From: Entoloma clypeatum
Lineage: Eukaryota; Basidiomycota; Agaricomycetes; Agaricales; Entolomataceae
NCBI GenBank assembly: GCA_963565915.1
Contig: OY751488.1
Location: 3,472,001-3,536,000 of the forward strand
Length of the DNA: 64,000 bases
Direction: 5' to 3'
Below, piece after piece: positions 1 through 64,000 of the stretch. How positions within the stretch are numbered: position 1 is the first letter of the stretch; every line of letters begins with the position of its first letter. The position numbers and the translations under genes are program-made. Under the pieces are notes generated by a model, which made no database searches, had not been told where the DNA came from, and worked only from the letters and a program-made list of their open reading frames with translations.

Positions 1-65
1 GGTACTTACGCAATGCAGACTCATCGTCATCATCCGACTCATCCTCACCCATATTTGATCCCACA

Positions 66-2110
66 ATCTGTTGGTTATAAAATGTGAGCATGCATATGGG
101 CCAATATCATGAACACATGCCATGTATGTTCTGCATTTGTTACCATGGACCCTGCCGCAAATGTATGGTATATACCATAGCAAGAATCCTGAATAGTGGA
201 TGTGGCGTAAAAATGACCACCCATACAGACCGAGTGCTGTGGGGTAAACATGACATGAGGGGTGTTTGGTCACATGATGCTGCAAGGGGTACATCAACTC
301 ATGACATGAGATATGACTTTGTGGAGTCAGCTCACAAGTTTGTTGTTGCATCCAAGGGAATGGCTAACCAGTCCCAAAGTTCGACGTTGGTTTCATCTAA
401 ATTGTACCCCCCTGTATACAAATCAATGTCTGTGAAAGCATCATATATCTGGCCCTCTTTGGGGATCACGATCATCCACAGCTTGATTCCCGATTGCGGA
501 TATATGAATGTTGCCAGCCCATCACAATGGATATGAGACCGGTGATATGCTCCTTTTGTCACACAAAGACCCCACTGCATGCTGGCGAATGGATAGTCCT
601 CTTTCCGACAGAAATCTTCCTGCTCGAACATCACTGGCGAACAGTATGAGCCCAGCCATTGAGCACTTTCCCATTATCTTTCTGTGCACTCTTCAAGAAG
701 TCCATCAGTGTTCTGGCCTTCTGACGAGCATCTGGACAGTGAGGGTCTTCTGGTACAGAGTGATCTGTAATTCAACAATATCAGTCAAAATGTGATTATT
801 GTTGCAATAAAATAATTACCATGGATTATTATTGGCTTGTTGAGATTGGCCAACTTTGCAAGCCCAACCTTGTCAAAACCAGGGACTCCAATGATGAGGA
901 GGTGCTGATTGCGAAGGATGGACTGTATTCGATCCTCAGTCATAACTTCATACTCAATGTAGGTGACCCATCTCAACCGTTCCGTTTCTTGCCGTCTTTT
1001 CTGAGTATCCTTCACTGTGTTGCACATCTTGTTGAAGAACTGGAGGTCCTCAGTGAACTGTGATAAATCATGAATGCAATGTTAATTGGACAACAATAAG
1101 ATCTCACATGAAATTCCAGACGGATTTGACATGGACTTTCTGCCCACATCCATAGAAACTCAACAGGATCTGCACCTCGAGCAGCTTTCAGACACCAGTG
1201 ATATTGCTGTCAATCATTGTCTGCAAGAGAAGCAGAAAAGGTGATGTGGCAAGGGAAAAAAGCAAAGGAAAGGTGACAGTAGAGATCTGCGGTCATCCTG
1301 CTTTCCAGATTCCCAAGACTGCCTCATGGTCTGCATCTTGAAGCGACTTTGACAGTTTCTCTTCCAGGCCCTGTGTTGTTCTTGGCATATCAATGTGTCC
1401 CTATAAGCATATGCACATCAGCATATGTCTATGTCAATGATGGATAACAGTTCACTTACATCCAATAAGTAACACAGATGAAACACGGCTTTCTCAATGT
1501 GAGCCATAACTATTTTGGCATTACTCTTTGTTTCCTTCTGACATATTGTCATGCATCATCACATTGCTGTCGATTGACCTTCAAATCTTTGCTTGTGTGT
1601 GGCCTTGGCTTTCATAGGCCCACATGGTTTCCAGACATTTTGTTACGATATCTCCCCAATTTTTCAGTTTCTGTTGGACCCTCTCTATTAAAAAATGCAT
1701 CCTGATATTTATTTGACCTACTGGAAATTTGTCCATAGCCAATTGTTTGCAAGCAGGATCATTCTTTGTCAGTGAATGGGAATTGTCACTGGAATTGATC
1801 CATGCCCCTATGTCAATTGCCCAATACGTGAAAAAGCTTTCGTATCACATTCTTGGTTAATGTCCTGTCCAAATGTTGAACAAAGTAGTCATTTAAGGCC
1901 CTACCATAATCCGCCTGTGCCATGAAAAGATGCTCTTCCATCAACATTGTGTCAACCAATTGCTTCACATGAATAGTAGATGAGAACCTGACCTGATGGA
2001 ATGTGACCAACTTACTTGCAAGTCTTCATCCTGGATCCCTGAAATAGTTGCCTTGAGATCATGCTTGTGGAAGACCTGTGAACTCCAAGGCAGATCACAG
2101 AAACTGGGTG
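66..2110 (-). pseudogene. JmjC-like (2-oxoglutarate/Fe oxygenase fold) multi-exon gene, decayed
   Basis: Several minus-strand exons can be followed: about 2105-2017 (ends at a GTAAGT splice donor), about 1960-1830, 1027-820, 760-650, 634-316 and 268-75. The 634-316 exon carries H-C-D (codons near 521-529) in a context typical of the JmjC iron-binding HxD. The last exon carries N-T-P-H, which would supply the distal histidine, followed by G-G-H-F-Y-A-T. JmjC-like proteins of this kind form large families in agarics, some near mobile elements. Substrate is unknown. The last exon has an in-frame TGA where an Arg is expected just before P-N-T-P-H, so this copy is probably inactive. Exon edges are approximate and the 5' end is not fixed. 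Confidence 0.6.
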
Positions 2111-2379
2111 ACGTCCTATGGATATGAGTTAGTCTTGTTTCATGATATTCATAAATTGTCATATAATGTGACGGTCATGTCTAAACAATGTGTCCTCATA
2201 TTTGAAGGTGCAAAACAACATGCTTACCTGAAATTGGAAGCCGTGGCGGTGGCTGCATTGGATGACCCCTAGGTTAACATTGTTATTTCAGACATATGGC
2301 AAATACATCCCCAAGCAAGTGATATGTAGACTAATTGTATGTATTACAAGTGTATTATTAAAAGTGTATAGTACGATAG

Positions 2380-2930
2380 TGTCACGTAGCGTGTTTCTCA
2401 ATGTCAGAAAATGTCGGACGAGTCGGAGCAGAATAGCGGAGGAGCGGAATGCGGTAAGTGCGACGTTGGCAGAAAGGACCTGGCTTCAACTTGTGCGTTG
2501 CGCCCCACTCTTTGACGTGGTCCTTGATTTTGGATTGGTGGATGTCAGATGAGCGGATGAGCGGATGAGCGGATGAGCGGAGGTGACGGAGAGAATGCTC
2601 AAAGGCAAGTAGAGAAGGATGTGAATGAGGTGTAACATATGATATTTGAACTGAGGTTCTACGACAGGTTTGTACACTATTTATAGTAGACTAGAATGAT
2701 CAGTATTACTATAAGTGATGTGCAGATATCGGAGTTGACCATCGGAACATTCGGAGTACGGAGAGTAGCAAATGAAAAGTGAACAACATATGTCTACTTG
2801 TAAGTATGGTTGAGATGTTACGTAGTAGAAGTATAATCAATATAAATAGAATGTTGTTGGAGCGGATGTCGGAGTGGATGAATCGTCGGAGTCGTCGGAT
2901 AAGTCGGATGTGAATTGTATGGTTATGACA
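2380..2930 (-). repeat. 3' LTR of gypsy A1 (551 bp)
   Basis: Matches 9104-9642 along its length. It is 12 bp longer, mainly because of extra GATGAGCG units near 2550-2580. By eye it holds about 19 CGG triplets on the plus strand and no CCG, a strong strand bias. It lies directly upstream of the plus-strand antisense gene and is the obvious place for that gene's promoter. Confidence 0.93.
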
Positions 2931-3061
2931 GTATTTCCCTCTTAGGGCTGAACCCTGAGGCCCAGATGAGGTAATCCACGTGACCGTTGGTTGAAAAGCT
3001 TTCTGCGTGATCTTTCTCTCTTGTCACCCAACCACAACATCTATCCCGACGCCTATCCATT

Positions 3062-4065
3062 ATGTCCGCTGAGAACTCACCCCTCGCCGCTCTTCGTGCT
3101 GAAAGGGAGCGCCAGAAGAAGGTCACTGAAGAGTTGAAGAGGAAGCTACAGGAGGCAGACGAGCGCGCGAAGGAAGATGCAGAGTGCGCGGAGGCAAAGA
3201 GGGCGGCGAAAGAGCAGAGACGAGCAGAGAGGAAGGCAGAGAAGGCGAAGGCGAAGGAACCGGTTGCGGGTGCGGGTGCGGATGCGGATGCGGATGCGGC
3301 GAATGCGGAGGTGAAGAAGGTCCGGCTGCGGGGGGTTTTCAAGAATATGCCTGCGAGTTACAAGCAGGGGAAGGAGGATTGCACCTCCTGCTTGAAAGCG
3401 GGGGACTTGTGTTTTTGGCCATCGGAGTGAGTTTTTTCTATTTCTTTATACGCTTCGTTATTAACTTGTTCTTTAGGAATGACAATGCTTCGTCGTGCTG
3501 GCGGTGCCAGCGTTTAAAACGAAGCTGCAGAACGGGAGCGGAAGCGGAGTCGGAGGTGAAGCGGAGGATGACCAAGGCGGTGAGGGTCAGAAAGGCTAAG
3601 GTGGCAGGTGGTGCGATGAAGAACGCGAAGGCGGGATCGTCCAAGGGAGAGGGGACCGCAGAGGGATTGCGGATAGCCGCAGCGTCGGCGGAGCCGGAGT
3701 TCATGCCGGAGGGGTTTGGTCCGCCGGAGGTGGTCATAGGCACGGAGGTGGTGAGAGGGCTTAGGAGCATGATAAGGGAGATGCGGCTGATAAAGGCGGA
3801 GTTGAAGGAACTGCAGGAGATCAAGGAGCTTTTGACGGTTATCGCATGGAGGGAGGATTCGGAGGCTTCGGAGGAGGGATCCGACGAGGACGAGGATGCG
3901 GAGGAGTATGATAGGGTATTGGAGGAGTTGGCAAAGGAGGTAGAAGAAGAAGAAGAAGAAGAAGAAACGAAGAAGCGGAAGCGGATGGAGGAAGCAGAAG
4001 AGGAATCCGGATCAGAGTGGAACGAGGAGACGGAGGGGGTATCTAACAAAAAACAGCGAAAGTAG
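3062..4065 (+). CDS. Antisense accessory gene of gypsy A1: Zn2Cys6-like nuclear protein, 317 aa
   Basis: Two exons, 3062-3426 and 3477-4065, with a 50-nt intron (GTGAGT...TTTAG). Order: short N-terminus, a charged Glu/Lys/Arg coiled coil (about residues 15-75), then C-x2-C-x6-C-x11-C-x2-C-x6-C spanning the splice site, a basic stretch, a second helical region (about 225-255), an acidic tail with a GAA-repeat run, and a basic end SNKKQRK that looks like a nuclear signal. The cysteine spacing is that of fungal Zn(II)2Cys6 DNA-binding domains, although here the basic residues are in the second half. It lies tail to tail with pol (45 bp apart) and starts 132 bp from the LTR. A homologue with the same intron is present in A2. 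The role is inferred: a DNA-binding regulator encoded by the element. Confidence 0.82.
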
Positions 4066-4110
4066 TTTTTTTGTTAGTATAAAATATTAATAGATTTTCT
4101 TTCCTTCTTG

Positions 4111-7100
4111 TTACAAGCGCGATAAGGGGCCTGGCTTAGTTGGTTGAGCGGAGTGGAAGTCCGCTACCATATCCACTGCGTGTTCAAGCTCAGATGCGGG
4201 TAACCAAGAAAACTCTTCACTGGTGTCTTCATAACCTAACCAGCGGACGAGGTAAAGGAGTTTGCAGCGTCGTCTTTTATCGATCTTTGAGTCGATGATT
4301 TCCGCAATTTCGTATTCGGTTTCTCCGTCCATCTCAAGCAGAGGCGGAGGAGATTGTATCCGATTTGGAATCTCGTTAGGAGTTGCTGGTTCGAGCATGG
4401 ATATGTGGAAGACGGGGTGTATAGCACACATAGTGTCAGGTAGACGTAGTGTAAAGGAGTGCGTGCCGGGTTGGGCTATGATTTCAAATGGGCCAGCATA
4501 TTTGTCGGATAACTTTTGGGTGGGTCGTGTGGTGCGGAAGAACTTGGCTTTAACAAAGACTTCTTGTCCGATGCGGAGCGGAGGAGGCGGAGAATGTCGG
4601 ACGTCCGCAGGGCCTTGATAACGTTGTTGTGCCTCTGCGACAGCAGTCTTTAGTTCTTGATGTAATTCATCTAAGTCGACGATGTATTGTCGAGCTTTAT
4701 CGGATGCTAGATCACGTTCTGGATGGAGTGTAATGTCGGGGTGATAACCTTTGTTGGCGAAGAATGGTGATACACCTGTAGTGGCACTCGGAGTGTTGTT
4801 GTAAGCGAACTCCGCAAGCGGAAGCAAAGTGGACCAGTTGTCTTGCTGGTAGTTGCAGAAGATGTGGAGGTATTGTTCGAGTGTTTGGTTGGTGCGTTCG
4901 GTTTGACCATCGCCTTCAGGGTGATATCCAGAAGTGAAGTGAAGTCTCATGTTGAGGGCTTTTGCAAGAGAGCGGAAAAAGCGGGAGACGAATTCAGGTC
5001 CACGATCGGATGTGACATTTTGCGGAACTCTGTGCTTGGAAAAGACGTGAAGCACGAAAAGGTTTGCTAGGCCTTCGGATGTGCAATTAATGGTGGTAGG
5101 GATGAAGATGCCTTGTTTCATGAGGCAGTCTACAATGACCAAAATCGCATCGGAGCCAGCGGATGTCGGAAGGGGTTCAATGAAGTCCATGGAAATAGAA
5201 TGCCAGGGATGTTCAGGAATAGGGAGTTGTTTAAGCAGACCGTAGGGTTTATGACGTTGGGGTTTGGCGCGCATACAAGTGGTACATGACTTGCAATACT
5301 TTTTGACGAAGTCGTGCATTCCAGGCCAAGTTATTCTCGTTGGATAAGACTAATAGTCTTATTCTGACCAGGGTGTCCAGCGAGGATATGGTCGTGCTTA
5401 TTGCGGAGGATGTGGAGACGGAGGTCGGATGAGTCGGGAACATAGATACGTCCATTGTGGAGTAGATAACCTGCTTCATTCACGATCCAGTGTGGATTAG
5501 GATTGTCAAGGAAAGAGGTGTAAATGGGATCGGTCGGAAGAGTGGAGAGGATGTCGGAGTGGAGCTGATCCGTATCCATAATGATTGTGGCACGGAGGAC
5601 GGGCGTATATAACTCTGTCGCGCGAAGTGAAGTGGTGAGCTGTTCTTGTGTGAAGATGGGTTTGAAGTTGCTTGGGTTGACGGACAAATAGTCGCTATTT
5701 CCCTCTTTAGGGTAGACATCCCATCGTCTACTTAAAAGATCGGGCTTCGTACCTAAACGGCCAGGGCGGAAGTGGATGACAAGATTGAACTGGCAGAGGT
5801 ATTCGGACCAACGAGCTTGTCGACGTGATAAAATCTTGGTAGTAGAAAAGTACTCAAGATTTTTGTGGTCCGTTACGACATCGATCAGAGCAGCGGAGCC
5901 TTCAAGGTAGTGACGCCAAACCTTGAATGCATCGTGGATCGCTAATAGTTCTTTGTCGTGGGTGTCATAGTTTAACTCGGGAGGTGTAAAGGTGCGGGAG
6001 TGGAAAGCGACCAGATGGATTTCATCGTCGGAGGTGCGGATGGAGAGGATCACACCCAAAGCGTAGTCAGAGGCATCGGTTTCGACGATAATAGGGCTGT
6101 CGGGAATCCAATGCGTAAGAACAGGTGTCATGGTAAAGGCTTTCTTCAAAGTTTTGAAAGATTCGCAAGCGGAGTCGGAGAAGTGCCATTGTGTGTTTTT
6201 GCGGGTGAGTCGAGTGAGCGGAACGGTGATTTCGGAGTAGTAAGGAATGAATCGTCAATAAAAATTGGCAAAACCTAAGAAAGACTGAATGCCTTTGACC
6301 TTCCTTGGTTCAGGCCAATCTTGAATAATTTTGACTTTCTTATCCGACAGGTGGAGGCCTGTCAGAGAGAGGATAAAGCCAAGGTATTCAACAGTATCCG
6401 TAGAAAACTCGCATTTGTCTGCGCGTGCGTATAAGCCGTGTTGTCGGAGACGTCGGAGGACTTCGCGGACATGCTTCCGATGCTCGGAGGGAGAGTCGGA
6501 GTAGATGAGGATGTCGTTGAGATATATGGTAACATACTTATCGAGCAGGTTGTGGAAGATGTCGTTCATGAAGCGTTGAAAAACGGCTGGGGAGTTGGTG
6601 AGTCCAAATGGCATGACAAGCCATTCAAAAGACCCGTAGCGCATGCGGAAGGCGGTTTTCCATTCATCTCCTTCCGCTATGCGGACGAGGTGATAGGCGT
6701 GTCGGAGGTCGAGAGCCGTATAAACACTGGCTTTTCCAGCGGTCTGGAGAAGGTCGGATATGAGCGGAAGCGGATATCAGTCCTTCTTTGAGATTTTGTT
6801 AAGACCACGGAAATCGACACAAAGACGAAGGGAGCCATCCTTTTTACGAACGAAAAGGACGGGAGCACCGTGCGGAGAGGAAGAGGGTTGGATGAATCCA
6901 ATGGTGAGGTGTTCGTCAATGAATTCACAGAGGGCATTGAGTTCAGTTTGTGAAAGGGAGTAGATCGGACCGAACAGAGGAGCGTAACCCTCTTCGAGTT
7001 CGATCTTGAGGTCGTAGGGACGGTGTGGTGGAAGAGTGTCTGCTTTTCCTTTACTGAAGACGTCAGCATAGTCGTGGTATTCCTCGGGTACATTTGTCAA

Positions 7101-7775
7101 GTCGGGGGTGTCGGAAGCGGATGCGGAGTGAGCGGAAACGGAGGGAGTCAAAAGGTGAAGTCGAAAGGATTGTGTACCAGGCAATTTGCATGCCCTCATA
7201 AATGCGGCTGCGTTAATGAGTGAAATCTGTGGAGGTACGATTGGAGGTTCCGGAGGAGGAAGCGTAGCTGTCCTACCTTGGGAGGAGGTCGACGTCGATG
7301 TCGGAAACGGCTCTTTTTGCATCTGTGGACGGAAAGTGATACTGCCCAATACCCAGTCAATCATAGGATTGTGGCGGGTGAGCCAGTTGTATCCAAGAAC
7401 CATGGAAGAAGTGGAGTCGAGCGGAGTAACATAAAAATCCTGTTCGAAAGATTCACCTGAAGGAAAACATATAGGTATTGTTACAACTTGAGTGATAAAC
7501 ATGTTAGAAGAACCATCGAAAAGCTTTAGTTCTAAAGGTGGAATAGCGGAGGTGGGAAGATCATAAGCGGAGGAAAAGTTAATGTCAATAAAACAGTGGG
7601 TAGATCCTGAATCAATAAGTGCTGGGACAGAATCTGAAGAGAAAAAAGAAGATGAGATATTGATACGTAAAGAGTTCGGATTGGAGAGAGTGGATGCGTT
7701 AACTCGGATGGGAGCGGAGGCACGGAGAGAGTCAACGCAGTCCTCAGACTGTGCTTCATGAGGACCACTGCCTAT
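4111..7775 (-). pseudogene. pol: pol of gypsy A1 (protease-RT-RNase H-integrase-chromodomain)
   Basis: Read in the -1 frame relative to gag. Protease: D-S-G-S-T near 7600. [11 protein letters not shown] near 6790, then MPFGLTNSP and [10 protein letters not shown]; the first catalytic Asp is Asn. RNase H: VETDASDYALG, then TDHKNLEYF. Integrase: zinc-binding region, then D (ISMDFIEPLP), D (TSDRGPEF) and E (DGQTERTNQ), all present. A C-terminal chromodomain (YEIAEIIDSKI ... YLVRWLGYED) ends at 4111. Defects: TGA at 6777-6779, TGA at 6255-6257 (Arg codon expected after ANFY) and a one-base frameshift near 5331-5340. Chromodomains of this class target integration to heterochromatin (established for chromoviruses). 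Confidence 0.92.
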
Positions 7776-9052
7776 TTTTTTGACTCGATCTCCTTACCTT
7801 TTTCCTTGGCTTGAGTGCCAACTTGGGCGGCTTTCCCTTTAGCCTTGGAAGCGGAGGAGGTGGACTTGGGATAGTCCTTGACAGCGTGTCCGACGCTACC
7901 ACAGAATAAGCAAAGGTTATTATCGAAACGACATTTGCGTTCTTGATACGTCAGTTTGCCATCTTTGCCTAATTTACTGGAGAGGTCGGGTTTCGGAGCG
8001 GATGTGGAAGCGGGAGCGGAGGGTTTAGTTGATGATGTTTGTGTGGTGGATTGGTTTGGAGCGGATTGTTTCTTGTCGGACTTGGGAGTGGGTTTATTGG
8101 TTCTGGATTTCTCTCGTTGACGTTCCCAGTAGCGAGCATCAATAGTATGAGCCGTGGATCGTAGGTCTGGTGAAGACTTGATCTTGGGTTGTTGGGAGAG
8201 GATGTCCTTGATCTGATCCGGAAGTCCGACGTAGTAGCGGTGTCGGAGGGAGTTTTCATCCCAATCAGTCTTGGTAACAAGATGTTGGAATTCAACGTTG
8301 TACTTCAATATCTTTTGATTTTCCTTCATCCGTAGGTTGTCCAACTGTTCTTCGGCTTCGCCCTGAGGGTCAATGGTACCAAACTCGGAGCGGAGAAGTC
8401 GGACAAACTCGGGGAAAGAACCCCGCCAATTGGGTTCATCATCGTCAAGAATGAAGGGTTCAAAAAATTCGAGTGCTGTGCCTCGGAAGTAAGACATGGC
8501 AAAGTTGACTTTGGAATGTTCTGAGTCGAAGTTGTCATTGTTGGAGAAGTAAAGTTTGCATTGTAAAATGAATGCGGAGAGTTTGCGCAGATTGGATCCG
8601 TCGAAGGTATCCGGTTCGTTGGCATACGACTTTTTCTTCTTTGTATCTCGACGTTTCAACTCTTTGGTCATGAGCAGAATGGCTTCAGCTAGATTGGGTT
8701 CCTGATCTGGATTGGAATCGGAGTCGTCCAAATCTCCATGTAAACTACCGTCGGAAGGAGGAGGAGATCCTCCTGGAGGTAAGCCGAATAAGCCAGAATT
8801 TAGAGGTGCGGAGAGTTCCGTTGGTGGGTTTAGTGGAGGACTGGCAGGAAGTGGTGGGAGCTGAGAGTCGGAAGAAGGCGGAGGAATGGATGGTCCGGGG
8901 GTAGGAGCAGATGATGATGCTGTGGCTCCTCGAGGGGTAATGGTTACATTGCGTGTTCCTCGAAGAAAAGCAGAGCGTGGTGTGGAGGATGAACATTCTG
9001 CTGCTGCACGAGCAGTCCTAGTTGTTCGAACTGTATTACGGGTTTGAGACAT
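7772..9052 (-). CDS. gag: gag of gypsy A1
   Basis: A 426-aa open frame from [10 protein letters not shown]. An ATG at 9109 is in frame but overlaps the LTR, so the 9052 start is preferred; A2 starts at the equivalent place. A Ser/Pro/Thr-rich N-terminus is followed by a retrotransposon-gag capsid-like region (around [13 protein letters not shown] ... [10 protein letters not shown]), then a basic segment and one zinc knuckle, [14 protein letters not shown], whose last Cys is replaced by Tyr. The frame ends ...TCA AAA AAA TAG, a classic A-AAA-AAA slippery site, with pol open in the -1 frame immediately after. Confidence 0.9.
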
Positions 9053-9090
9053 GTGGGTAGAGGTTGTTGGGTAAATCAAAGAATGGTGGT

Positions 9091-9103
9091 AGTTCAAATA
9101 TAC
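9091..9103 (-). promoter_or_regulatory. Self-priming primer-binding site of gypsy A1
   Basis: Two nt after the LTR the element strand reads ATATTTGAACT. It is the exact 11-nt complement of AGTTCAAATAT in the same LTR (plus-strand positions 9354-9364), which lies about 30 nt downstream of a TATAAATAG and so near the predicted RNA 5' end. No tRNA-type TGG follows the LTR. This is the arrangement known from the Tf1/sushi group. Confidence 0.75.
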
Positions 9104-9642
9104 TGTCATGTAGCGTGTTTCTCAACATCGGAAAATGTCGGATGAGTCAGAGCGGAGTAGCGGAGGAGCGGAATGCAGTAAGTGCAACGTTGGCAGAAAG
9201 GACCTGGCTTCAACTTGTGCGTTGCGCCCCACTCTTTGTTTGACGTGGTCCTCGATTTCGGATTGGCAGATGTCGGATGAGCGGATGAGCGGAGGTGACA
9301 GAGAGAATGCTCAAAGGCAAGTAGAGACGGATGTGAATGAGGTGTAACATATGATATTTGAACTGAGGTTCTACGACAGGTTTGTACACTATTTATAGTA
9401 GACTAGAATGATCAGCATTACTATAAGTGATGTGCAGATATCGGAGTTGACCATCAGAACATTCGGAGTACGGAGAGTAGCAAATGAAAAGTGAACAACA
9501 TATGTCTACTTGTAAGTATGGTTGAGATGTTACATAGTAGAAGTATAATCAATATAAATAGAATGTTGTTGGAGCGGATGTTGGAGCGGATGAATCATCG
9601 GAGTTGTCGGATAAGTCAGATGTGAATTGTATGGTTATGACA
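9104..9642 (-). repeat. 5' LTR of gypsy A1 (539 bp)
   Basis: Pairs with 2380-2930. TGTCA...TGACA ends; TATA-like box (plus strand ctatttata near 9389-9397). Confidence 0.93.
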
Positions 9643-10252
9643 GTCCGCCCCAGTTTCCCGTTCCCTGGCAGGTGGTTCGCTGATGCCATCTGGCGCGGAT
9701 CCCCACACTGTCCAGGATCTCTGTCTTGCCATCGCCCAATTGGACGGATCACTCAGGGACAAGCCACTGATCTGGAGTTGTTAAGACCCTTTGACATACC
9801 CAGGGAGTTAAAGCCCAGTGATATGGGCCCACAGGCAGATGACTAACAACCTACATAGCACCTCTCAGCCTAGTACATACCCAGGGAACCAGCACATCGA
9901 TGGATACACCACAAGCCCCCCCAGTGATGCGGCCTGCAAGCGAGAGTGGAACCCCTCTAACAAGGGAGTTACCCCAATGGAGGTTCAATTTATGCAGGGG
10001 GTGACCTGATGGGGGCATATCCCATATTTGGTTTGTTTTTCCATGGATTCCCCCTCTTATCATCCCCTATCCAGTTGTTCAGTCCCTTTACGGGCATCAC
10101 CATACACCCCATGGGGCAGAGGCTACTTGGGGTGTTGCGGCAACATGTTCCATCATGTGATGTATTAGGTAATGACACATGACTACTTTGTGCACCCTCA
10201 ACTTTATGCTACCTTAGGAGACATTCCCACGGTAGACTTACAAGGTGTTGAG
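9643..10252. other. Unassigned flank of gypsy A1
   Basis: No credible reading frame. This moderately GC-rich stretch could be the body of a SINE whose tRNA-like head is at 10253-10335, read leftwards, but no second copy is present to define its ends. Confidence 0.3.
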
Positions 10253-10335
10253 TTCAGCTGGATTCGAACCGGCGACCTTTCCCTAGGTGATCAAGCCTAA
10301 GATGCAGACAGCATGACCATTACGCCAGACTGCCG
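10253..10335 (-). repeat. tRNA-like sequence with Pol III A and B boxes (SINE head or tRNA relic)
   Basis: On the minus strand, TGGCGTAATGG (10327-10317) fits an A box and GGTTCGAATCC (10270-10260) fits the B box exactly. No proper 7-bp acceptor stem forms, the T stem has one mismatch, and the anticodon arm is out of place. It is therefore not called as a working tRNA. Confidence 0.45.
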
Positions 10336-10341
10336 TGTTTC

Positions 10342-10476
10342 AAGAAGGATTCATCATATGAATCCTCTTCAGAGGCAGAGGCCAAACCATCAAAGAAGAA
10401 GAAAGCAGTGGGCAAGAAGGTCAAAGACACAAGGAAGCCAAGTGGATCTGGGAGAAAGAGCAGTCGAAAATTGTAA
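10342..10476 (+). CDS. 3'-terminal coding fragment, Lys/Ser-rich nuclear-type tail
   Basis: An open stretch ending at TAA (10474-10476) with an acidic Ser/Glu segment followed by KPSKKKKAVGKK and a basic Ser/Arg end. This composition suits the tail of a nuclear protein. It begins right beside the tRNA-like sequence, so an inserted SINE may have cut it from its gene. Parent protein not recognised. Confidence 0.35.
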   Translation, partial: KKDSSYESSSEAEAKPSKKKKAVGKKVKDTRKPSGSGRKSSRKL

Positions 10477-10870
10477 GTGGACATGATGTAGATACTGTTG
10501 CACTGAACTGGACTGTTGTACTCAAATGAACTTTAGTTGTTGTGTTGTGCTATCATGCTTTTTGATGCTACTTGGACTTGCAATACTGCTTGGACTAGCT
10601 GATCTTTATTGGCATTTTGTAATCTCAATCGTAATGTGCAAGCCACAAAGTTCTTGCATTTTATATCTGGAACTATTATCACTGCTTCCAGTGGTTCAGG
10701 CAGTTTCTGTTCAAGCAAATTTTCCTGATATTTCATTCAAAGCTTTCTCAAAGGCAATTTCAACCACATTTGGAAAAAATATTTCACTAGCCAAGTGCTG
10801 GTCTTGTTATTCACTATTACTCAAAATCCAGACTTGCTAAGTCTTCATGCTAGGCCACATACTCAACCTA

Positions 10871-12390
10871 CATTGTATTGTAATTTACGGTCCAGCGAAG
10901 ACATACAGTGTATGGTAAATTATGGAAGCAGCAAATTTGCTACAGCACCAGCAAATTTACCACGGCGAACGGCGAAATAATAATGTCACCGGCAAAGAAA
11001 AAATGTCGCCAGTGACAACATCCAACAGATCGGCAAATAATTCACCGGTAAAAGACACCACGGCGAAAAACCAGTGAAGGACCGGCAACAAACCGGCAAC
11101 ACGGCGACAGGCCATCGGCGAATTGATGACCCATCGGCGAAAGCGAGCCTTGAGTGCCGGCAACACTGCAAATGAAAAGAACGATGCTAACGACAGATCA
11201 GCGAATAATTCACCAGCAAAAGACACCACAGCCGAAAACTGGTGAAAAACTGGCAAAAGACCGGCAACACGGCACCAGGCCATCGGCGAATTGATGACCC
11301 ATCGGCGAAAGCAAGCCTTGAGTGTCGGCCACACTCCATATACAAAAAACGATGCTAACAACAGATCAGCGAATAATTCACCAGTGACAGACACCATGGC
11401 ACAAAACCAGCAAAAAACCGGCGAATGTTGGATGATGTGCAACACACACCCCTCAAACATGTCAAATACATGTAAACAAATGTCGAAAGATATTGCACAT
11501 CTCCTCATTATATCTACACAGGAACAAGCAATGTTTGCTACTATATCAGATGAGTAGGGGAGCATGTTGTATCATCAAGTATGTATTTATTTTAAGAAAA
11601 TTAGCCACAGATTTAAAGTTATAGAGGTCCTATGGTCTGAACCAAATAATAGAAAACAATGCTAATAACAGATCAGCAAATAATTCACTGGCAAAAGACA
11701 CCACAGCAAAAAACTGGCTGTGGCGACAATGTTCTTTTGCTGGTCAATGAGTCACCATCTCAACAGTTATCTAGGGCATGTGTGCAGTGCCAGCAAAGCT
11801 GTAGACACAGTTGAAAGTGAAGCTTATCAGTATATTTGTTCTAATACACTGTAGAAAGTCTCTCCCCACCACAGAACCATCTGGAGGTTCATTCCCAATT
11901 ATGTGAGGATATGAATAAAGATATGCGGATACCATGTAGAGGTAGAACATGGTGAAAAAAGCTGAAATGTATGTCCTCATCTTTGGCACAGATCATCATT
12001 TTATGCCTGCGGTGCAATCCGGGCACCTGTGTATGGCTATTCTCTAGTGTGAGTAGGTCTCAACGCATCAATAGTAAATGGTGTGATGTATAGATAGGTG
12101 TTAAAAAGTATCAGACAACTTGCACATCAAAAATGTCTATGTATTCATCATCTGGCATTATTATTGTATGGTCAATAAATCTATAGATGGTTGTATAGGG
12201 TGTATCAGATGTACATCTACTTGATACAAAAAGTTCCAAGAGAATCCATGCCATGTGGAAGACTGGAGATAAGACTTTGTCCAAAATATGTCTCAGAATC
12301 CCACGTGCATAACAATGACAGTGTTGGGAACGAAATAATGTTTTCTACATTTCCCACTTGATGGGCCACAAATATGCTTGTTAACTAATG
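10871..12390 (+). repeat. Repeat family R, copy 1
   Basis: Starts CATTGTATTGTAATTTACGG and ends near TTGTTAACTAATG. The same sequence runs in reverse at 21686-23354, and its first part recurs at 20468-21571. The first 600 bp hold imperfect tandem units of about 165 bp (11030, 11196 and 11363 are equivalent points) built from a short CGGCRAA-like word. No transposase and no clear target-site duplication; class undetermined, probably non-autonomous. A 72-codon minus-strand frame (11771-11989) has a near-identical partner in copy 2. Confidence 0.7.
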
Positions 12391-12396
12391 TGGTCA

Positions 12397-14730
12397 GAGA
12401 AGTGGACTAGAGCAGGGAACTCGGTGTGTGTTTGACTGATGAGGTCGGTACTGTCATGGATTTCGAAAAAATGTCTTTTATCGTGGGCGAGACGGGTTCT
12501 GCCAATGGAAATCTCGGATCAGATCTTGAGCATTCTGAACATTTGTCCAAGGTTCCCATGTGTTCTCTTCTGGGCCATATCCTTCCCATTGGATGAGGTA
12601 CTGGATCTTTCCACGGGACTTTTGAGAATCCAGGATCGTAGACACATGGTACTCTTCTCGTCCTTCGACAATGATCGGATCAGGGGCTGGTTTCTTTTTC
12701 TGGATGGCATACTTCGGAGTTTCATATGGTGACAACAGGGTCTCATTGAACACAGGGTGAATCATCTTCCAAGTCTTCGGAAGATCAAGAAGGTACGTGC
12801 TAGCTCCTTTCTTGTCTAGGACTTTGAATGGTCCATGTCGGAGTGCATCAAGTTTCTTTGAGGGGCGATCGGTTCTGATGTTAGTCCCTTCTAGCCACAC
12901 CTTATCTCCAATGCAGTAGTCCTGAGATGGACTTCGCCGTGTGTCAACTGTCTTCTTCATCTGATCCTGTGCTTGTTTCAGCGCGGCATTGGCTTCTTCT
13001 CGTGCCTGTTTAAGTTTTTTCAAGAAGTTGTTGGCAGCCGGATTGGTATCTTCTAACACAAGTTCTCCCTTCCAAGGATGTAAACTGTAGTTGAGGTAGA
13101 ATGGGGTGTGTTTCATCGCCTGATGTTCTTTGTCATTGTACTGGAACTCTGCAATTGCAATCCACTCAGCCAAATCATCCTGTAGATGGTTGACAAAGTT
13201 CCATAAGAACACCTCCATTTCCTGATGCGATCGCTTGGCCTGTCCATTGGTTTGTGGGTGGTACGCAGTGGACAGATTCCTCTTGATCCCTAGCATGCGG
13301 CAGCGTATCTCCATGAACTTTGCGGCGAACTGCGGTCCCCTATCACTGATGATCTTCTTGGGGATCCCATGAAGCTTCCATATCTGATCCTGATAGATCT
13401 TGGCTAATCCTTCAGCTGATAATTCCATGGTTGTCGGAATGAGATGAAGCATCTTCGAATGTCTATCTGTGATGACCAGAATTGCGTCTTTTCCATCAGA
13501 TTCTGGTATTGGTCCCACAACGTCGATTCCTATGTCTTCCCATGGGTGACTTGGTGCTGCATGGGGATGTAGCGGAGCATGTTGCTTTTGTCGGTTAATC
13601 TTGTTGCGTTGACAAGTGTCGCAACCCTTCACGTACTTCTTCACATCATGCAGTATGGTAGGCCACCAGTAGGTGCGAGTGAGGAGTTCATGTGTCCGGT
13701 ACTGTCCTGGATGTCCAGCCACTGGTGCATCGTGTGACTCGAACATCAATTCTTGTCGTAATTGTGGGTCTGGTGGGACATAGACTCATTCTCCTGCATA
13801 GGTGATCCCATTCTGCTGATACCAATGAGGATTCTTTTTTAGGCCCTGCACTACTTCTGTCTCCATGTGGTTCGAAGCCTTGATGTGTGCAATCGATGGG
13901 TTTTCAATGGTTGTGACATTTCCGATTTTGATGGAATCAGATGTTTCACCCTCTTCAAAGAATTGTTCCTCCGTGAACATCTCCATTTGTACCACATCTT
14001 CTGATTCTAACCGTTTCAAGAATAATCCCTCCTTGAGCATTTGGTCACTGTCTTGTTGTTCAAGTTCCGCTTCATACCAGGGTAAGCGTGACAGGATGTC
14101 CGCTTTTGCATTGGTCTTGCTGGGCACATGCCATAATTCGAAGTCATAGTCTTGTAACTTCATTTTCCAGCGTTGCTGTCGTTGATTGAGGTCCTGAGGA
14201 CAACGAAAATATTCCAGGTTCTTGTGATCGGTCAAGATCTTGAAACGTTCCCCGACTTTGAGCAGATAGTGTCTCCAATCTTTTAATGCTTCCATGACCG
14301 TCAGGAGTTCCTTGTCGTATATCTCGTAATTCTGTTTGGCCGCGGACATGGTCCGCGACAAGAACGCGATGGGATGCCATTTGTCGTCTTGCTTCTGAGA
14401 GAGTACTGCTCCAATGGCATAGCCCGATGCATCTGTTTCAACCCTGAATTGTCCCTCTGGTTTGGGTAATGCCAAGACTGGTGCTGATGTAATTGCCCAT
14501 ATGAGACCTTCAAAGGCTTGCTGCTCTGTTGGTCCCCAAGTAAATGCTGTACTGCCTGTGAGCGCGGTGAGAGGTTTCGCAATGTTTGAGTACCCTTCCA
14601 TAAAATATCAATAGAAGTTAGCAAATCCAAGGAACCTCTGAACTTCCTTTTTTGATGTGGGTGCTCGCCAGTTTCGGATCGTATCCACCTTCTCAGTTTC
14701 CATTTCGACATGTCCCTCACCAACAACATA
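12397..14730 (-). mobile_element. Family-B gypsy, 3' half (B1), cut at a Tc1
   Basis: Closely matches B2 (46879-52945) from the RT thumb to the end of pol. Its upstream end stops exactly at the TA beside Tc1 copy 1. The missing 5' half is at 36427-39840, stopping at the same base beside Tc1 copy 2. Left of 12397 the sequence is not the family-B tail or LTR, so the 3' LTR is lost. Confidence 0.9.
12478..14730 (-). pseudogene. pol: pol 3' half of B1 (RT C-term, RNase H, integrase, chromodomain)
   Basis: Starts at VVGEGHVEMETEK directly after the Tc1, in frame with the ...CPILGY that precedes the other Tc1. RNase H has VETDASGYAIG and TDHKNLEYF. The integrase has GIDVVGPIP and ISDRGPQF, but the third acidic residue is Lys (GQAKRSHQ; B2 has GQAERSHQ). 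The chromodomain ([10 protein letters not shown] ... [15 protein letters not shown]) ends at 12478. Stops: TGA after ANFY (14602-14604 region; B2 reads CGA there) and TGA in A-G-E-stop-V-Y near 13783. Confidence 0.88.
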
Positions 14731-14939
14731 CAGTGCCTCACAAAACTGATTCAATGTTTGCTACTTTGTGAATACCTTCAAAATAACATTGCAAATAATG
14801 CCAATCAAAAGAAGGTATTGGTACCTGGTTAAAAGCCCTGCTTCAGGACTCTCGGAATCTGCAATAATCATGTAATTCCCATAAAAGATGATCAATATAT
14901 GATCAAATTACTCCAGGGACTTATTGAATCAGTTTTGTG

Positions 14940-15191
14940 TTGGATTGTTGGATTAGTAATATGCCACAGAACTCATATTGGGTGCATGCCATATTTGCAA
15001 GTTGCCTGAATTGGTTAGCTCAGGTTGAGCATTTGTCAGGTTGATACTGCAGTGGTTGTACTATTGTTGAGTGAGATGGAGTACTATCCAAGTTGAATCC
15101 CAGAAGACCTGGTGGCTCAGTTGGTTAGAGCACTTGGTATATATCCAGGAGGTCCTGGGTTCAAACCCCAGTCTGGTCACATCTTTTAACA
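14940..15191 (+). repeat. tRNA-derived SINE-like insertion in Tc1 copy 1
   Basis: Absent from Tc1 copy 2 and flanked by a 7-bp duplication, ttttgtg (14933-14939 and 15192-15198). The right part is a near-complete tRNA cloverleaf (15106-15179) followed by CTTTTAA, a Pol III-type stop. The left part (about 15010-15105) has weaker A-box (TTAGCTCAGGTTG) and B-box (GTTGAATCCC) matches, so the insert may be a two-unit tRNA-type SINE. Confidence 0.7.
15106..15179 (+). tRNA. tRNA-like gene inside the SINE-like insert; anticodon position reads TAT, probably not functional
   Basis: A 74-nt cloverleaf forms: acceptor GACCTGG/TCTGGTC (one U-U mismatch), D arm GCTC/GAGC, anticodon stem CTTGG/CCAGG, 5-nt variable loop, perfect T stem CTGGG/CCCAG with loop TTCAAAC. 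The anticodon loop is TATATAT, so the usual U33 is A and the triplet would be UAU (Ile). The odd loop and its place in a transposed insert argue for a tRNA-derived relic. Confidence 0.5.
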
Positions 15192-15229
15192 TTTTGTGAG
15201 TATGTACAATAAATACAGTATTTTATACT

Positions 15230-16246
15230 TTAGTACTTGGTATTACCCCCCTTAGCTTTGATTACTGCCTCTACCCTTCTTGGCATACTTTCTATCAGGT
15301 TTTGACACACTTCTGGCTCTATATTATTCCACACCTCTGCTGCTCTGTCCCAAATCTCCCATACTCCCTTGGGTGGTGTTGGATATTCATTCAACTTCCT
15401 TTTAATATGAACCCAGAGGTGTTCAATAGGATTGAGGTCTGGGGACTGTGCAGGCCAATCCAGCAGAGCAATATTCTTGCTGTCCATCCATTTTTTGGCC
15501 TTCTTGGAGATGTGCTTGGGGTCATTGTCCTGCTGAAAAATGATCTCCTCTTCAGAGATTCCACTCTCCTCCATGCTGGGCAGCAAATTGTCCTCCAAAA
15601 TGGACACATACTGATCAGCATCCATCCTCCCCTCAACCTCTGCAAGTCTCCCCACACCTTCCCAACCCATACAATCCCAAACCATAATATTTCCTCCCCC
15701 AAACTTGACTGTGCCCTGAACCTCTCTTTCAATAAGCCCCTCACCCTTCTTTTTCCAGACCCATTCCTTGCCATCTGACCCAAACCTGTTGATTTTGGTC
15801 TTATCTGACCAAATGACCCTCTTCCAGTCCTCCACTGTCCATTCCCTGTGCTTCATAGCAAATGCCAACCGCCTCTTCCGATGTATGGCCTTTAAGAAAG
15901 GTCTTTTCTTCTTTGTTACAGCCTTGAATTCATGTTTTCTGAGAACCCTTCTCACAGTTTCTGGGGAGACAGGATTGGAGATGACAGTGTTGATGTGTTT
16001 GGTAGCCTGCACAGCATTGGAGGCTCTCCCTGAGGTGATTTGTGAAAGTATGTTTCGTGTGTTGGTGGGAGAAAGCTTGGATGGATGACCACCAGAAGAG
16101 AGATTGCGATGAGGAAGAAGATTCTGAAGCACTCTGGAGACAGTTGGTTGGCTGACACCCAGGTTAGAGGCAATATGACAAGTGGAGTGACCATTGGAGG
16201 CCAGAGAAAGAATGTTTTCCTTGTGGGAAGAGGAGATAGGGTGCAT
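15230..16246 (-). CDS. Tc1-like DD34E transposase, 338 aa (copy 1)
   Basis: Intact frame from MHPISSSHKE. N-terminal helix-turn-helix (about residues 20-42, with VSQPTVSRVL) and a second DNA-binding part, then the catalytic core: D148 in WSDKT, D240 in QQDNDPKH and E275 in LNPIEHLW. The D240-E275 gap of 34 residues is the Tc1 signature. Cut-and-paste transposition into TA. The protein is identical to that at 40203-41219, so the source may still be active. The SINE-like insert lies downstream of the stop, in the TIR. Confidence 0.97.
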   Translation of the reverse strand: MHPISSSHKENILSLASNGHSTCHIASNLGVSQPTVSRVLQNLLPHRNLSSGGHPSKLSPTNTRNILSQITSGRASNAVQATKHINTVISNPVSPETVRRVLRKHEFKAVTKKKRPFLKAIHRKRRLAFAMKHREWTVEDWKRVIWSDKTKINRFGSDGKEWVWKKKGEGLIEREVQGTVKFGGGNIMVWDCMGWEGVGRLAEVEGRMDADQYVSILEDNLLPSMEESGISEEEIIFQQDNDPKHISKKAKKWMDSKNIALLDWPAQSPDLNPIEHLWVHIKRKLNEYPTPPKGVWEIWDRAAEVWNNIEPEVCQNLIESMPRRVEAVIKAKGGNTKY

Positions 16247-16610
16247 GATTAATTATGGAGGCTGTTGAGGTTGGATTCTTCTTATACAACTTTCCTTGAC
16301 AACCCATCAGGGTTCTATTCAAGTTCCATCAGTAAGTCATGACAACTGGTTACCATACAACCAGTGAAGCATTTGATTCTGATAATTGTCATAGGTACTC
16401 ACAAAACTGATTCAATGAGTTGCTGATTTAATTCAATCATATCTCCATGGATTCTGATCTAAATCATATGATTCCTTTATATTCTGAAAGCCCTGAAGTA
16501 GGGCTTTCAATTATATACCAAAGGTTTAATTCAATTGGTATTCTTTGCAGAGTTATCTTGAAGGTATTCAAAAAGCAACAAACATTGAATCAGTTTTGTG
16601 AGACACTGTA

Positions 16611-19171
16611 TTGCTTATCTACAAACGGCAAGTGAGACATCTTATGTTGAATGATATATAGCTAACTTCCGCTGGCCCTAGCTTTCTGATGCCTTTACAG
16701 GCTTCGCAGCAGAAAATATTGGCAAGACACCTGGTTCGACATTCATGACCCATTGTCATCAAGAAATGTACCATGCTCAATAGTTGATCATCCTCGATGA
16801 TGAATTCCTGGAAGCATACAGGCATGGGCTGGCATTGGAGTGTTGTGATCATTTGGCGCCATTTTTATCTGCATATATTCACTTATTCTGCCAATTACAA
16901 GGAAAAGTAAGTTCTCTTTACACTGATGAAACATAGACTCAGTACCTCCTAGAATAATTATAGTCGGGATCCGCAATCTTGGTCTTTGCCCTTGTCCTCG
17001 GTGTACCATATCAATGGTTCATGTGCCTAATATGGGGATGCATTGTGATCTTGCGCAGTGTGTATCTCTTGCACATGTGGACGATGTGGATTGACAGGCT
17101 CATATTGATGCTGCATGTGAGGCCATATATAGACACAACCACCCAGTTGATGGTGCAGCTGTAAAGAGGCTCCTCAAACAGGATTCTCTGGTGCCAAACG
17201 CAGTGAGTGTGTCCTTTTTTTGATAGATGACTGCCTTATGTTTCCTTTTTTTCAGAATGCATTTTCTGATAAATTGTCACCACTGGACTTTGACTTATTC
17301 AATATGGTGGTGGTAGACCTCCTGCATGAAATCGAGCTTGGCATCTGGAAGGCAGTTTTTATTCACTTACTGCACCTTCTGGAATGCAAAAACATGAATT
17401 TGAGACATGAATTAGACTGCCGGTAAGCATCAGCAGAGTTTCTGGGGACTTGACTCTCATCTCCAGTTAGCTTCAGAGAGGTCCCTCCTTTCGGTGTTGA
17501 TGGTGTGAGGAAGATAACCACCAACTGGTTGGAACTCAAGAAGATGACAGCACACGATTATGAGGATATGCTACAAGTAAGTCAAGCTGATGAGTGATGA
17601 GGCTCACACCTGAATGCTCATCTAGTGCGCTATACCAGTTTTTGATGGCCTTCTGCCCAAACCTCATAATACCTGTATTCTCAAGCTTCTTTTTGATATG
17701 GCTCATTGGCATGGGCTTGCTAAGCTCCGGATGCATACAGATTCTACTCTGGAACTTTTGTCGCTGGTCACTACAGCTTTCGGCGTCAGAATTCGCAAGT
17801 TTCAGAAGAAAACCTGTCGGGCATTCTTAACACACAAATTAGAACATGAGTGTACTGCCCGGTTGTGGCATGAAGACAAAAAGACAAAGGCCCCCACTGC
17901 AGAAACCAAGTCCACCCCCCAGAAAAGTAGCAGTGGGAAGCAACCAAAGGAGTTCAGCTTGAAGACTTCTAAGTATCATGCATTAGGCAATTACTGTAAC
18001 GCCATTCCACAATTTGGTATGACAGACTCATACTCTACTCAACCTGTAGGTTTATCTTTGACAATGTTTTTGAGCTGCTGAATACCAGCCTTCTAGAGTG
18101 AGTGTGAGCATCAGGTTTCAAAAGGTCAATTCCTTCATACCTGTGGTTGGTTAATACCACAGCAGTTGTCAAATATCAAACGACGCCAACAGCACATATG
18201 TTCAATCCGCGAGAGTTTGAATGGCCCTCCCATTGAAAGAGAGTCAGAGGATATAGCTGTCAGTGCTGGGGTTCATTACAATGTGGGAACATCTCAGAAG
18301 TTTCCCATGCATATTCCAACCTTTGTCAAACAGAATCAGGGGGATCCTGCTGTCAAGGTGATCAGCTTCGCTTCGCTACTGTGCATGCTCTTTCTAACTT
18401 CTGGGACAGGATTTCCTTTCAAAGCTAAGAGAGCATCTACTTCCCCACATCCAAGCAGTACTTCGACAGGAGGCTGATTCCTGTCCTAAGCAACCCATAC
18501 ATACATTCCCTCCTCTGGATGGTACTGTGGTCAGTTCCATGTACTTCAAGAACAAATCTCTATATCAGCACAAGATCATTCGATTTAACTTTACAACCTA
18601 TGACATGCGGAGAGGGACTGATATTGTCAAACCAGAAGGGCCTCGTTGCAATGTGATGCTACTGGCAGATCATACAGATGATTCTGAACCTGCAAATCTG
18701 CACCTGTTTTTATATGCAAGGGTCCTGGGTGTATATCATGCAAATTTGATATATTATGGACCTGGGATGCAGGGCTTCCAGACTCGCCCCCTTGATTTTC
18801 TGTGGGTGCAATGGTATGAGATTGTTGATCCAGGGTCTTCAGGATGGAATAATTCAACACTGGACACAGTGCACTTCCCGCCCATGCACAAAGATACTTC
18901 CTTTGGCTTTGTGGATCCGAATGATGTGTTGCAAGGGTGTCATATTCTCCCGGCATTTGCAAAAGGCAACCGCGCAACTAAAGTCAATGTATCACACTGT
19001 GCAAAGGATAGTAAAGACTACATGCTATGCAGACCCAAATTTGAATCACAGGTTTTCAAATCAGGATCTACTTATGTGGTGTCATTTGGGGTTGGGGGTC
19101 GGCCATCTTCATGCACAGGACTCCACCTCCAGTGGGCATTGATGCTCTGCATGATCCAATTCTAGAACAGC
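16611..19171 (+). pseudogene. Plavaka-type (CACTA-like) transposase, C-terminal half
   Basis: Starts beside the TA of Tc1 copy 1 and continues the frame of the minus-strand half that ends at Tc1 copy 2 (41462). Plavaka-like blocks occur in order: LDDEFLEAYRHG near 16790, intron 16907-16952, IRNLGLCPCPRC near 16970, LSPLDFDLFNMVVVDLLHE near 17280, FREVPPFGVDGVRK near 17470, LAHWHGLAKLRMHTDSTLEL near 17700, FSLKTSKYHALGNY near 17960, then RFNFTTYDMRR and FGFVDPNDVLQGCHILPAFAKG (18580-18970). Stops include TGA near 17093 where an Arg is expected. Several introns; not functional as it stands. Confidence 0.87.
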
Positions 19172-19569
19172 TGTCTGACAGTGGGGATATGCGAACTGCA
19201 GATACAGAAAATGAGATAGATTATGAATCAGAATTGGCATGAGAGTGATAACTTAGATGGTGGTTCAGAGGGTGATGATGAGTAGCATTCCAACTCAACA
19301 TATTAATCAAATTCCAAAATGCAGATGCTTAGATGATTCATCCCTATGGCCTGGGAAGGTTTTATTCATGGATTTGAAAGCAAATTAAGCAACACCACTT
19401 TATTGCCAATCTTCCAACTTATCATTTTACCAGATGGCACCAAGACTGCAAAAATGTGTGGTGTGCTTCTTGTTCTAACTCTGATATTCATTTAAAGGAG
19501 ATCATCTATAATTAATTGGAAAATGGCTGGGGATTAAAGTATATACAATGTACATGCAACGTGGCTATA
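19172..19569. other. No gene seen
   Basis: AT-rich sequence after the Plavaka fragment. No supported frame or clear TIR; it may hold the transposon's untranslated end. Confidence 0.3.
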
Positions 19570-20470
19570 TTACTCCTCACAGTTGGTGAGTTCCAAACCA
19601 TCTTCCCCCAATTGCCTGCGCCTGCACTCATGATTGCAGAATACTAGACGGGCCGTTATAAGCCCGCATGCGTCACATTTTGCAAAGAGGCCAAAAAATT
19701 CTTTTTCAGTGAGCCCGGGTCGCTCAATGCAGTTGAGTCTGACTATCTTCCTCCAGTCTGTTTCATACTGCAAATCCACCACTGTAACGCCCAGAGATGG
19801 CGTGGCGTTGAGATCTGTTCTCATAGCTGACTTGAAACTGGTCCAATTTTGGAGGCTGTCACACACCAGGTTGCACATATGTCCTTTTCAACGGTCTCCT
19901 GGGAGAGCTAGACTGGGAATCCTCCTCTGAGTGGTGGAGGCATGGGAGAGGGCATGGTGTGAACACATTGTTACATTCCGATCAGCTCTGACAATTTCCA
20001 ACCAATTCCGACACCTCTCGTCCTCTTTCCGACTCTTAACTTGAGTCCGACCTCCAACCCTCCAATCCTCTGATCCTCCGAAATAAGGACACCGATGTAT
20101 TAGTGAGGGCGCAACACACAAGTTGTAGCCAAGTCCTTGCCCCTACGTTGCACGTGCTCTGACTCCGATGATCCTCCAACACGTCCGACATAGCTCTGAT
20201 GTTTTTGTCGATCAGTTCTTAACACACATCTTGTTTTTCATAAGCAATCACACACTAACCCGCTAGGAAACAAGTGACATACCTCTAAGAGGATATCTCT
20301 TCACCAGCAGTCCGAGTTTGGAGTAGAATCTTTCCAGGAGCACTAGGTGGTGTGGTGTAAGAACAACTTATCTCCTGTGAATCCAAGGACTTGCCCAAGT
20401 ATCCGCATTGACTGTTTGCACACTCCGCAACCCAGTCCCCTTTATACCACATACTCAACCTACAGTACAT
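19570..20470 (-). pseudogene. Unrecognised agaric-type Cys-rich protein gene, broken by a solo LTR
   Basis: An upstream exon (20470-20290) encodes YKGDWVAECANSQCGYLG and ends at a GTATGT donor near 20281. A downstream exon (19878-19570, 102 codons) ends CDACGLITARLVFCNHECRRR with a C-x2-C...H-x2-C pattern that could bind zinc. Between them sits a solo LTR (19969-20224). The two exons look like parts of one lineage-specific gene of unknown function; the link between them is inferred from order and strand. Confidence 0.45.
19969..20224 (+). repeat. Solo LTR of gypsy family A, internally deleted (256 bp)
   Basis: TGTTACATTCCGATCA... to ...GATCAGTTCTTAACA matches the A2 LTR ends, with about 210 bp missing in the middle. 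The 5-bp duplication cacat flanks it (19964-19968, 20225-20229), so it inserted as an element and then recombined to one LTR. Confidence 0.9.
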
Positions 20471-21571
20471 TGTATTGTAATTTACGGTCCAGCAAAGACA
20501 TACAGTGTATGATAAATTATGGAAGCAGCAAATTCGCTACAACACCAGCGAATTTACCACGATGAACGGCGAAATAATAATGTCACCGGCAAAGAAAAAA
20601 TGTCGCCAGTGACAACATACAACAGATTGGCAAATAATTCACCGGCAAAAGACACCACAGCAAAAAACCGGCAAAAGACCAGCAACACGGCAACAGGCCA
20701 TTGGCGAATTGATGATCCATCAGCGAAAGCAAGTCTTGAGGGCCAGCAACACTGCAAATTAAAATAACAATGCTAACGACAGATCGGCATATCATTGACT
20801 GGCGAAAGACACCACAGCAAAAAACAGCAAAAAACCAGTGACAAACCAGCGACAGGCCATCGGTGAAAGCAAGCCTTGTTGGATGATGTACAACACACAT
20901 GCATCACACATGTCAAATACATGTAAACAAATCTCCAAAAATATCGCACATCCTCCTCATTATCTCTACACAGGAACAAGTAAACTTTTCTACTATATCA
21001 GTTAGGTAGGGGAGCATGTTGTATCATCAAGTATGTATTTATTTTATCAAATTTTGCCACGGATCCCAAGTTATAGAGGTCCCATGGTCTGAACCAAATA
21101 ATAGTAAACAATACACCAAAGACGTCGCGCAGGCATGCATGGTGCCTTTCTCATGATTTAATAATAGTTTGAAGCAATAGGACACATGACTGCATATGTA
21201 TTCACCTTGTGACACACTTTGTATAATTTTTAGAAGTCCAGATATGATAGAAATAATCAAATGTGCAGATTTGAGGAAAAGTGTCATATCTCCCTAAGGA
21301 ATGAACCAAATTGAAAAATGAAGGTGTTCTGAGATCCCCTGAATATGGAGAATCCAAAGGTGAAATAAAAGATTTTGGTCAAATTTTCGACCTATTTTAC
21401 TCATATTCACCTTATCAAGTCCTTGAACTTTACTTGAATGGTCTGAGAAGGTTTACATACAATGTTTCAATAGTATACACAAACAGTACATGTAGACTAA
21501 AGTGGTTGTGGAAAGGGGAAAGGAGGAAAACATTGGTTTTGGTGTTTGAAGTAACCCATGATGCACTGTTG
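20468..21571 (+). repeat. Repeat family R, copy 3 (different tail)
   Basis: The first 600 bp match R copy 1, including shorter tandem units at 20633 and 20780. The tail, from about 21085 to GATGCACTGTTG, differs from copies 1 and 2 but matches 62878-63425 in reverse. Confidence 0.65.
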
Positions 21572-21685
21572 CATCACAATTTTGCCTGTGTTTTGATCTC
21601 TCATTTCAGAATACAGATTCTCTATCATACATAGCTTGAGTATCCAACTGTATATATACTTTTCATGAGTTCATAGGCATCTATC

Positions 21686-23354
21686 CATTATTTAACAAGC
21701 ATATTTGTGGCCCATCAAGTGGGAAATGTAGAAAACATGATTTTGTTCCCAACACTGTCATTGTTATGCACATGGGATTCTGAGACATATTTTGGACAAA
21801 GTCTTATCTCCAGTCTTCCACATGGCATGGATTCTCTTGGAACTTTTTGTATCAAGTAGATGTACATCTGATACACCCTATAACAACCATCTATAGATTT
21901 ATTGACCATACAATAATAATGCCAGATGATGAATACATAGACATTTTTGATGTGCAAGTTGTCTAATACTTTTTAACACCTATCTATACATCACACCATT
22001 TACTATTGATGTGTTGAGACCTACTCACACTAGAGAATAGCCATACACAGGTGCCCGGATTGCACCGCAGGCATAAAATGATGATCTGTGCCAAATATGA
22101 GGACATACATTTCAGGTTTTTTCATCATGTTCTACCTCTACATGGTATCCACATATCTTTATTCATATCCTCACATAATTGGGAATGAACCTCCAGATGG
22201 TTCTATGGTGGGGAGAGACTTTCTACAGTGTATTAGAACAGATATACTGGTAAGCTTCACTTTCAACTGTGTCTACAGCTTTGCTGACACTGCACACATG
22301 CCCTAGATAACCGTTGAGATGGTGACTCATTGACCAGCAAAAGAACATTGTCGCCACAGCCAGTTTTTTGCTGTGGTGTCTTTCGCCAGTGAATTATTCG
22401 CTGATCTGTCATTAGCATTGTTTTCTATTCTTTGGTTCAACCATAGGACCTCTATAACTTTAAATCTGTGGCTAATTTTCTTAAAATAAATACATACTTG
22501 ATGATACAACATGCTCCCCTACTCATCTGATATAGTAGCAAACATTGCTTGTTCCTGTGTAGATATAATGAGGAGATGTGCAATATCTTTTGACATTTGT
22601 TTACATGTATTTGACATGTTTGATGGGTGTGTGTTGTACATCATCCAACATTCGCCGGTTTTTTGCCATGGTGTCTTTCGCCAGTGAATTATTCGCTGAT
22701 CTGTCGTTAGCATTGTTCTTTGTATATGGAGTGTTGCCGACACTCAAGGCTCACTTCTGCCAATGGGTCATCAATTCGCCGATGGCCTGTCGCTGTGTGG
22801 CCAGTTTGTGGCTGGTCCTTCACTGGTTTTTTGCCATTGTATCTTTCGCCGGTCAATGATATGCCGATCTGTTGTTACCATTGTTCTTTTAATTTGCAGT
22901 GTTGCTGGCACTCAAAGCTTGGTTTCGCCAGTGGCCCATTCATTCGCCAATGGCCTGTCGCCGATTTGTGGCTGGTCTTTTGCCGGTTTTTTGCTGTGGT
23001 GTCTCTCACTGGTGAATTATTCACTGATCTGTCATTAGTATCGTTCTTTTCATTTGCAGTGTTGCAGGCACTCAAGGCTCGCTTTTGCCGATGGGTCATC
23101 AATTCGCCGATGGCCTGTCGCCGTGTCGCCGGTTTGTCGCCGGTCCTTCGCCGGTTTTTCACTGTGGTGTCTTTTGCCGGTGAATTATTTGCTGATCTGT
23201 TGTATGTTGTCGCCAGTGACATTTTTTCTTTGCTGGTGACATTATTATTTCGCCGTTCGCCGTGGTAAATTTGCTGGTGTTGTAGCGAATTCGCTGCTTC
23301 CATAATTTACCATACACTGTATGCCTTCGGTGGACTGTAAATTACAATACAGTG
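21686..23354 (-). repeat. Repeat family R, copy 2 (inverted)
   Basis: Reverse copy of 10871-12390 with more tandem units: equivalent points lie at 22698, 22866, 23023 and 23193, spacing 157-170 bp. With copy 3 on the opposite strand just to its left it forms a large inverted repeat. A 72-codon frame at 22088-22306 matches the one in copy 1. Confidence 0.7.
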
Positions 23355-23368
23355 TAGATTGACTACCT

Positions 23369-25610
23369 GTTTATACTGGCCATGGAGTGGCAGGTAGACA
23401 GCGGCTGTGGCGTCCAGACCACGGGCGGTGAGTGCGCGTCGAGAGAAGCGAGAGAGCGGCCACACGAGAGAGACGAGAGGGACCCAAATGATGATTCCAT
23501 ACTACATACTACATCCTTTTTATACTACTTCGTTGTGGCTGACCATAGACCCAATATAACCGAAACCTACTAAGAATGGAATCCAAGAAACTATATATAA
23601 CCCAGAGCCGGGGTGCCATCGAGAGGGGTGCGCTCGGACCGTGTGACAAGATCCGAGGTCAGCCAGAACTGCTCCCCACATCTCCTCCCAACAGACAAAT
23701 ATCGACCTTCCACAGTCGATTCTACCACTCCCTCATCATTTATTCCTCCACTCCTTCCAGATCTTCCTTGTCAACATATTCTGTGACTTGTATTTCCTTT
23801 CTCAACCGCGTGTGGTACGGAACAAGGTGGAAGGCGCTGAAGCTTCGTTTGTGGAGTGCGCCGTTGACATCCGTGAGAGTGTATGATCCGCCTGTGTGTC
23901 GTTTGACGATGAGCATTGGTCCGAAATATCTTGGCTGGCATTTCCTATTTTTTCCTTTCTCAATCTTCTTATTTAATACGAGGACAAACGCGCCGGGTTT
24001 AAAATCGTAGTTGGCAATATTATGTTTGTTTTTCTTTTCGAAGTCTGCAATAGATTTGAATCGTGCATTGATAACACGTGAACGGATCGTTTCGAGATCG
24101 TCGTCGCGTTGTTGTAGCTGCGCAGCACGGTTGGCGAGGAGTTCAGATTCGGATAAATGCCTGTCGAAGTCGGGAAATAAGAATGTCGCTTCTGTGATGT
24201 CGAAGGGGAGGAGAGGCTCGGTTCCGGTGACAGCTTCGTAAGGAGACATGCCGAGTCGTTGTCGTATGGTGATACGTTCAGCCCAGAAGATGAAGGGAAG
24301 ATGCTTATCCCATTTGTGTAGGTTACCGTCGCAAATCTTGACGAGGGCATCGCGTACATGCCTGTGTGCATTTTCGACAATGCCGTTGGCTTGGGAATTG
24401 TACCCGCTAATCCGGATATGATGTATGTTGTATCGCTTTGCAAGCCAATCGACGGCTGCGATCCACGGCGTCCCATTGTCGGTGACAATCTCCACGATTG
24501 GTCCCCATCGACACATGATATCTGCTATTAGCCACCCAGAAATTGCCTTACCGTTCTCCCTCTCCAGCGCGATGTACTCTGGCCAAGTTGTCAAGCTACA
24601 GCGACCTTGCGCGACAAATCGAAAGCCGTTTTTGGATTTGGGAAGTACCATGGTGTCCGCATATAACTTGCTGAAGAGGCCAGCTGGATAAAAAATGGTG
24701 GGCGGGATCACGGTATGTTGCACGGCACACGTTTGACATTGGTGACATGTTTTTAGATACCATTTAATGTCGTCGTCGAGAGAAGGCCACCAGAATCGTG
24801 TTGCGATGTTTTTGCACGTTGCGTATAGCCCTCGGTGTCCAAGGTTGTCGTGGGCGTCGCGTAGTAGTCGGTATCGGTCATGTTCATGTATGTACAGCTG
24901 GTGTTTGCCCTCTTCGTGAATCGTAATATATCGCTGTTGGTGATGTGTTGCAGTTGTGTCCCATCTTCCAGGAATCTTTGTATGTCCTCGAGGTCTTTGT
25001 CCCTACGTCGCATAACGTCAGTTGACGGAATTGTCAGGTCACGAACTGGTGTTGACGCTAAGACCAACGCGCTGTTGATGTTGTTGCCGAAATCGCGGAA
25101 GATCGTGTCCGCCACCCAAATTCCGCAGCTCAATATATCCTCCATCCATTCCTTGGCAGCATTCTCAGCTGGATCTCCGTCATCAATTGTTTTCTCGCGT
25201 CGAGACAAGGCGTCCGGTCCTTTGAAGTCGGTTGCTGGTACATGGACAAGTTTGAAATCGAAGAGTAGGATTACCGCAATCCAACGGTTGACGGTTGCAT
25301 TTGGATGGATATCTGGGTTGTTTAGCATATCTTTTATATACTTCGCGTCGACTTCTAATCGTAGTTTCGTTACGCCGACGATATAAAGTTTGTTGTCGAC
25401 GAGTGCTGCGGTGGGCTCCAGTTGTGGCGAGTGCTGTCGTGCGGCGTTCAGAGATGGTGGGTCAGATGAGCTGTGAAGGCAAAAAGAGTCGGAGCATCGT
25501 TGCCTCCGAGATGAGTGAGCTGAAGAAACAGGAAACTACGAACAAACTATTATCTACATGACCGATCACATGATGCAAGGTCCGCGGTCAGCCAGAACTG
25601 CTCCCCCACA
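23369..25610 (-). mobile_element. Truncated gypsy element D (non-chromodomain lineage)
   Basis: Only the end of RNase H and the integrase remain; gag, protease and RT are missing. The left edge may be a 3' LTR of about 310 bp (23369-23680, element strand TGTGGGGAGCAGTTCTGG...). A similar start at 25610 is recognisable for only about 40 bp. Ends are uncertain. Confidence 0.65.
23740..25440 (-). pseudogene. pol: RNase H end plus integrase of gypsy D
   Basis: The upstream part reads LEPTAALVDNKLYIVGV then LVHVPATDFKGPDALSRR (the linker typical of gypsy RNase H). A frameshift lies near 24.93-24.95 kb, after which ITIHEEGKHQLYIHEHDRY and LGHRGLYATCKNIATRFWWP continue. The integrase has H-x-C-x2-C, then D (YADTM), D (IVTDNGTPW) and E (NGIVENAHRH). 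The last 300 codons are open to the stop at 23740. The C-terminus lacks a chromodomain and ends in a Lys/Glu-rich tail. Confidence 0.8.
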
Positions 25611-26187
25611 CGGCCTCCATGTAACAGGATCCTTCATCCAACCACTGGAGCAATGGACAGAGGCAGCAAAGCCCTAGAAATTGATGGTTTGTGTGATAGA
25701 CACGCCACTCATCTGGCATAACATGTTTCCCATTGTGTACCGGCCTATGCCAATGATGAAAAATGTCATCTAGCAGAATTATGCAAATCATTGCGTACCA
25801 TTGGAACAGCTTGAGGGTTAGCGCTTTGGGATTGAGGGCCAGCATGCAATGAATAGACTGCTGGATGATGCTGAGCATGCGCTCTTTGAGAGTTGGCACT
25901 CTGGAAAGCAATAATCATAGCTGGTGTCTGGGCATGGCAAAGTATATATGGTATGTGGTTGCAATTATTCTGATGGTCAGTCAATTCTGATTTCTTGTCA
26001 GAAAATTCAAGCTTATATCTTGGAGCATGCCAAGCCTCCGGGAGTAGATTTAGGCTTGTTTGTTCACTCAAGTAATTCAGTAGCATAACATGACTCAAAC
26101 TCATCCCTGGATCGGTGACTCATTAACATTTCTGACTCATTTTGGCTTTAAAAGATTCTGGGCTTATAAAATTCTCTCTCTATCTCA
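25611..26187. other. No recognised gene; upstream region of the next gene
   Basis: Minus-strand frames around 25770-26100 (Gln/His/Asn-rich) are not recognised and may not be coding. A TATA-like TTATAAAATT lies at 26164-26173, about 20 bp before the ATG at 26188. Confidence 0.35.
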
Positions 26188-27609
26188 ATGTCTGACGAGA
26201 ACTCACCACCCAGCACTCACAAGCAAGTCAACGCTCTCAGACTTGCAAAAAGGAAAAGACTGTGAGTCCGTAATTATGTATGCAAATTATTTGACTGAAT
26301 GGTTGTTCCTCAGCTGCACAGGAGATCCCTTGATCAGCCATGGATGACACTTTGGTCAAACAGTGCATGCCATGTGCAACGTACAGGCATTGATCACAAA
26401 GTGTGTAGTATATTTGGAGGAGGAGGAGCCTGTTGCAGAAGAGTCACTCACTTACAAGTTGGTCCCAGTTTTTCCTTCCGATCACCCCTTTGCTGATATA
26501 TCTCTTGAACACAGGGCCAGGAGAGAACATCAGGTGTTCTTACAACTTATGAAGATTCCCCAGCTATGAGAACGCCTCCCAAATGGGGAGGAAGATATCA
26601 ATGAACTTGCCGACTTTGTTTGTTTTTTTTTGTCACTTCTAGTTTTTGAATTATTATCTCATTCTTCAAAGGTTCAGAAGGGTATATCAAGTGCAAGATC
26701 TGACAACACCAAGAGTCTTAAAGGCATGGTATTGGACTGGATATTGCCGAGGGATAGAACTATGTGGTCCAACGCACCACCTGGTACACCACCAATGCCA
26801 AAACCTACACCCCTCTTATGAAATGTCAAGACCAATCGGGGCTTCCAGCATCCTGTAACAGGAGCACTTCTTTGTCCTGCTGGTTTTGATTATAAAGATG
26901 CAGCATGAGTTCTTTGTGTAGTGTGTGGGCAGCTTACCAGTGGCAAGTTGGTGGTTTCTGGTGATCAATGGCCGCTGCTAGTCTATGAACAAGGAGTGTA
27001 CATCCCAGAGGAGCCTTGGGACAGCCTCTTTAAAAATGAATTACTTGTTAGTGTGAGTTGCATCCATTGGTTTCTGACTTATATATATTGCTTATTTTGG
27101 TATGAACAGGCATTCAAGCATATTTTTACCTCACCAAGTGCTGTGGAGAATGAAGTAAGAGCAACCAGATCCGGGAATGCTTGTATACATGGAATGACTC
27201 ATGTCACTACAGCTTCTCTAGCATACATAGTGACACAGGTGTGTTTATTAGCGACTTCATTCCTGTATTACACATCTGATCATGTGCCAGCTCCACTTTG
27301 CATTGTCTTCCTCCTCAGTCTTCTGTAGGACTGACACAGCAACCAATTCTGAGTGATTTTACAACACTGTTTCAGACTTCCTGGACAATCCAGACAAGAA
27401 AGTTAACATAGACCAATTGTTAGATTGGTGGAATTGGTAAGCACTCCTTGACTCCAGAAACTCCTTCCAAGCTAATGCTTTAATATTTGGATAGCCACGT
27501 ATTTCCAAGCCATGTCAGATGTGAGCGTGCCATCAACAAGACAAGTGCACTTGCCAAGCTGAAGGAAAAGAGGGCGGCGCTGAAGCAATGGAATTCGGGA
27601 ATGGCGTAA
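26188..27609 (+). pseudogene. DUF6698-like agaric gene, decayed
   Basis: Exon 1 (ATG 26188) encodes MSDENSPPSTHKQVNALRL and ends at a GTGAGT donor near 26261. Later exons carry blocks that I recognise from the DUF6698 family of agaricomycetes: TKSLKGMVLDWILPR near 26715, NVKTNRGFQHPVTGALLCPAG near 26825, SGKLVVSGDQWPLL near 26940, AFKHIFTSPSAVENEVRATRSGNA near 27110 and a C-terminal LAKLKEKRAALKQWN near 27555. TGA codons near 26566, 26819 and 26907 break the frame, the first two at expected Arg codons. Function of the family is unknown. Family name is from memory of the motifs. Confidence 0.6.
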
Positions 27610-28184
27610 TCTAGTACTTACATGTTATTTTTAATTTTGTCAGCATTATCACAATGGACATCTCCTGTCATTGAGCGAGTGACAAATAAGCAATTATATT
27701 TTAGCACTGTGCTGAGGCCTAATACAATCTGTATCAAATGTGCTACAACCAACAAGTCATTTCAAGTCTGCCATCCCGTGATCGACTCGTGACATTTGGG
27801 TGTGGAACGATCAAATGTTATCATTGGGGTATGCATTGCCAAAACACATCTTCCTTGCGAGATATTATAAATCCTTATGCTGTGGGACCCAGGATGTCCT
27901 CTTATAAGGTATGCCTTTCAGATGATCCAATACTTGTATATCTGATAAGTTCTGGCCAGCGCTTCAAAATCCTTCCAAACATCTGCCAGCCCTACCCCAT
28001 CATATCGCAGGTCATGTCGCTGGCATGATTTTGCCATCTCTACCACATCCTTCTAGCCATGGTGCTTGGCTTGGAATTCTTTTTCCAATCAAGCTGTTAG
28101 ATACCTGGCAATTGCGACAGGTCTGAGTGGCTGAATTTCACAAAGTCTAGCACCTTCTATAAGGTATGTTGTTCTGATACAGGT
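27610..28184. other. Unassigned; left member of a duplicated flank
   Basis: 27920-28180 resembles 35486-35750 on the other side of A2 (shared words include CATCTGCCAGCCCTACCCC and GGTCTGAGTGGCTGAAT) but has diverged well beyond the A2 insertion duplication. No supported gene. Confidence 0.4.
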
Positions 28185-28653
28185 TGTTACATTCCGATCA
28201 TTTCTGACCAATTCCGACACCTCCGACACCTCTGACATTTTGACTAATACTTATTATGCATTCCTACTGTTATGAATCTCGTTACTACGTACATTACTTA
28301 CATCTGACCATTTTACTTATGTTAAGCATCTCCGACAGCCACTTGTTATCCGACTCCGATGAAGCCACACGTCCTCTGACATAGTATTTAAACTTATGTA
28401 GAATTGTGTATTAGCTTCAGTTTGAATATCAACTTAGATTCGACATCATACCTCCCGTCCTCGTTCCGACTCTTAACTTGAGTCTGACCTCCGACCCTCT
28501 GATCCTCCGAAATAAGGACACTGACGTATTAGTGAGGGTGCAACACACAAGTTGAAGCCAAGTCCTTGCCCTTACATTGCACGTGCTCCGACTCCGATGA
28601 CCCTCCGACGCATCCGACGTAGCTCCGACGTTTTTGTCAATCAGTTCTTAACA
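28185..28653 (+). repeat. 5' LTR of gypsy A2
   Basis: TGTTACATTCC...TTCTTAACA. TATA-like TATTTAAA at 28385-28392. About 15 CCG and no CGG on the plus strand by eye. About 16 differences from the 3' LTR, most at CpG. Confidence 0.95.
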
Positions 28654-28667
28654 GTATATTCAAACTG
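28654..28667 (+). promoter_or_regulatory. Self-priming primer-binding site of gypsy A2
   Basis: ATATTCAAACTG (28656-28667), 2 nt after the LTR, is the exact complement of CAGTTTGAATAT (28418-28429), which lies about 33 nt after the TATA-like box. Two bases differ from A1 at both partners, keeping the pairing. Confidence 0.75.
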
Positions 28668-28699
28668 CCACTCGCTTATCCATATTTCAAATTCCAGTT

Positions 28700-30294
28700 A
28701 TGGCAGCCCGCACCCCTCAGAACTCCCGCGCAGCAGAAGCTTCAAACCTGCAGGACACCAGGGTGTCATTTCTACATATGTTCCAAGATCTTTCCGCAGA
28801 ACCCAAACGTGACCCCATATCTCCGACACCACATCCCTGAACACCTCAAACATTGGGACCTCTGATCCCTGAAGGATCCCGTCATTCCCACAAATCTCCG
28901 ACTTCTCCTTTCAATGACAACAATCCTTTCCATCACGAGCAAACTCCAAACCTCGCCGAAGCAATTATGCTTATGACGCAGGAGCTCCGACATAGAGAGA
29001 CTCCAAAGATTCTGAAAAAGAAGTTGAAGGAACCTGACTCTTTTGACGGCTTCGACTCTCGGAAACTCACCAGTTTCCTCGCACAATGCACCCTGTATTT
29101 CCGAAACAGCCCCGCTTTTGACGACGATGATAACAAACTCAGTTTCGCTCTATTGTATCTCTGAGGAACCATGCTCGAATGGTTTGAGCCCATCCTCTTG
29201 GGAGAGTCCGACGATGACACTGTCTGGTTGGACGATTGATTGGTCTGCCTTTGGACACATCCTCCGATCTGAACTCGGACCTATCAATCCGACTGGAGAA
29301 GCAGAGGATAGTCTGGATCCCTTCAGATGCACGACAATCAGAAGATCCTACTGTATATTACAACGTGGACTTCAAACATCTTTCCGCTCGCACACAGTGG
29401 GATGATGGCATGCTCTGATATCGGTACTATACCGGTTTAGCGGAACGTATCAAAGATGTTTTAGGGACCTACCCCAAACCTAAGACTCTGGCTGAGTTGA
29501 AGATAATGGCCCATAACATCGATGCTCGCTACTGGGAATGTCAACACAAGAAATCGCGCTCCTCCGACAAATCTACTCTGAAATTCGACAAATCTGATGT
29601 TACGGACTCTATGGTATGAGGACCACGTCATATCTTTGACTTATCGGCCCGACTCGGCGCCCTCTTACGAGCTTACTATGTCTAATGTCTACTTCCGCAA
29701 CCTTCAATTTCCAGTCTGACTCATTACATTACTTCGTCATCCCCTTTAGTATACTTTGCTCCCGCGCTGACTCGCTTTCCGCAGTCAGCTTACTCACTGT
29801 ACATAGCCTTCCGCAGTCGCCTTACTCATGCGCACTGCCTTCCGCAGTACTGACTCATCCGCTACCGCCTATAGTCAGTACCTATATAAACCTCTTGTAC
29901 TATGGTAGATTCCTTAGATTTAGCAATCACTTTGCTCTTCGCCTTTCCACTTTCCTGCATACTCTGCCCGAACCTTGGAACGGTTTGTTAAGCATAACAT
30001 CTGACAGGAAACAGACCCCCGCTTCATCATCCTCCAATAACAACCCGTCGTCTAAACCCAACTCGCAACAACAACAAAAATCATCATCCACCTCTCCAAA
30101 ATCCGCCCTCTCTGACAAACTTGGCAAAGATGGGAAATTGACTCCCCAAGAACGCCAACAATGATTTGACAATAATTTATGCATGTTTTGTGGCAATGTT
30201 GGGTCATCGGGCTTCCGACTGCTTGAAGAAAGCAGAGCCCCGCGCGACCCAAGCTGAGGACAAATCAGAGAAGACGACTGAATCAAAAAAATAG
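28700..30294 (+). pseudogene. gag: gag of gypsy A2, interrupted
   Basis: Starts MAARTPQNSRAAEASN. Capsid region EPDSFDGFDSRKL near 29030 matches A1. Broken by several TGA stops (for example 29162, where Y-L-R-G-T is expected), by a frameshift in the zinc knuckle (near 30200) and by a solo LTR at 29598-29999. It ends TCA AAA AAA TAG at 30283-30294, the same slippery site as A1. Confidence 0.85.
29598..29999 (+). repeat. Solo LTR of gypsy family B in A2 gag (402 bp)
   Basis: TGTTACGGACTC...TTAAGCATAACA, the same length as the LTR at 36427-36828. Flanked by tctga (29593-29597, 30000-30004). Removing it plus one duplication rejoins gag. Confidence 0.96.
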
Positions 30295-33200
30295 TAAGCA
30301 GTCCTCAGATTCCAGCACGTACTGGGGATTGTGTTGACTCCTTTTGTGCACCTTTGGAACCCTCCGACTCAATGTGTCCGCTCTCTCAAATCTGAACTCT
30401 CTATGTATTGATTTGATATCTCCGACCTTTTCTGATTCTCTTCCGATAAAGACTCTTATTGATTCTGGTTCTACACATTGCTTCGCAGATACCAGATTTA
30501 TTTCGTCTTTAAACTTATCTCCAACTCTGATTCCTTCACCTATGGTTTTGAAACTTTTTGACAGTTCTTCAAATACTTATATCATGCAATCTATCAATCT
30601 TCCTCTCCGATTCCCTTCCCGTGAACTTCTGACCATCGCATTTTACGTCACAACCCTCGATTCATCTTGTAATTTGGTTCTAGGACACAACTGGCTCACC
30701 CACTACAATCCATTGATTGACTGGGTATTGGGCAGTATCTTATTCCATTCTACATTATCTGACACTCCGAGTCCGACTCCAACATCAACTGCTGAGGCAG
30801 CTCCGCCACGTCTGCAGTGTCCGCCCTCTCCGATGGGCACCTCCGATCTGCTCACTCCGAACACCTCCAACCTGCCACAGATTACCATGGTCAATGCAGC
30901 TGCATATCTCCATGCTTGTAAAGCTCCTGGGGCATACATACGCTTTCTGTGTTCACCTCTCCGACATCTCCGCCAATTCTGTGTCTGTCTCCGACAACGC
31001 TCCTGACCTTTCTGGCATACCCGAGGAATACCACGATTTTGCTGATGTATTCAGTAAGAAAAAAGCCAACACCCTTGCACCCCACTGACCTTACGATTTC
31101 AAGATCAATTTGGAGGAAGGTACTTCCCCTCTGATTGGTCCGATGTACTCACTCTCGCAATCCGAACTTGGATCCCTCCGAGACTTCATCGACGAGCATC
31201 TCAATATCGGTTTCATCAAACCTTCTAGTTCACCTCACAGTGCTCCGATCCTCTTCGTCCGAAAGAAAGATGGATCACTCCAACTATGCGTCGACTACTG
31301 AGGCCTGAACAAAATCACAAAGAAGGACCAATACCCACTTCCACTCATCTCCGACCTCTTAGCCACTGCTGGAAAAGCACATGTTTATACCACCATAGAC
31401 CTCCGACACGCATACCACCTAGTCCGCATCGCTGAAGGTGATGAATGGAAAACTGCATTCCGCACTCGCTATGGATCATTTGAATGGTTAGTAATGCCAT
31501 TCGGATTGTCTAACGCACCTGCAGCCTTCCAATGTTTCATGAACGACATCTTCTCCAACCTTCTGGACAACTGTGTTACTGTTTACCTCGACGACATCCT
31601 GATCCACTCTGACAACCCTGAGGAACACAAAAAACATGTCCGAGAAGTCCTCTGACGACTCCGACAACATGGTCTTTAAGCCCGCGCCGACAAGTGCGAC
31701 TTCTCTGCCGAAACTGTAGAATATCTTGGATTTATCCTTTCTCCCGACGGACTCAAAATGTCGGAAGCGAAAGTCAAGATTATTCAGAATTGGCCTGAAC
31801 CGCGCAGAGTGAAGGACATCCAGTCCTTTTTAGGGTTTGCAAACTTTTACCAATGTTTCATTCCATTCTATTCCAACATCACTATTCCACTCACTCGTTT
31901 AGTTTAACCAGGAAACATGCCACTTGGCTGTTTTCCAACGACGCTCGAACCGCTTTTAATGACCTGAAAAAGGCATTTACCACCGCTCCGATCCTGAACA
32001 CACTGGATCCCTGACTCTCTGATAATTGTCGAAACCGACACATCCAACTATGCCCTAGTGCCTATTTTGTTGATCGTCACCTCCGACAATGAAGTCCACC
32101 CTGTCGCATTCCATTCCCGCACCTTTATGGCCCCCGAAGCAAACTATGACACCCATGATAAGGAACTTCTTGCCATCTATGAAGCATTTAAAATTTGGCG
32201 CCATTATCTCGAAGGCTCCAGTACTCCAATTGATGTCGTTACCGACCACAAAAATCTCGAGTATTTTGCCACCACCAAAGTTCTTTCATGCTGACAAGTC
32301 CAATGGTCGGAATACCTTTCTCAGTTCAACCTCGTCATCCGATTCCGCCCCGGCCGATTGGGAACTAAACCCGACTCTCTAACTAGAAGTTGGGATGTCT
32401 ACCCTAAAGGGGCAAATAGCGACTACGTTGACATCAATCCGACCAACCTCCGACCAGTCTTTTCGCAAGAACAGCTCTCCACTTCAGTTCGTGCGACTCA
32501 ACTCCTTGAGCCCATCCTCCGTGCAACCATTATCATGGACACAGAGAAGCTTCACCACGACATACTCACAGCACTCCCTTCCGACACTCTTTACGACACA
32601 AACCCCGCTGGTCTCTCGACCCCAATGGTTTCCTCTGACATGCCAATCAGATATATGTTCCTGACTCCGACGACCTCCGACTCCAAGTCCTACAGCACAA
32701 GCACAATCATATGCTTGCTGGACACCCAGGTCAGAACAAGACACTCAGTCTCATTCAGCGCGATTACACCTGGCCCGGAATACGAGATTTCATCAAACAC
32801 TATTGCAAGTCATGTACCACTTGCATGCGATTGAAGCCACAAAGACACAAGCCTTACGGCCTACTCAAACAGCTTCCGATCCCCAAACATCCTTGGAATT
32901 CTATCTCAATGGATTTCATTGAGACCCTTCTGACCTCCGACAACTTTGACTCCATCCTCATTATTGTTGACCGATTAATGAAGCAAAGTATCTTTATTCT
33001 GACAACCATTTACTGCACCTCTGAAGACCTTGCCGTACTCTTCGTATTACATGTCACCTCCAACCGCGGCCCCGAATTCATCTCCCGATTCTTCCGATCT
33101 CTCAGAAAGGCTCTAAACATGACCCTCCACTTCACCTCCAGTTACCACCCCAAAGGCGATGGCCAAACCAAACGCACTAACCAGACCCTCGAACAGTACT

Positions 33201-33958
33201 GGCAGATATTCTGCAACTACCAACAGGACAACTGGTCCACTCTCCTTCCGATTGCGGAGTTCGCGTACAACAACACACCTAGTGCTACCACTGGCATATC
33301 TCCCTTCTTTGCTAACAAGGGTTACCATCCAAACATTACTGTTCACCCGGAATGAGACCTTGCCTCTTCCCGAGCCCGATCCTTTGTGACCGACTTAGAC
33401 GAACTTCACCAAGAACTGAAATCCACCATCTCCGATGCTCAACAACGTTACCAAAAGTCCTCCAACAATAATCGGATCGCAGCTCTGACGTTCTCTGTCA
33501 GACAACAGGTTTTTGTCAAAGCACAGTTCTTCCGCACAACATGCCCATCCCAGAAACTCTCAGAAAAGTACTTGGGACCATATGAGATCCTTGCACAACC
33601 CGGCACACACTCCTTTACCCTCCGACTTCCCGACACATTCCGCGGAGTTCACCCCGTCTACCACGTCTCCATGCTTGAACCTGCAACTCCGAACACCATT
33701 CCGAATTGGACCCAACCTCCGCCTCCTCTGATTGACATTGACGGAGAACTTGAGTACGAGATTGCTGAAATCGTCGACTCAAAGATTGACTGACGACGTA
33801 GCTGCAAGCTACTATATTTCGTCCGTTGGTTAGGATATGAAAACACTGATGAAGAATTCTCTTGGCTACCAGCCAATGAACTGGAAAACGCCCCCGAGCT
33901 TGTTTCTGACTTTCATTCTGCTTATCCCGACAAACCGGGTCCGCTCACATCGTTCTGA
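30292..33958 (+). pseudogene. pol: pol of gypsy A2
   Basis: In order: protease ([10 protein letters not shown] near 30460), RT ([21 protein letters not shown] near 31212; [10 protein letters not shown] near 31590, catalytic pair intact), RNase H (TDHKNLEYF near 32242), integrase (SISMDFIETL near 32905; GQTKRTNQ near 33165, where A1 has GQTERTNQ) and chromodomain (YEIAEIVDSKI ... YFVRWLGYEN) ending at 33958. Stops occur at 31299, 31653, 32292, 33353 and 33791, among others, mostly CGA to TGA when compared with A1. The third catalytic acid of the integrase is Lys. Confidence 0.88.
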
Positions 33959-33985
33959 AACAAGAAAAACAAGTACTATTGCTAT

Positions 33986-34888
33986 CTACTTAGTACGTTG
34001 TTTCTTGTTTGACGGACCCTCCTCCTTGTCCGACTCCTCCTCCTCCTCCGCCTTCTCCGACGGCTCCGAAATCGACATGTCAGAATCGTCCGACAGCTCC
34101 GGCAACTCCAACCTCTTCCTATTCACAATATCTTTCCTTATTCTCCTCGCGATCCTCTTCTCCAGCCTTAATTTGTGCGTCTCCTCCCTCGTATCCATCT
34201 CCGACTCCGACCCTTCCTCCAACACCTCCGGCGACTTGGGTTGATACTCGGCGTTCACCGAGCCTTTGACTGCTGTTAGCAGTCGCCTCATCTGCCTCGT
34301 CTCCGCCAGTATCATCTTGAGGACACCCAAGATGGTGTCCTCCAACCCACTCTCCGATGGCATCTCCGACGTCTTTTTCTTCCCCTTATTCACCTTCACC
34401 GTTTTCTTCACCTCCTTAACCTCCGACTTTCCCTCCAATGCTCTGACCTCGCACTTCTTCTTGTCTTTGACACAACCCTTGCAGGATGACTTATTCCTAA
34501 AACAAAAGGTTAAAACAGAAGAGACGAACCAAAGAAGAACTCACTCATCGCGTTCACATTTGACGCCCTTCACAATGCACCTATTGCAGGTGCCGACCCC
34601 GACCCCCTCTCCAACCGTCGCCGTCATCTCCTCTACCTTCCTCTTCTTTGTCACCTTCTTCTTCCTCTCCGCCTGCGGCCCCCCTGACCCCTTGCTCGAC
34701 GTGCCTTGCGCAACGGCCACTTCATTGGCCCTCTTCTGAGCCGCCAGCTCCGACACCCAACACATCTCCTCTGCTACCTGCGCCGCCTCCGCAGCCCTCT
34801 CTTTCTCCTCAGCCTTCCTCACAGCCTCCTCCTCCGCTGCTTGCTTCTTTGCCTCCACCTCTGCGAGCTTAGCCTGCAGCGCCTCCAT
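33986..34888 (-). CDS. Antisense accessory gene of gypsy A2: Zn2Cys6-like protein, 284 aa
   Basis: Exons 34888-34545 and 34496-33986, with a 48-nt intron (34544-34497) in the same phase (GA|G) and between the same cysteines as in A1. Order: N-terminal coiled coil (about residues 1-60, Ala/Glu/Lys-rich), basic patch, C-x2-C-x6-C-x8-C-x2-C-x6-C (CNRCIVKGVKC ... CKGCVKDKKKC), helical region LKMILAETRQMRRLLTAV, acidic Ser/Glu/Asp segment and the end SNKKQRTK. It converges with pol (27 bp between stops) and starts 123 bp from the 3' LTR. No stops or frameshifts, in contrast to the opposite-strand pol. Confidence 0.83.
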
Positions 34889-35011
34889 CTTCTTTTGAAA
34901 ATCAGAACCACTTGTATGGTATTTTCAACCAATGCATCACATGACACAGTTCACATGCACCAACCACCTAGGTCCTTAGGCCTCATGGGTTCAGCCCTAA
35001 GGGGGAAATAC

Positions 35012-35480
35012 TGTTACATTCCGATCATTTCTGACCAATTCCGACACCTCCGACACCTCTGACATTTTGACTAATACTTATTATGCATTCCTACTGTTAT
35101 GAATCTCGTTACTACGTACATTACTTACATCCGACCATTTTACTTATGTTAAGCAGCTCCGACAGCCACTTGTTATCCGACTCCGATGAAGCCACACATC
35201 CTCTGACATAGTATTTAAACTTATGTAGAATTGTGTATTAGCTTCAGTTTGAATATCAACTTAGATTCGACATCATACCTCCCATCCTCGTTCCGACTCT
35301 TAACTTGAGTCTGACCTCTGACCCTCTGATCCTCCAAAATAAGGACACTGACGTATTATCGAGGGCGCAACACACAAGTTGAAGCCAAGTCCTTGCCCCT
35401 ACATTGCACGTGCTCCAACTCCAACGACCCTCCGACGTGTCCGATGTAGCTCCGACGTTTTTGTCGATCAGTTCTTGACA
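35012..35480 (+). repeat. 3' LTR of gypsy A2
   Basis: Pairs with 28185-28653. Confidence 0.95.
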
Positions 35481-36187
35481 CAGGTGATCCATTATCAAAA
35501 TACTTAGACATCTGATAAGTGCTGGACAGCCATTCAAATCCTTACAAATATCCGCCAGCCCTGCCCCATCATATTGCAGGTCACCTTGCTGGCACCATTT
35601 TGCCCTCTACCACATCCTTTTTAGCTGTGATGCTTCACATGGGATTCTTATAGATGGTTGTTGGATTCAAGGTGCCAGATATCCCATGATCATGAAAGGT
35701 CTGAGTGGCTGAATCTCATAAAATCTAGTGCCTCTTAGAAACCTTGATACATCTAGGTAGCTTTCATCACTCTGTGTTTTTATTATGATAAAAAATCATC
35801 CATCTCATGCCCTGTCAGATTCAAGCTTTCAGATACCCTGGGATCCCGAAAGGTCTGAGTGGTTAAATCTCATAAAATCTAGCACCTCTTAGAAACCTTG
35901 ATACATCTAGATAGCTTTCATCACTCTGTTTTTCAATTACAATAAAAATCATCCTCCTCTTTTTCGATCATATCCTTGTACGGGTGTCCGTTCTCGGCTC
36001 ATACAGGTCAATTCTTGGGAATCACACAAGTGTGGGGGGTCTCCTGAGTCTGGGTGATCTTTGCGAATGTTAGCGCTTCTTGTCTAGCCTTATCTAGCCA
36101 TATGTAAGACTGATATATATTTGAGATATTTTACTTTTTTTAAGACCTTATCTAGCCTTATCCTAATCATCCTGTTTTTCCGATATA
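35481..36187. repeat. Flank duplicate with a tandem unit of about 154 bp
   Basis: 35486-35750 resembles 27920-28180. The stretch around GAAAGGTCTGAGTGG occurs at 35694 and 35848 with about 130 bp of similar following sequence. No gene seen. Confidence 0.5.
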
Positions 36188-36426
36188 CTTGAAGTGCCTT
36201 TGGCAGTCAAAGGCACTTTAAGTCAGTTCCAAGGGGAGGCTTGGGCTTAAGTAGGACTTAAATGCTACTTAGAGCTACTTCTCCCTGACTTGGGCTGACT
36301 TGAAACATTTTCGAAAATGATCACAGAATTTTTCAAGTTGGCCCAAGTCCCATAAAAGTAGGTTTAAGTAGCATTTATCCTACTTAAGCCCAAGCATCCC
36401 CTTGTAACTGACTTAAAGTGACTTTG
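36188..36426 (+). repeat. Foldback MITE-like element
   Basis: Arms of about 60 bp pair end to end: CTTTAAGTCAGTTCCAAGGG... on the left with ...CCCTTGTAACTGACTTAAAG on the right. The left tip also holds a perfect small hairpin, AAGTGCCTTTG/CAAAGGCACTT. The B1 LTR begins right at its right tip. Confidence 0.7.
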
Positions 36427-36828
36427 TGTTACGGACTCTACGGTATGAGGACCACGTCATATCTTTTACTTATCGGCCCGACTCGGTGCCCTCTTACGAA
36501 CTCACTATGTCTAATGTCTACTTTCGCAACCTTCGATTCCCAGTCTGACTCATTACATTACTTCATCATCCCCTTTAGTATACTTCGCTCCCGCGCTGAC
36601 TCGCTTTCCGCAGTCAGCTTACTCACTGTACATAGCCTTCCGCAGTCGCCTTACTCATGTGCACTGCCTTCCGCAGTACTGACTCATCCGCTACCGCCGA
36701 TAGTCAGTACCTATATAAACCTCTTGTACTATAGTAGATTCCTTAGATTTAGCAATCACTTTGCTCTTCGCCTTTCCACTTTCCTGCATACTCTGCCCGA
36801 ACCTTGGAACAGTTTGTTAAGCATAACA
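36427..36828 (+). repeat. 5' LTR of B1 (402 bp)
   Basis: TGTTACGGACTC...GCATAACA. TATATAA near 36713. AGATTTAGCAA (36745-36755) is the complement of TTGCTAAATCT (36831-36841), 2 nt past the LTR end: a self-priming site as in B2. Confidence 0.94.
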
Positions 36829-36888
36829 AGTTGCTAAATCTCGTTAAGTTTGCCCAGAGCGAAGAGAGCAACTACCAGTCGAGTCAAG

Positions 36889-38444
36889 ACGTCGCGCTTC
36901 TTTGAAGACTTCAGCAGTAACCCATTCAGCATGTCAGAAGCCCGACAGGAGGAGCTCAGTCCTCAAGACAGTATCAATTTTACGCTCATCCAGCAGTACA
37001 TCGAATCAGAGATCCGTCGCATCCTACAGCAAGTGCTTGACGAAGAACTAGACAACGACGAGCATTGCCCCCATGGCAAGATAGCAGAGAGCATCCATCT
37101 TGCTCAGCAACACCAGATCGCGTGCTATAACGCCCGACAGAACAAACTCGAAAGCTTTCGCATTCAAAAAGGACCTCAGACAGGTCAGATCACAGACATC
37201 AGAGAGTTTATCAGTGTTCAGACAACTGTTATCATAAGATTGATTAGGACGCTCACATCGAGACGTCCCAGAGTCACATTATCATGTCTTACTTGAAGCA
37301 GCAGATCTATGCCCACTTCACCACTAAAGAGCAACAGACCAAGTACAACCGTTGGGCACGGAACGAGAGACTTGATCCCTTTGCGCGACCAACAGACACA
37401 CAGGAACAGAGATTCCTTAGAGATCTACAGAGGAAATACCCTGAACATTTTGCCACTGATTCCACCGACGAGTCCCCTGCCAAGTTTTCTTTTGACTCTG
37501 CGCAGTCAGATATCGAACAGACGCCTAGAACAGGGACTCATTTTCAATCCTTACCTGTATCCCGAACCCCATCTTCATCCCAACAATCCAACCCCTCTCC
37601 TCCTCCACAGACTCTAGACATGGCAGAAGCTCCGGCAGTACAAACAATGGATACATCCAAGATCATCAAGGATCCTGGGATGTTCAAGGACAGATACACC
37701 TTTGACGAGTGGTGGAAAGCCACCAAACTATACATCAGGTTCCAAAAGAGCCTCACAGATGATCAGGCGATACTATCCCGCATGATGGAAGGGTCTGGCA
37801 GACACTGGGCCAGCAACAAGTTAGACGCTCTTGCTGTTGACAATGGAACATCACCTGGCTAGGCTTCTCCAATGATATCGCCACACGATTCTCTATCGCC
37901 AACAAATCGGTCGCTGCCAAAGCAAGACTTGAAGTCCTGAGACAAGAGAAACGCACTGTTGACAAATTCTTGGACGAATTCAAAGAGCTCTTGAAGCTAT
38001 CAAACCTTGGCAAAGAAACTGGGAAATACATCCTAGAGAAGAACATCAACCTCTGAACAAGTGGCTAGTGATGGCAAGACATACTCTGAGTACACAAAAG
38101 AGATCTGAAACAAGGGACGACAGATGGAAGGACACACACTGGTCATCCGAGGTGGCGGCAACATGCGCACCAGATCGGGTACCACTTATGGTGGTCAGGG
38201 CAAGGCCATGGAGATTGACAAAGCAGGAGTAGCCTGTTGCTACAACTGTCAATGCTTTGGTCACCTGGCTAAAGATGGTTGCAAGTGTTTCAACTGCGAC
38301 CAAGAAGGCCATATTGCGCGCAACTGCCGCAAGCCGAAGAAGAACTCTGGAAGGGTTAGGAAGATGTCTGAGGAAGATGCCGAGAATGGTGAAACCACAA
38401 TCTTAGAAGCTGAAGAGAAGGATTTTCCCAAAGGGTCCGATTAA
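36889..38444 (+). pseudogene. gag: gag of B1
   Basis: Compared with B2, the start ATG is ACG (36889-36891). The N-part (FFEDFSSNPFSMSEARQEEL) and the following part (SYLKQQIYAHFT ...) are in different frames, a -1 shift near 37260-37296 that B2 also shows. Further lesions found only here: short deletions near 37764, 37848 and 38055 and a CGA to TGA stop at 38106. The zinc-knuckle region keeps CFNCDQEGHIARNC but has lost part of the first knuckle. Confidence 0.85.
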
Positions 38445-38493
38445 ACAATGCTAAGTCACGACCCTTATCTATTAAAGGGACTTGCTTGCCTTG

Positions 38494-39840
38494 TATGACT
38501 GCAGACAATAGAACCTATGTCATCCCTGCCAAGCGAGCCGCTGCGTCGACTAAGATTGTGAAGGGAGATAAACCTCTGAAAAGACGAGAGATCAGGCTGT
38601 TAGCTCAGCTCAAAACACGATGAGGACCAAAGGTCATCCGACCTGAGGTTGACAGCGGGTGTGAACACACATGCATCCATCCCAGAATAGTACGCGAACA
38701 GAACCTCCCCAAGTGAGGAATACCACCCATAGCAATTCTAAATGCAGATGGATCACCAAATCGACAACAGAAAGCGAGCCAACTTGCCGAAGTCAAACTG
38801 GATTTGGGAGCACATCAGGAAACCATGGAAGCAATGGTACTGGACATTGGGAGAACAGACATGCTCTTGGGATATGACTGGTTGGTACACCACAACCCCA
38901 CAATCAATTGGACAACAGGTGCAGTAACATTTAACTGGTGCCCAACAACATGTCAAACCAAACACTCGGTTTTCAGGATTAACCTTAATGGTCGCAAACA
39001 CTGGGTTCGCATGGTTGAGGTGTGCGACAAAGATGCACCCAAAAAGTCGGATCAGAAATGGAAGCCTGGAGACCCTATTTTGGAAGCCGTCACTCCCACA
39101 CCACCTCCCACAACCAAACGACCCTCATATGTTGAACGATTTGCTCATCTCTTCGAGAAGGAGAACTTTGATAAGATCCCGAAGGAGAGGGAGTGGGACC
39201 ATGGTATTGAACTTACACCGGACGCACCAAAAGAACTAGAAGGAAATACATATCCTATGACACAAAAGGAACAAGAGGAGTTGGACGCATTCATCGACGA
39301 GGGTCTAGCAACAGGAAGGATCTGCCCATCCAAATCCCCTTATGCCTCCCCTTGCTTCTTCATCAACAAGAAGGATGGTTCCAAACGATTGGTACAAGAT
39401 TACCACATGGTCAATAAATTCATGGTCAAAGACAAGTTTCCACTCCCACAAACATCCAATCTCTTGGACGTGCTGAAAGATGCAGTCTACTTCAATAAGA
39501 TGGACATCATGTGGGGCTATAACAACATCCGGATTAAGGAGGGCAATGAATGGAAAGCTGCCTTCCTCACCAGTTGAGGATTGTTCAAACCATTGGTTAT
39601 GTCTTTTGGTCTTTGCAACTGCCCAGGAATGTTCTCTCAAATGATGGCTAGTCTATTCTGGGACCAGATCTGCCAATGTATCTGTGTGATCTACATGGAT
39701 GACATCATGGTTATTGGTAAAACCAAGGAAGAACTTGCGCGAAACACCAAAGAAATCCTACAGATCCTATCGGACAATGATTTGTTTCTAAAGGAAAAGA
39801 AGTGTTTATGGGAAGTAACAAAATGTCCTATATTGGGATA
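38494..39840 (+). pseudogene. pol: pol 5' part of B1 (protease, RT)
   Basis: Protease V-D-S-G near 38650. RT block KDGSKRLVQDY near 39372; YMDDIMVIG near 39694 (catalytic pair intact). TGA at 38621, 38714 and 39575, each CGA in B2. Cut in frame by Tc1. Confidence 0.87.
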
Positions 39841-41459
39841 CAGTGTCTCACAAAACTAGTTCAATGTTTGTTGCTTTTTGAATACCTTCAAGATAACTCT
39901 GCAAAGAATACCAATTGAATTAAACCTTTGGTATATAATTGAAAGCCCTACTTCAGGGCTTTCAGAATATAAAGGAATCATATGATTTAGATCAGAATCC
40001 ATGGAGATATGATTGAATTAAATCAGCAACTCATTGAATCAGTTTTGTGAGTACCTATGACAATTATCAGAATCAAATGCTTCACTGGTTGTATGGTAAC
40101 CAGTTGTCATGACTTACTGATGGAACTTGAATAGAACCCTGATGGGTTGTCAAGGAAAGTTGTATAAGAAGAATCCAACCTCAACAGCCTCCATAATTAA
40201 TCATGCACCCTATCTCCTCTTCCCACAAGGAAAACATTCTTTCTCTGGCCTCCAATGGTCACTCCACTTGTCATATTGCCTCTAACCTGGGTGTCAGCCA
40301 ACCAACTGTCTCCAGAGTGCTTCAGAATCTTCTTCCTCATCGCAATCTCTCTTCTGGTGGTCATCCATCCAAGCTTTCTCCCACCAACACACGAAACATA
40401 CTTTCACAAATCACCTCAGGGAGAGCCTCCAATGCTGTGCAGGCTACCAAACACATCAACACTGTCATCTCCAATCCTGTCTCCCCAGAAACTGTGAGAA
40501 GGGTTCTCAGAAAACATGAATTCAAGGCTGTAACAAAGAAGAAAAGACCTTTCTTAAAGGCCATACATCGGAAGAGGCGGTTGGCATTTGCTATGAAGCA
40601 CAGGGAATGGACAGTGGAGGACTGGAAGAGGGTCATTTGGTCAGATAAGACCAAAATCAACAGGTTTGGGTCAGATGGCAAGGAATGGGTCTGGAAAAAG
40701 AAGGGTGAGGGGCTTATTGAAAGAGAGGTTCAGGGCACAGTCAAGTTTGGGGGAGGAAATATTATGGTTTGGGATTGTATGGGTTGGGAAGGTGTGGGGA
40801 GACTTGCAGAGGTTGAGGGGAGGATGGATGCTGATCAGTATGTGTCCATTTTGGAGGACAATTTGCTGCCCAGCATGGAGGAGAGTGGAATCTCTGAAGA
40901 GGAGATCATTTTTCAGCAGGACAATGACCCCAAGCACATCTCCAAGAAGGCCAAAAAATGGATGGACAGCAAGAATATTGCTCTGCTGGATTGGCCTGCA
41001 CAGTCCCCAGACCTCAATCCTATTGAACACCTCTGGGTTCATATTAAAAGGAAGTTGAATGAATATCCAACACCACCCAAGGGAGTATGGGAGATTTGGG
41101 ACAGAGCAGCAGAGGTGTGGAATAATATAGAGCCAGAAGTGTGTCAAAACCTGATAGAAAGTATGCCAAGAAGGGTAGAGGCAGTAATCAAAGCTAAGGG
41201 GGGTAATACCAAGTACTAAAGTATAAAATACTGTATTTATTGTACATACTCACAAAACTGATTCAATAAGTCCCTGGAGTAATTTGATCATATATTGATC
41301 ATCTTTTATGGGAATTACATGATTATTGCAGATTCCGAGAGTCCTGAAGCAGGGCTTTTAACCAGGTACCAATACCTTCTTTTGATTGGCATTATTTGCA
41401 ATGTTATTTTGAAGGTATTCACAAAGTAGCAAACATTGAATCAGTTTTGTGAGGCACTG
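39841..41459 (+). mobile_element. Tc1/mariner element, copy 2 (intact, 1619 bp)
   Basis: CAGTG...CACTG between TA dinucleotides. Long TIRs: outer binding-like sites at 39846-39865 and 41436-41455, inner reversed copies at 40032-40051 and 41249-41266. A perfect hairpin GAAAGCCCT/AGGGCTTTC sits in the left TIR (39941-39963). In the left TIR I see only a two-base difference from copy 1 (GAACTAG for GAATCAG). Confidence 0.97.
40203..41219 (+). CDS. Tc1-like DD34E transposase, 338 aa (copy 2)
   Basis: Same protein as 15230-16246. Promoter-like and untranslated DNA is the TIR itself. With intact TIRs and an open frame this copy looks capable of moving. Confidence 0.97.
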   Translation: MHPISSSHKENILSLASNGHSTCHIASNLGVSQPTVSRVLQNLLPHRNLSSGGHPSKLSPTNTRNILSQITSGRASNAVQATKHINTVISNPVSPETVRRVLRKHEFKAVTKKKRPFLKAIHRKRRLAFAMKHREWTVEDWKRVIWSDKTKINRFGSDGKEWVWKKKGEGLIEREVQGTVKFGGGNIMVWDCMGWEGVGRLAEVEGRMDADQYVSILEDNLLPSMEESGISEEEIIFQQDNDPKHISKKAKKWMDSKNIALLDWPAQSPDLNPIEHLWVHIKRKLNEYPTPPKGVWEIWDRAAEVWNNIEPEVCQNLIESMPRRVEAVIKAKGGNTKY

Positions 41460-41461
41460 TA

Positions 41462-43253
41462 TGCTCAAATGCCTGACAAGAAGGTTTTGATCTTCAATCT
41501 TTCGACTTGTTTCCTATCGTGAGATAAACAGGCCACAGTTTAACAGAACTGAAAGACATGAGCTGCGTGCCATCAGAGGCAAACATAAGACCAAGCACAA
41601 CCCTTGGGAGATCGCATCCATGCTTGGGAGGAGAATCCTGGAGCTTGTTGTGAGCCTCGATGAAAGCATCGGATGTGTACAGCTCACCATGAATCCGGAC
41701 CAGCTCACAAGTGACATCTGGTTGCCAAAACAACTTGTAAGGTTCAAAATGCATGTGGGGATGCATGGATGGTTGGGTGAGCCTCTCCCTAATCATGGAC
41801 ATCAACCTGCAATGATGGAAAATACCAGCATTGAATTCTTTTGAACCAGGGTGCAGCATCCTTTTAGAAAAAGAAACAATGATTTTGACTGGTGTTTTGA
41901 TCCAGCCCCTATCGTCCTCCCAGTCATCTTCTTTATTCAAGGCCTCGCAGCGCTTAGTGTTTTGAAGTCCAGTCTCAAAGACCTAGAACTGGACCAGAAC
42001 CAGACTGGTAAATACTGGTGAAAGACTGGACTGCAGTCTCAAGTTTCAGATTTTTGAGGATTGACCAGTCTCAGGTTCTTCAAATTTTGGAAAAAAAGAA
42101 GACTGGTTCAACACCAGTCTTAATTTGAGACTCAAAAAATGTAAACTGGTCATAGGTTCACACAGGTTCTTATAGGTCCACATAGATTTGTTCATCAAAG
42201 CTTCTATAAAATGTTTTGAAATGTGTCATAAATGATATTTTGAAACAGGTTTAATGAATTGGAAGATTACCAGTTTAAACCAGTTCGAACCAGTCCTGGT
42301 TTACTTTTTTGAGAAAGGAAAGACTGGTTCACCAGTCTTTGACCAGTCCAGTCCTGGTTTTAGTGTTTTGGAGAAACCACTCAACCAGTCTTGGTTCTAG
42401 GTTCTTAATTTTTTGGGCAAAAAACTGGACTGGACTGGACTTTCGAACACTAGCAGCGCTCCCTGCTTAGCTGCACATCAATTAGTCACCAATTCTTTCC
42501 TGCAACATCCTCTGGATGAAAATCTGGATGCCTGACTATCTTGAGGAGGTTTTGGAAGCTTGACAGTGATTTTCTTTCACCATTATTCCAGTACCATTCT
42601 CCTAGCAAAAACGATGATAAGTTAGGATATGGACCATAACTGTGGACCAGAGTGGACGTGTCTGAGTTGCTAGGTGGGACAGGATCGTGATCTGGAGGAG
42701 AGGGGGATTGGTCTGGAGACTCGTTCAAGTCATCAGGTGTGATATATGCACCAGGATCGTGATCTGGAAAGTGAGTCGCATAGTATTGCCAAAAAAGTCC
42801 AAATACATTGCATGTGGATTTGAGGATCTTTCTGACCAGTGAGGCAGGCACTGAGCATTGCTGAGATGGAGGCTGAGGAGCATTTGAGACCGCCGGCGTA
42901 TCCTCTGGTGTGACCTGAAGGGATGAAGGGGGGAGTGCAGCTGGAGGTACAGCTGCAATATCTTGATAGCGCTTGGGAAGTTGGCGATGTTCGCGGTGTG
43001 TTCGACATTCTGCCAAAGGTCGGCAGAGATCTTCGCAGTCCATGAAGGCCTCGCCGTTCTGACAAAAACCAAAAAGAAAAAAGGATAATGTTGATAAAAA
43101 ACATTCCACAAGGGAGGATCTTACCTGCTGAAGGCCAGGCAAAAAGGCATCATCCGAAGGCAATCCGGCAGGCACAAATTGGTGCAAAGATCCAAGAACT
43201 CCTGGCTGGACAAGTTCTTCTGGTTTGTGAGAGCAGGGAGCTTCAGGTTGCAT
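41462..43253 (-). pseudogene. Plavaka-type transposase, N-terminal half
   Basis: ATG at 43253; intron 43124-43059 (GTAAGA...GTCAG). A Cys/His segment, CEDLCRPLAECRTHREHRQLPKRYQD, resembles the N-terminal zinc finger of Plavaka. GEWYWNNGERKSLSSFQNLLKIVRHPDF follows, then after a MITE DRGWIKTPVKIIVSF, KLFWQPD, RIHGELYTSDAFIEAHNKLQ and LKLWPVYLTIGNKSK up to Tc1. Stops follow K-N-W (near 42486) and S-K-D (41494). The reading SCQAFEHIAYLQTASETSY runs from here across to 16611 once Tc1 and one TA are removed. Confidence 0.87.
41955..42452. mobile_element. hAT-like MITE in the Plavaka gene (498 bp)
   Basis: TIRs TAGTGTTTTGAAGTCC and GGACTTTCGAACACTA, with an 8-bp duplication gcagcgct (41947-41954, 42453-42460). 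Both fit hAT. The interior is rich in ACTGG/CCAGT words. Removing it and one duplication restores the transposase frame (QLSRERCEALNKEDD). Confidence 0.88.
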
Positions 43254-44052
43254 GGTTTCTGTTTTACAATGCTTGTTTTCTTGCCATATCTGTCTGGCCT
43301 TGTTTTGCTTTTGTTTTTTTGCATACCCACATGATGCAATCTTGAGACCCCCTTGGTGGCAAGTCCATTGGCAGGGTGCTGGACAAGGAGGATAGAGGAT
43401 GGGGAAAGAGCAGCAGGGAAGGCCTTTAAGTTGATCATGATTGAGTCATTCCATTAGCGTGTGAACGAATATAATTGTCGCATGACTCAGCAGATGGGAG
43501 ATTGACCCTCCTGGAATACAGACACAACCCAGCGATGAAGCCGCTGGTGGGTTTGGGATGTTAGGAACTGGATCTCGGGCTAAAAAATAGTGAATTCAGA
43601 ACTCCAGGCTTTTTGGTTATATAGGGAGGCAGACTTATGGATGACAGGTTTAACCAGTTCAAACCAGTTTAAACCACTGACCTTCATACAAGCCAGAGGG
43701 CCTCTCACTCAGACAAAAATGACAGAAAATGAGACAAGACCAATGGGAGCCTGGTCCCACCAGTCTTGCCAATCTTACATTATAGAACTAGATGAGTCTA
43801 ACTACAGTAAATACAAAAAAAAACCCTGCATCTAACTACATTACATACTAAAAAAAATGTTATGAACTGGTTAATCGCAGTTAAGGTTAAAGTTAAGACT
43901 TTTCTGAAAACTTCTTAACCAGTTAAAGTCAAGTTAAAGCATTTTGGACCAATTAACTCAATTTAACTTGACTTCAAAACACTACTCAGACATGGCAAGG
44001 CTCTGCTCTTGATTAATACTTAGCAAGGCAAGTTCCAGAACCAGGCACCAAT
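43254..44052. other. No gene; AT-rich MITE-like stretch at about 43855-43983
   Basis: 43855-43983 is full of GTTAA/TTAAC words and ends CTTCAAAACACTA, like the hAT-MITE end. Otherwise upstream flank of the Plavaka gene, with nothing recognised. Confidence 0.4.
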
Positions 44053-44310
44053 TAGTGTTTGAAAGTCCAGTCCAGTCCAGTTTTTTACCCTTAAAATGAG
44101 TGAACCTAGAACCTGAACCTATGCATAGGTTCAGTCCAGTTTGTGACCAGTTCATAGATTTAAACCTATAAAACCAGGTAAAAACCTGCGAAACTGGACT
44201 GAACCAGGCCAAAGTTCAACTATTTTGAAGAAAGAAAGACTGGACCAGTGGCAAAGTCCAGTCCAGTTCAGGTCTCAAACCAAATTTTAGAACTGGACTT
44301 CGAAACACTA
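44053..44310. mobile_element. hAT-like MITE, short form (258 bp)
   Basis: TAGTGTTTGAAAGTCC ... GGACTTCGAAACACTA, with flanks gcaccaat and gcttcaat (6 of 8 match, an aged duplication). CCAGTCCAGT-rich interior. Confidence 0.75.
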
Positions 44311-45482
44311 GCTTCAATGATGAAACATCAGCACTTGTCAACCTCAGCAACAGCCAAAAGTTGAAAAATATCCCAAGTGCCACATCACATTTTCTTGCCT
44401 CCCATCACCTCCCTCCACTCACTTCTGCTCCCCTCCTCCCTCCGTCTGTTCACATGAGGGCTATGGAGTCACTTATAGATAAGTACCCTGCCATCATGGT
44501 GTCACACCACTAACAAAACATGCGAGAACAGCAGGACATGAGAGGAATAATGGGTGGACAAGGGACACAAGAAATGCCAGCACATGCACAGTGCAGGTGG
44601 GGACTGCGAGGGATGCACATGTGAGGGATGATGCATCTGGAGACATGAGGGAGACATTTTCTTGAACATTCTTCATGTCATAGCACTTGGATTCAATTGA
44701 ATTCTTCCAACCCATTTTTTCATAAATTGCTTGATCATATCAATATGTTTCTATGAAGAAATTGTAAAGGCTTCCTAGTTACTTTTACAGGATCTGTTTC
44801 CCTTACAATCGATATATAACTCCATGGAGACTGTATTATCTATACCAGCTCTGCAAATACTTTCAAATTTTACATCCCATCTGCAAAGATCCTTAAAGCT
44901 TACACTTTGGATCAACAGTGCTGTGAAGAGCTGCACAGAACATAGGCAAGCTGCAAAAATGTTCAGCAAAAATCAGTGTTTGCTGATGTTAAACTGGCCA
45001 CTGTTCAGTTTGCAAACCTTTCGAACATGGTTGAACCTGAACTAAACATTTGTTGAGCACAGAGCGAACCTACTTTATATATTTTCACTTATTTTGTGGT
45101 TTTTTTCATATCTCTAGAGTGATATTAAAGGTTTTAAACAACATTTCAATCATGATTATGTTACAAATGGCCTGATTTGAATACTTTTGTAACATTTTAC
45201 AACAATTCAGACCTTATTTCTTTAACCTGAAATTAACTGGTTAAAAGTTTTTTCAAACTTGGCTTAATTTAATTTTAACTGCAGTTAAGTTAATTGATGG
45301 TTAAATGTGTCAAAGCTAAGCTAAGTTAAGGTTAATTTGAAGTTATATAACTTGATTTCAAAACACTATCATTCATTAATTGCATCAGTGTTTGATATAG
45401 TCAACTAAGCTACTCTGACAGATGACAACCCTCTATCAACTCTACTGCTGCTGAAAATAAGCAACAAGGTCAAGCAGGGCAT
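44311..45482. other. No gene seen; possible MITE end near 45205-45373
   Basis: Mixed sequence. 45205-45373 repeats GTTAA/TTAAC words and ends TTTCAAAACACTA, like the stretch at 43855-43983. No start pairs with it confidently. Confidence 0.35.
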
Positions 45483-45913
45483 TGTAAGGGCGATCTTACA
45501 ATCCAAGACAAACTCAGATACTTGCAAGGGAGATCCGAAGTTTAGATCGAGCAGTCTGATAAGTAATACAACACACACCTTGCAAGGGAGATCTGAAGAG
45601 AAAGTTCTAAGGATTCCCCTGCAAGCTAGCGAGATAAATAGTAAAATGAGATATGAAATAAGAGATAAAACGAGACACATGAATGATGAGCAATGATCGG
45701 GAGTAGCGATGAAGGATAAATGGAAACAAGATGAATGATAGTACCTGCAATCTGACGTGCGGAGTAGCGGATGGGGGTGGAGTCATCGGATGCAGAGGGG
45801 CAGATAAGATGTCGGAGACAGTGGATAGGATCAGAGGACGTCGGAGATGGGGGAATAGAAAGGAAAGGAAGAAAGGAAAGGAAAAGTGAAAAGTGAAAGT
45901 GGTTGCCCTTACA
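45483..45913 (-). repeat. 3' LTR of gypsy C
   Basis: Pairs with 57001-57433. Confidence 0.95.
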
Positions 45914-45924
45914 TCACCCCCCCT

Positions 45925-46878
45925 TCAAGGCACGGCGTCTCGACGTGTCAGGCAAAATGAGTCGAATATTGCAGTGGTGATCCGCCGCGGAGCTCCTGGA
46001 TGACGTCGGTAGAAGTCGCGGACTAGGCGCGGAGTGTGGACATTGTCTTCTGCTTCCCAGGAATTCTCTTCGTAGCCATATCCCTTCCATTTGACCAAGA
46101 ATTGAAGCTTGCCTCGATGCAGTCGGCTGTCCAAGAGGTTTTCAACATCATACTCCAATTCTTCTCCAACTACCGTCAGAGGCAGAGGAGAGCAGACTTG
46201 GCATCAGAAAGGGTTGTCAGGAACTAGTAAAAGTTTGACGACATGAAATACTGGGTGAACGCGGGACATGCAAGGGGGAAGGCGAAGTTTGTAGGCATGT
46301 GTTCTTTGTCGGAGCGGGCCACTCTTGATCTCCGTCCACTTCTCACAAGGTTCGAATCCCATGCGCGGATGGTGGCCGGTGTCAATGTAGAATGGAGTTT
46401 GACATGTCGATGCGTGAACATGGTTGTTGTATGCAAATTCAGCCATCGGAAGCCATTCGTCCCAATCGTCTTGACGTTCATTGACGAATAGGCGAAGGTA
46501 TTGTTCCAATCCTTGATTGACCCGCTCTGTCTGTCCATCCGACTGCGGATGGTAGGCTGTCGAGGCAGCAACCTTAATGTTAAGCAGCCTGTATAGTTCG
46601 CACATGAACTTGGCGACAAACTGTGGTCCTCGGTTGGAGACAATGGCCTCTGGTAGTCCATGGAGTTTCCAGACATTTTGAACATAGGAGCGTGCAGTCC
46701 CAAGTGCGGAGATGTCGGAGTGCGTTGGGATGAAGTGTCCCTGCTTCCCTACTGAGTCCACTACGACCATGATAGCGTCATAGCTGTGGGCTTCTGGTAG
46801 TTCAGTAATGAAGTCAACACTGGTTACTTGCCATCGCTCCGTGGGGACTGGTAGCGGATTGAGCTCTCCGGAGGGCGG
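45925..46878 (-). pseudogene. pol: pol end of gypsy C (integrase core, chromodomain)
   Basis: Continues pol after the family-B insert: SGELNPLPVPTERWQ, VTSVDFITELP (first D), then IVSNRGPQF where the second catalytic D is Asn, and DGQTERVNQ (E). The chromodomain (YDVENLLDSRL ... FLVKWKGYGYEENSWE) ends at 45925, 11 bp before the LTR. Confidence 0.88.
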
Positions 46879-47611
46879 TGTTATGCTTAACAAACCGTTC
46901 CAAGGTTCGGGCAGAGTATGCAGGAAAGTGGAAAGGCGAAGAGCAAAGTGATTGCTAAATCTAAGGAATCTACTATAGTACAAGAGGTTTATATAGGTAC
47001 TGACTATTGGCGGTAGCGGATGAGTCAGTACTGCGGAAGGCAGTGCGCATGAGTAAGGCGACTGCGGAAGGCTATGTACAGTGAGTAAGCTGACTGCGGA
47101 AAGCGAGTCAGCGCAGGAGCGAAGTATACTAAAGGGGATGACGAAGTAATGTAATGAGTCAGACTGGGAATCGAAGGTTGCGAAAGTAGACATTAGACAT
47201 AGTGAGTGTTAAACCAATCAAGTCAAAGCACTACTAGTGATAGCACTAGTCAGATACGATGTCAAGAATAGTCTGCAATTCACCAATTCACAGAGTTTGT
47301 TAATAGTTCTGTGTTTCGCAAGTTTGCAAAAGCAGTAATGTGTCCCAGTCCGGGACATAGTTGGATTCTGGTTCTGTATGCTACTGTTTGGTACAGAAAT
47401 GCATGAGGCGTGATTCTAGGTGTCCACTATATCGCGTTTTTGCTATTTTATATATAACTCTATATGTACTATATTGTAGAATGTTCCTTGACATGTAATA
47501 AAGTGTTTTATCACAAATATTGCACTTTAACAGTGAGTTCGTAAGAGGGCGCCGAGTCGGGCCGATAAGTAAAAGATATGACGTGGTCCTCATACCGTAG
47601 AGTCCGTAACA
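46879..47611 (-). repeat. 3' LTR of B2, carrying a nested solo LTR
   Basis: 402 bp of family-B LTR plus 331 bp (326-bp insert and its 5-bp duplication). The purine tract GAGAGGGGAACA lies just before it in element sense. Confidence 0.95.
47207..47532 (+). repeat. 326-bp solo LTR of an unassigned element
   Basis: TGTTAAACC...TTTAACA with perfect 7-bp inverted ends, flanked by gtgag (47202-47206, 47533-47537). Plus-strand TATATAA near 47455 and AATAAA near 47499 suggest the plus orientation. No related LTR elsewhere in the window. Confidence 0.88.
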
Positions 47612-47645
47612 TGTTCCCCTCTCCAAGCTCTGTGTCCTCACAGAG

Positions 47646-48017
47646 TCACTGTCCCCATCCCTCGTTGTTGCCGGGATCAGACCAGTTCGGACTTTCCTTG
47701 AGGCTCCAATCATATATCAACTCCTCGTTGATGGCTACGGCGAGTTCAAGGCCTTTGATGGCCAGCCGAATACGTCGATTCTCGATTACGAGGGTGCTGG
47801 TGTAGTTTCCGAGAATTTGTTTTTCCTCAGGACTCGGGGCGACGGGTAGGTTGGACAGCGAGTGAAGCCGGATATGCATCTGGCGATGGAGGAGGTCGGC
47901 AAGGGAAGTTTCGAGAGCATGGATTTGGTCTTCCATGGAGAGTGCTTCGTTCATGAGGGCGGCGATGGCGGGGTTGATGTCGGTGGTAGAGGTGGAGGTA
48001 ACGGTGGTGTTGGACAT
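47646..48017 (-). CDS. Sense-strand accessory frame of family B, 123 aa
   Basis: Open frame from MSNTTVTSTSTT downstream of the chromodomain and before the 3' LTR. It starts 134 bp after the pol stop. A Ser/Thr-rich start is followed by two predicted helices (ALMNEALSMEDQIHALETSL and RRIRLAIKGLELAVAINEEL) that could form a coiled coil. No known domain recognised. It sits where family A carries its antisense gene. B1 has lost this region, so conservation cannot be tested here. Confidence 0.5.
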   Translation of the reverse strand: MSNTTVTSTSTTDINPAIAALMNEALSMEDQIHALETSLADLLHRQMHIRLHSLSNLPVAPSPEEKQILGNYTSTLVIENRRIRLAIKGLELAVAINEELIYDWSLKESPNWSDPGNNEGWGQ

Positions 48018-48151
48018 GGCGGCGAGGATGATTGAGAGATAGAAGAAGAAGGGGGAGGCTATATTGGGCAGGAAAAAGAACTAGAGTGGGGAACTCGGTG
48101 TGTGGTTGACTGATGAGGTCGATACTTGTCATGGATTCTGAGAGCTGTCTT

Positions 48152-50844
48152 TTATCGTGGGTGAGACGGGTTCTGCCGATGGAAATCACGGATCAAATCT
48201 TGAGCATTCTGAACATTAGCTCGAGGTTCCCATGTGTTCTCTTCTGGACCATATCCTTCCCACTGGACGAGGTACTGGATCTTTCTGGGGAACTTTTGAG
48301 AGTCTAGGATCGTGGACACATGGTACTCTTCTCATCCTTCGACAATGATCGGATCAGGGGCTGGTTTCTTTTTCTGGATGGCGTACTTCGGAGTTTCATA
48401 TGGTGACAACAGGGTCTCGTTGAACACAGGGTGAATCATCTTCCAAGTCTTTGGAAGATCAAGAAGGTACGTGCTAGCTCCTTTCTTGTCTAGGACTTTG
48501 AATGGTCCATGTCGGAGTGCATCAAGTTTCTTTGAGGGGCCGCCGGTCCTGATGTTAGTCCCTTCCAGCCACACCTTGTCTCCGATGCGGTAGTCCCAAG
48601 ACGGACTTCGCCGTGTGTCAACTGTCTTCTTCATCTGATCCTGTGCTTGTTTCAGCGCAGCATTGGCTTCTTCTCGTGCCTGTTTGAGTTTTTTCAAGAA
48701 GTTGTTGGCAGCCGGATTGGTATCTTCTAACACGAGCTCTCCCTTCCACGGATGTAAACCGTAGTTGAGGTAGAATGGGGTGTGCTTTGTCGCCTGATGT
48801 TCTTTGTCATTGTACTGGAACTCTGCAATTGCAATTCATTCAGCCCAATCATCCTGTAGATGGTTGACAAAGTTTCGTAAAAACACTTCCGTCTCCTGAT
48901 GCGATCGCTCGGCCTGTCCATCAGTCTGTGGGTGGTATGCGGTGGACAGGTTCCTTTTGATCCCTAGCATGCGGCAGAGTATCTCCATGAACTTCGCGGC
49001 GAACTGCGGTCCCCTATCGCTGATGATCTTCTTGGGAATCCCATGAAGCTTCCATATCTGATTCCGATAGATCTTGGCTAATCCTTCAGCTGATAGTTCC
49101 ACGGTTGTCGGAATAAGGACAAGAACGCGATGGGGTGCCATTTGTCGTCTTGCTTCTGAGAGAGTACTGCTCCAATTGCATAGCCCGATGCATCGGTTTC
49201 AACCCTGTACTGTCGCTCTGGTTTCGGTAATGCCAAGACTGGTGCCGATGTAATTGCCTGTATGAGACCTTCAAAAGCTTGTTGCTCTGTTGGTCCCCAA
49301 GTAAATGCCGTACCGCCTGTGAGCACGGTGAGAGGTTTTGCGATGTTTGAGTACCCTTCAATAAAATGTCGATAGAAGTTAGCAAATCCAAGGAACTTCT
49401 GAACTTCCTTTTTTGATGTGGGTTCTCGCCAGTTTTGAATTGTATCCACCTTCTCAGTTTCCATCTCAACACGTCCCTCACCAACCACATACCCCAATAT
49501 AGGACATTTCGTTACTTCCCATAAACACTTCTTCTCCTTTAGGAATAAATCATTGTCCGATAGGATCTGTAGGATTTCTTCAGTGTTTCGCGCGAGTTCT
49601 TCCTTGGTTTTACCGATAACCACAATGTCATCCATGTAGATCACGCAGATACGTCGGCGGATCTGGTCCCGGAATAGACTAGCCATCATTCGAGAGAACA
49701 TTCCTGGGGAGTTGCAAAGACCGAAAAACATGACCAATGGTTCGAACAATCCTCGACTGGTGAGGAAGGCAGCTTTCCATTCATCGCCCTCCTTAATCCG
49801 GACGTTGTTATAGCCCCACATAATGTCCATTTTATTGAAGTAGACCACATCTTTCAGTATGTCCAAGAGATCGGATATTCGTGGGAGTGGGAACTTGTCT
49901 TTGACCGTGAATTTATTGACCATGTGGTAATCTTGTACCAATCGTTTGGAACCATCCTTCTTGTTGATGAAGAAGCAAGGGGAGGCATAAGGGGATTTGG
50001 ATGGGCGGATCTTTCCTGTTGCTAGACCTTCATCAATGAATGCGTCCAATTCCTCTTGTTCTTTTTGCGTCATAGGATATGTATTTCCCCCTAGTTCCTT
50101 TGGTGCGTCCGGTGTAAGTTCAATACCATGGTCCCATTCCCTCTCCTTTGGGATCTTATCAAAGTTCTCTTTTTCGAAGAGATGAGCAAATCGTTCAACA
50201 TATGAGGGTTGTTTGGTTGTGGGAGGTGGTGTGGGAGTGACAGCTTCCAAAATAGGGTCTCCAGGCTTCCATTTCTGAACCGACCTTTTGGGTGCATCTT
50301 TGTCGCACACCTCAACCATGTGAACCCGGTGTTTGCGACCATTAAGGTTAATCCTGAAATCCGAGTGTTTGGTTTGACATGTTGTTGGGCACTGGTTAAA
50401 TGTTACCGCGCCGGTTGTCCAATTGATTGTGGGGTTGTGGTGTACCAACCAGTCATGTCCCAAGAGCATGTCCATTCTCCCAATGTCCAGTACCATTGCT
50501 TCCATGGTTTCCTGATGTGCTCCCAAATCCAGTTTGACTTCGGCAAGTTGGTTCGCTTTCTGTTGTCAATTTGGTGATCCATCCGCATTTAGAATTGCTA
50601 TGGGCGGTATTCCTCGTGTGGGGAGGTTCTGCTCGCGTACTATTCTGGGATGGATGCATGTGCGCTCACATCCGCTGTCAACCTCAGGTCGGATAACCTT
50701 TGGTCCTCGTCGTGTTTTGAGCTGAGCTAACAGCCTGATCTCTCGTCTTTTCGGAGGTTTATCTCCCTTCACAATCTTAGTTGACGCAGCGGCTCGCTTG
50801 GCAGGGATGACATAGGTTCTATTGTCTGCAGTCATACAAGGCAA
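48152..50844 (-). pseudogene. pol: pol of B2 with an RNase H-integrase deletion
   Basis: Protease V-D-S-G near 50685; RT with KDGSKRLVQDY and YMDDIVVIG (intact pair). At about 49110-49120 the RNase H sequence ...KWHPIAFLS is followed at once by integrase TTVELSAEGLAKIY: the rest of RNase H, the zinc-binding region and the first catalytic D are deleted. Integrase ISDRGPQF and GQAERSHQ and the chromodomain follow. Stops: CGA to TGA near 50569 and at 48329-48331, and TGG to TGA near 48835. Confidence 0.9.
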
Positions 50845-50885
50845 GCAAGTCCGTTTAATAGATAAGGGTCGCGACTTAGCGTCGT

Positions 50886-52483
50886 TTAATCGGACCCTTT
50901 GGGAAAATCCTTCTCGTCGGCTTCTAAGATTGTGGTTTCATCATTCTCGGCATCTTCCTCAGACACCTTCCTAACCCTTCCGGAGTTCTTCTTCGGCTTG
51001 CGGCAGTTGCGCGCGATATGGCCTTCTTGGTCACAGTTGAAACACTTGCGACCATCTTTCTTCTTTGGAGCACTACAGTCTTTAGCCAGATGACCGAAGC
51101 GTTGACAGTTGTAGCAATGGGCGACTCCTGCTTTGTCGATCTCCATGGCCTTGCCCTGACCACCATAAGTGGTACCCGATCCGGTGCGCATGTTGCCGCC
51201 ACCTCGGATGACCAGTGCGTGTCCTTCCATCTGTCGTCCCTTGTTTCGGATCTCCTTTGCGTAATCGGTGTACGTCTTGCCATCGCTAGCCACTTGTTCA
51301 GAGATTCTGCGGTTGACGTTCTTTTCTAGGATGTATTTCCCAGTTCCTTTGCCAAGGTTTGACAGCTTCAAGAGTTCTTCGAATTCATCCAAGAATTCAT
51401 CAACGGTACGTTTCTCTTGTTTCAGGACTTCAAGTCTGGCTTTGGCAGCGACCGACTTGTTGGCGATGGAGAATCGTGTGGCGATATCATTGGAAAAACC
51501 TAGCCAGGTGATGTTCTCGTTGTCAACAGCAAGAGCGTCTAATTTGTTACTGGCCCAGTGTCTGCCGGACCCTTCCATCATGCGGGATAGCACCGCAAGA
51601 ATCTTCTGATTGTCTGTGAGGCTCTTTTGGAACCTGATGTATAGTTTGGTGGCCTTCCACCACTCGTCAAAGGTGTATCTGTCCTTGAACATCCCAGGAT
51701 CCTTGATGATCTTGGATATATCCATTGTTTGTACAGCCGGAGCTTCTGCCATGTTTAGAGTCTGCGGAGGAGAAGAGGAGTCGGGTTGTTGGGATGAAGA
51801 TGGGGTTCGGGATACAGGTAAGGATTGAAAATGAGTCCCTGTTCTAGGCGTCTGTTCGATATCTGACTGTGCGGAGTCAAAAGTAAATTTGTCAGGGGAC
51901 TCATCGGCGGAATCGGTGGCAAAACGTTCAGAGTATTTCCTCTGTAAATCTCTAAGGAATCTCTGTTCCTGCGTGTCTGTTGGTCTCGAGAAGGGGTCAA
52001 GTCTCTCGTTTCGTGCCCAGCGGTTGTACTCGGTCTGTTGTTCTTCGGTGGTGAAGTGGGCGTAGATCTGCTGCTTCGAGTAAGACGTGATGATGTGGCT
52101 CTGGGACGTCTCGATGTGAGCATCCTAATCAATCTTCTGATAACGGTTGTCTGGACACCGATAAACTCTCTGATCTCTGTGATCCGACCTGTCTGAGGTC
52201 CTTCTTGAACGCGAAAGCTTTCGAGTTTGTTCTGTCGGGCGTTGTAACACGCGATCTGGTGTTGTTGAGCAAGATGGATGCTCTCTGCTATCTCGCCGTG
52301 GGGGCGATGCTCGTCGTTGTCTAGTTCTTCATCAAGCACCTGCTGTAGGATGCGACGGATCTCCGATTCAATGTACTGCTGGATGAGTGTAAAATTGATA
52401 CTGTCTCGAGGACTTAGCTCCTCCTGTCGGGCTTCTGGCATGCTGAATGGGTTACTGGTGAAGTCTTCAAAGAAGCGCGACAT
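50886..52483 (-). pseudogene. gag: gag of B2
   Basis: Starts MSRFFEDFTSNPF. A helical N-part, then a -1 frame change near 52090-52140 as in B1, then KQQIYAHFTTEEQQTEYNRWARNERL... leading without a stop into MAEAPAVQTMDISKII (51752), capsid-like DEWWKATKLYIRFQ and two zinc knuckles, CYNCQRFGHLAKDC and CFNCDQEGHIARNC. The original frame also stays open to 51755, two bases before the ATG at 51752. Confidence 0.85.
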
Positions 52484-52530
52484 CTTGACTCGTCTGGTAG
52501 TTGCTCTCTTCGCTCTGGGCGAACCTAATG

Positions 52531-52543
52531 AGATTTAGCAACT
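52531..52543 (-). promoter_or_regulatory. Self-priming primer-binding site of B2
   Basis: Element strand TTGCTAAATCT (plus-strand 52531-52541), 2 nt from the LTR, is complementary to AGATTTAGCAA in the LTR (plus-strand 52617-52627), about 30 nt past TATATAA. Confidence 0.75.
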
Positions 52544-52945
52544 TGTTATGCTTAACAAACTGTTCCAAGGTTCGGGCAGAGTATGCAGGAAAGTGGAAAG
52601 GCGAAGAGCAAAGTGATTGCTAAATCTAAGGAATCTACTATAGTACAAGAGGTTTATATAGGTACTGACTATCGGCGGTAGCGGATGAGTCAGTACTGCG
52701 GAAGGCAGTGCGCATGAGTAAGGCGACTGCGGAAGGCTATGTACAGTGAGTAAGCTGACTGCGGAAAGTGAGTCAGCGCAGGAGCGAAGTATACTAAAGG
52801 GGATGACGAAGTAATGTAATGAGTCAGACTGGGAATCGAAGGTTGCGAAAGTAGACATTAGACATAGTGAGTTCGTAAGAGGGCACCGAGTCGGGCCGAT
52901 AAGTAAAAGATATGACGTGGTCCTCATACCGTAGAGTCCGTAACA
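52544..52945 (-). repeat. 5' LTR of B2 (402 bp)
   Basis: Pairs with 46879-47611 without its insert. Confidence 0.96.
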
Positions 52946-52950
52946 GGCGG

Positions 52951-55850
52951 AGTGCGTCAGACCTTGGTGCGGAGGCATGGGTCGCATGTCTCGCAATATT
53001 GACCTATTAAATGAGACATGTGTGGCCACCAGTAATTGCGCGACACCAGTTCCAAGGTTTTCCACCGTCCAGGATGTCTGGCCACCGGAGTGTCATGGTG
53101 TTGTGTGAGGATCCGATGACACAGTTGGGGATTGTTAGGAACATAGATACAATCCCTGAAGTAGAGCAAACCTTCCGCTTGCCTCCACTCTGCACTATGG
53201 ACAGATCCCGCTCCGACGGTTGGAAGGGATTTGACAACCTCCACCACACTATCCTCCAGTAACCCCTCTCGGATTTCCTGTCGGACCTGGCGGAGGACAT
53301 CGCATTCTTCCCCTTGAACAGTACCCCACGCATTGCTCGCACTGCAAACAATTCTGGTCGAAGAAGGATGATGTTTTCGTTGTCCTGCGATCCGTCTCCG
53401 TGGTCCGCTTGTCAGAACAAAGCGTCGGACTTGCCCATTGACTTGCCAGGTCAATGCTGCATTTTGAAATCGAAACGAGCAAGGTATAAGGACCATCTAG
53501 CCTGTCGTCGATTTAGTTTTTGAGCTGTCATGAAATACTCAAGATTTTTGTGGTCCGTCCAAATCTCCACTGTCTTCTCCGCTCCTTCAAGGAAGTGCCT
53601 CCACTCCTCCAATGCGCGGACCACTGCCAACATCTCCTTGTCATAGATCTCATAGTTGTGTTCCACTGGACTAAGGCTTTTGGAATAGAATGTGACAGGG
53701 TGCCACTTACTGTCCTCTGTTGGTTGGAACAGTACTGCTCTGGTTGCAAAGTCTGAGCTATCCGCTTCTATCTGCCACTCCTTTCCATGATCAGCTAAGA
53801 CCAGGATCGGAGTGGATGTAATCCTCGGCTTCAACTCCACAAATGCGGACACTTCTCCCTCCCTCCAAGACCAGAGGTGCCCTTTCTTTGTGAGCTCGAA
53901 AAGAGGGCGCGCGATGTCCGAAAACCCTTCAATAAAATGGCGATAGAAGTTAGTGAATCCCAGAAAGGACTGTACTTCTCGGACGTTTGTTGGAGCAGGC
54001 CACTCCGCGACCCCCGCTACCTTCACCGGATCCATCTCTATGTGTCCTTGTTCAATAATAAGGCCTAGGTATTCAATGTGTGTTTGTTCAAACTCACATT
54101 TCTCTGGTTTTAGATAGAGTTTGTGTTCGCGAAGTCGTTCCAGTACGATCTGTGTGACTCTCCGATGCTCCGCAAGGGTCTCCGTGAAGATGAGTATGTC
54201 GTTGAGGTAAACACAGACTACACCTTCAGTGATAAGGTCCTGAAAGATCTCGTTCATCATAGTCTGGAATGTGGATGGACTATTAGTGAGGCCGAAGAAC
54301 ATCACCAACGGTTCATAGAGTCTGTGATTGGTCCGAAAAGCGGCCTTCCACTCATCTCCAGGTTTTATCCGCACATTGTTGTAGCCCCAGCGGGTGTCGA
54401 GCTTGGTGAAGTATTGAGCGCGTTGAAGTTTATTGATCAGTTCAGATATGAGCAGAAGCGGATACTTGTTTTTGATAGTTTTGGAATTGAGTGACTGGTA
54501 GTCTTGTACAAGATGAAGGGAGCCATCCTTCTTCTTGATGTAGAATACCGGAGATGCCATCAGAGACTTGGAAGGGCAGATCCGACCAGTTGCAAGGTTT
54601 TCCTCCAAAAACGCATTGAGTTCCTTCTGTTCGTTTGGAGCAAGCGGATATACCTTACAACCCGCCAGAGAGGCGTCCGGAACAAGTTCAATGGCGTGGT
54701 CCCAAGTCCGCTCTTCCGGTAAGGTGTCGAAAGAGGTCTTTGAGAATACATCTTCAAAGTCAAACAAGTGGTCTGGTACAGAGTCGCGGAAAGATTTAGG
54801 TTTTTGGTTACTGAGGAAGGCCTCCGATAGACGTTGCGAGATATTGGATGAAGCGCGGATGAACTCCGCCTCCGTGGGTACTGTTCCGACAAAAAGGTGG
54901 TCTCCCTCCTCAAACTCATCCTCTTCCTCATTGTCTTCCGCTAACTCCTCCGCTTCTTCTCCTTCTGTGACATCCTCCACCCATGGGCCGTGTGGAGCCT
55001 CCTCCTCTAGACTGGGTGTCAGAGTGGAACCCACCCGACAGGCTCAGATGCAGACTTGTTCAAACTTCCGCTCCTTCCGCTCTTGGGCTGCCTCTTGGTG
55101 GCATGTCCAGCATCGTGCAGGACACCGGCTCATCTTCACTTCCCCTGACGTCCAATCTACCTCGGGGTTGTGTTCTTTGAGCCAAGTGAAGCCTAGCACA
55201 ATTTCTTGTTTTCCCAAACTTGTGACTGCAAGCTGGGTCCGTTCCGAGTGATCCCGATAGCGGAGCATTACATCCAACACCTCCGTTATTGCTCCGGCCT
55301 CGTTTGGAGTTCCGTCAATGTTGTATACTGGAATTGCGCGTTGTAGTTTTCGAGTAGAGAGTCGATGTTTCTCAACCAGAGTGCATTCAATAAACGACCC
55401 TGTTGCCCCGCTGTCGAGTAAGGCCTTTTGTGATAGTGTGTCTTTGGTGTCGGTAGTTTCAAGAACTATGTCTAGTTCAATAGAATTGTCGGAGTGAGTG
55501 GAGGCGAGGACATATTGTTTTGGAAGCCGACGCTCCCATTTAGAGAGGCGAAGGCGGATGGGATTTGCAGAGTTGGGTGCGACTATGGGATCGTTTGCAG
55601 GCTTAGAGGTGGAGGGTATAGGATCATATTGTTCCATAAATAAGGCAGCATAACGATTTTTAGCAGACAACGAGGGCGCACTGTTCACTCGCTGTGGGGA
55701 GGAAAATCCTCCTGTCCTTCCTCCGACTCCGCAGACTCCGTGGGCAGAACGGAGTTGCCTTCCGCTGCGTCCTTGACCACGAGTTGTTCCATAACAAACT
55801 CGTCCTGCTCCTCCGTTGTCATGAAGCGAACATCGAAGCGAAGGGGGCAT
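52951..55850 (-). pseudogene. pol: pol of gypsy C (protease to integrase zinc region)
   Basis: -1 frame relative to gag. Protease LLDSGATGSF near 55420; RT PSKSLMASPVFYIKKKDG near 54550 and YLNDILIFTE near 54200, where the first catalytic Asp is Asn. RNase H IEADSSDFATRAV and TDHKNLEYF (53540). Then HPGRWKTLELVSRNYWWP and C-x2-C before the family-B insert. Stops at Arg positions: TGA near 55041, 53450 and 53410; a frameshift near 53300. Its last part is at 45925-46878. Confidence 0.9.
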
Positions 55851-56839
55851 TCACAACTAAAGTGACCCGTTTTGTTACATCTGAAGCATGCATTGGCATT
55901 CTTGCCTTTGACGCGTGAAGTATCAATGTCCATTGCATTGGGGTCCCTCATCAGCGGAGCGGATGCGGATGTGAGCGGAGCTGTACGCGGAGTGAATGGA
56001 ATGTAGGGGCGAGGGAATACTGAGGTGCCAGGTACTCTTGGTCCGACAACATTGCGGAAGGCGGAGGTGCGGGTCGGAGCAGTGGCTTTGAAGGCTTTGT
56101 TGGCAATCCTATTGTCGTCATTGAGACGTGCTGCAGAGTACCACTCATCAAGGTTGTCATCTGCAGGCCGTCCATGGGTCAGGGTGGCAATCTCATTCTG
56201 AATGTCGGAATGGAGACCATGGCAGAATTTGAGTACAATGTTGGTATCCTCCTGATAGCCCGCTTTGTCAATGTAGTCTTTGAACTCGTCAATATAGGTC
56301 TCGACATCCCATTGACCTTGATAATAGGATTCTCCTTCGAGGATCAGTCTCGCGTCCTGTTCCTCATTCTTCGGAGTGAACTCCGCTGTAAAGACTGCAC
56401 GGAAGTCCACCCAAGTCCGATAAGGCGGAGCACCGGTCCTCCGCTCCTGTCGGATAATGCGATCCGCAAAGTGTGCTGCGCGTCCACTCTTCATGAAAGA
56501 TAAGGCCCAATAAATTTTAGCGTGGTTGTCTGTGAACTGTTCCGGAGCCAGCCCCATAAACAATTCACAGGAGTTTAGAAAGGTCCAGCCATTTGTGCGT
56601 GATCCATCGAAGTCCGACAGATTGGCAGGTTTTGCTCGATGCATGCCCGGATTGGCCGGAGCGAGCGGAGCAGGTATAATAGTGGGTACAGGAGCAGGTG
56701 GGATAGGTGGCGGAGCTGGGGCAGGAATTGCGTTGAAGGCAAGGAGGAGTTGGTCAAGTTGAGTCAAGATATCAGCGAGAGTTTGACGTTGTTCCTGGAA
56801 CTCGTGCTCGAGCTGTTCAAGGCGATTGGGGTCGTCCAT
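55685..56839 (-). CDS. gag: gag of gypsy C, 384 aa
   Basis: Intact from MDDPNRLEQLEHEF. N-terminal coiled coil (about residues 5-45), Pro-rich linker, capsid-like region (FDGSRTNGWTFLNSCELF ... EFTPKNEEQDARLILE), basic stretch and one zinc knuckle, CFRCNKTGHFSCEC (C-x2-C-x4-H-x4-C complete). Overlaps pol, which is in the -1 frame. No textbook slippery heptamer found in the overlap. Confidence 0.92.
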   Translation of the reverse strand: MDDPNRLEQLEHEFQEQRQTLADILTQLDQLLLAFNAIPAPAPPPIPPAPVPTIIPAPLAPANPGMHRAKPANLSDFDGSRTNGWTFLNSCELFMGLAPEQFTDNHAKIYWALSFMKSGRAAHFADRIIRQERRTGAPPYRTWVDFRAVFTAEFTPKNEEQDARLILEGESYYQGQWDVETYIDEFKDYIDKAGYQEDTNIVLKFCHGLHSDIQNEIATLTHGRPADDNLDEWYSAARLNDDNRIANKAFKATAPTRTSAFRNVVGPRVPGTSVFPRPYIPFTPRTAPLTSASAPLMRDPNAMDIDTSRVKGKNANACFRCNKTGHFSCECPLRFDVRFMTTEEQDEFVMEQLVVKDAAEGNSVLPTESAESEEGQEDFPPHSE

Positions 56840-56988
56840 TACTATGCGCGGAGCAGAATCACCAGTTACGGATAGGTAATTAGAAGAACTGGAAGGGGTA
56901 TGAGATGTATCAGAGTCAGATGCGGACGAAGCTGCTCCGAAGCGCGGAATCGTGACAACAATGCAATCGGACCCGGTCCAATTAGAAG

Positions 56989-57000
56989 AGAACTTTCTAC
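56989..57000 (-). promoter_or_regulatory. Self-priming primer-binding site of gypsy C
   Basis: Element strand AGAAAGTTCT (plus-strand 56989-56998), 2 nt from the LTR, is complementary to AGAACTTTCT in the LTR (plus-strand 57119-57128), about 30 nt after TATTTAT. Confidence 0.7.
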
Positions 57001-57433
57001 TGTAAGGGCGACCTTACGATCCAAGACTTGAACTCAGATACTTGCAAGGGAGATCCGAAGTTTAGATCGAGCAGTCTGATAAGTAATACAACACACACCT
57101 TGCAAGGGAGATCTGAAGAGAAAGTTCTAAGGATTCCCCTGCAAGCTAGCAAGATAAATAGTAAAATGAGATATGAAATAAGAGATAAAACGAGACACAT
57201 GAATGATGAGCAATGATTGGGAGTAGGGATGGGGGATGAATGGAAACAAGATGAATGATAGTACCTGCAATCTGACGTGCGGAGTAGCGGATGGGGGCGG
57301 AGTCGTCGGATGCGGAGGGGCAGATAAGATGTCGGAGACAGCAGATACGATCAGAGGACGTCGGAGATGGGGGAATAGAAAGGAAAGGAAGAAAGGAAAG
57401 GAAAAGTGAAAAGTGAAAGTGGTTGCCCTTACA
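57001..57433 (-). repeat. 5' LTR of gypsy C
   Basis: Pairs with 45483-45913. Confidence 0.95.
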
Positions 57434-57589
57434 GGCATCAAACAAATTATCAGTGAATTAATCATTCCTACATGGCCTGCTTCCGATGACCCAAATCCCA
57501 ATTCCTCTCTCTGTGGTTAACGACACCAATTTCTTTATATGAAAATATATTTCAAAATACACTCTCAACACAGATCACCAAGGACAAGA

Positions 57590-59640
57590 ATGACAATAAA
57601 TCAGAAAGTGATGCAATCAAATTAGTAGAAGCACTCAAGGTAAGAAGCTGTAATCGTCAAGTTATCAATTTCAAATCCTCTACAGAAGGATGAGGTTGAC
57701 ATGCTGAAGCGGCAAATTCTGACCACACTCAAACGCACAGTGGCCAACCAATCTGATGATGTTTTGAAACAGATTGCCTCACAGATTGGTGAAGCAGCGT
57801 TGCTTTATACACAGCTGAGAAATGCTGAGTGGTCTGGAGTGCGGTGCCGTGAGCAAGCTAAATGGATCGGCATCGAGCGGTATGTTTTGAATACCCAATT
57901 GCCATATTTGCAAGACCTGATTCCCAGTGGAAATCGGTTTGGCTGGGATTGTGATTTTTTGCTGATTTTTCAGGGCTTTTTCAGGGCTGAGTGGGTTAAA
58001 ATTGGTTTAAATGGCAAATTTGATGGTTCCCACTCAAACCCTAAAAGCTGAACCATTTGTGGGTCATATCGGGGAACTCGAGGGGTTTGATCAGGGTTTC
58101 TCAGGGGGTTTTTCAGTTCCAAGTTGGTTCTGATTGGTTGAGAAACAGGACTGAGCCCTTACTGAGCGGGAATTGGCTAGAAAAAATGATTGGATTTCAA
58201 GATAATTCCCACCCAAACATAATAAGTTGGATGGTTTATCGGTTAACTCAAATATCCCATTTTAACCTGATAAAAGCCCTGAAGAATCACGATCCCAGCC
58301 AACCTGATTTCGACTGGGCCTGATCTAGGACAGGGAAAGTGACAAAGCAATTGAACAATGTCTCAAAAAGCACATGGTAGAATCCCAAGATCAGGTTACC
58401 AGGGGCCTTGACTCTGGAGCATTCAACGGCGACGGTTATATTCAGGTCGATCAGCGAATGCATCAAATAAATGCACCCAAACAAGATGGCCCTATGTATT
58501 TGTTCATTCTCTGGACCAAGGATTCACCATCCGATACCACTCCAGCATGGGATAAAGTGGTATGTCTTGATTTTACATGCACATCCAAGCATCTCCTAAT
58601 ACTAGGACACATAGTTTGCCAATATTGTACACGACCTTCACACATTAGATTTGAAATTCTCTGAAGATAATGATATTTTAAAGACGGACATGAAAGTGCT
58701 TGCACACACTCTTTTGTATGTGAATTCAAGTAATTGTATTCATCAAGAATGATGCATCTATAAGGAACAATACTAAGAACACATAGCGGAAGGTGGTTTG
58801 ATGATAAAGGCATCAGGCCTACATGCTGCAAGGAATCACCCTTATGAGGCAGAGGTATGAATTATAATGTCTGTTTCATTGCAAATGACATCTGACAAAC
58901 ATCTAGATTAGCATTCCCACCTCAAGCTCAAAGTGCCCCAATAATGATATAGAAAATGCAAAGCAGCTGCGTATAGAAATGAAAACGGTGACATCAAGTA
59001 AGCCGCTCTGTTTCTTTTTTGGTGGTCAATATGTTGAATCAATGATCAGTTATGCAGGCTTGTAGCCACATATTTCTTTCTGGATTCTTACCTCCCTTCA
59101 CGGAAAAAGAACGAGTGGGTCATATACTCTGCTTTGGAAGGAACAATCACTTGCTGAGATCACCCAGGAATTATCTAAAAGGGCAAAAGGCCTGAAAAAC
59201 CACCTTGGCTATCCCAACCTGTCGTTCTTTGGGACATTTGCCTATCGTGCATTGTCACACACAGATAATGATGATTCTGCAATGAGCAGATTTATAATGA
59301 AGTGTTCACCAAATGTGAGTTGCTGCATCACTGTGTTGATATTTTATTAACAGGATCCTTCTACAGATCAAACACAACGAATCCAATTTTGTCTATACAT
59401 CACACAGTGTGATTGTAGAACTAAATCATCTCAGCTGGTGGTTCTGGAATGTGCCTCTGGATGTTCACAGAACCACAATGAAGTCTTTAGCTTTAAAACA
59501 TCCTAGCACCTATAAAGAGTTCATCACCAACCCAAAAGCAGATGATCATGCTCAATGGACAAGGGTGTTTGTGATGCCTCATGCTGTTGTTGGTGCCATC
59601 ATTTGGACAGAAGCAAATGTGGGATAACTGGACTACGTGT
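57590..59640 (+). pseudogene. Unrecognised multi-exon gene, possibly decayed
   Basis: Exon pieces with plausible splice sites: 57690-57880 (KDEVDMLKRQILTTLKRTV ... WIGIER, then GTATGT), 58335-58558 (SGAFNGDGYIQVDQRMHQINAPK, then GTATGT), about 59140-59310 (ITQELSKRAKGLKNHLGYPN ... SRFIMKCSP) and 59409-59627 (WFWNVPLDVHRTTMKSLALKHPSTYKEF). No family recognised and no known motif seen. An intron near 57880-58330 holds a MITE. The exon chain is my reading and may be incomplete. Confidence 0.4.
57922..58319. mobile_element. Foldback MITE in an intron (398 bp)
   Basis: Terminal arms of at least 60 bp: CCCAGTGGAAATCGGTTTGG on the left matches CCCAGTCGAAATCAGGTTGG read from the right end. Flanked by cctgat on both sides (57916-57921, 58320-58325). 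Confidence 0.72.
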
Positions 59641-59813
59641 TCTGTATCATGGTCCATTATACAATTGCATGCATTCTTGCAAGAATATGGTTAAATTTTT
59701 TTTTCCAAAAGTGATAACTTAAAGCAGTCAGTTAACCAAATCACTAGTTTAGTTTGGTCTGGTTAGTGGTTAATTTTTTTTTCTTTCAAACTGGACTTTC
59801 AAACACTAGGGCA

Positions 59814-60030
59814 GTCATTGAGGACAAGGAATAGTCATAGGGGATGAGAAACGGCTGTTGGGCCCCAGTTGGGCACTGTTGGACGTGAGTGGATGCTGTT
59901 GGGGACAAGGGGCAGCCGTTGAGCATAAGGGACAGTCATTGGGGATGAGGGATGGCCGTTGGGCACAAGAGACGGCTGTTGTGGGTGCAAAGGAAGGTGG
60001 TTGGGGCCATGGTAGTTGTTACAACTTTTC
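59814..60030 (+). repeat. Minisatellite, GGCCATTGGGCACAAG-like units
   Basis: Irregular tandem words of about 20-30 bp (GGACAGTCATTGGGGATGAG, GGATGGCCGTTGGGCACAAG). Same family as 60915-61633. A hAT-MITE-like end, GGACTTTCAAACACTA, lies just before it, ending near 59808. Confidence 0.7.
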
Positions 60031-60914
60031 ATTTCTCCTACCATCCCCTCCCATGATCCCCTCTCTGATCCCACCCATTGACCACATCTGAAGAACCCCC
60101 ATTGATAATGACAGCTGCACAAAGACTTGCAGTACAAGACATGCTCTCACATGAAGCACTTATCATGTGACTTATACCCATATGGAAGCTATCCTCCCTG
60201 AAGAACCCTTGATGGGTCCAGACTCTAGAACTCTTGATAACAATCTGGACACCCTTTCACACTCTCACATTAACCCTGAACTCTATTTTGCCTCATGGCC
60301 TCTCACATCTGGACAACCCTTGATCTTCTTTGAACACTGTTTCACCATTCGCCTCATTGTTGACACATGCCCACTTTATCTACACTCTGACTCACATTGA
60401 CTCTGGCTTTACCCCAGATGGACATATATTCCCTTCTTATCTCTGACTCAGAATTGACCCTTGTTTCACTTTGACAGCCCCCACTATTGCCAGCCAATAG
60501 TGGTATTCTCTCTTGTCACTGTTTACTTATATTTCTCTTGGTCTGCACACACTTGATACAGTATATATACTGGATGTAGTAGACAGTCAGTCCCCAGTCT
60601 GAATCTAGGATATCAACCCCTAGTAACCCTCAGTGCTACTGCTCTCTGAACTTGACTGCCTTAACAAGGCCCCTTCTTTGTCTATTGCAACCGCCCATTG
60701 AGGCCTCTCTTTCTCTCTTCCCTTGATCACTGTTGTCAATGCCGACAACATCAGAACCCTGAAACCAGCGGCATTGAAGAAAGCTAGGCAACATCCCAAA
60801 GTTCACGCTGTATTGTCCTCCCTTGACAATAAGCGTAACAGTAGTGATCACCGAGAGAGTGATGGTGATGTTTTTTTTTCAACATTCAACAGAGTCCAAG
60901 GTGATTCACATGAG
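60031..60914. other. Unassigned, possible LTR relic
   Basis: A CT-rich stretch with GTATATATACTGG near 60560-60572 and a polar leader after it could be an old LTR, but I could not find matching ends, a partner or a duplication. Confidence 0.3.
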
Positions 60915-61633
60915 CATGAACAGCATTGGGCGCAAGTGAGGCCATTGGGCATGAGTGCAGGTTATTGAACATGGGTCGGCCATTCAGCATTTGTTGAGGC
61001 CATTGGACAGGTGAGACAGGTGATTGGGCACATGTGGACAGCATTGGGCATTGGGCATGAGTGAGGTCATTGGGCAGTTGAGTGCAGGTTGTTGGACGTG
61101 AGTCGGAGGGCCATTGGGAATGAGAGATAAACATTGGGGTTGGGCATGAGTCAAGGCTGTTGAGCACAAAAAATGGCTGTTGGTGCAAGAAACAGGCGAG
61201 GGATGCATTGGAGATGAAAGGAGGCCATTGGACATGAGTGGGGGCTATTTAGCATGAGAGTGGGCCATTGGAGGCCATTGGGCTTGAGAGATGGGTGAGG
61301 GACACTATTGGGGGCCACAGAAGACCATTGGGTGCCAGTGAGGGCCCTTCAGTGCAAGAAGGGGCTGTTGGACATGAGAAGAGGCCCTTCAGCACAAAGG
61401 GAGGCCATTGGTCATGAGTTGAGGTTGTTGGACATGAGTTGGGGTTGTTGGGCACTAGAGGGGGCTGTTTGGCATGAGAAAAGGCCATTGGGCGCAAGTG
61501 GGGGCCATTGGGTGCAAAGCGAGGCCATTGGAAATTGTTGGGCATGAGTGAGGGCCATTGGGTTCTAGAGGGGGGCGTGGGGTTTCAGCACAAGAGTGGG
61601 CTGTTGGGCATGAAGAGAGGAGGCCATCGGTCA
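60915..61633 (+). repeat. Minisatellite, GGCCATTGGGCATGAGTG-like units
   Basis: More than 20 imperfect units of 20-30 bp, AGGCCATTGGGCATGAGTG being the commonest form. Frames across it are repeat artefacts. Confidence 0.85.
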
Positions 61634-62535
61634 CACAGGGAAACCGGACCAATGTTCCCCTCAAAAACATCATAAACAAATAGCGATCTAATATAGAGTT
61701 TATTTGCTGACCACATCATGTGAACACAAGGAAAAATCCATTTTGAATGATCATCTAATGTGCTCTGCATGTTTCTACTGAACAGATGCAGGGGAAAATG
61801 CAAAATGTGAATGTGATGTGGTCCCAATATTTCCTTCTCTCAAATGGAGATTCCATTCTAAAATCAAACTACTTGTTTGTCCTTTATGAGAACTGAGTTT
61901 GATCCCAGCTTACATGGTGGGAACATGCTGAACAAATTATTTATTTGATCCCTATATTGTACTCTCATGCACAAAGTTTCTATTGAGAAAGAACATTTAA
62001 AAATAAATTACACTGAGTCCATGATATGATTGACAACCACATTGCTGCCATGTTTAAATTGACCTCATCACATCCTTTGTGGTGTTTAAAATGTTTTCTT
62101 GAACAAAAAAGAAGATTAAAAATATACAAATGGTGTGATTGCCGATTTCATGATGACTTCATAATTTCTTTTAGAAATTTCTTTGTCAATGGGAACTTCA
62201 TGCACAAGGGGACAACATAGGAATCAAATAAATAATTTGTTCAGCATGTTTCTACCATATAAGCTGGGATCAAACTCAGTTCTCATAAAGGACAAACAAG
62301 TGGTTTGATTTTAGAATGGAATCTCCATTTCAGAGAAGAAAATATTGGGACCACATCACAATCACATTTTGCATTTTCCTTTGCATTTGTTCAGTGGAAA
62401 CATGCAGAGCACATTAGATGATCATTCAGAATGGATTTTACTTGTGTTCACATAATGTGGTCAGCAAATAAACTCTATATTAGATCGTTATTTTTACAAT
62501 GTTTTCGAGGGGAACATTGGTCCGGTTCCGCTGTG
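61634..62535. mobile_element. 902-bp foldback element inside the minisatellite
   Basis: Arms of about 320 bp pair from the tips: CACAGGGAAACCGGACCAATG on the left against CACAGCGGAACCGGACCAATG from the right. The 3-bp duplication tca (61631-61633, 62536-62538) and CACAG tips suggest a non-autonomous CACTA-like element. The centre (about 61970-62215) is AT-rich with no transposase. Confidence 0.8.
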
Positions 62536-62877
62536 TCATGAGTTGGGGTTGTTGGGTGCTAGAAGGGGGCATTGGGCACAAGTGGTGGCCATTGGGCACA
62601 GCTGGTGGCCAGATGGAGTGAAGGTGGGGGAAAACAAGAGTGTGGAAAGCTTTGGCTGGTAGTCCACTCTTTGAATTTCAGCAATTGCTGAGCGATGAAA
62701 ATTGTGCCGTCAATGCCCCATCTGTGGCACTGTAAGTCTTAAAAATAGTTTGTAACTTATGTAGAGATACTTGGAAGCTAATAGTAAGTATATAGAGGGT
62801 TAGATACATGAGCTTTATATGGTAGAAAGTCTGTACACCACAATTCAGATGTATCAAAATACAAAGTAAATTGTAAT
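62536..62877. repeat. Minisatellite tail and unassigned AT-rich sequence
   Basis: 62539-62605 continues the GGCCATTGGGCACA array interrupted by the foldback element. The rest holds nothing recognised. Confidence 0.5.
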
Positions 62878-63425
62878 CAACAGTGCATCATGGGTTTTCT
62901 CAAACACAAAAACCAGCATTTTCTTACTTCCTCCTTTCCACAAGCACTTTCAACTACCTGTAATATATATATATACTATTGAACCATTGTATGTAAACCT
63001 ATTGAGACCATTCGAATAAGTTTCAAGGGCCAAAAAAAATCATTTCAGCTTTGGATTCTCCACATTCAGGGGATCTTATCACACATTTGTTTTTCAAATT
63101 TGGTTCATTCCTTGGGGAGATATAGCACTTTTTCTGAGATCTGCACATTTCATTATTTCTATCTTATCTGAAGTTCTAAAAATTATACAGTGTGTCAGAA
63201 GATGAATACATGTCCCATATATAGTTCTAATACTTCAAACTATTATTAGATCATGAGAAAGGCACCGTGCGCACCTGCACAATGTATTTTGTATATTGTT
63301 TACTATTATTTGGTCAGAGCACAACACCTCTATAACTTAAAATCTGTGGCGAAGTTTTACAAAATAAATACATACTTGATGATAATCCCCTCCTACCTAA
63401 TTGATATAGTAGAAACCCTTACTTG
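62878..63425 (-). repeat. Repeat family R, partial copy 4
   Basis: Reverse of the tail of R copy 3 (about 20985-21571), without the tandem-repeat head. Confidence 0.65.
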
Positions 63426-64000
63426 TTTATTTGACACATTTGATGTGTGCATGATCCATGTCCATCAGCAAACCCAGATATTTGGCTGTAGCAAACTGTA
63501 GTAGATACTGTGATGCTATAGTCACATGTAGTCACATGTAGCACTGTAGTGTCCCATAATGCACCATAATGCTGTACCATGGCAGTGCGGTAGCATTGTA
63601 GGAGCTATAGTACGATGTAGTGATGTAGTATGTGGTAGTACCATAGACGTGTACTGATGCAGTATGTGATAGCATCATGAGGCTAACATTTATTATTTTT
63701 GCAGTGACCAGTTCCATGTTTTCATCTAAGTCCATTCAAACTCAGCTCGGTTATATCCAGCCACATTGCTTGTTGTGCTTGATACTTTCCTCTACCACTA
63801 TCTCCTCCCATTTTGGCTGCCCCTTGTGTCTAGTGTTGCATGGCTCAGCTAGCCAAGCTGAGCCAAGTCATGCTTCAGCTTGCTCCAGCTCCGGAGCTGC
63901 TTACAAGCTGGCTCAAGCCGGCTTTGTGATGTTATATCATAAGAATATATATATTGGTGTCAAAAAACAAATAATAATACAAAAATGAAGTGATGGGTGT
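63426..64000. other. Low-complexity end of window
   Basis: 63500-63680 is rich in GTAGT/ATGTAG words; 63840-63925 is rich in AGCT and self-complementary. No gene. Confidence 0.4.

Follow-up and report, generated by a model that had tools for sequence, protein, structure and literature searches.

What might a two-exon gene for a protein with a zinc-cluster-like cysteine motif do in a Ty3/gypsy chromovirus, where it lies on the strand opposite to gag-pol, and is it a gene at all? These questions are raised by a locus of the fungus Entoloma clypeatum; the window studied here, i.e., the whole stretch of DNA that was analysed, covers 64 kb of a genome of 60 Mb that is assembled into 20 contigs. 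A sequence-only reading had placed such a gene between the integrase and the 3′ LTR of two elements, A1 and A2. In A1, both exons were confirmed to the base (3062-3426 and 3477-4065), and the antisense gene is near certain to be real; its product is a predicted DNA-binding regulator.

An antisense two-exon gene in chromovirus elements

The two elements in the window and their parts are the following.

2376-9644, element A1, Ty3/gypsy chromovirus, gag-pol on the minus strand
2376..2932, plus strand, A1 LTR adjoining the antisense gene (3′ LTR for gag-pol), self-BLAST pair
3062..3426, plus strand, A1 antisense gene, exon 1, with the N-terminal charged/coiled region and the first Cys half
3380..3412, plus strand, first half of the A1 Cys cluster, CTSCLKAGDLC, from the translation
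3427..3476, plus strand, A1 intron, GTGAGT...TTTAG, 50 bp, phase 2
3477..4065, plus strand, A1 antisense gene, exon 2, with the second Cys half, middle segment, acidic region, SNKKQRK and stop
3496..3528, plus strand, second half of the A1 Cys cluster, CWRCQRLKRSC, with the invariant Lys at Cys5+4
4111..5319, minus strand, A1 pol with integrase core, Tf2-1-type SH3 and chromodomain (Pfam)
5331..7502, minus strand, A1 pol with RNase H and RT, and an upstream stretch without Pfam match
7772..9109, minus strand, A1 gag ORF from a mechanical listing, Retrotrans_gag 9.9e-08
9100..9644, plus strand, second A1 LTR (5′ LTR for gag-pol), self-BLAST pair
28185..35480, minus strand, element A2, LTRs 28185-28653 and 35012-35480
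29598-29999, foreign LTR nested inside A2
33986..34496, minus strand, A2 antisense gene, exon 2, ending SNKKQRTK
34497..34544, minus strand, A2 intron, GTGAGT...TTTAG, 48 bp, phase 2
34545..34888, minus strand, A2 antisense gene, exon 1, lacking its N-terminal part in the window copy

The layout of A1 is that of a chromovirus, with reverse transcriptase, RNase H and integrase in this order and a chromodomain after the integrase, and both elements are flanked by LTR pairs, which by self-BLAST are 92% identical in A1 (2376-2932 / 9100-9644) and 96% identical in A2 (28185-28653 / 35012-35480). Pfam matches in A1 pol comprise RVT_1, RT_RNaseH, Integrase_H2C2 and SH3_Tf2-1 (5.1e-16), as well as Chromo with 32.6 bits, over the cut-off of 25.1, while rve with 29.9 bits is slightly under its cut-off of 32.6. 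The RNase H/RT region of A1 lies in broken ORFs (5331-6149, 6255-6644 and 6777-7502). A purine-rich tract, judged by eye, stands beside the LTR on the pol strand in A1, A2 and a further group, A3, in the place of the PPT of such elements next to the 3′ LTR. The first ATG of the A1 gag ORF is located at the LTR edge. Rfam and tRNA scans of the 64-kb window returned one tRNA and otherwise nothing.

The antisense gene of A1 converges with the pol ORF (4111-5319), 45 bp separating the two ORF ends, and its spliced product of 317 aa ends in SNKKQRK. A charged, coiled N-terminus is followed by the compact putative zinc cluster, a middle segment, an acidic region and a basic, NLS-like end, and the protein is of low complexity outside the cluster. 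As had been read from the letters, translation places a phase-2 intron between the third and the fourth Cys in both A1 and A2; a stop of the frame, TGA in A1, overlaps the donor in both, so that the two Cys halves are joined by splicing only. The gene proposed for A2 was found with the expected layout, intron and SNKKQRTK end, but it is incomplete, since the window copy has lost its original N-terminus; the relatives L070 and L073 begin further upstream, L070 with the sequence MSASDFQKEMEALQ.

The sequence-only reading had made its claim depend on further copies with this frame, and these were found across the genome. A DNA search with A1 returned at least 40 matches, 39 of them full-length (40 of 145 candidates scored), and protein searches gave at least 133 matches for A1 and at least 180 for A2, both counted per exon, with more than 100 A2 places among the matches listed. 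Of the 86 places with A1-type RNase H (at least 87% identity), 64 are followed by an antisense-gene match, which lies on the other strand 0.8-4 kb further downstream, at a median distance of 1272 bp; the other 22 comprise six with a match closer or elsewhere within 12 kb and 16 with none among the matches listed. In a number of A1 and A2 copies the antisense genes differ little or not at all from one another. Open frames among the A2 protein matches had made intron-less or read-through copies a candidate, which was dropped when the one examined, L073, turned out to have an ordinary intron with a stop.

Beyond A1 and A2, the gene is present in two further groups, each examined in one copy. These are A3 (L069), with about 79% identity to A1 in RNase H and an antisense-gene intron of 56 bp in phase 2, and A2b (L070), a sister of A2 with 64% identity in exon 2. 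The proteins of A2, A2b and A3 are 29-30% identical to that of A1, largely in low-complexity sequence, and the phase-2 intron sits at the identical place in all four.

Selection on the gene and the cysteine cluster of its protein

Sixty distinct places (30 A1 and 30 A2) were examined in full, which were chosen as best matches and are therefore biased towards intact copies. A GT...AG intron of fixed length, 50 bp in A1 and 48 bp in A2, is present in all 60, and the antisense gene is intact or open at 51 of the 60 places in this best-match sample, i.e., intact in 26 of 30 A1 copies and open through both exons in 25 of 30 A2 copies, start and stop codon not being demanded in the latter. Exon lengths among copies vary mostly by multiples of three.

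Pairwise Nei-Gojobori dN/dS, estimated from intact copies only and from pairs that are not independent, is 0.33 in the A1 antisense gene (24 distinct intact sequences) and 0.34 in that of A2 (26 distinct sequences), and the shifted frames give 1.34 and 0.70 in A1 and 1.30 and 0.84 in A2. With the same limits, the integrase-chromodomain region of the A1 loci has a pN/pS of 0.35 (24 distinct sequences; 0.88 and 1.03 in shifted frames), and the antisense gene has 0.33; in the 19 loci shared with the integrase-chromodomain set its value is 0.32. In the Cys domain, pN/pS is 0.23 in A2 and 0.73 in A1, the latter resting on very few changes. With a ratio of about 0.33 as in the integrase, the antisense gene is held by selection like pol; purifying selection maintains it, and the check on dN/dS suggested at the outset gave a value well away from 1 among the copies in this genome.

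A frame that is open by chance, or a piece of host sequence that was captured and drifts functionless while GA-rich low-complexity sequence keeps its frames open, could draw on the low complexity of the protein outside the cluster and on slippage in multiples of three, which could hold length changes in frame. Such an origin is hardly credible, because it is contradicted by the constant intron, by the six Cys kept across families that are about 30% identical, and by a dN/dS like that of the integrase against 0.7-1.3 in shifted frames; a neutral ORF is ruled out by dN/dS together with these shifted-frame controls.

The cysteine spacing is C-x2-C-x6-C-x11-C-x2-C-x6-C in A1 and the same with an x8 loop in A2 (C-x2-C-x6-C-x8-C-x2-C-x6-C), and A1, A2, A2b and A3 all show the zinc-cluster spacing CxxCx6C - loop - CxxCx6-8C. 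The proposal of a Zn2Cys6-type domain agrees with this spacing, but the Pfam profile Zn_clus (PF00172) matches the four proteins below its cut-off, with 12.2-14.1 bits against 21, so that membership in the Zn2Cys6 family is putative. Six half-clusters (A1, A2 and A3) scanned singly against Zn_clus gave no match. Partial matches of A1 and L070 had suggested that the halves are swapped relative to canonical Zn2Cys6, which is contradicted by A3, whose first half matches profile positions 2-13, and by A2, which is matched in native order, and which finds no support in the scans of single halves.

A1, A2, A2b (L070) and A3 all retain the six cluster Cys together with one Lys, and this Lys, at Cys5+4, is the sole invariant non-cysteine of the cluster among the four family representatives. 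It is also invariant in 24 of 24 A1 and 26 of 26 A2 distinct intact sequences, while the cluster Cys are conserved in all 24 A1 sequences and one of them is replaced by Tyr in 2 of the 26 A2 sequences. Zn2Cys6 proteins recognise CGG, and their cluster fold has a pseudo-twofold symmetry. We take the Lys at Cys5+4 to correspond to Lys18 of Gal4, located at Cys2+4 there; the Lys-bearing half is the second in the antisense protein and the first in Gal4, and given the pseudo-twofold symmetry, a Lys in the second half need not prevent DNA binding.

According to the available part of one structural account (PMC5559640), Gal4 Lys18 touches the guanines of CGG, and Pho7 lacks that Lys although it binds a TCGGA site, so that the Lys is not required for such a site. 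Gal4 and Pho7, as described there, share with the antisense protein the six-Cys spacing CxxCx6C-loop-CxxCx6C, a coiled region and, in Gal4, the Lys at the Lys18-like position, and their sites are of the CGG type, that of Pho7 being TCGGACATTCAA; the antisense protein differs in being under the Pfam cut-off, in carrying the Lys in its second half and in being coded by a retrotransposon (PMC5559640, same part).

A protein database search scored 7999 candidates for A1, none with E <= 0.01, and 70 for residues 118-218 of L070, none with E <= 1, fungi possibly being absent from the database. As well, 600 pattern matches in viral contigs, a collection from which fungi are possibly absent, included no relative of the antisense protein, and a PDB sequence search returned nothing relevant.

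The CGGA word in and beyond the gene-bearing elements

The strongest clue to the function of the antisense gene, overlooked in the sequence-only reading, is the word CGGA, which is the most over-represented 4-mer on the gene strand of A1, A2 and A3 relative to a first-order Markov expectation. It occurs 141 times against 37.9 expected in A1 (2376-9644), 103 times against 28.7 in A2 (28185..35480, nested piece excluded) and 60 times against 19.4 in A3, of which only 2.1 kb were counted, while TCCG on the same strand (27 against 23.3, 14 against 19.5 and 17 against 9.9, respectively) is clearly above expectation in A3 only. The ratio of CGGA to TCCG on the gene strand of the LTRs is 18:0 in A1 (LTR 2376..2932) and 11:0 in A2. 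Genome-wide, triple TCGGA clusters number 5110 against 27 for the reversed pattern, with short gaps and overlaps counted.

For the gag-pol of A1 and A2, an artefact of codon usage or base composition was excluded by synonymous and dinucleotide shuffles. When the gag-pol coding pieces, one of which contained a stop codon in A2, were shuffled 500 times each among synonymous codons, sense TCCG averaged 37.7 ± 4.2 against 66 observed in A1 and 16.7 ± 3.4 against 38 observed in A2, the observed counts being reached in 0 of 500 shuffles in either case, and the excess is spread over all three codon phases. Sense CGGA, i.e., the word on the 'wrong' strand, counts 21 against 13.8 in A1, reached in 11 of 500 shuffles, and 5 against 5.8 in A2. 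Within the antisense gene itself, the excess of CGGA over synonymous shuffles is only weak, as the actual counts are attained in 89, 41 and 22 of 1000 shuffles, and its sites fall mostly in the A/S/T/P-E/D codon phase (19/24, 21/23 and 21/24), so that motif and protein composition are inseparable there; the acidity of the protein may come partly from the motif, or the motif from the acidity.

Along the alignment of pol between A1 and A2 (70.7% identity), 63 CGGA in A1 and 46 in A2 were counted, 20 of them coinciding, and this shared fraction of 20/63 is within the range of other 4-mers (GAAG 9/39, AGGA 8/28, TGGA 5/33). CGGA density is maintained though many sites differ between A1 and A2, in part through decay in old copies; 14 of the 63 A1 sites face TGGA or CAGA in A2, probably as a result of decay after insertion. 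The base 5′ of CGGA is G in 66, T in 56 and another in 19 cases in A1, and T in 80, G in 19 and another in 4 cases in A2 (chi-square p about 3e-8).

Between aligned copies, a CpG is frequently TpG or CpA in the partner copy. Deamination affects CpGs in the CGGA context less than other CpGs (0.080 against 0.0985 in A1 and 0.257 against 0.2995 in A2) and those in the TCCG context more (0.119 in A1 and 0.344 in A2), the copy pairs in this comparison not being independent, and other changes are about half as frequent or less at CGGA CpGs. These values would fit a host that methylates CpG in the A elements, with a mild constraint or protection at CGGA.

The word is also found in another chromovirus family of the window, C/D, which has many frames of 1356 aa and is laid out as follows.

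45483..57433, C/D family copy, in the pieces 45483-46878 and 52946-57433 around a nested element
46879-52945, nested element B, within the C/D family copy

No gene was seen between pol and the 3′ LTR of C/D in the window copy or in two others (L071 and L072), and yet the family is CGGA-rich on both strands (68 CGGA and 53 TCCG against 23.0 and 23.9 expected), and its coding pieces, which partly overlap, beat synonymous shuffles on both strands (0/500). The idea that CGGA is exclusive to gene-bearing elements is thereby ruled out; an element can carry the motif without having the gene in cis, and behind the motif in C/D possibly stands a factor of the host, or one that acts in trans and is exploited. 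The orientation of CGGA in the C family shifts along the element and is balanced overall, and the 3′ end of L071 has 19 against 5, with the strand preference as in A. A mild CGGA excess is likewise not unique to A, since the window piece of the E family has 10 against 5.2 expected and nested element B has 35 against 19.7 on one strand. No excess was found in L074, an E-family chromovirus with a long open pol frame (3.7 kb; CGGA 15 against 18, TCCG 15 against 14); of 1000 synonymous shuffles of its pol, 691 and 768 reached the observed counts. Nor was there an excess in a copia-like stretch of 1.6 kb, named by eye, or in 16.4 kb of other window stretches.

A putative self-recognition system, its rivals and its known counterparts

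The reading that we prefer, and hold to be somewhat more probable than its denial, is that these elements form a chromovirus clade with a self-encoded DNA-binding regulator that would coat its own family via CGGA. The antisense gene, tail to tail with pol, would probably be transcribed inward from the 3′ LTR side, and its RNA would be spliced, as the constant GT-AG introns suggest; since the genomic RNA carries the intron in antisense orientation, retrotransposition does not remove it. Most likely, the protein would bind the CGGA sites, which are spread over the entire element with one orientation prevailing, would coat the DNA of its own family and might then affect the LTR promoters and the chromatin of related elements, as an activator or anti-silencing factor, which is our first choice, or as a copy-number brake. 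The gene with its intron and copies, the purifying selection on it and the strand-biased CGGA enrichment are seen in the sequence itself; we infer that the protein binds zinc and DNA, that motif density is selected for and in which direction the protein acts. A bolder version can be put forward tentatively, in which an LTR clade would have written the CGGA read by its own protein into its LTRs and, by synonymous changes, into gag-pol and would use it to release its family from host silencing, and the gene-less C/D elements would have acquired the same word and exploit the protein in trans.

It is rather unlikely, though worth weighing, that a host zinc-cluster activator reads CGGA and is exploited by several LTR families, the antisense gene being otherwise employed, e.g., in RNA binding, nuclear export or integration, or bearing a mere resemblance to such factors. 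In favour of this activator, fungi commonly use Zn2Cys6 factors as regulators of their own, and C/D is CGGA-rich although it lacks the gene; however, the motifs run throughout the gag-pol coding sequence, beyond the need of a promoter, the antisense genes retain the CGG-reading Lys, the flank preference of CGGA is family-specific, and L074 and the copia-like stretch manage without an excess. A special case of the preferred reading, which we regard as a tentative possibility, is anti-silencing of the VANC type, where the protein on same-orientation CGGA arrays would strip silent marks from its own family. That the A elements are methylated is suggested by the strong deamination of CpG between copies, and CGGA CpGs are lost slightly less, although this protection effect is small and comes from pairs that are not independent; dense same-orientation arrays are a described feature of VANC21 targets in the available part of PMC5735166, but VANC motifs are mainly non-coding and often arranged in tandem repeats, whereas CGGA also runs throughout coding sequence.

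Self-limitation, by which the antisense protein would repress gag-pol from its own LTRs and so control copy number, agrees with motifs in both LTRs and body and with the tail-to-tail arrangement with pol; it is unlikely, as numerous A1 and A2 copies, some of them identical or nearly identical in the antisense gene, argue against strict control. More doubtful still is a motif that acts in RNA, where UCCG of the genomic RNA would be bound for packaging or export. This would give the strong strand bias of A1, A2 and A3, but the orientation in the C family varies along the element and is balanced overall, and LTR and body are equally dense, unlike packaging signals, which are usually local.

The sequence-only reading had considered such a gene novel among chromoviruses. 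This claim stands insofar as the titles and abstracts found in one open-access library included no fungal LTR element with a zinc-cluster gene in antisense, and it is narrowed by plant Gypsy elements of the Retand lineage, in which antisense TRP28 ORFs lie in the same place, between pol and the 3′ LTR (PMC11963269, available part). In both systems the ORF is retained in copies, in Retand in recently active ones; the TRP28 ORFs resemble those of the A elements also in their predicted DNA binding and suggested regulatory role, and tandem-repeat arrays are reported in about half of the Retand elements (PMC11963269, same part). Retand elements differ in being non-chromoviruses of plants with a TRP28 domain (PF04195) of unknown function, and the word intron is absent from their description, as is a self-motif from the available part of it (PMC11963269), whereas the A elements are fungal chromoviruses with a zinc-cluster-like domain, a conserved intron and CGGA arrays. 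Consistently, PF04195 gave no match on the A1 exon frames, and A1 pol has a chromodomain, unlike Retand.

HTLV-1 HBZ, an antisense bZIP gene of a deltaretrovirus, codes for a nuclear regulator near the 3′ LTR and is comparable in these respects; its protein and host are unrelated, and we know of no dense self-motif for HBZ. The existence of antisense genes in HTLV is also noted in the available part of PMC11963269. From basidiomycetes, Gypsy elements have been reported that carry additional dUTPase domains, and a figure legend names an 'add. ORF' of unknown function; these resemble the A elements as chromoviruses with an additional coding part, but the dUTPase is located at the ends of pol or inside it, and the available part of that report describes no antisense zinc-cluster gene (PMC2864245).

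Transposon-coded DNA-binding self-recognition is already known from plant DNA transposons with VANC. Like these, as far as the available parts of PMC5735166 and PMC10398659 go, the A elements code for a proposed DNA-binding factor and carry a dense, mostly same-orientation motif with family-specific variants, to which binding is proposed here. The Arabidopsis VANDAL elements are DNA transposons for which binding and loss of methylation were shown experimentally (same parts of PMC5735166 and PMC10398659), whereas for the A elements both are predicted; moreover, CGGA also fills coding sequence and is not confined to the family coding for the factor, as the gene-less C/D family is enriched. If the preferred reading is true, a retrotransposon version with a zinc-cluster-like protein and a word inside coding sequence would mean that such arms-race systems arise independently, and the A elements would offer a compact system for how a protein distinguishes a transposon family from host DNA. 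What such antisense genes contribute to elements that carry them between pol and the 3′ LTR can then also be tested, and the conserved antisense intron indicates that a retroelement can keep an intron-containing gene through retrotransposition.

CpG differences among A1 and A2 copies

Among the A1 and A2 loci that were read (L001-L068), copies differ heavily by CpG to TpG/CpA changes, and this pattern is a sign of cytosine methylation or of a RIP-like process.

Other chromovirus families and TCGGA clusters

The C/D chromovirus family (window 45483-46878 and 52946-57433; genomic copies L071 and L072) is CGGA-rich on both strands, with a strand preference that switches from place to place along the element, while no antisense gene was seen in the window copy, L071 or L072. 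Frames of 1356 aa are present in many C/D copies. As well, the E/B family of the same genome has an ORF of about 170 aa located 3' of pol in copy L074, and may be another family carrying an extra gene in the after-pol slot.

L074:2050-2572, sense strand: E/B-family ORF, open frame, MSNITAAS inside

Some TCGGA clusters elsewhere in the genome, such as C1:515373, C1:538128 and C1:2404549 (contig C1, G000), differ in sequence from the A and D LTRs recognised by eye, and are possibly further families.

Inverted repeats and a neighbouring tRNA

Window 15192-16611 and 39838-41257: Tc1/mariner-like element, two inverted copies, 99.9% identity
Window 15106-15180: tRNA-Ile (anticodon TAT), directly adjoining the Tc1-like copy
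Window 61633-62536: long inverted repeat, aligning at 83% with its own reverse complement

The first Tc1/mariner-like copy (15192-16611) encodes a Tc3-type HTH and DDE_3, and the element was probably active recently. In addition, window 14727-14939 matches 41251-41463 exactly.
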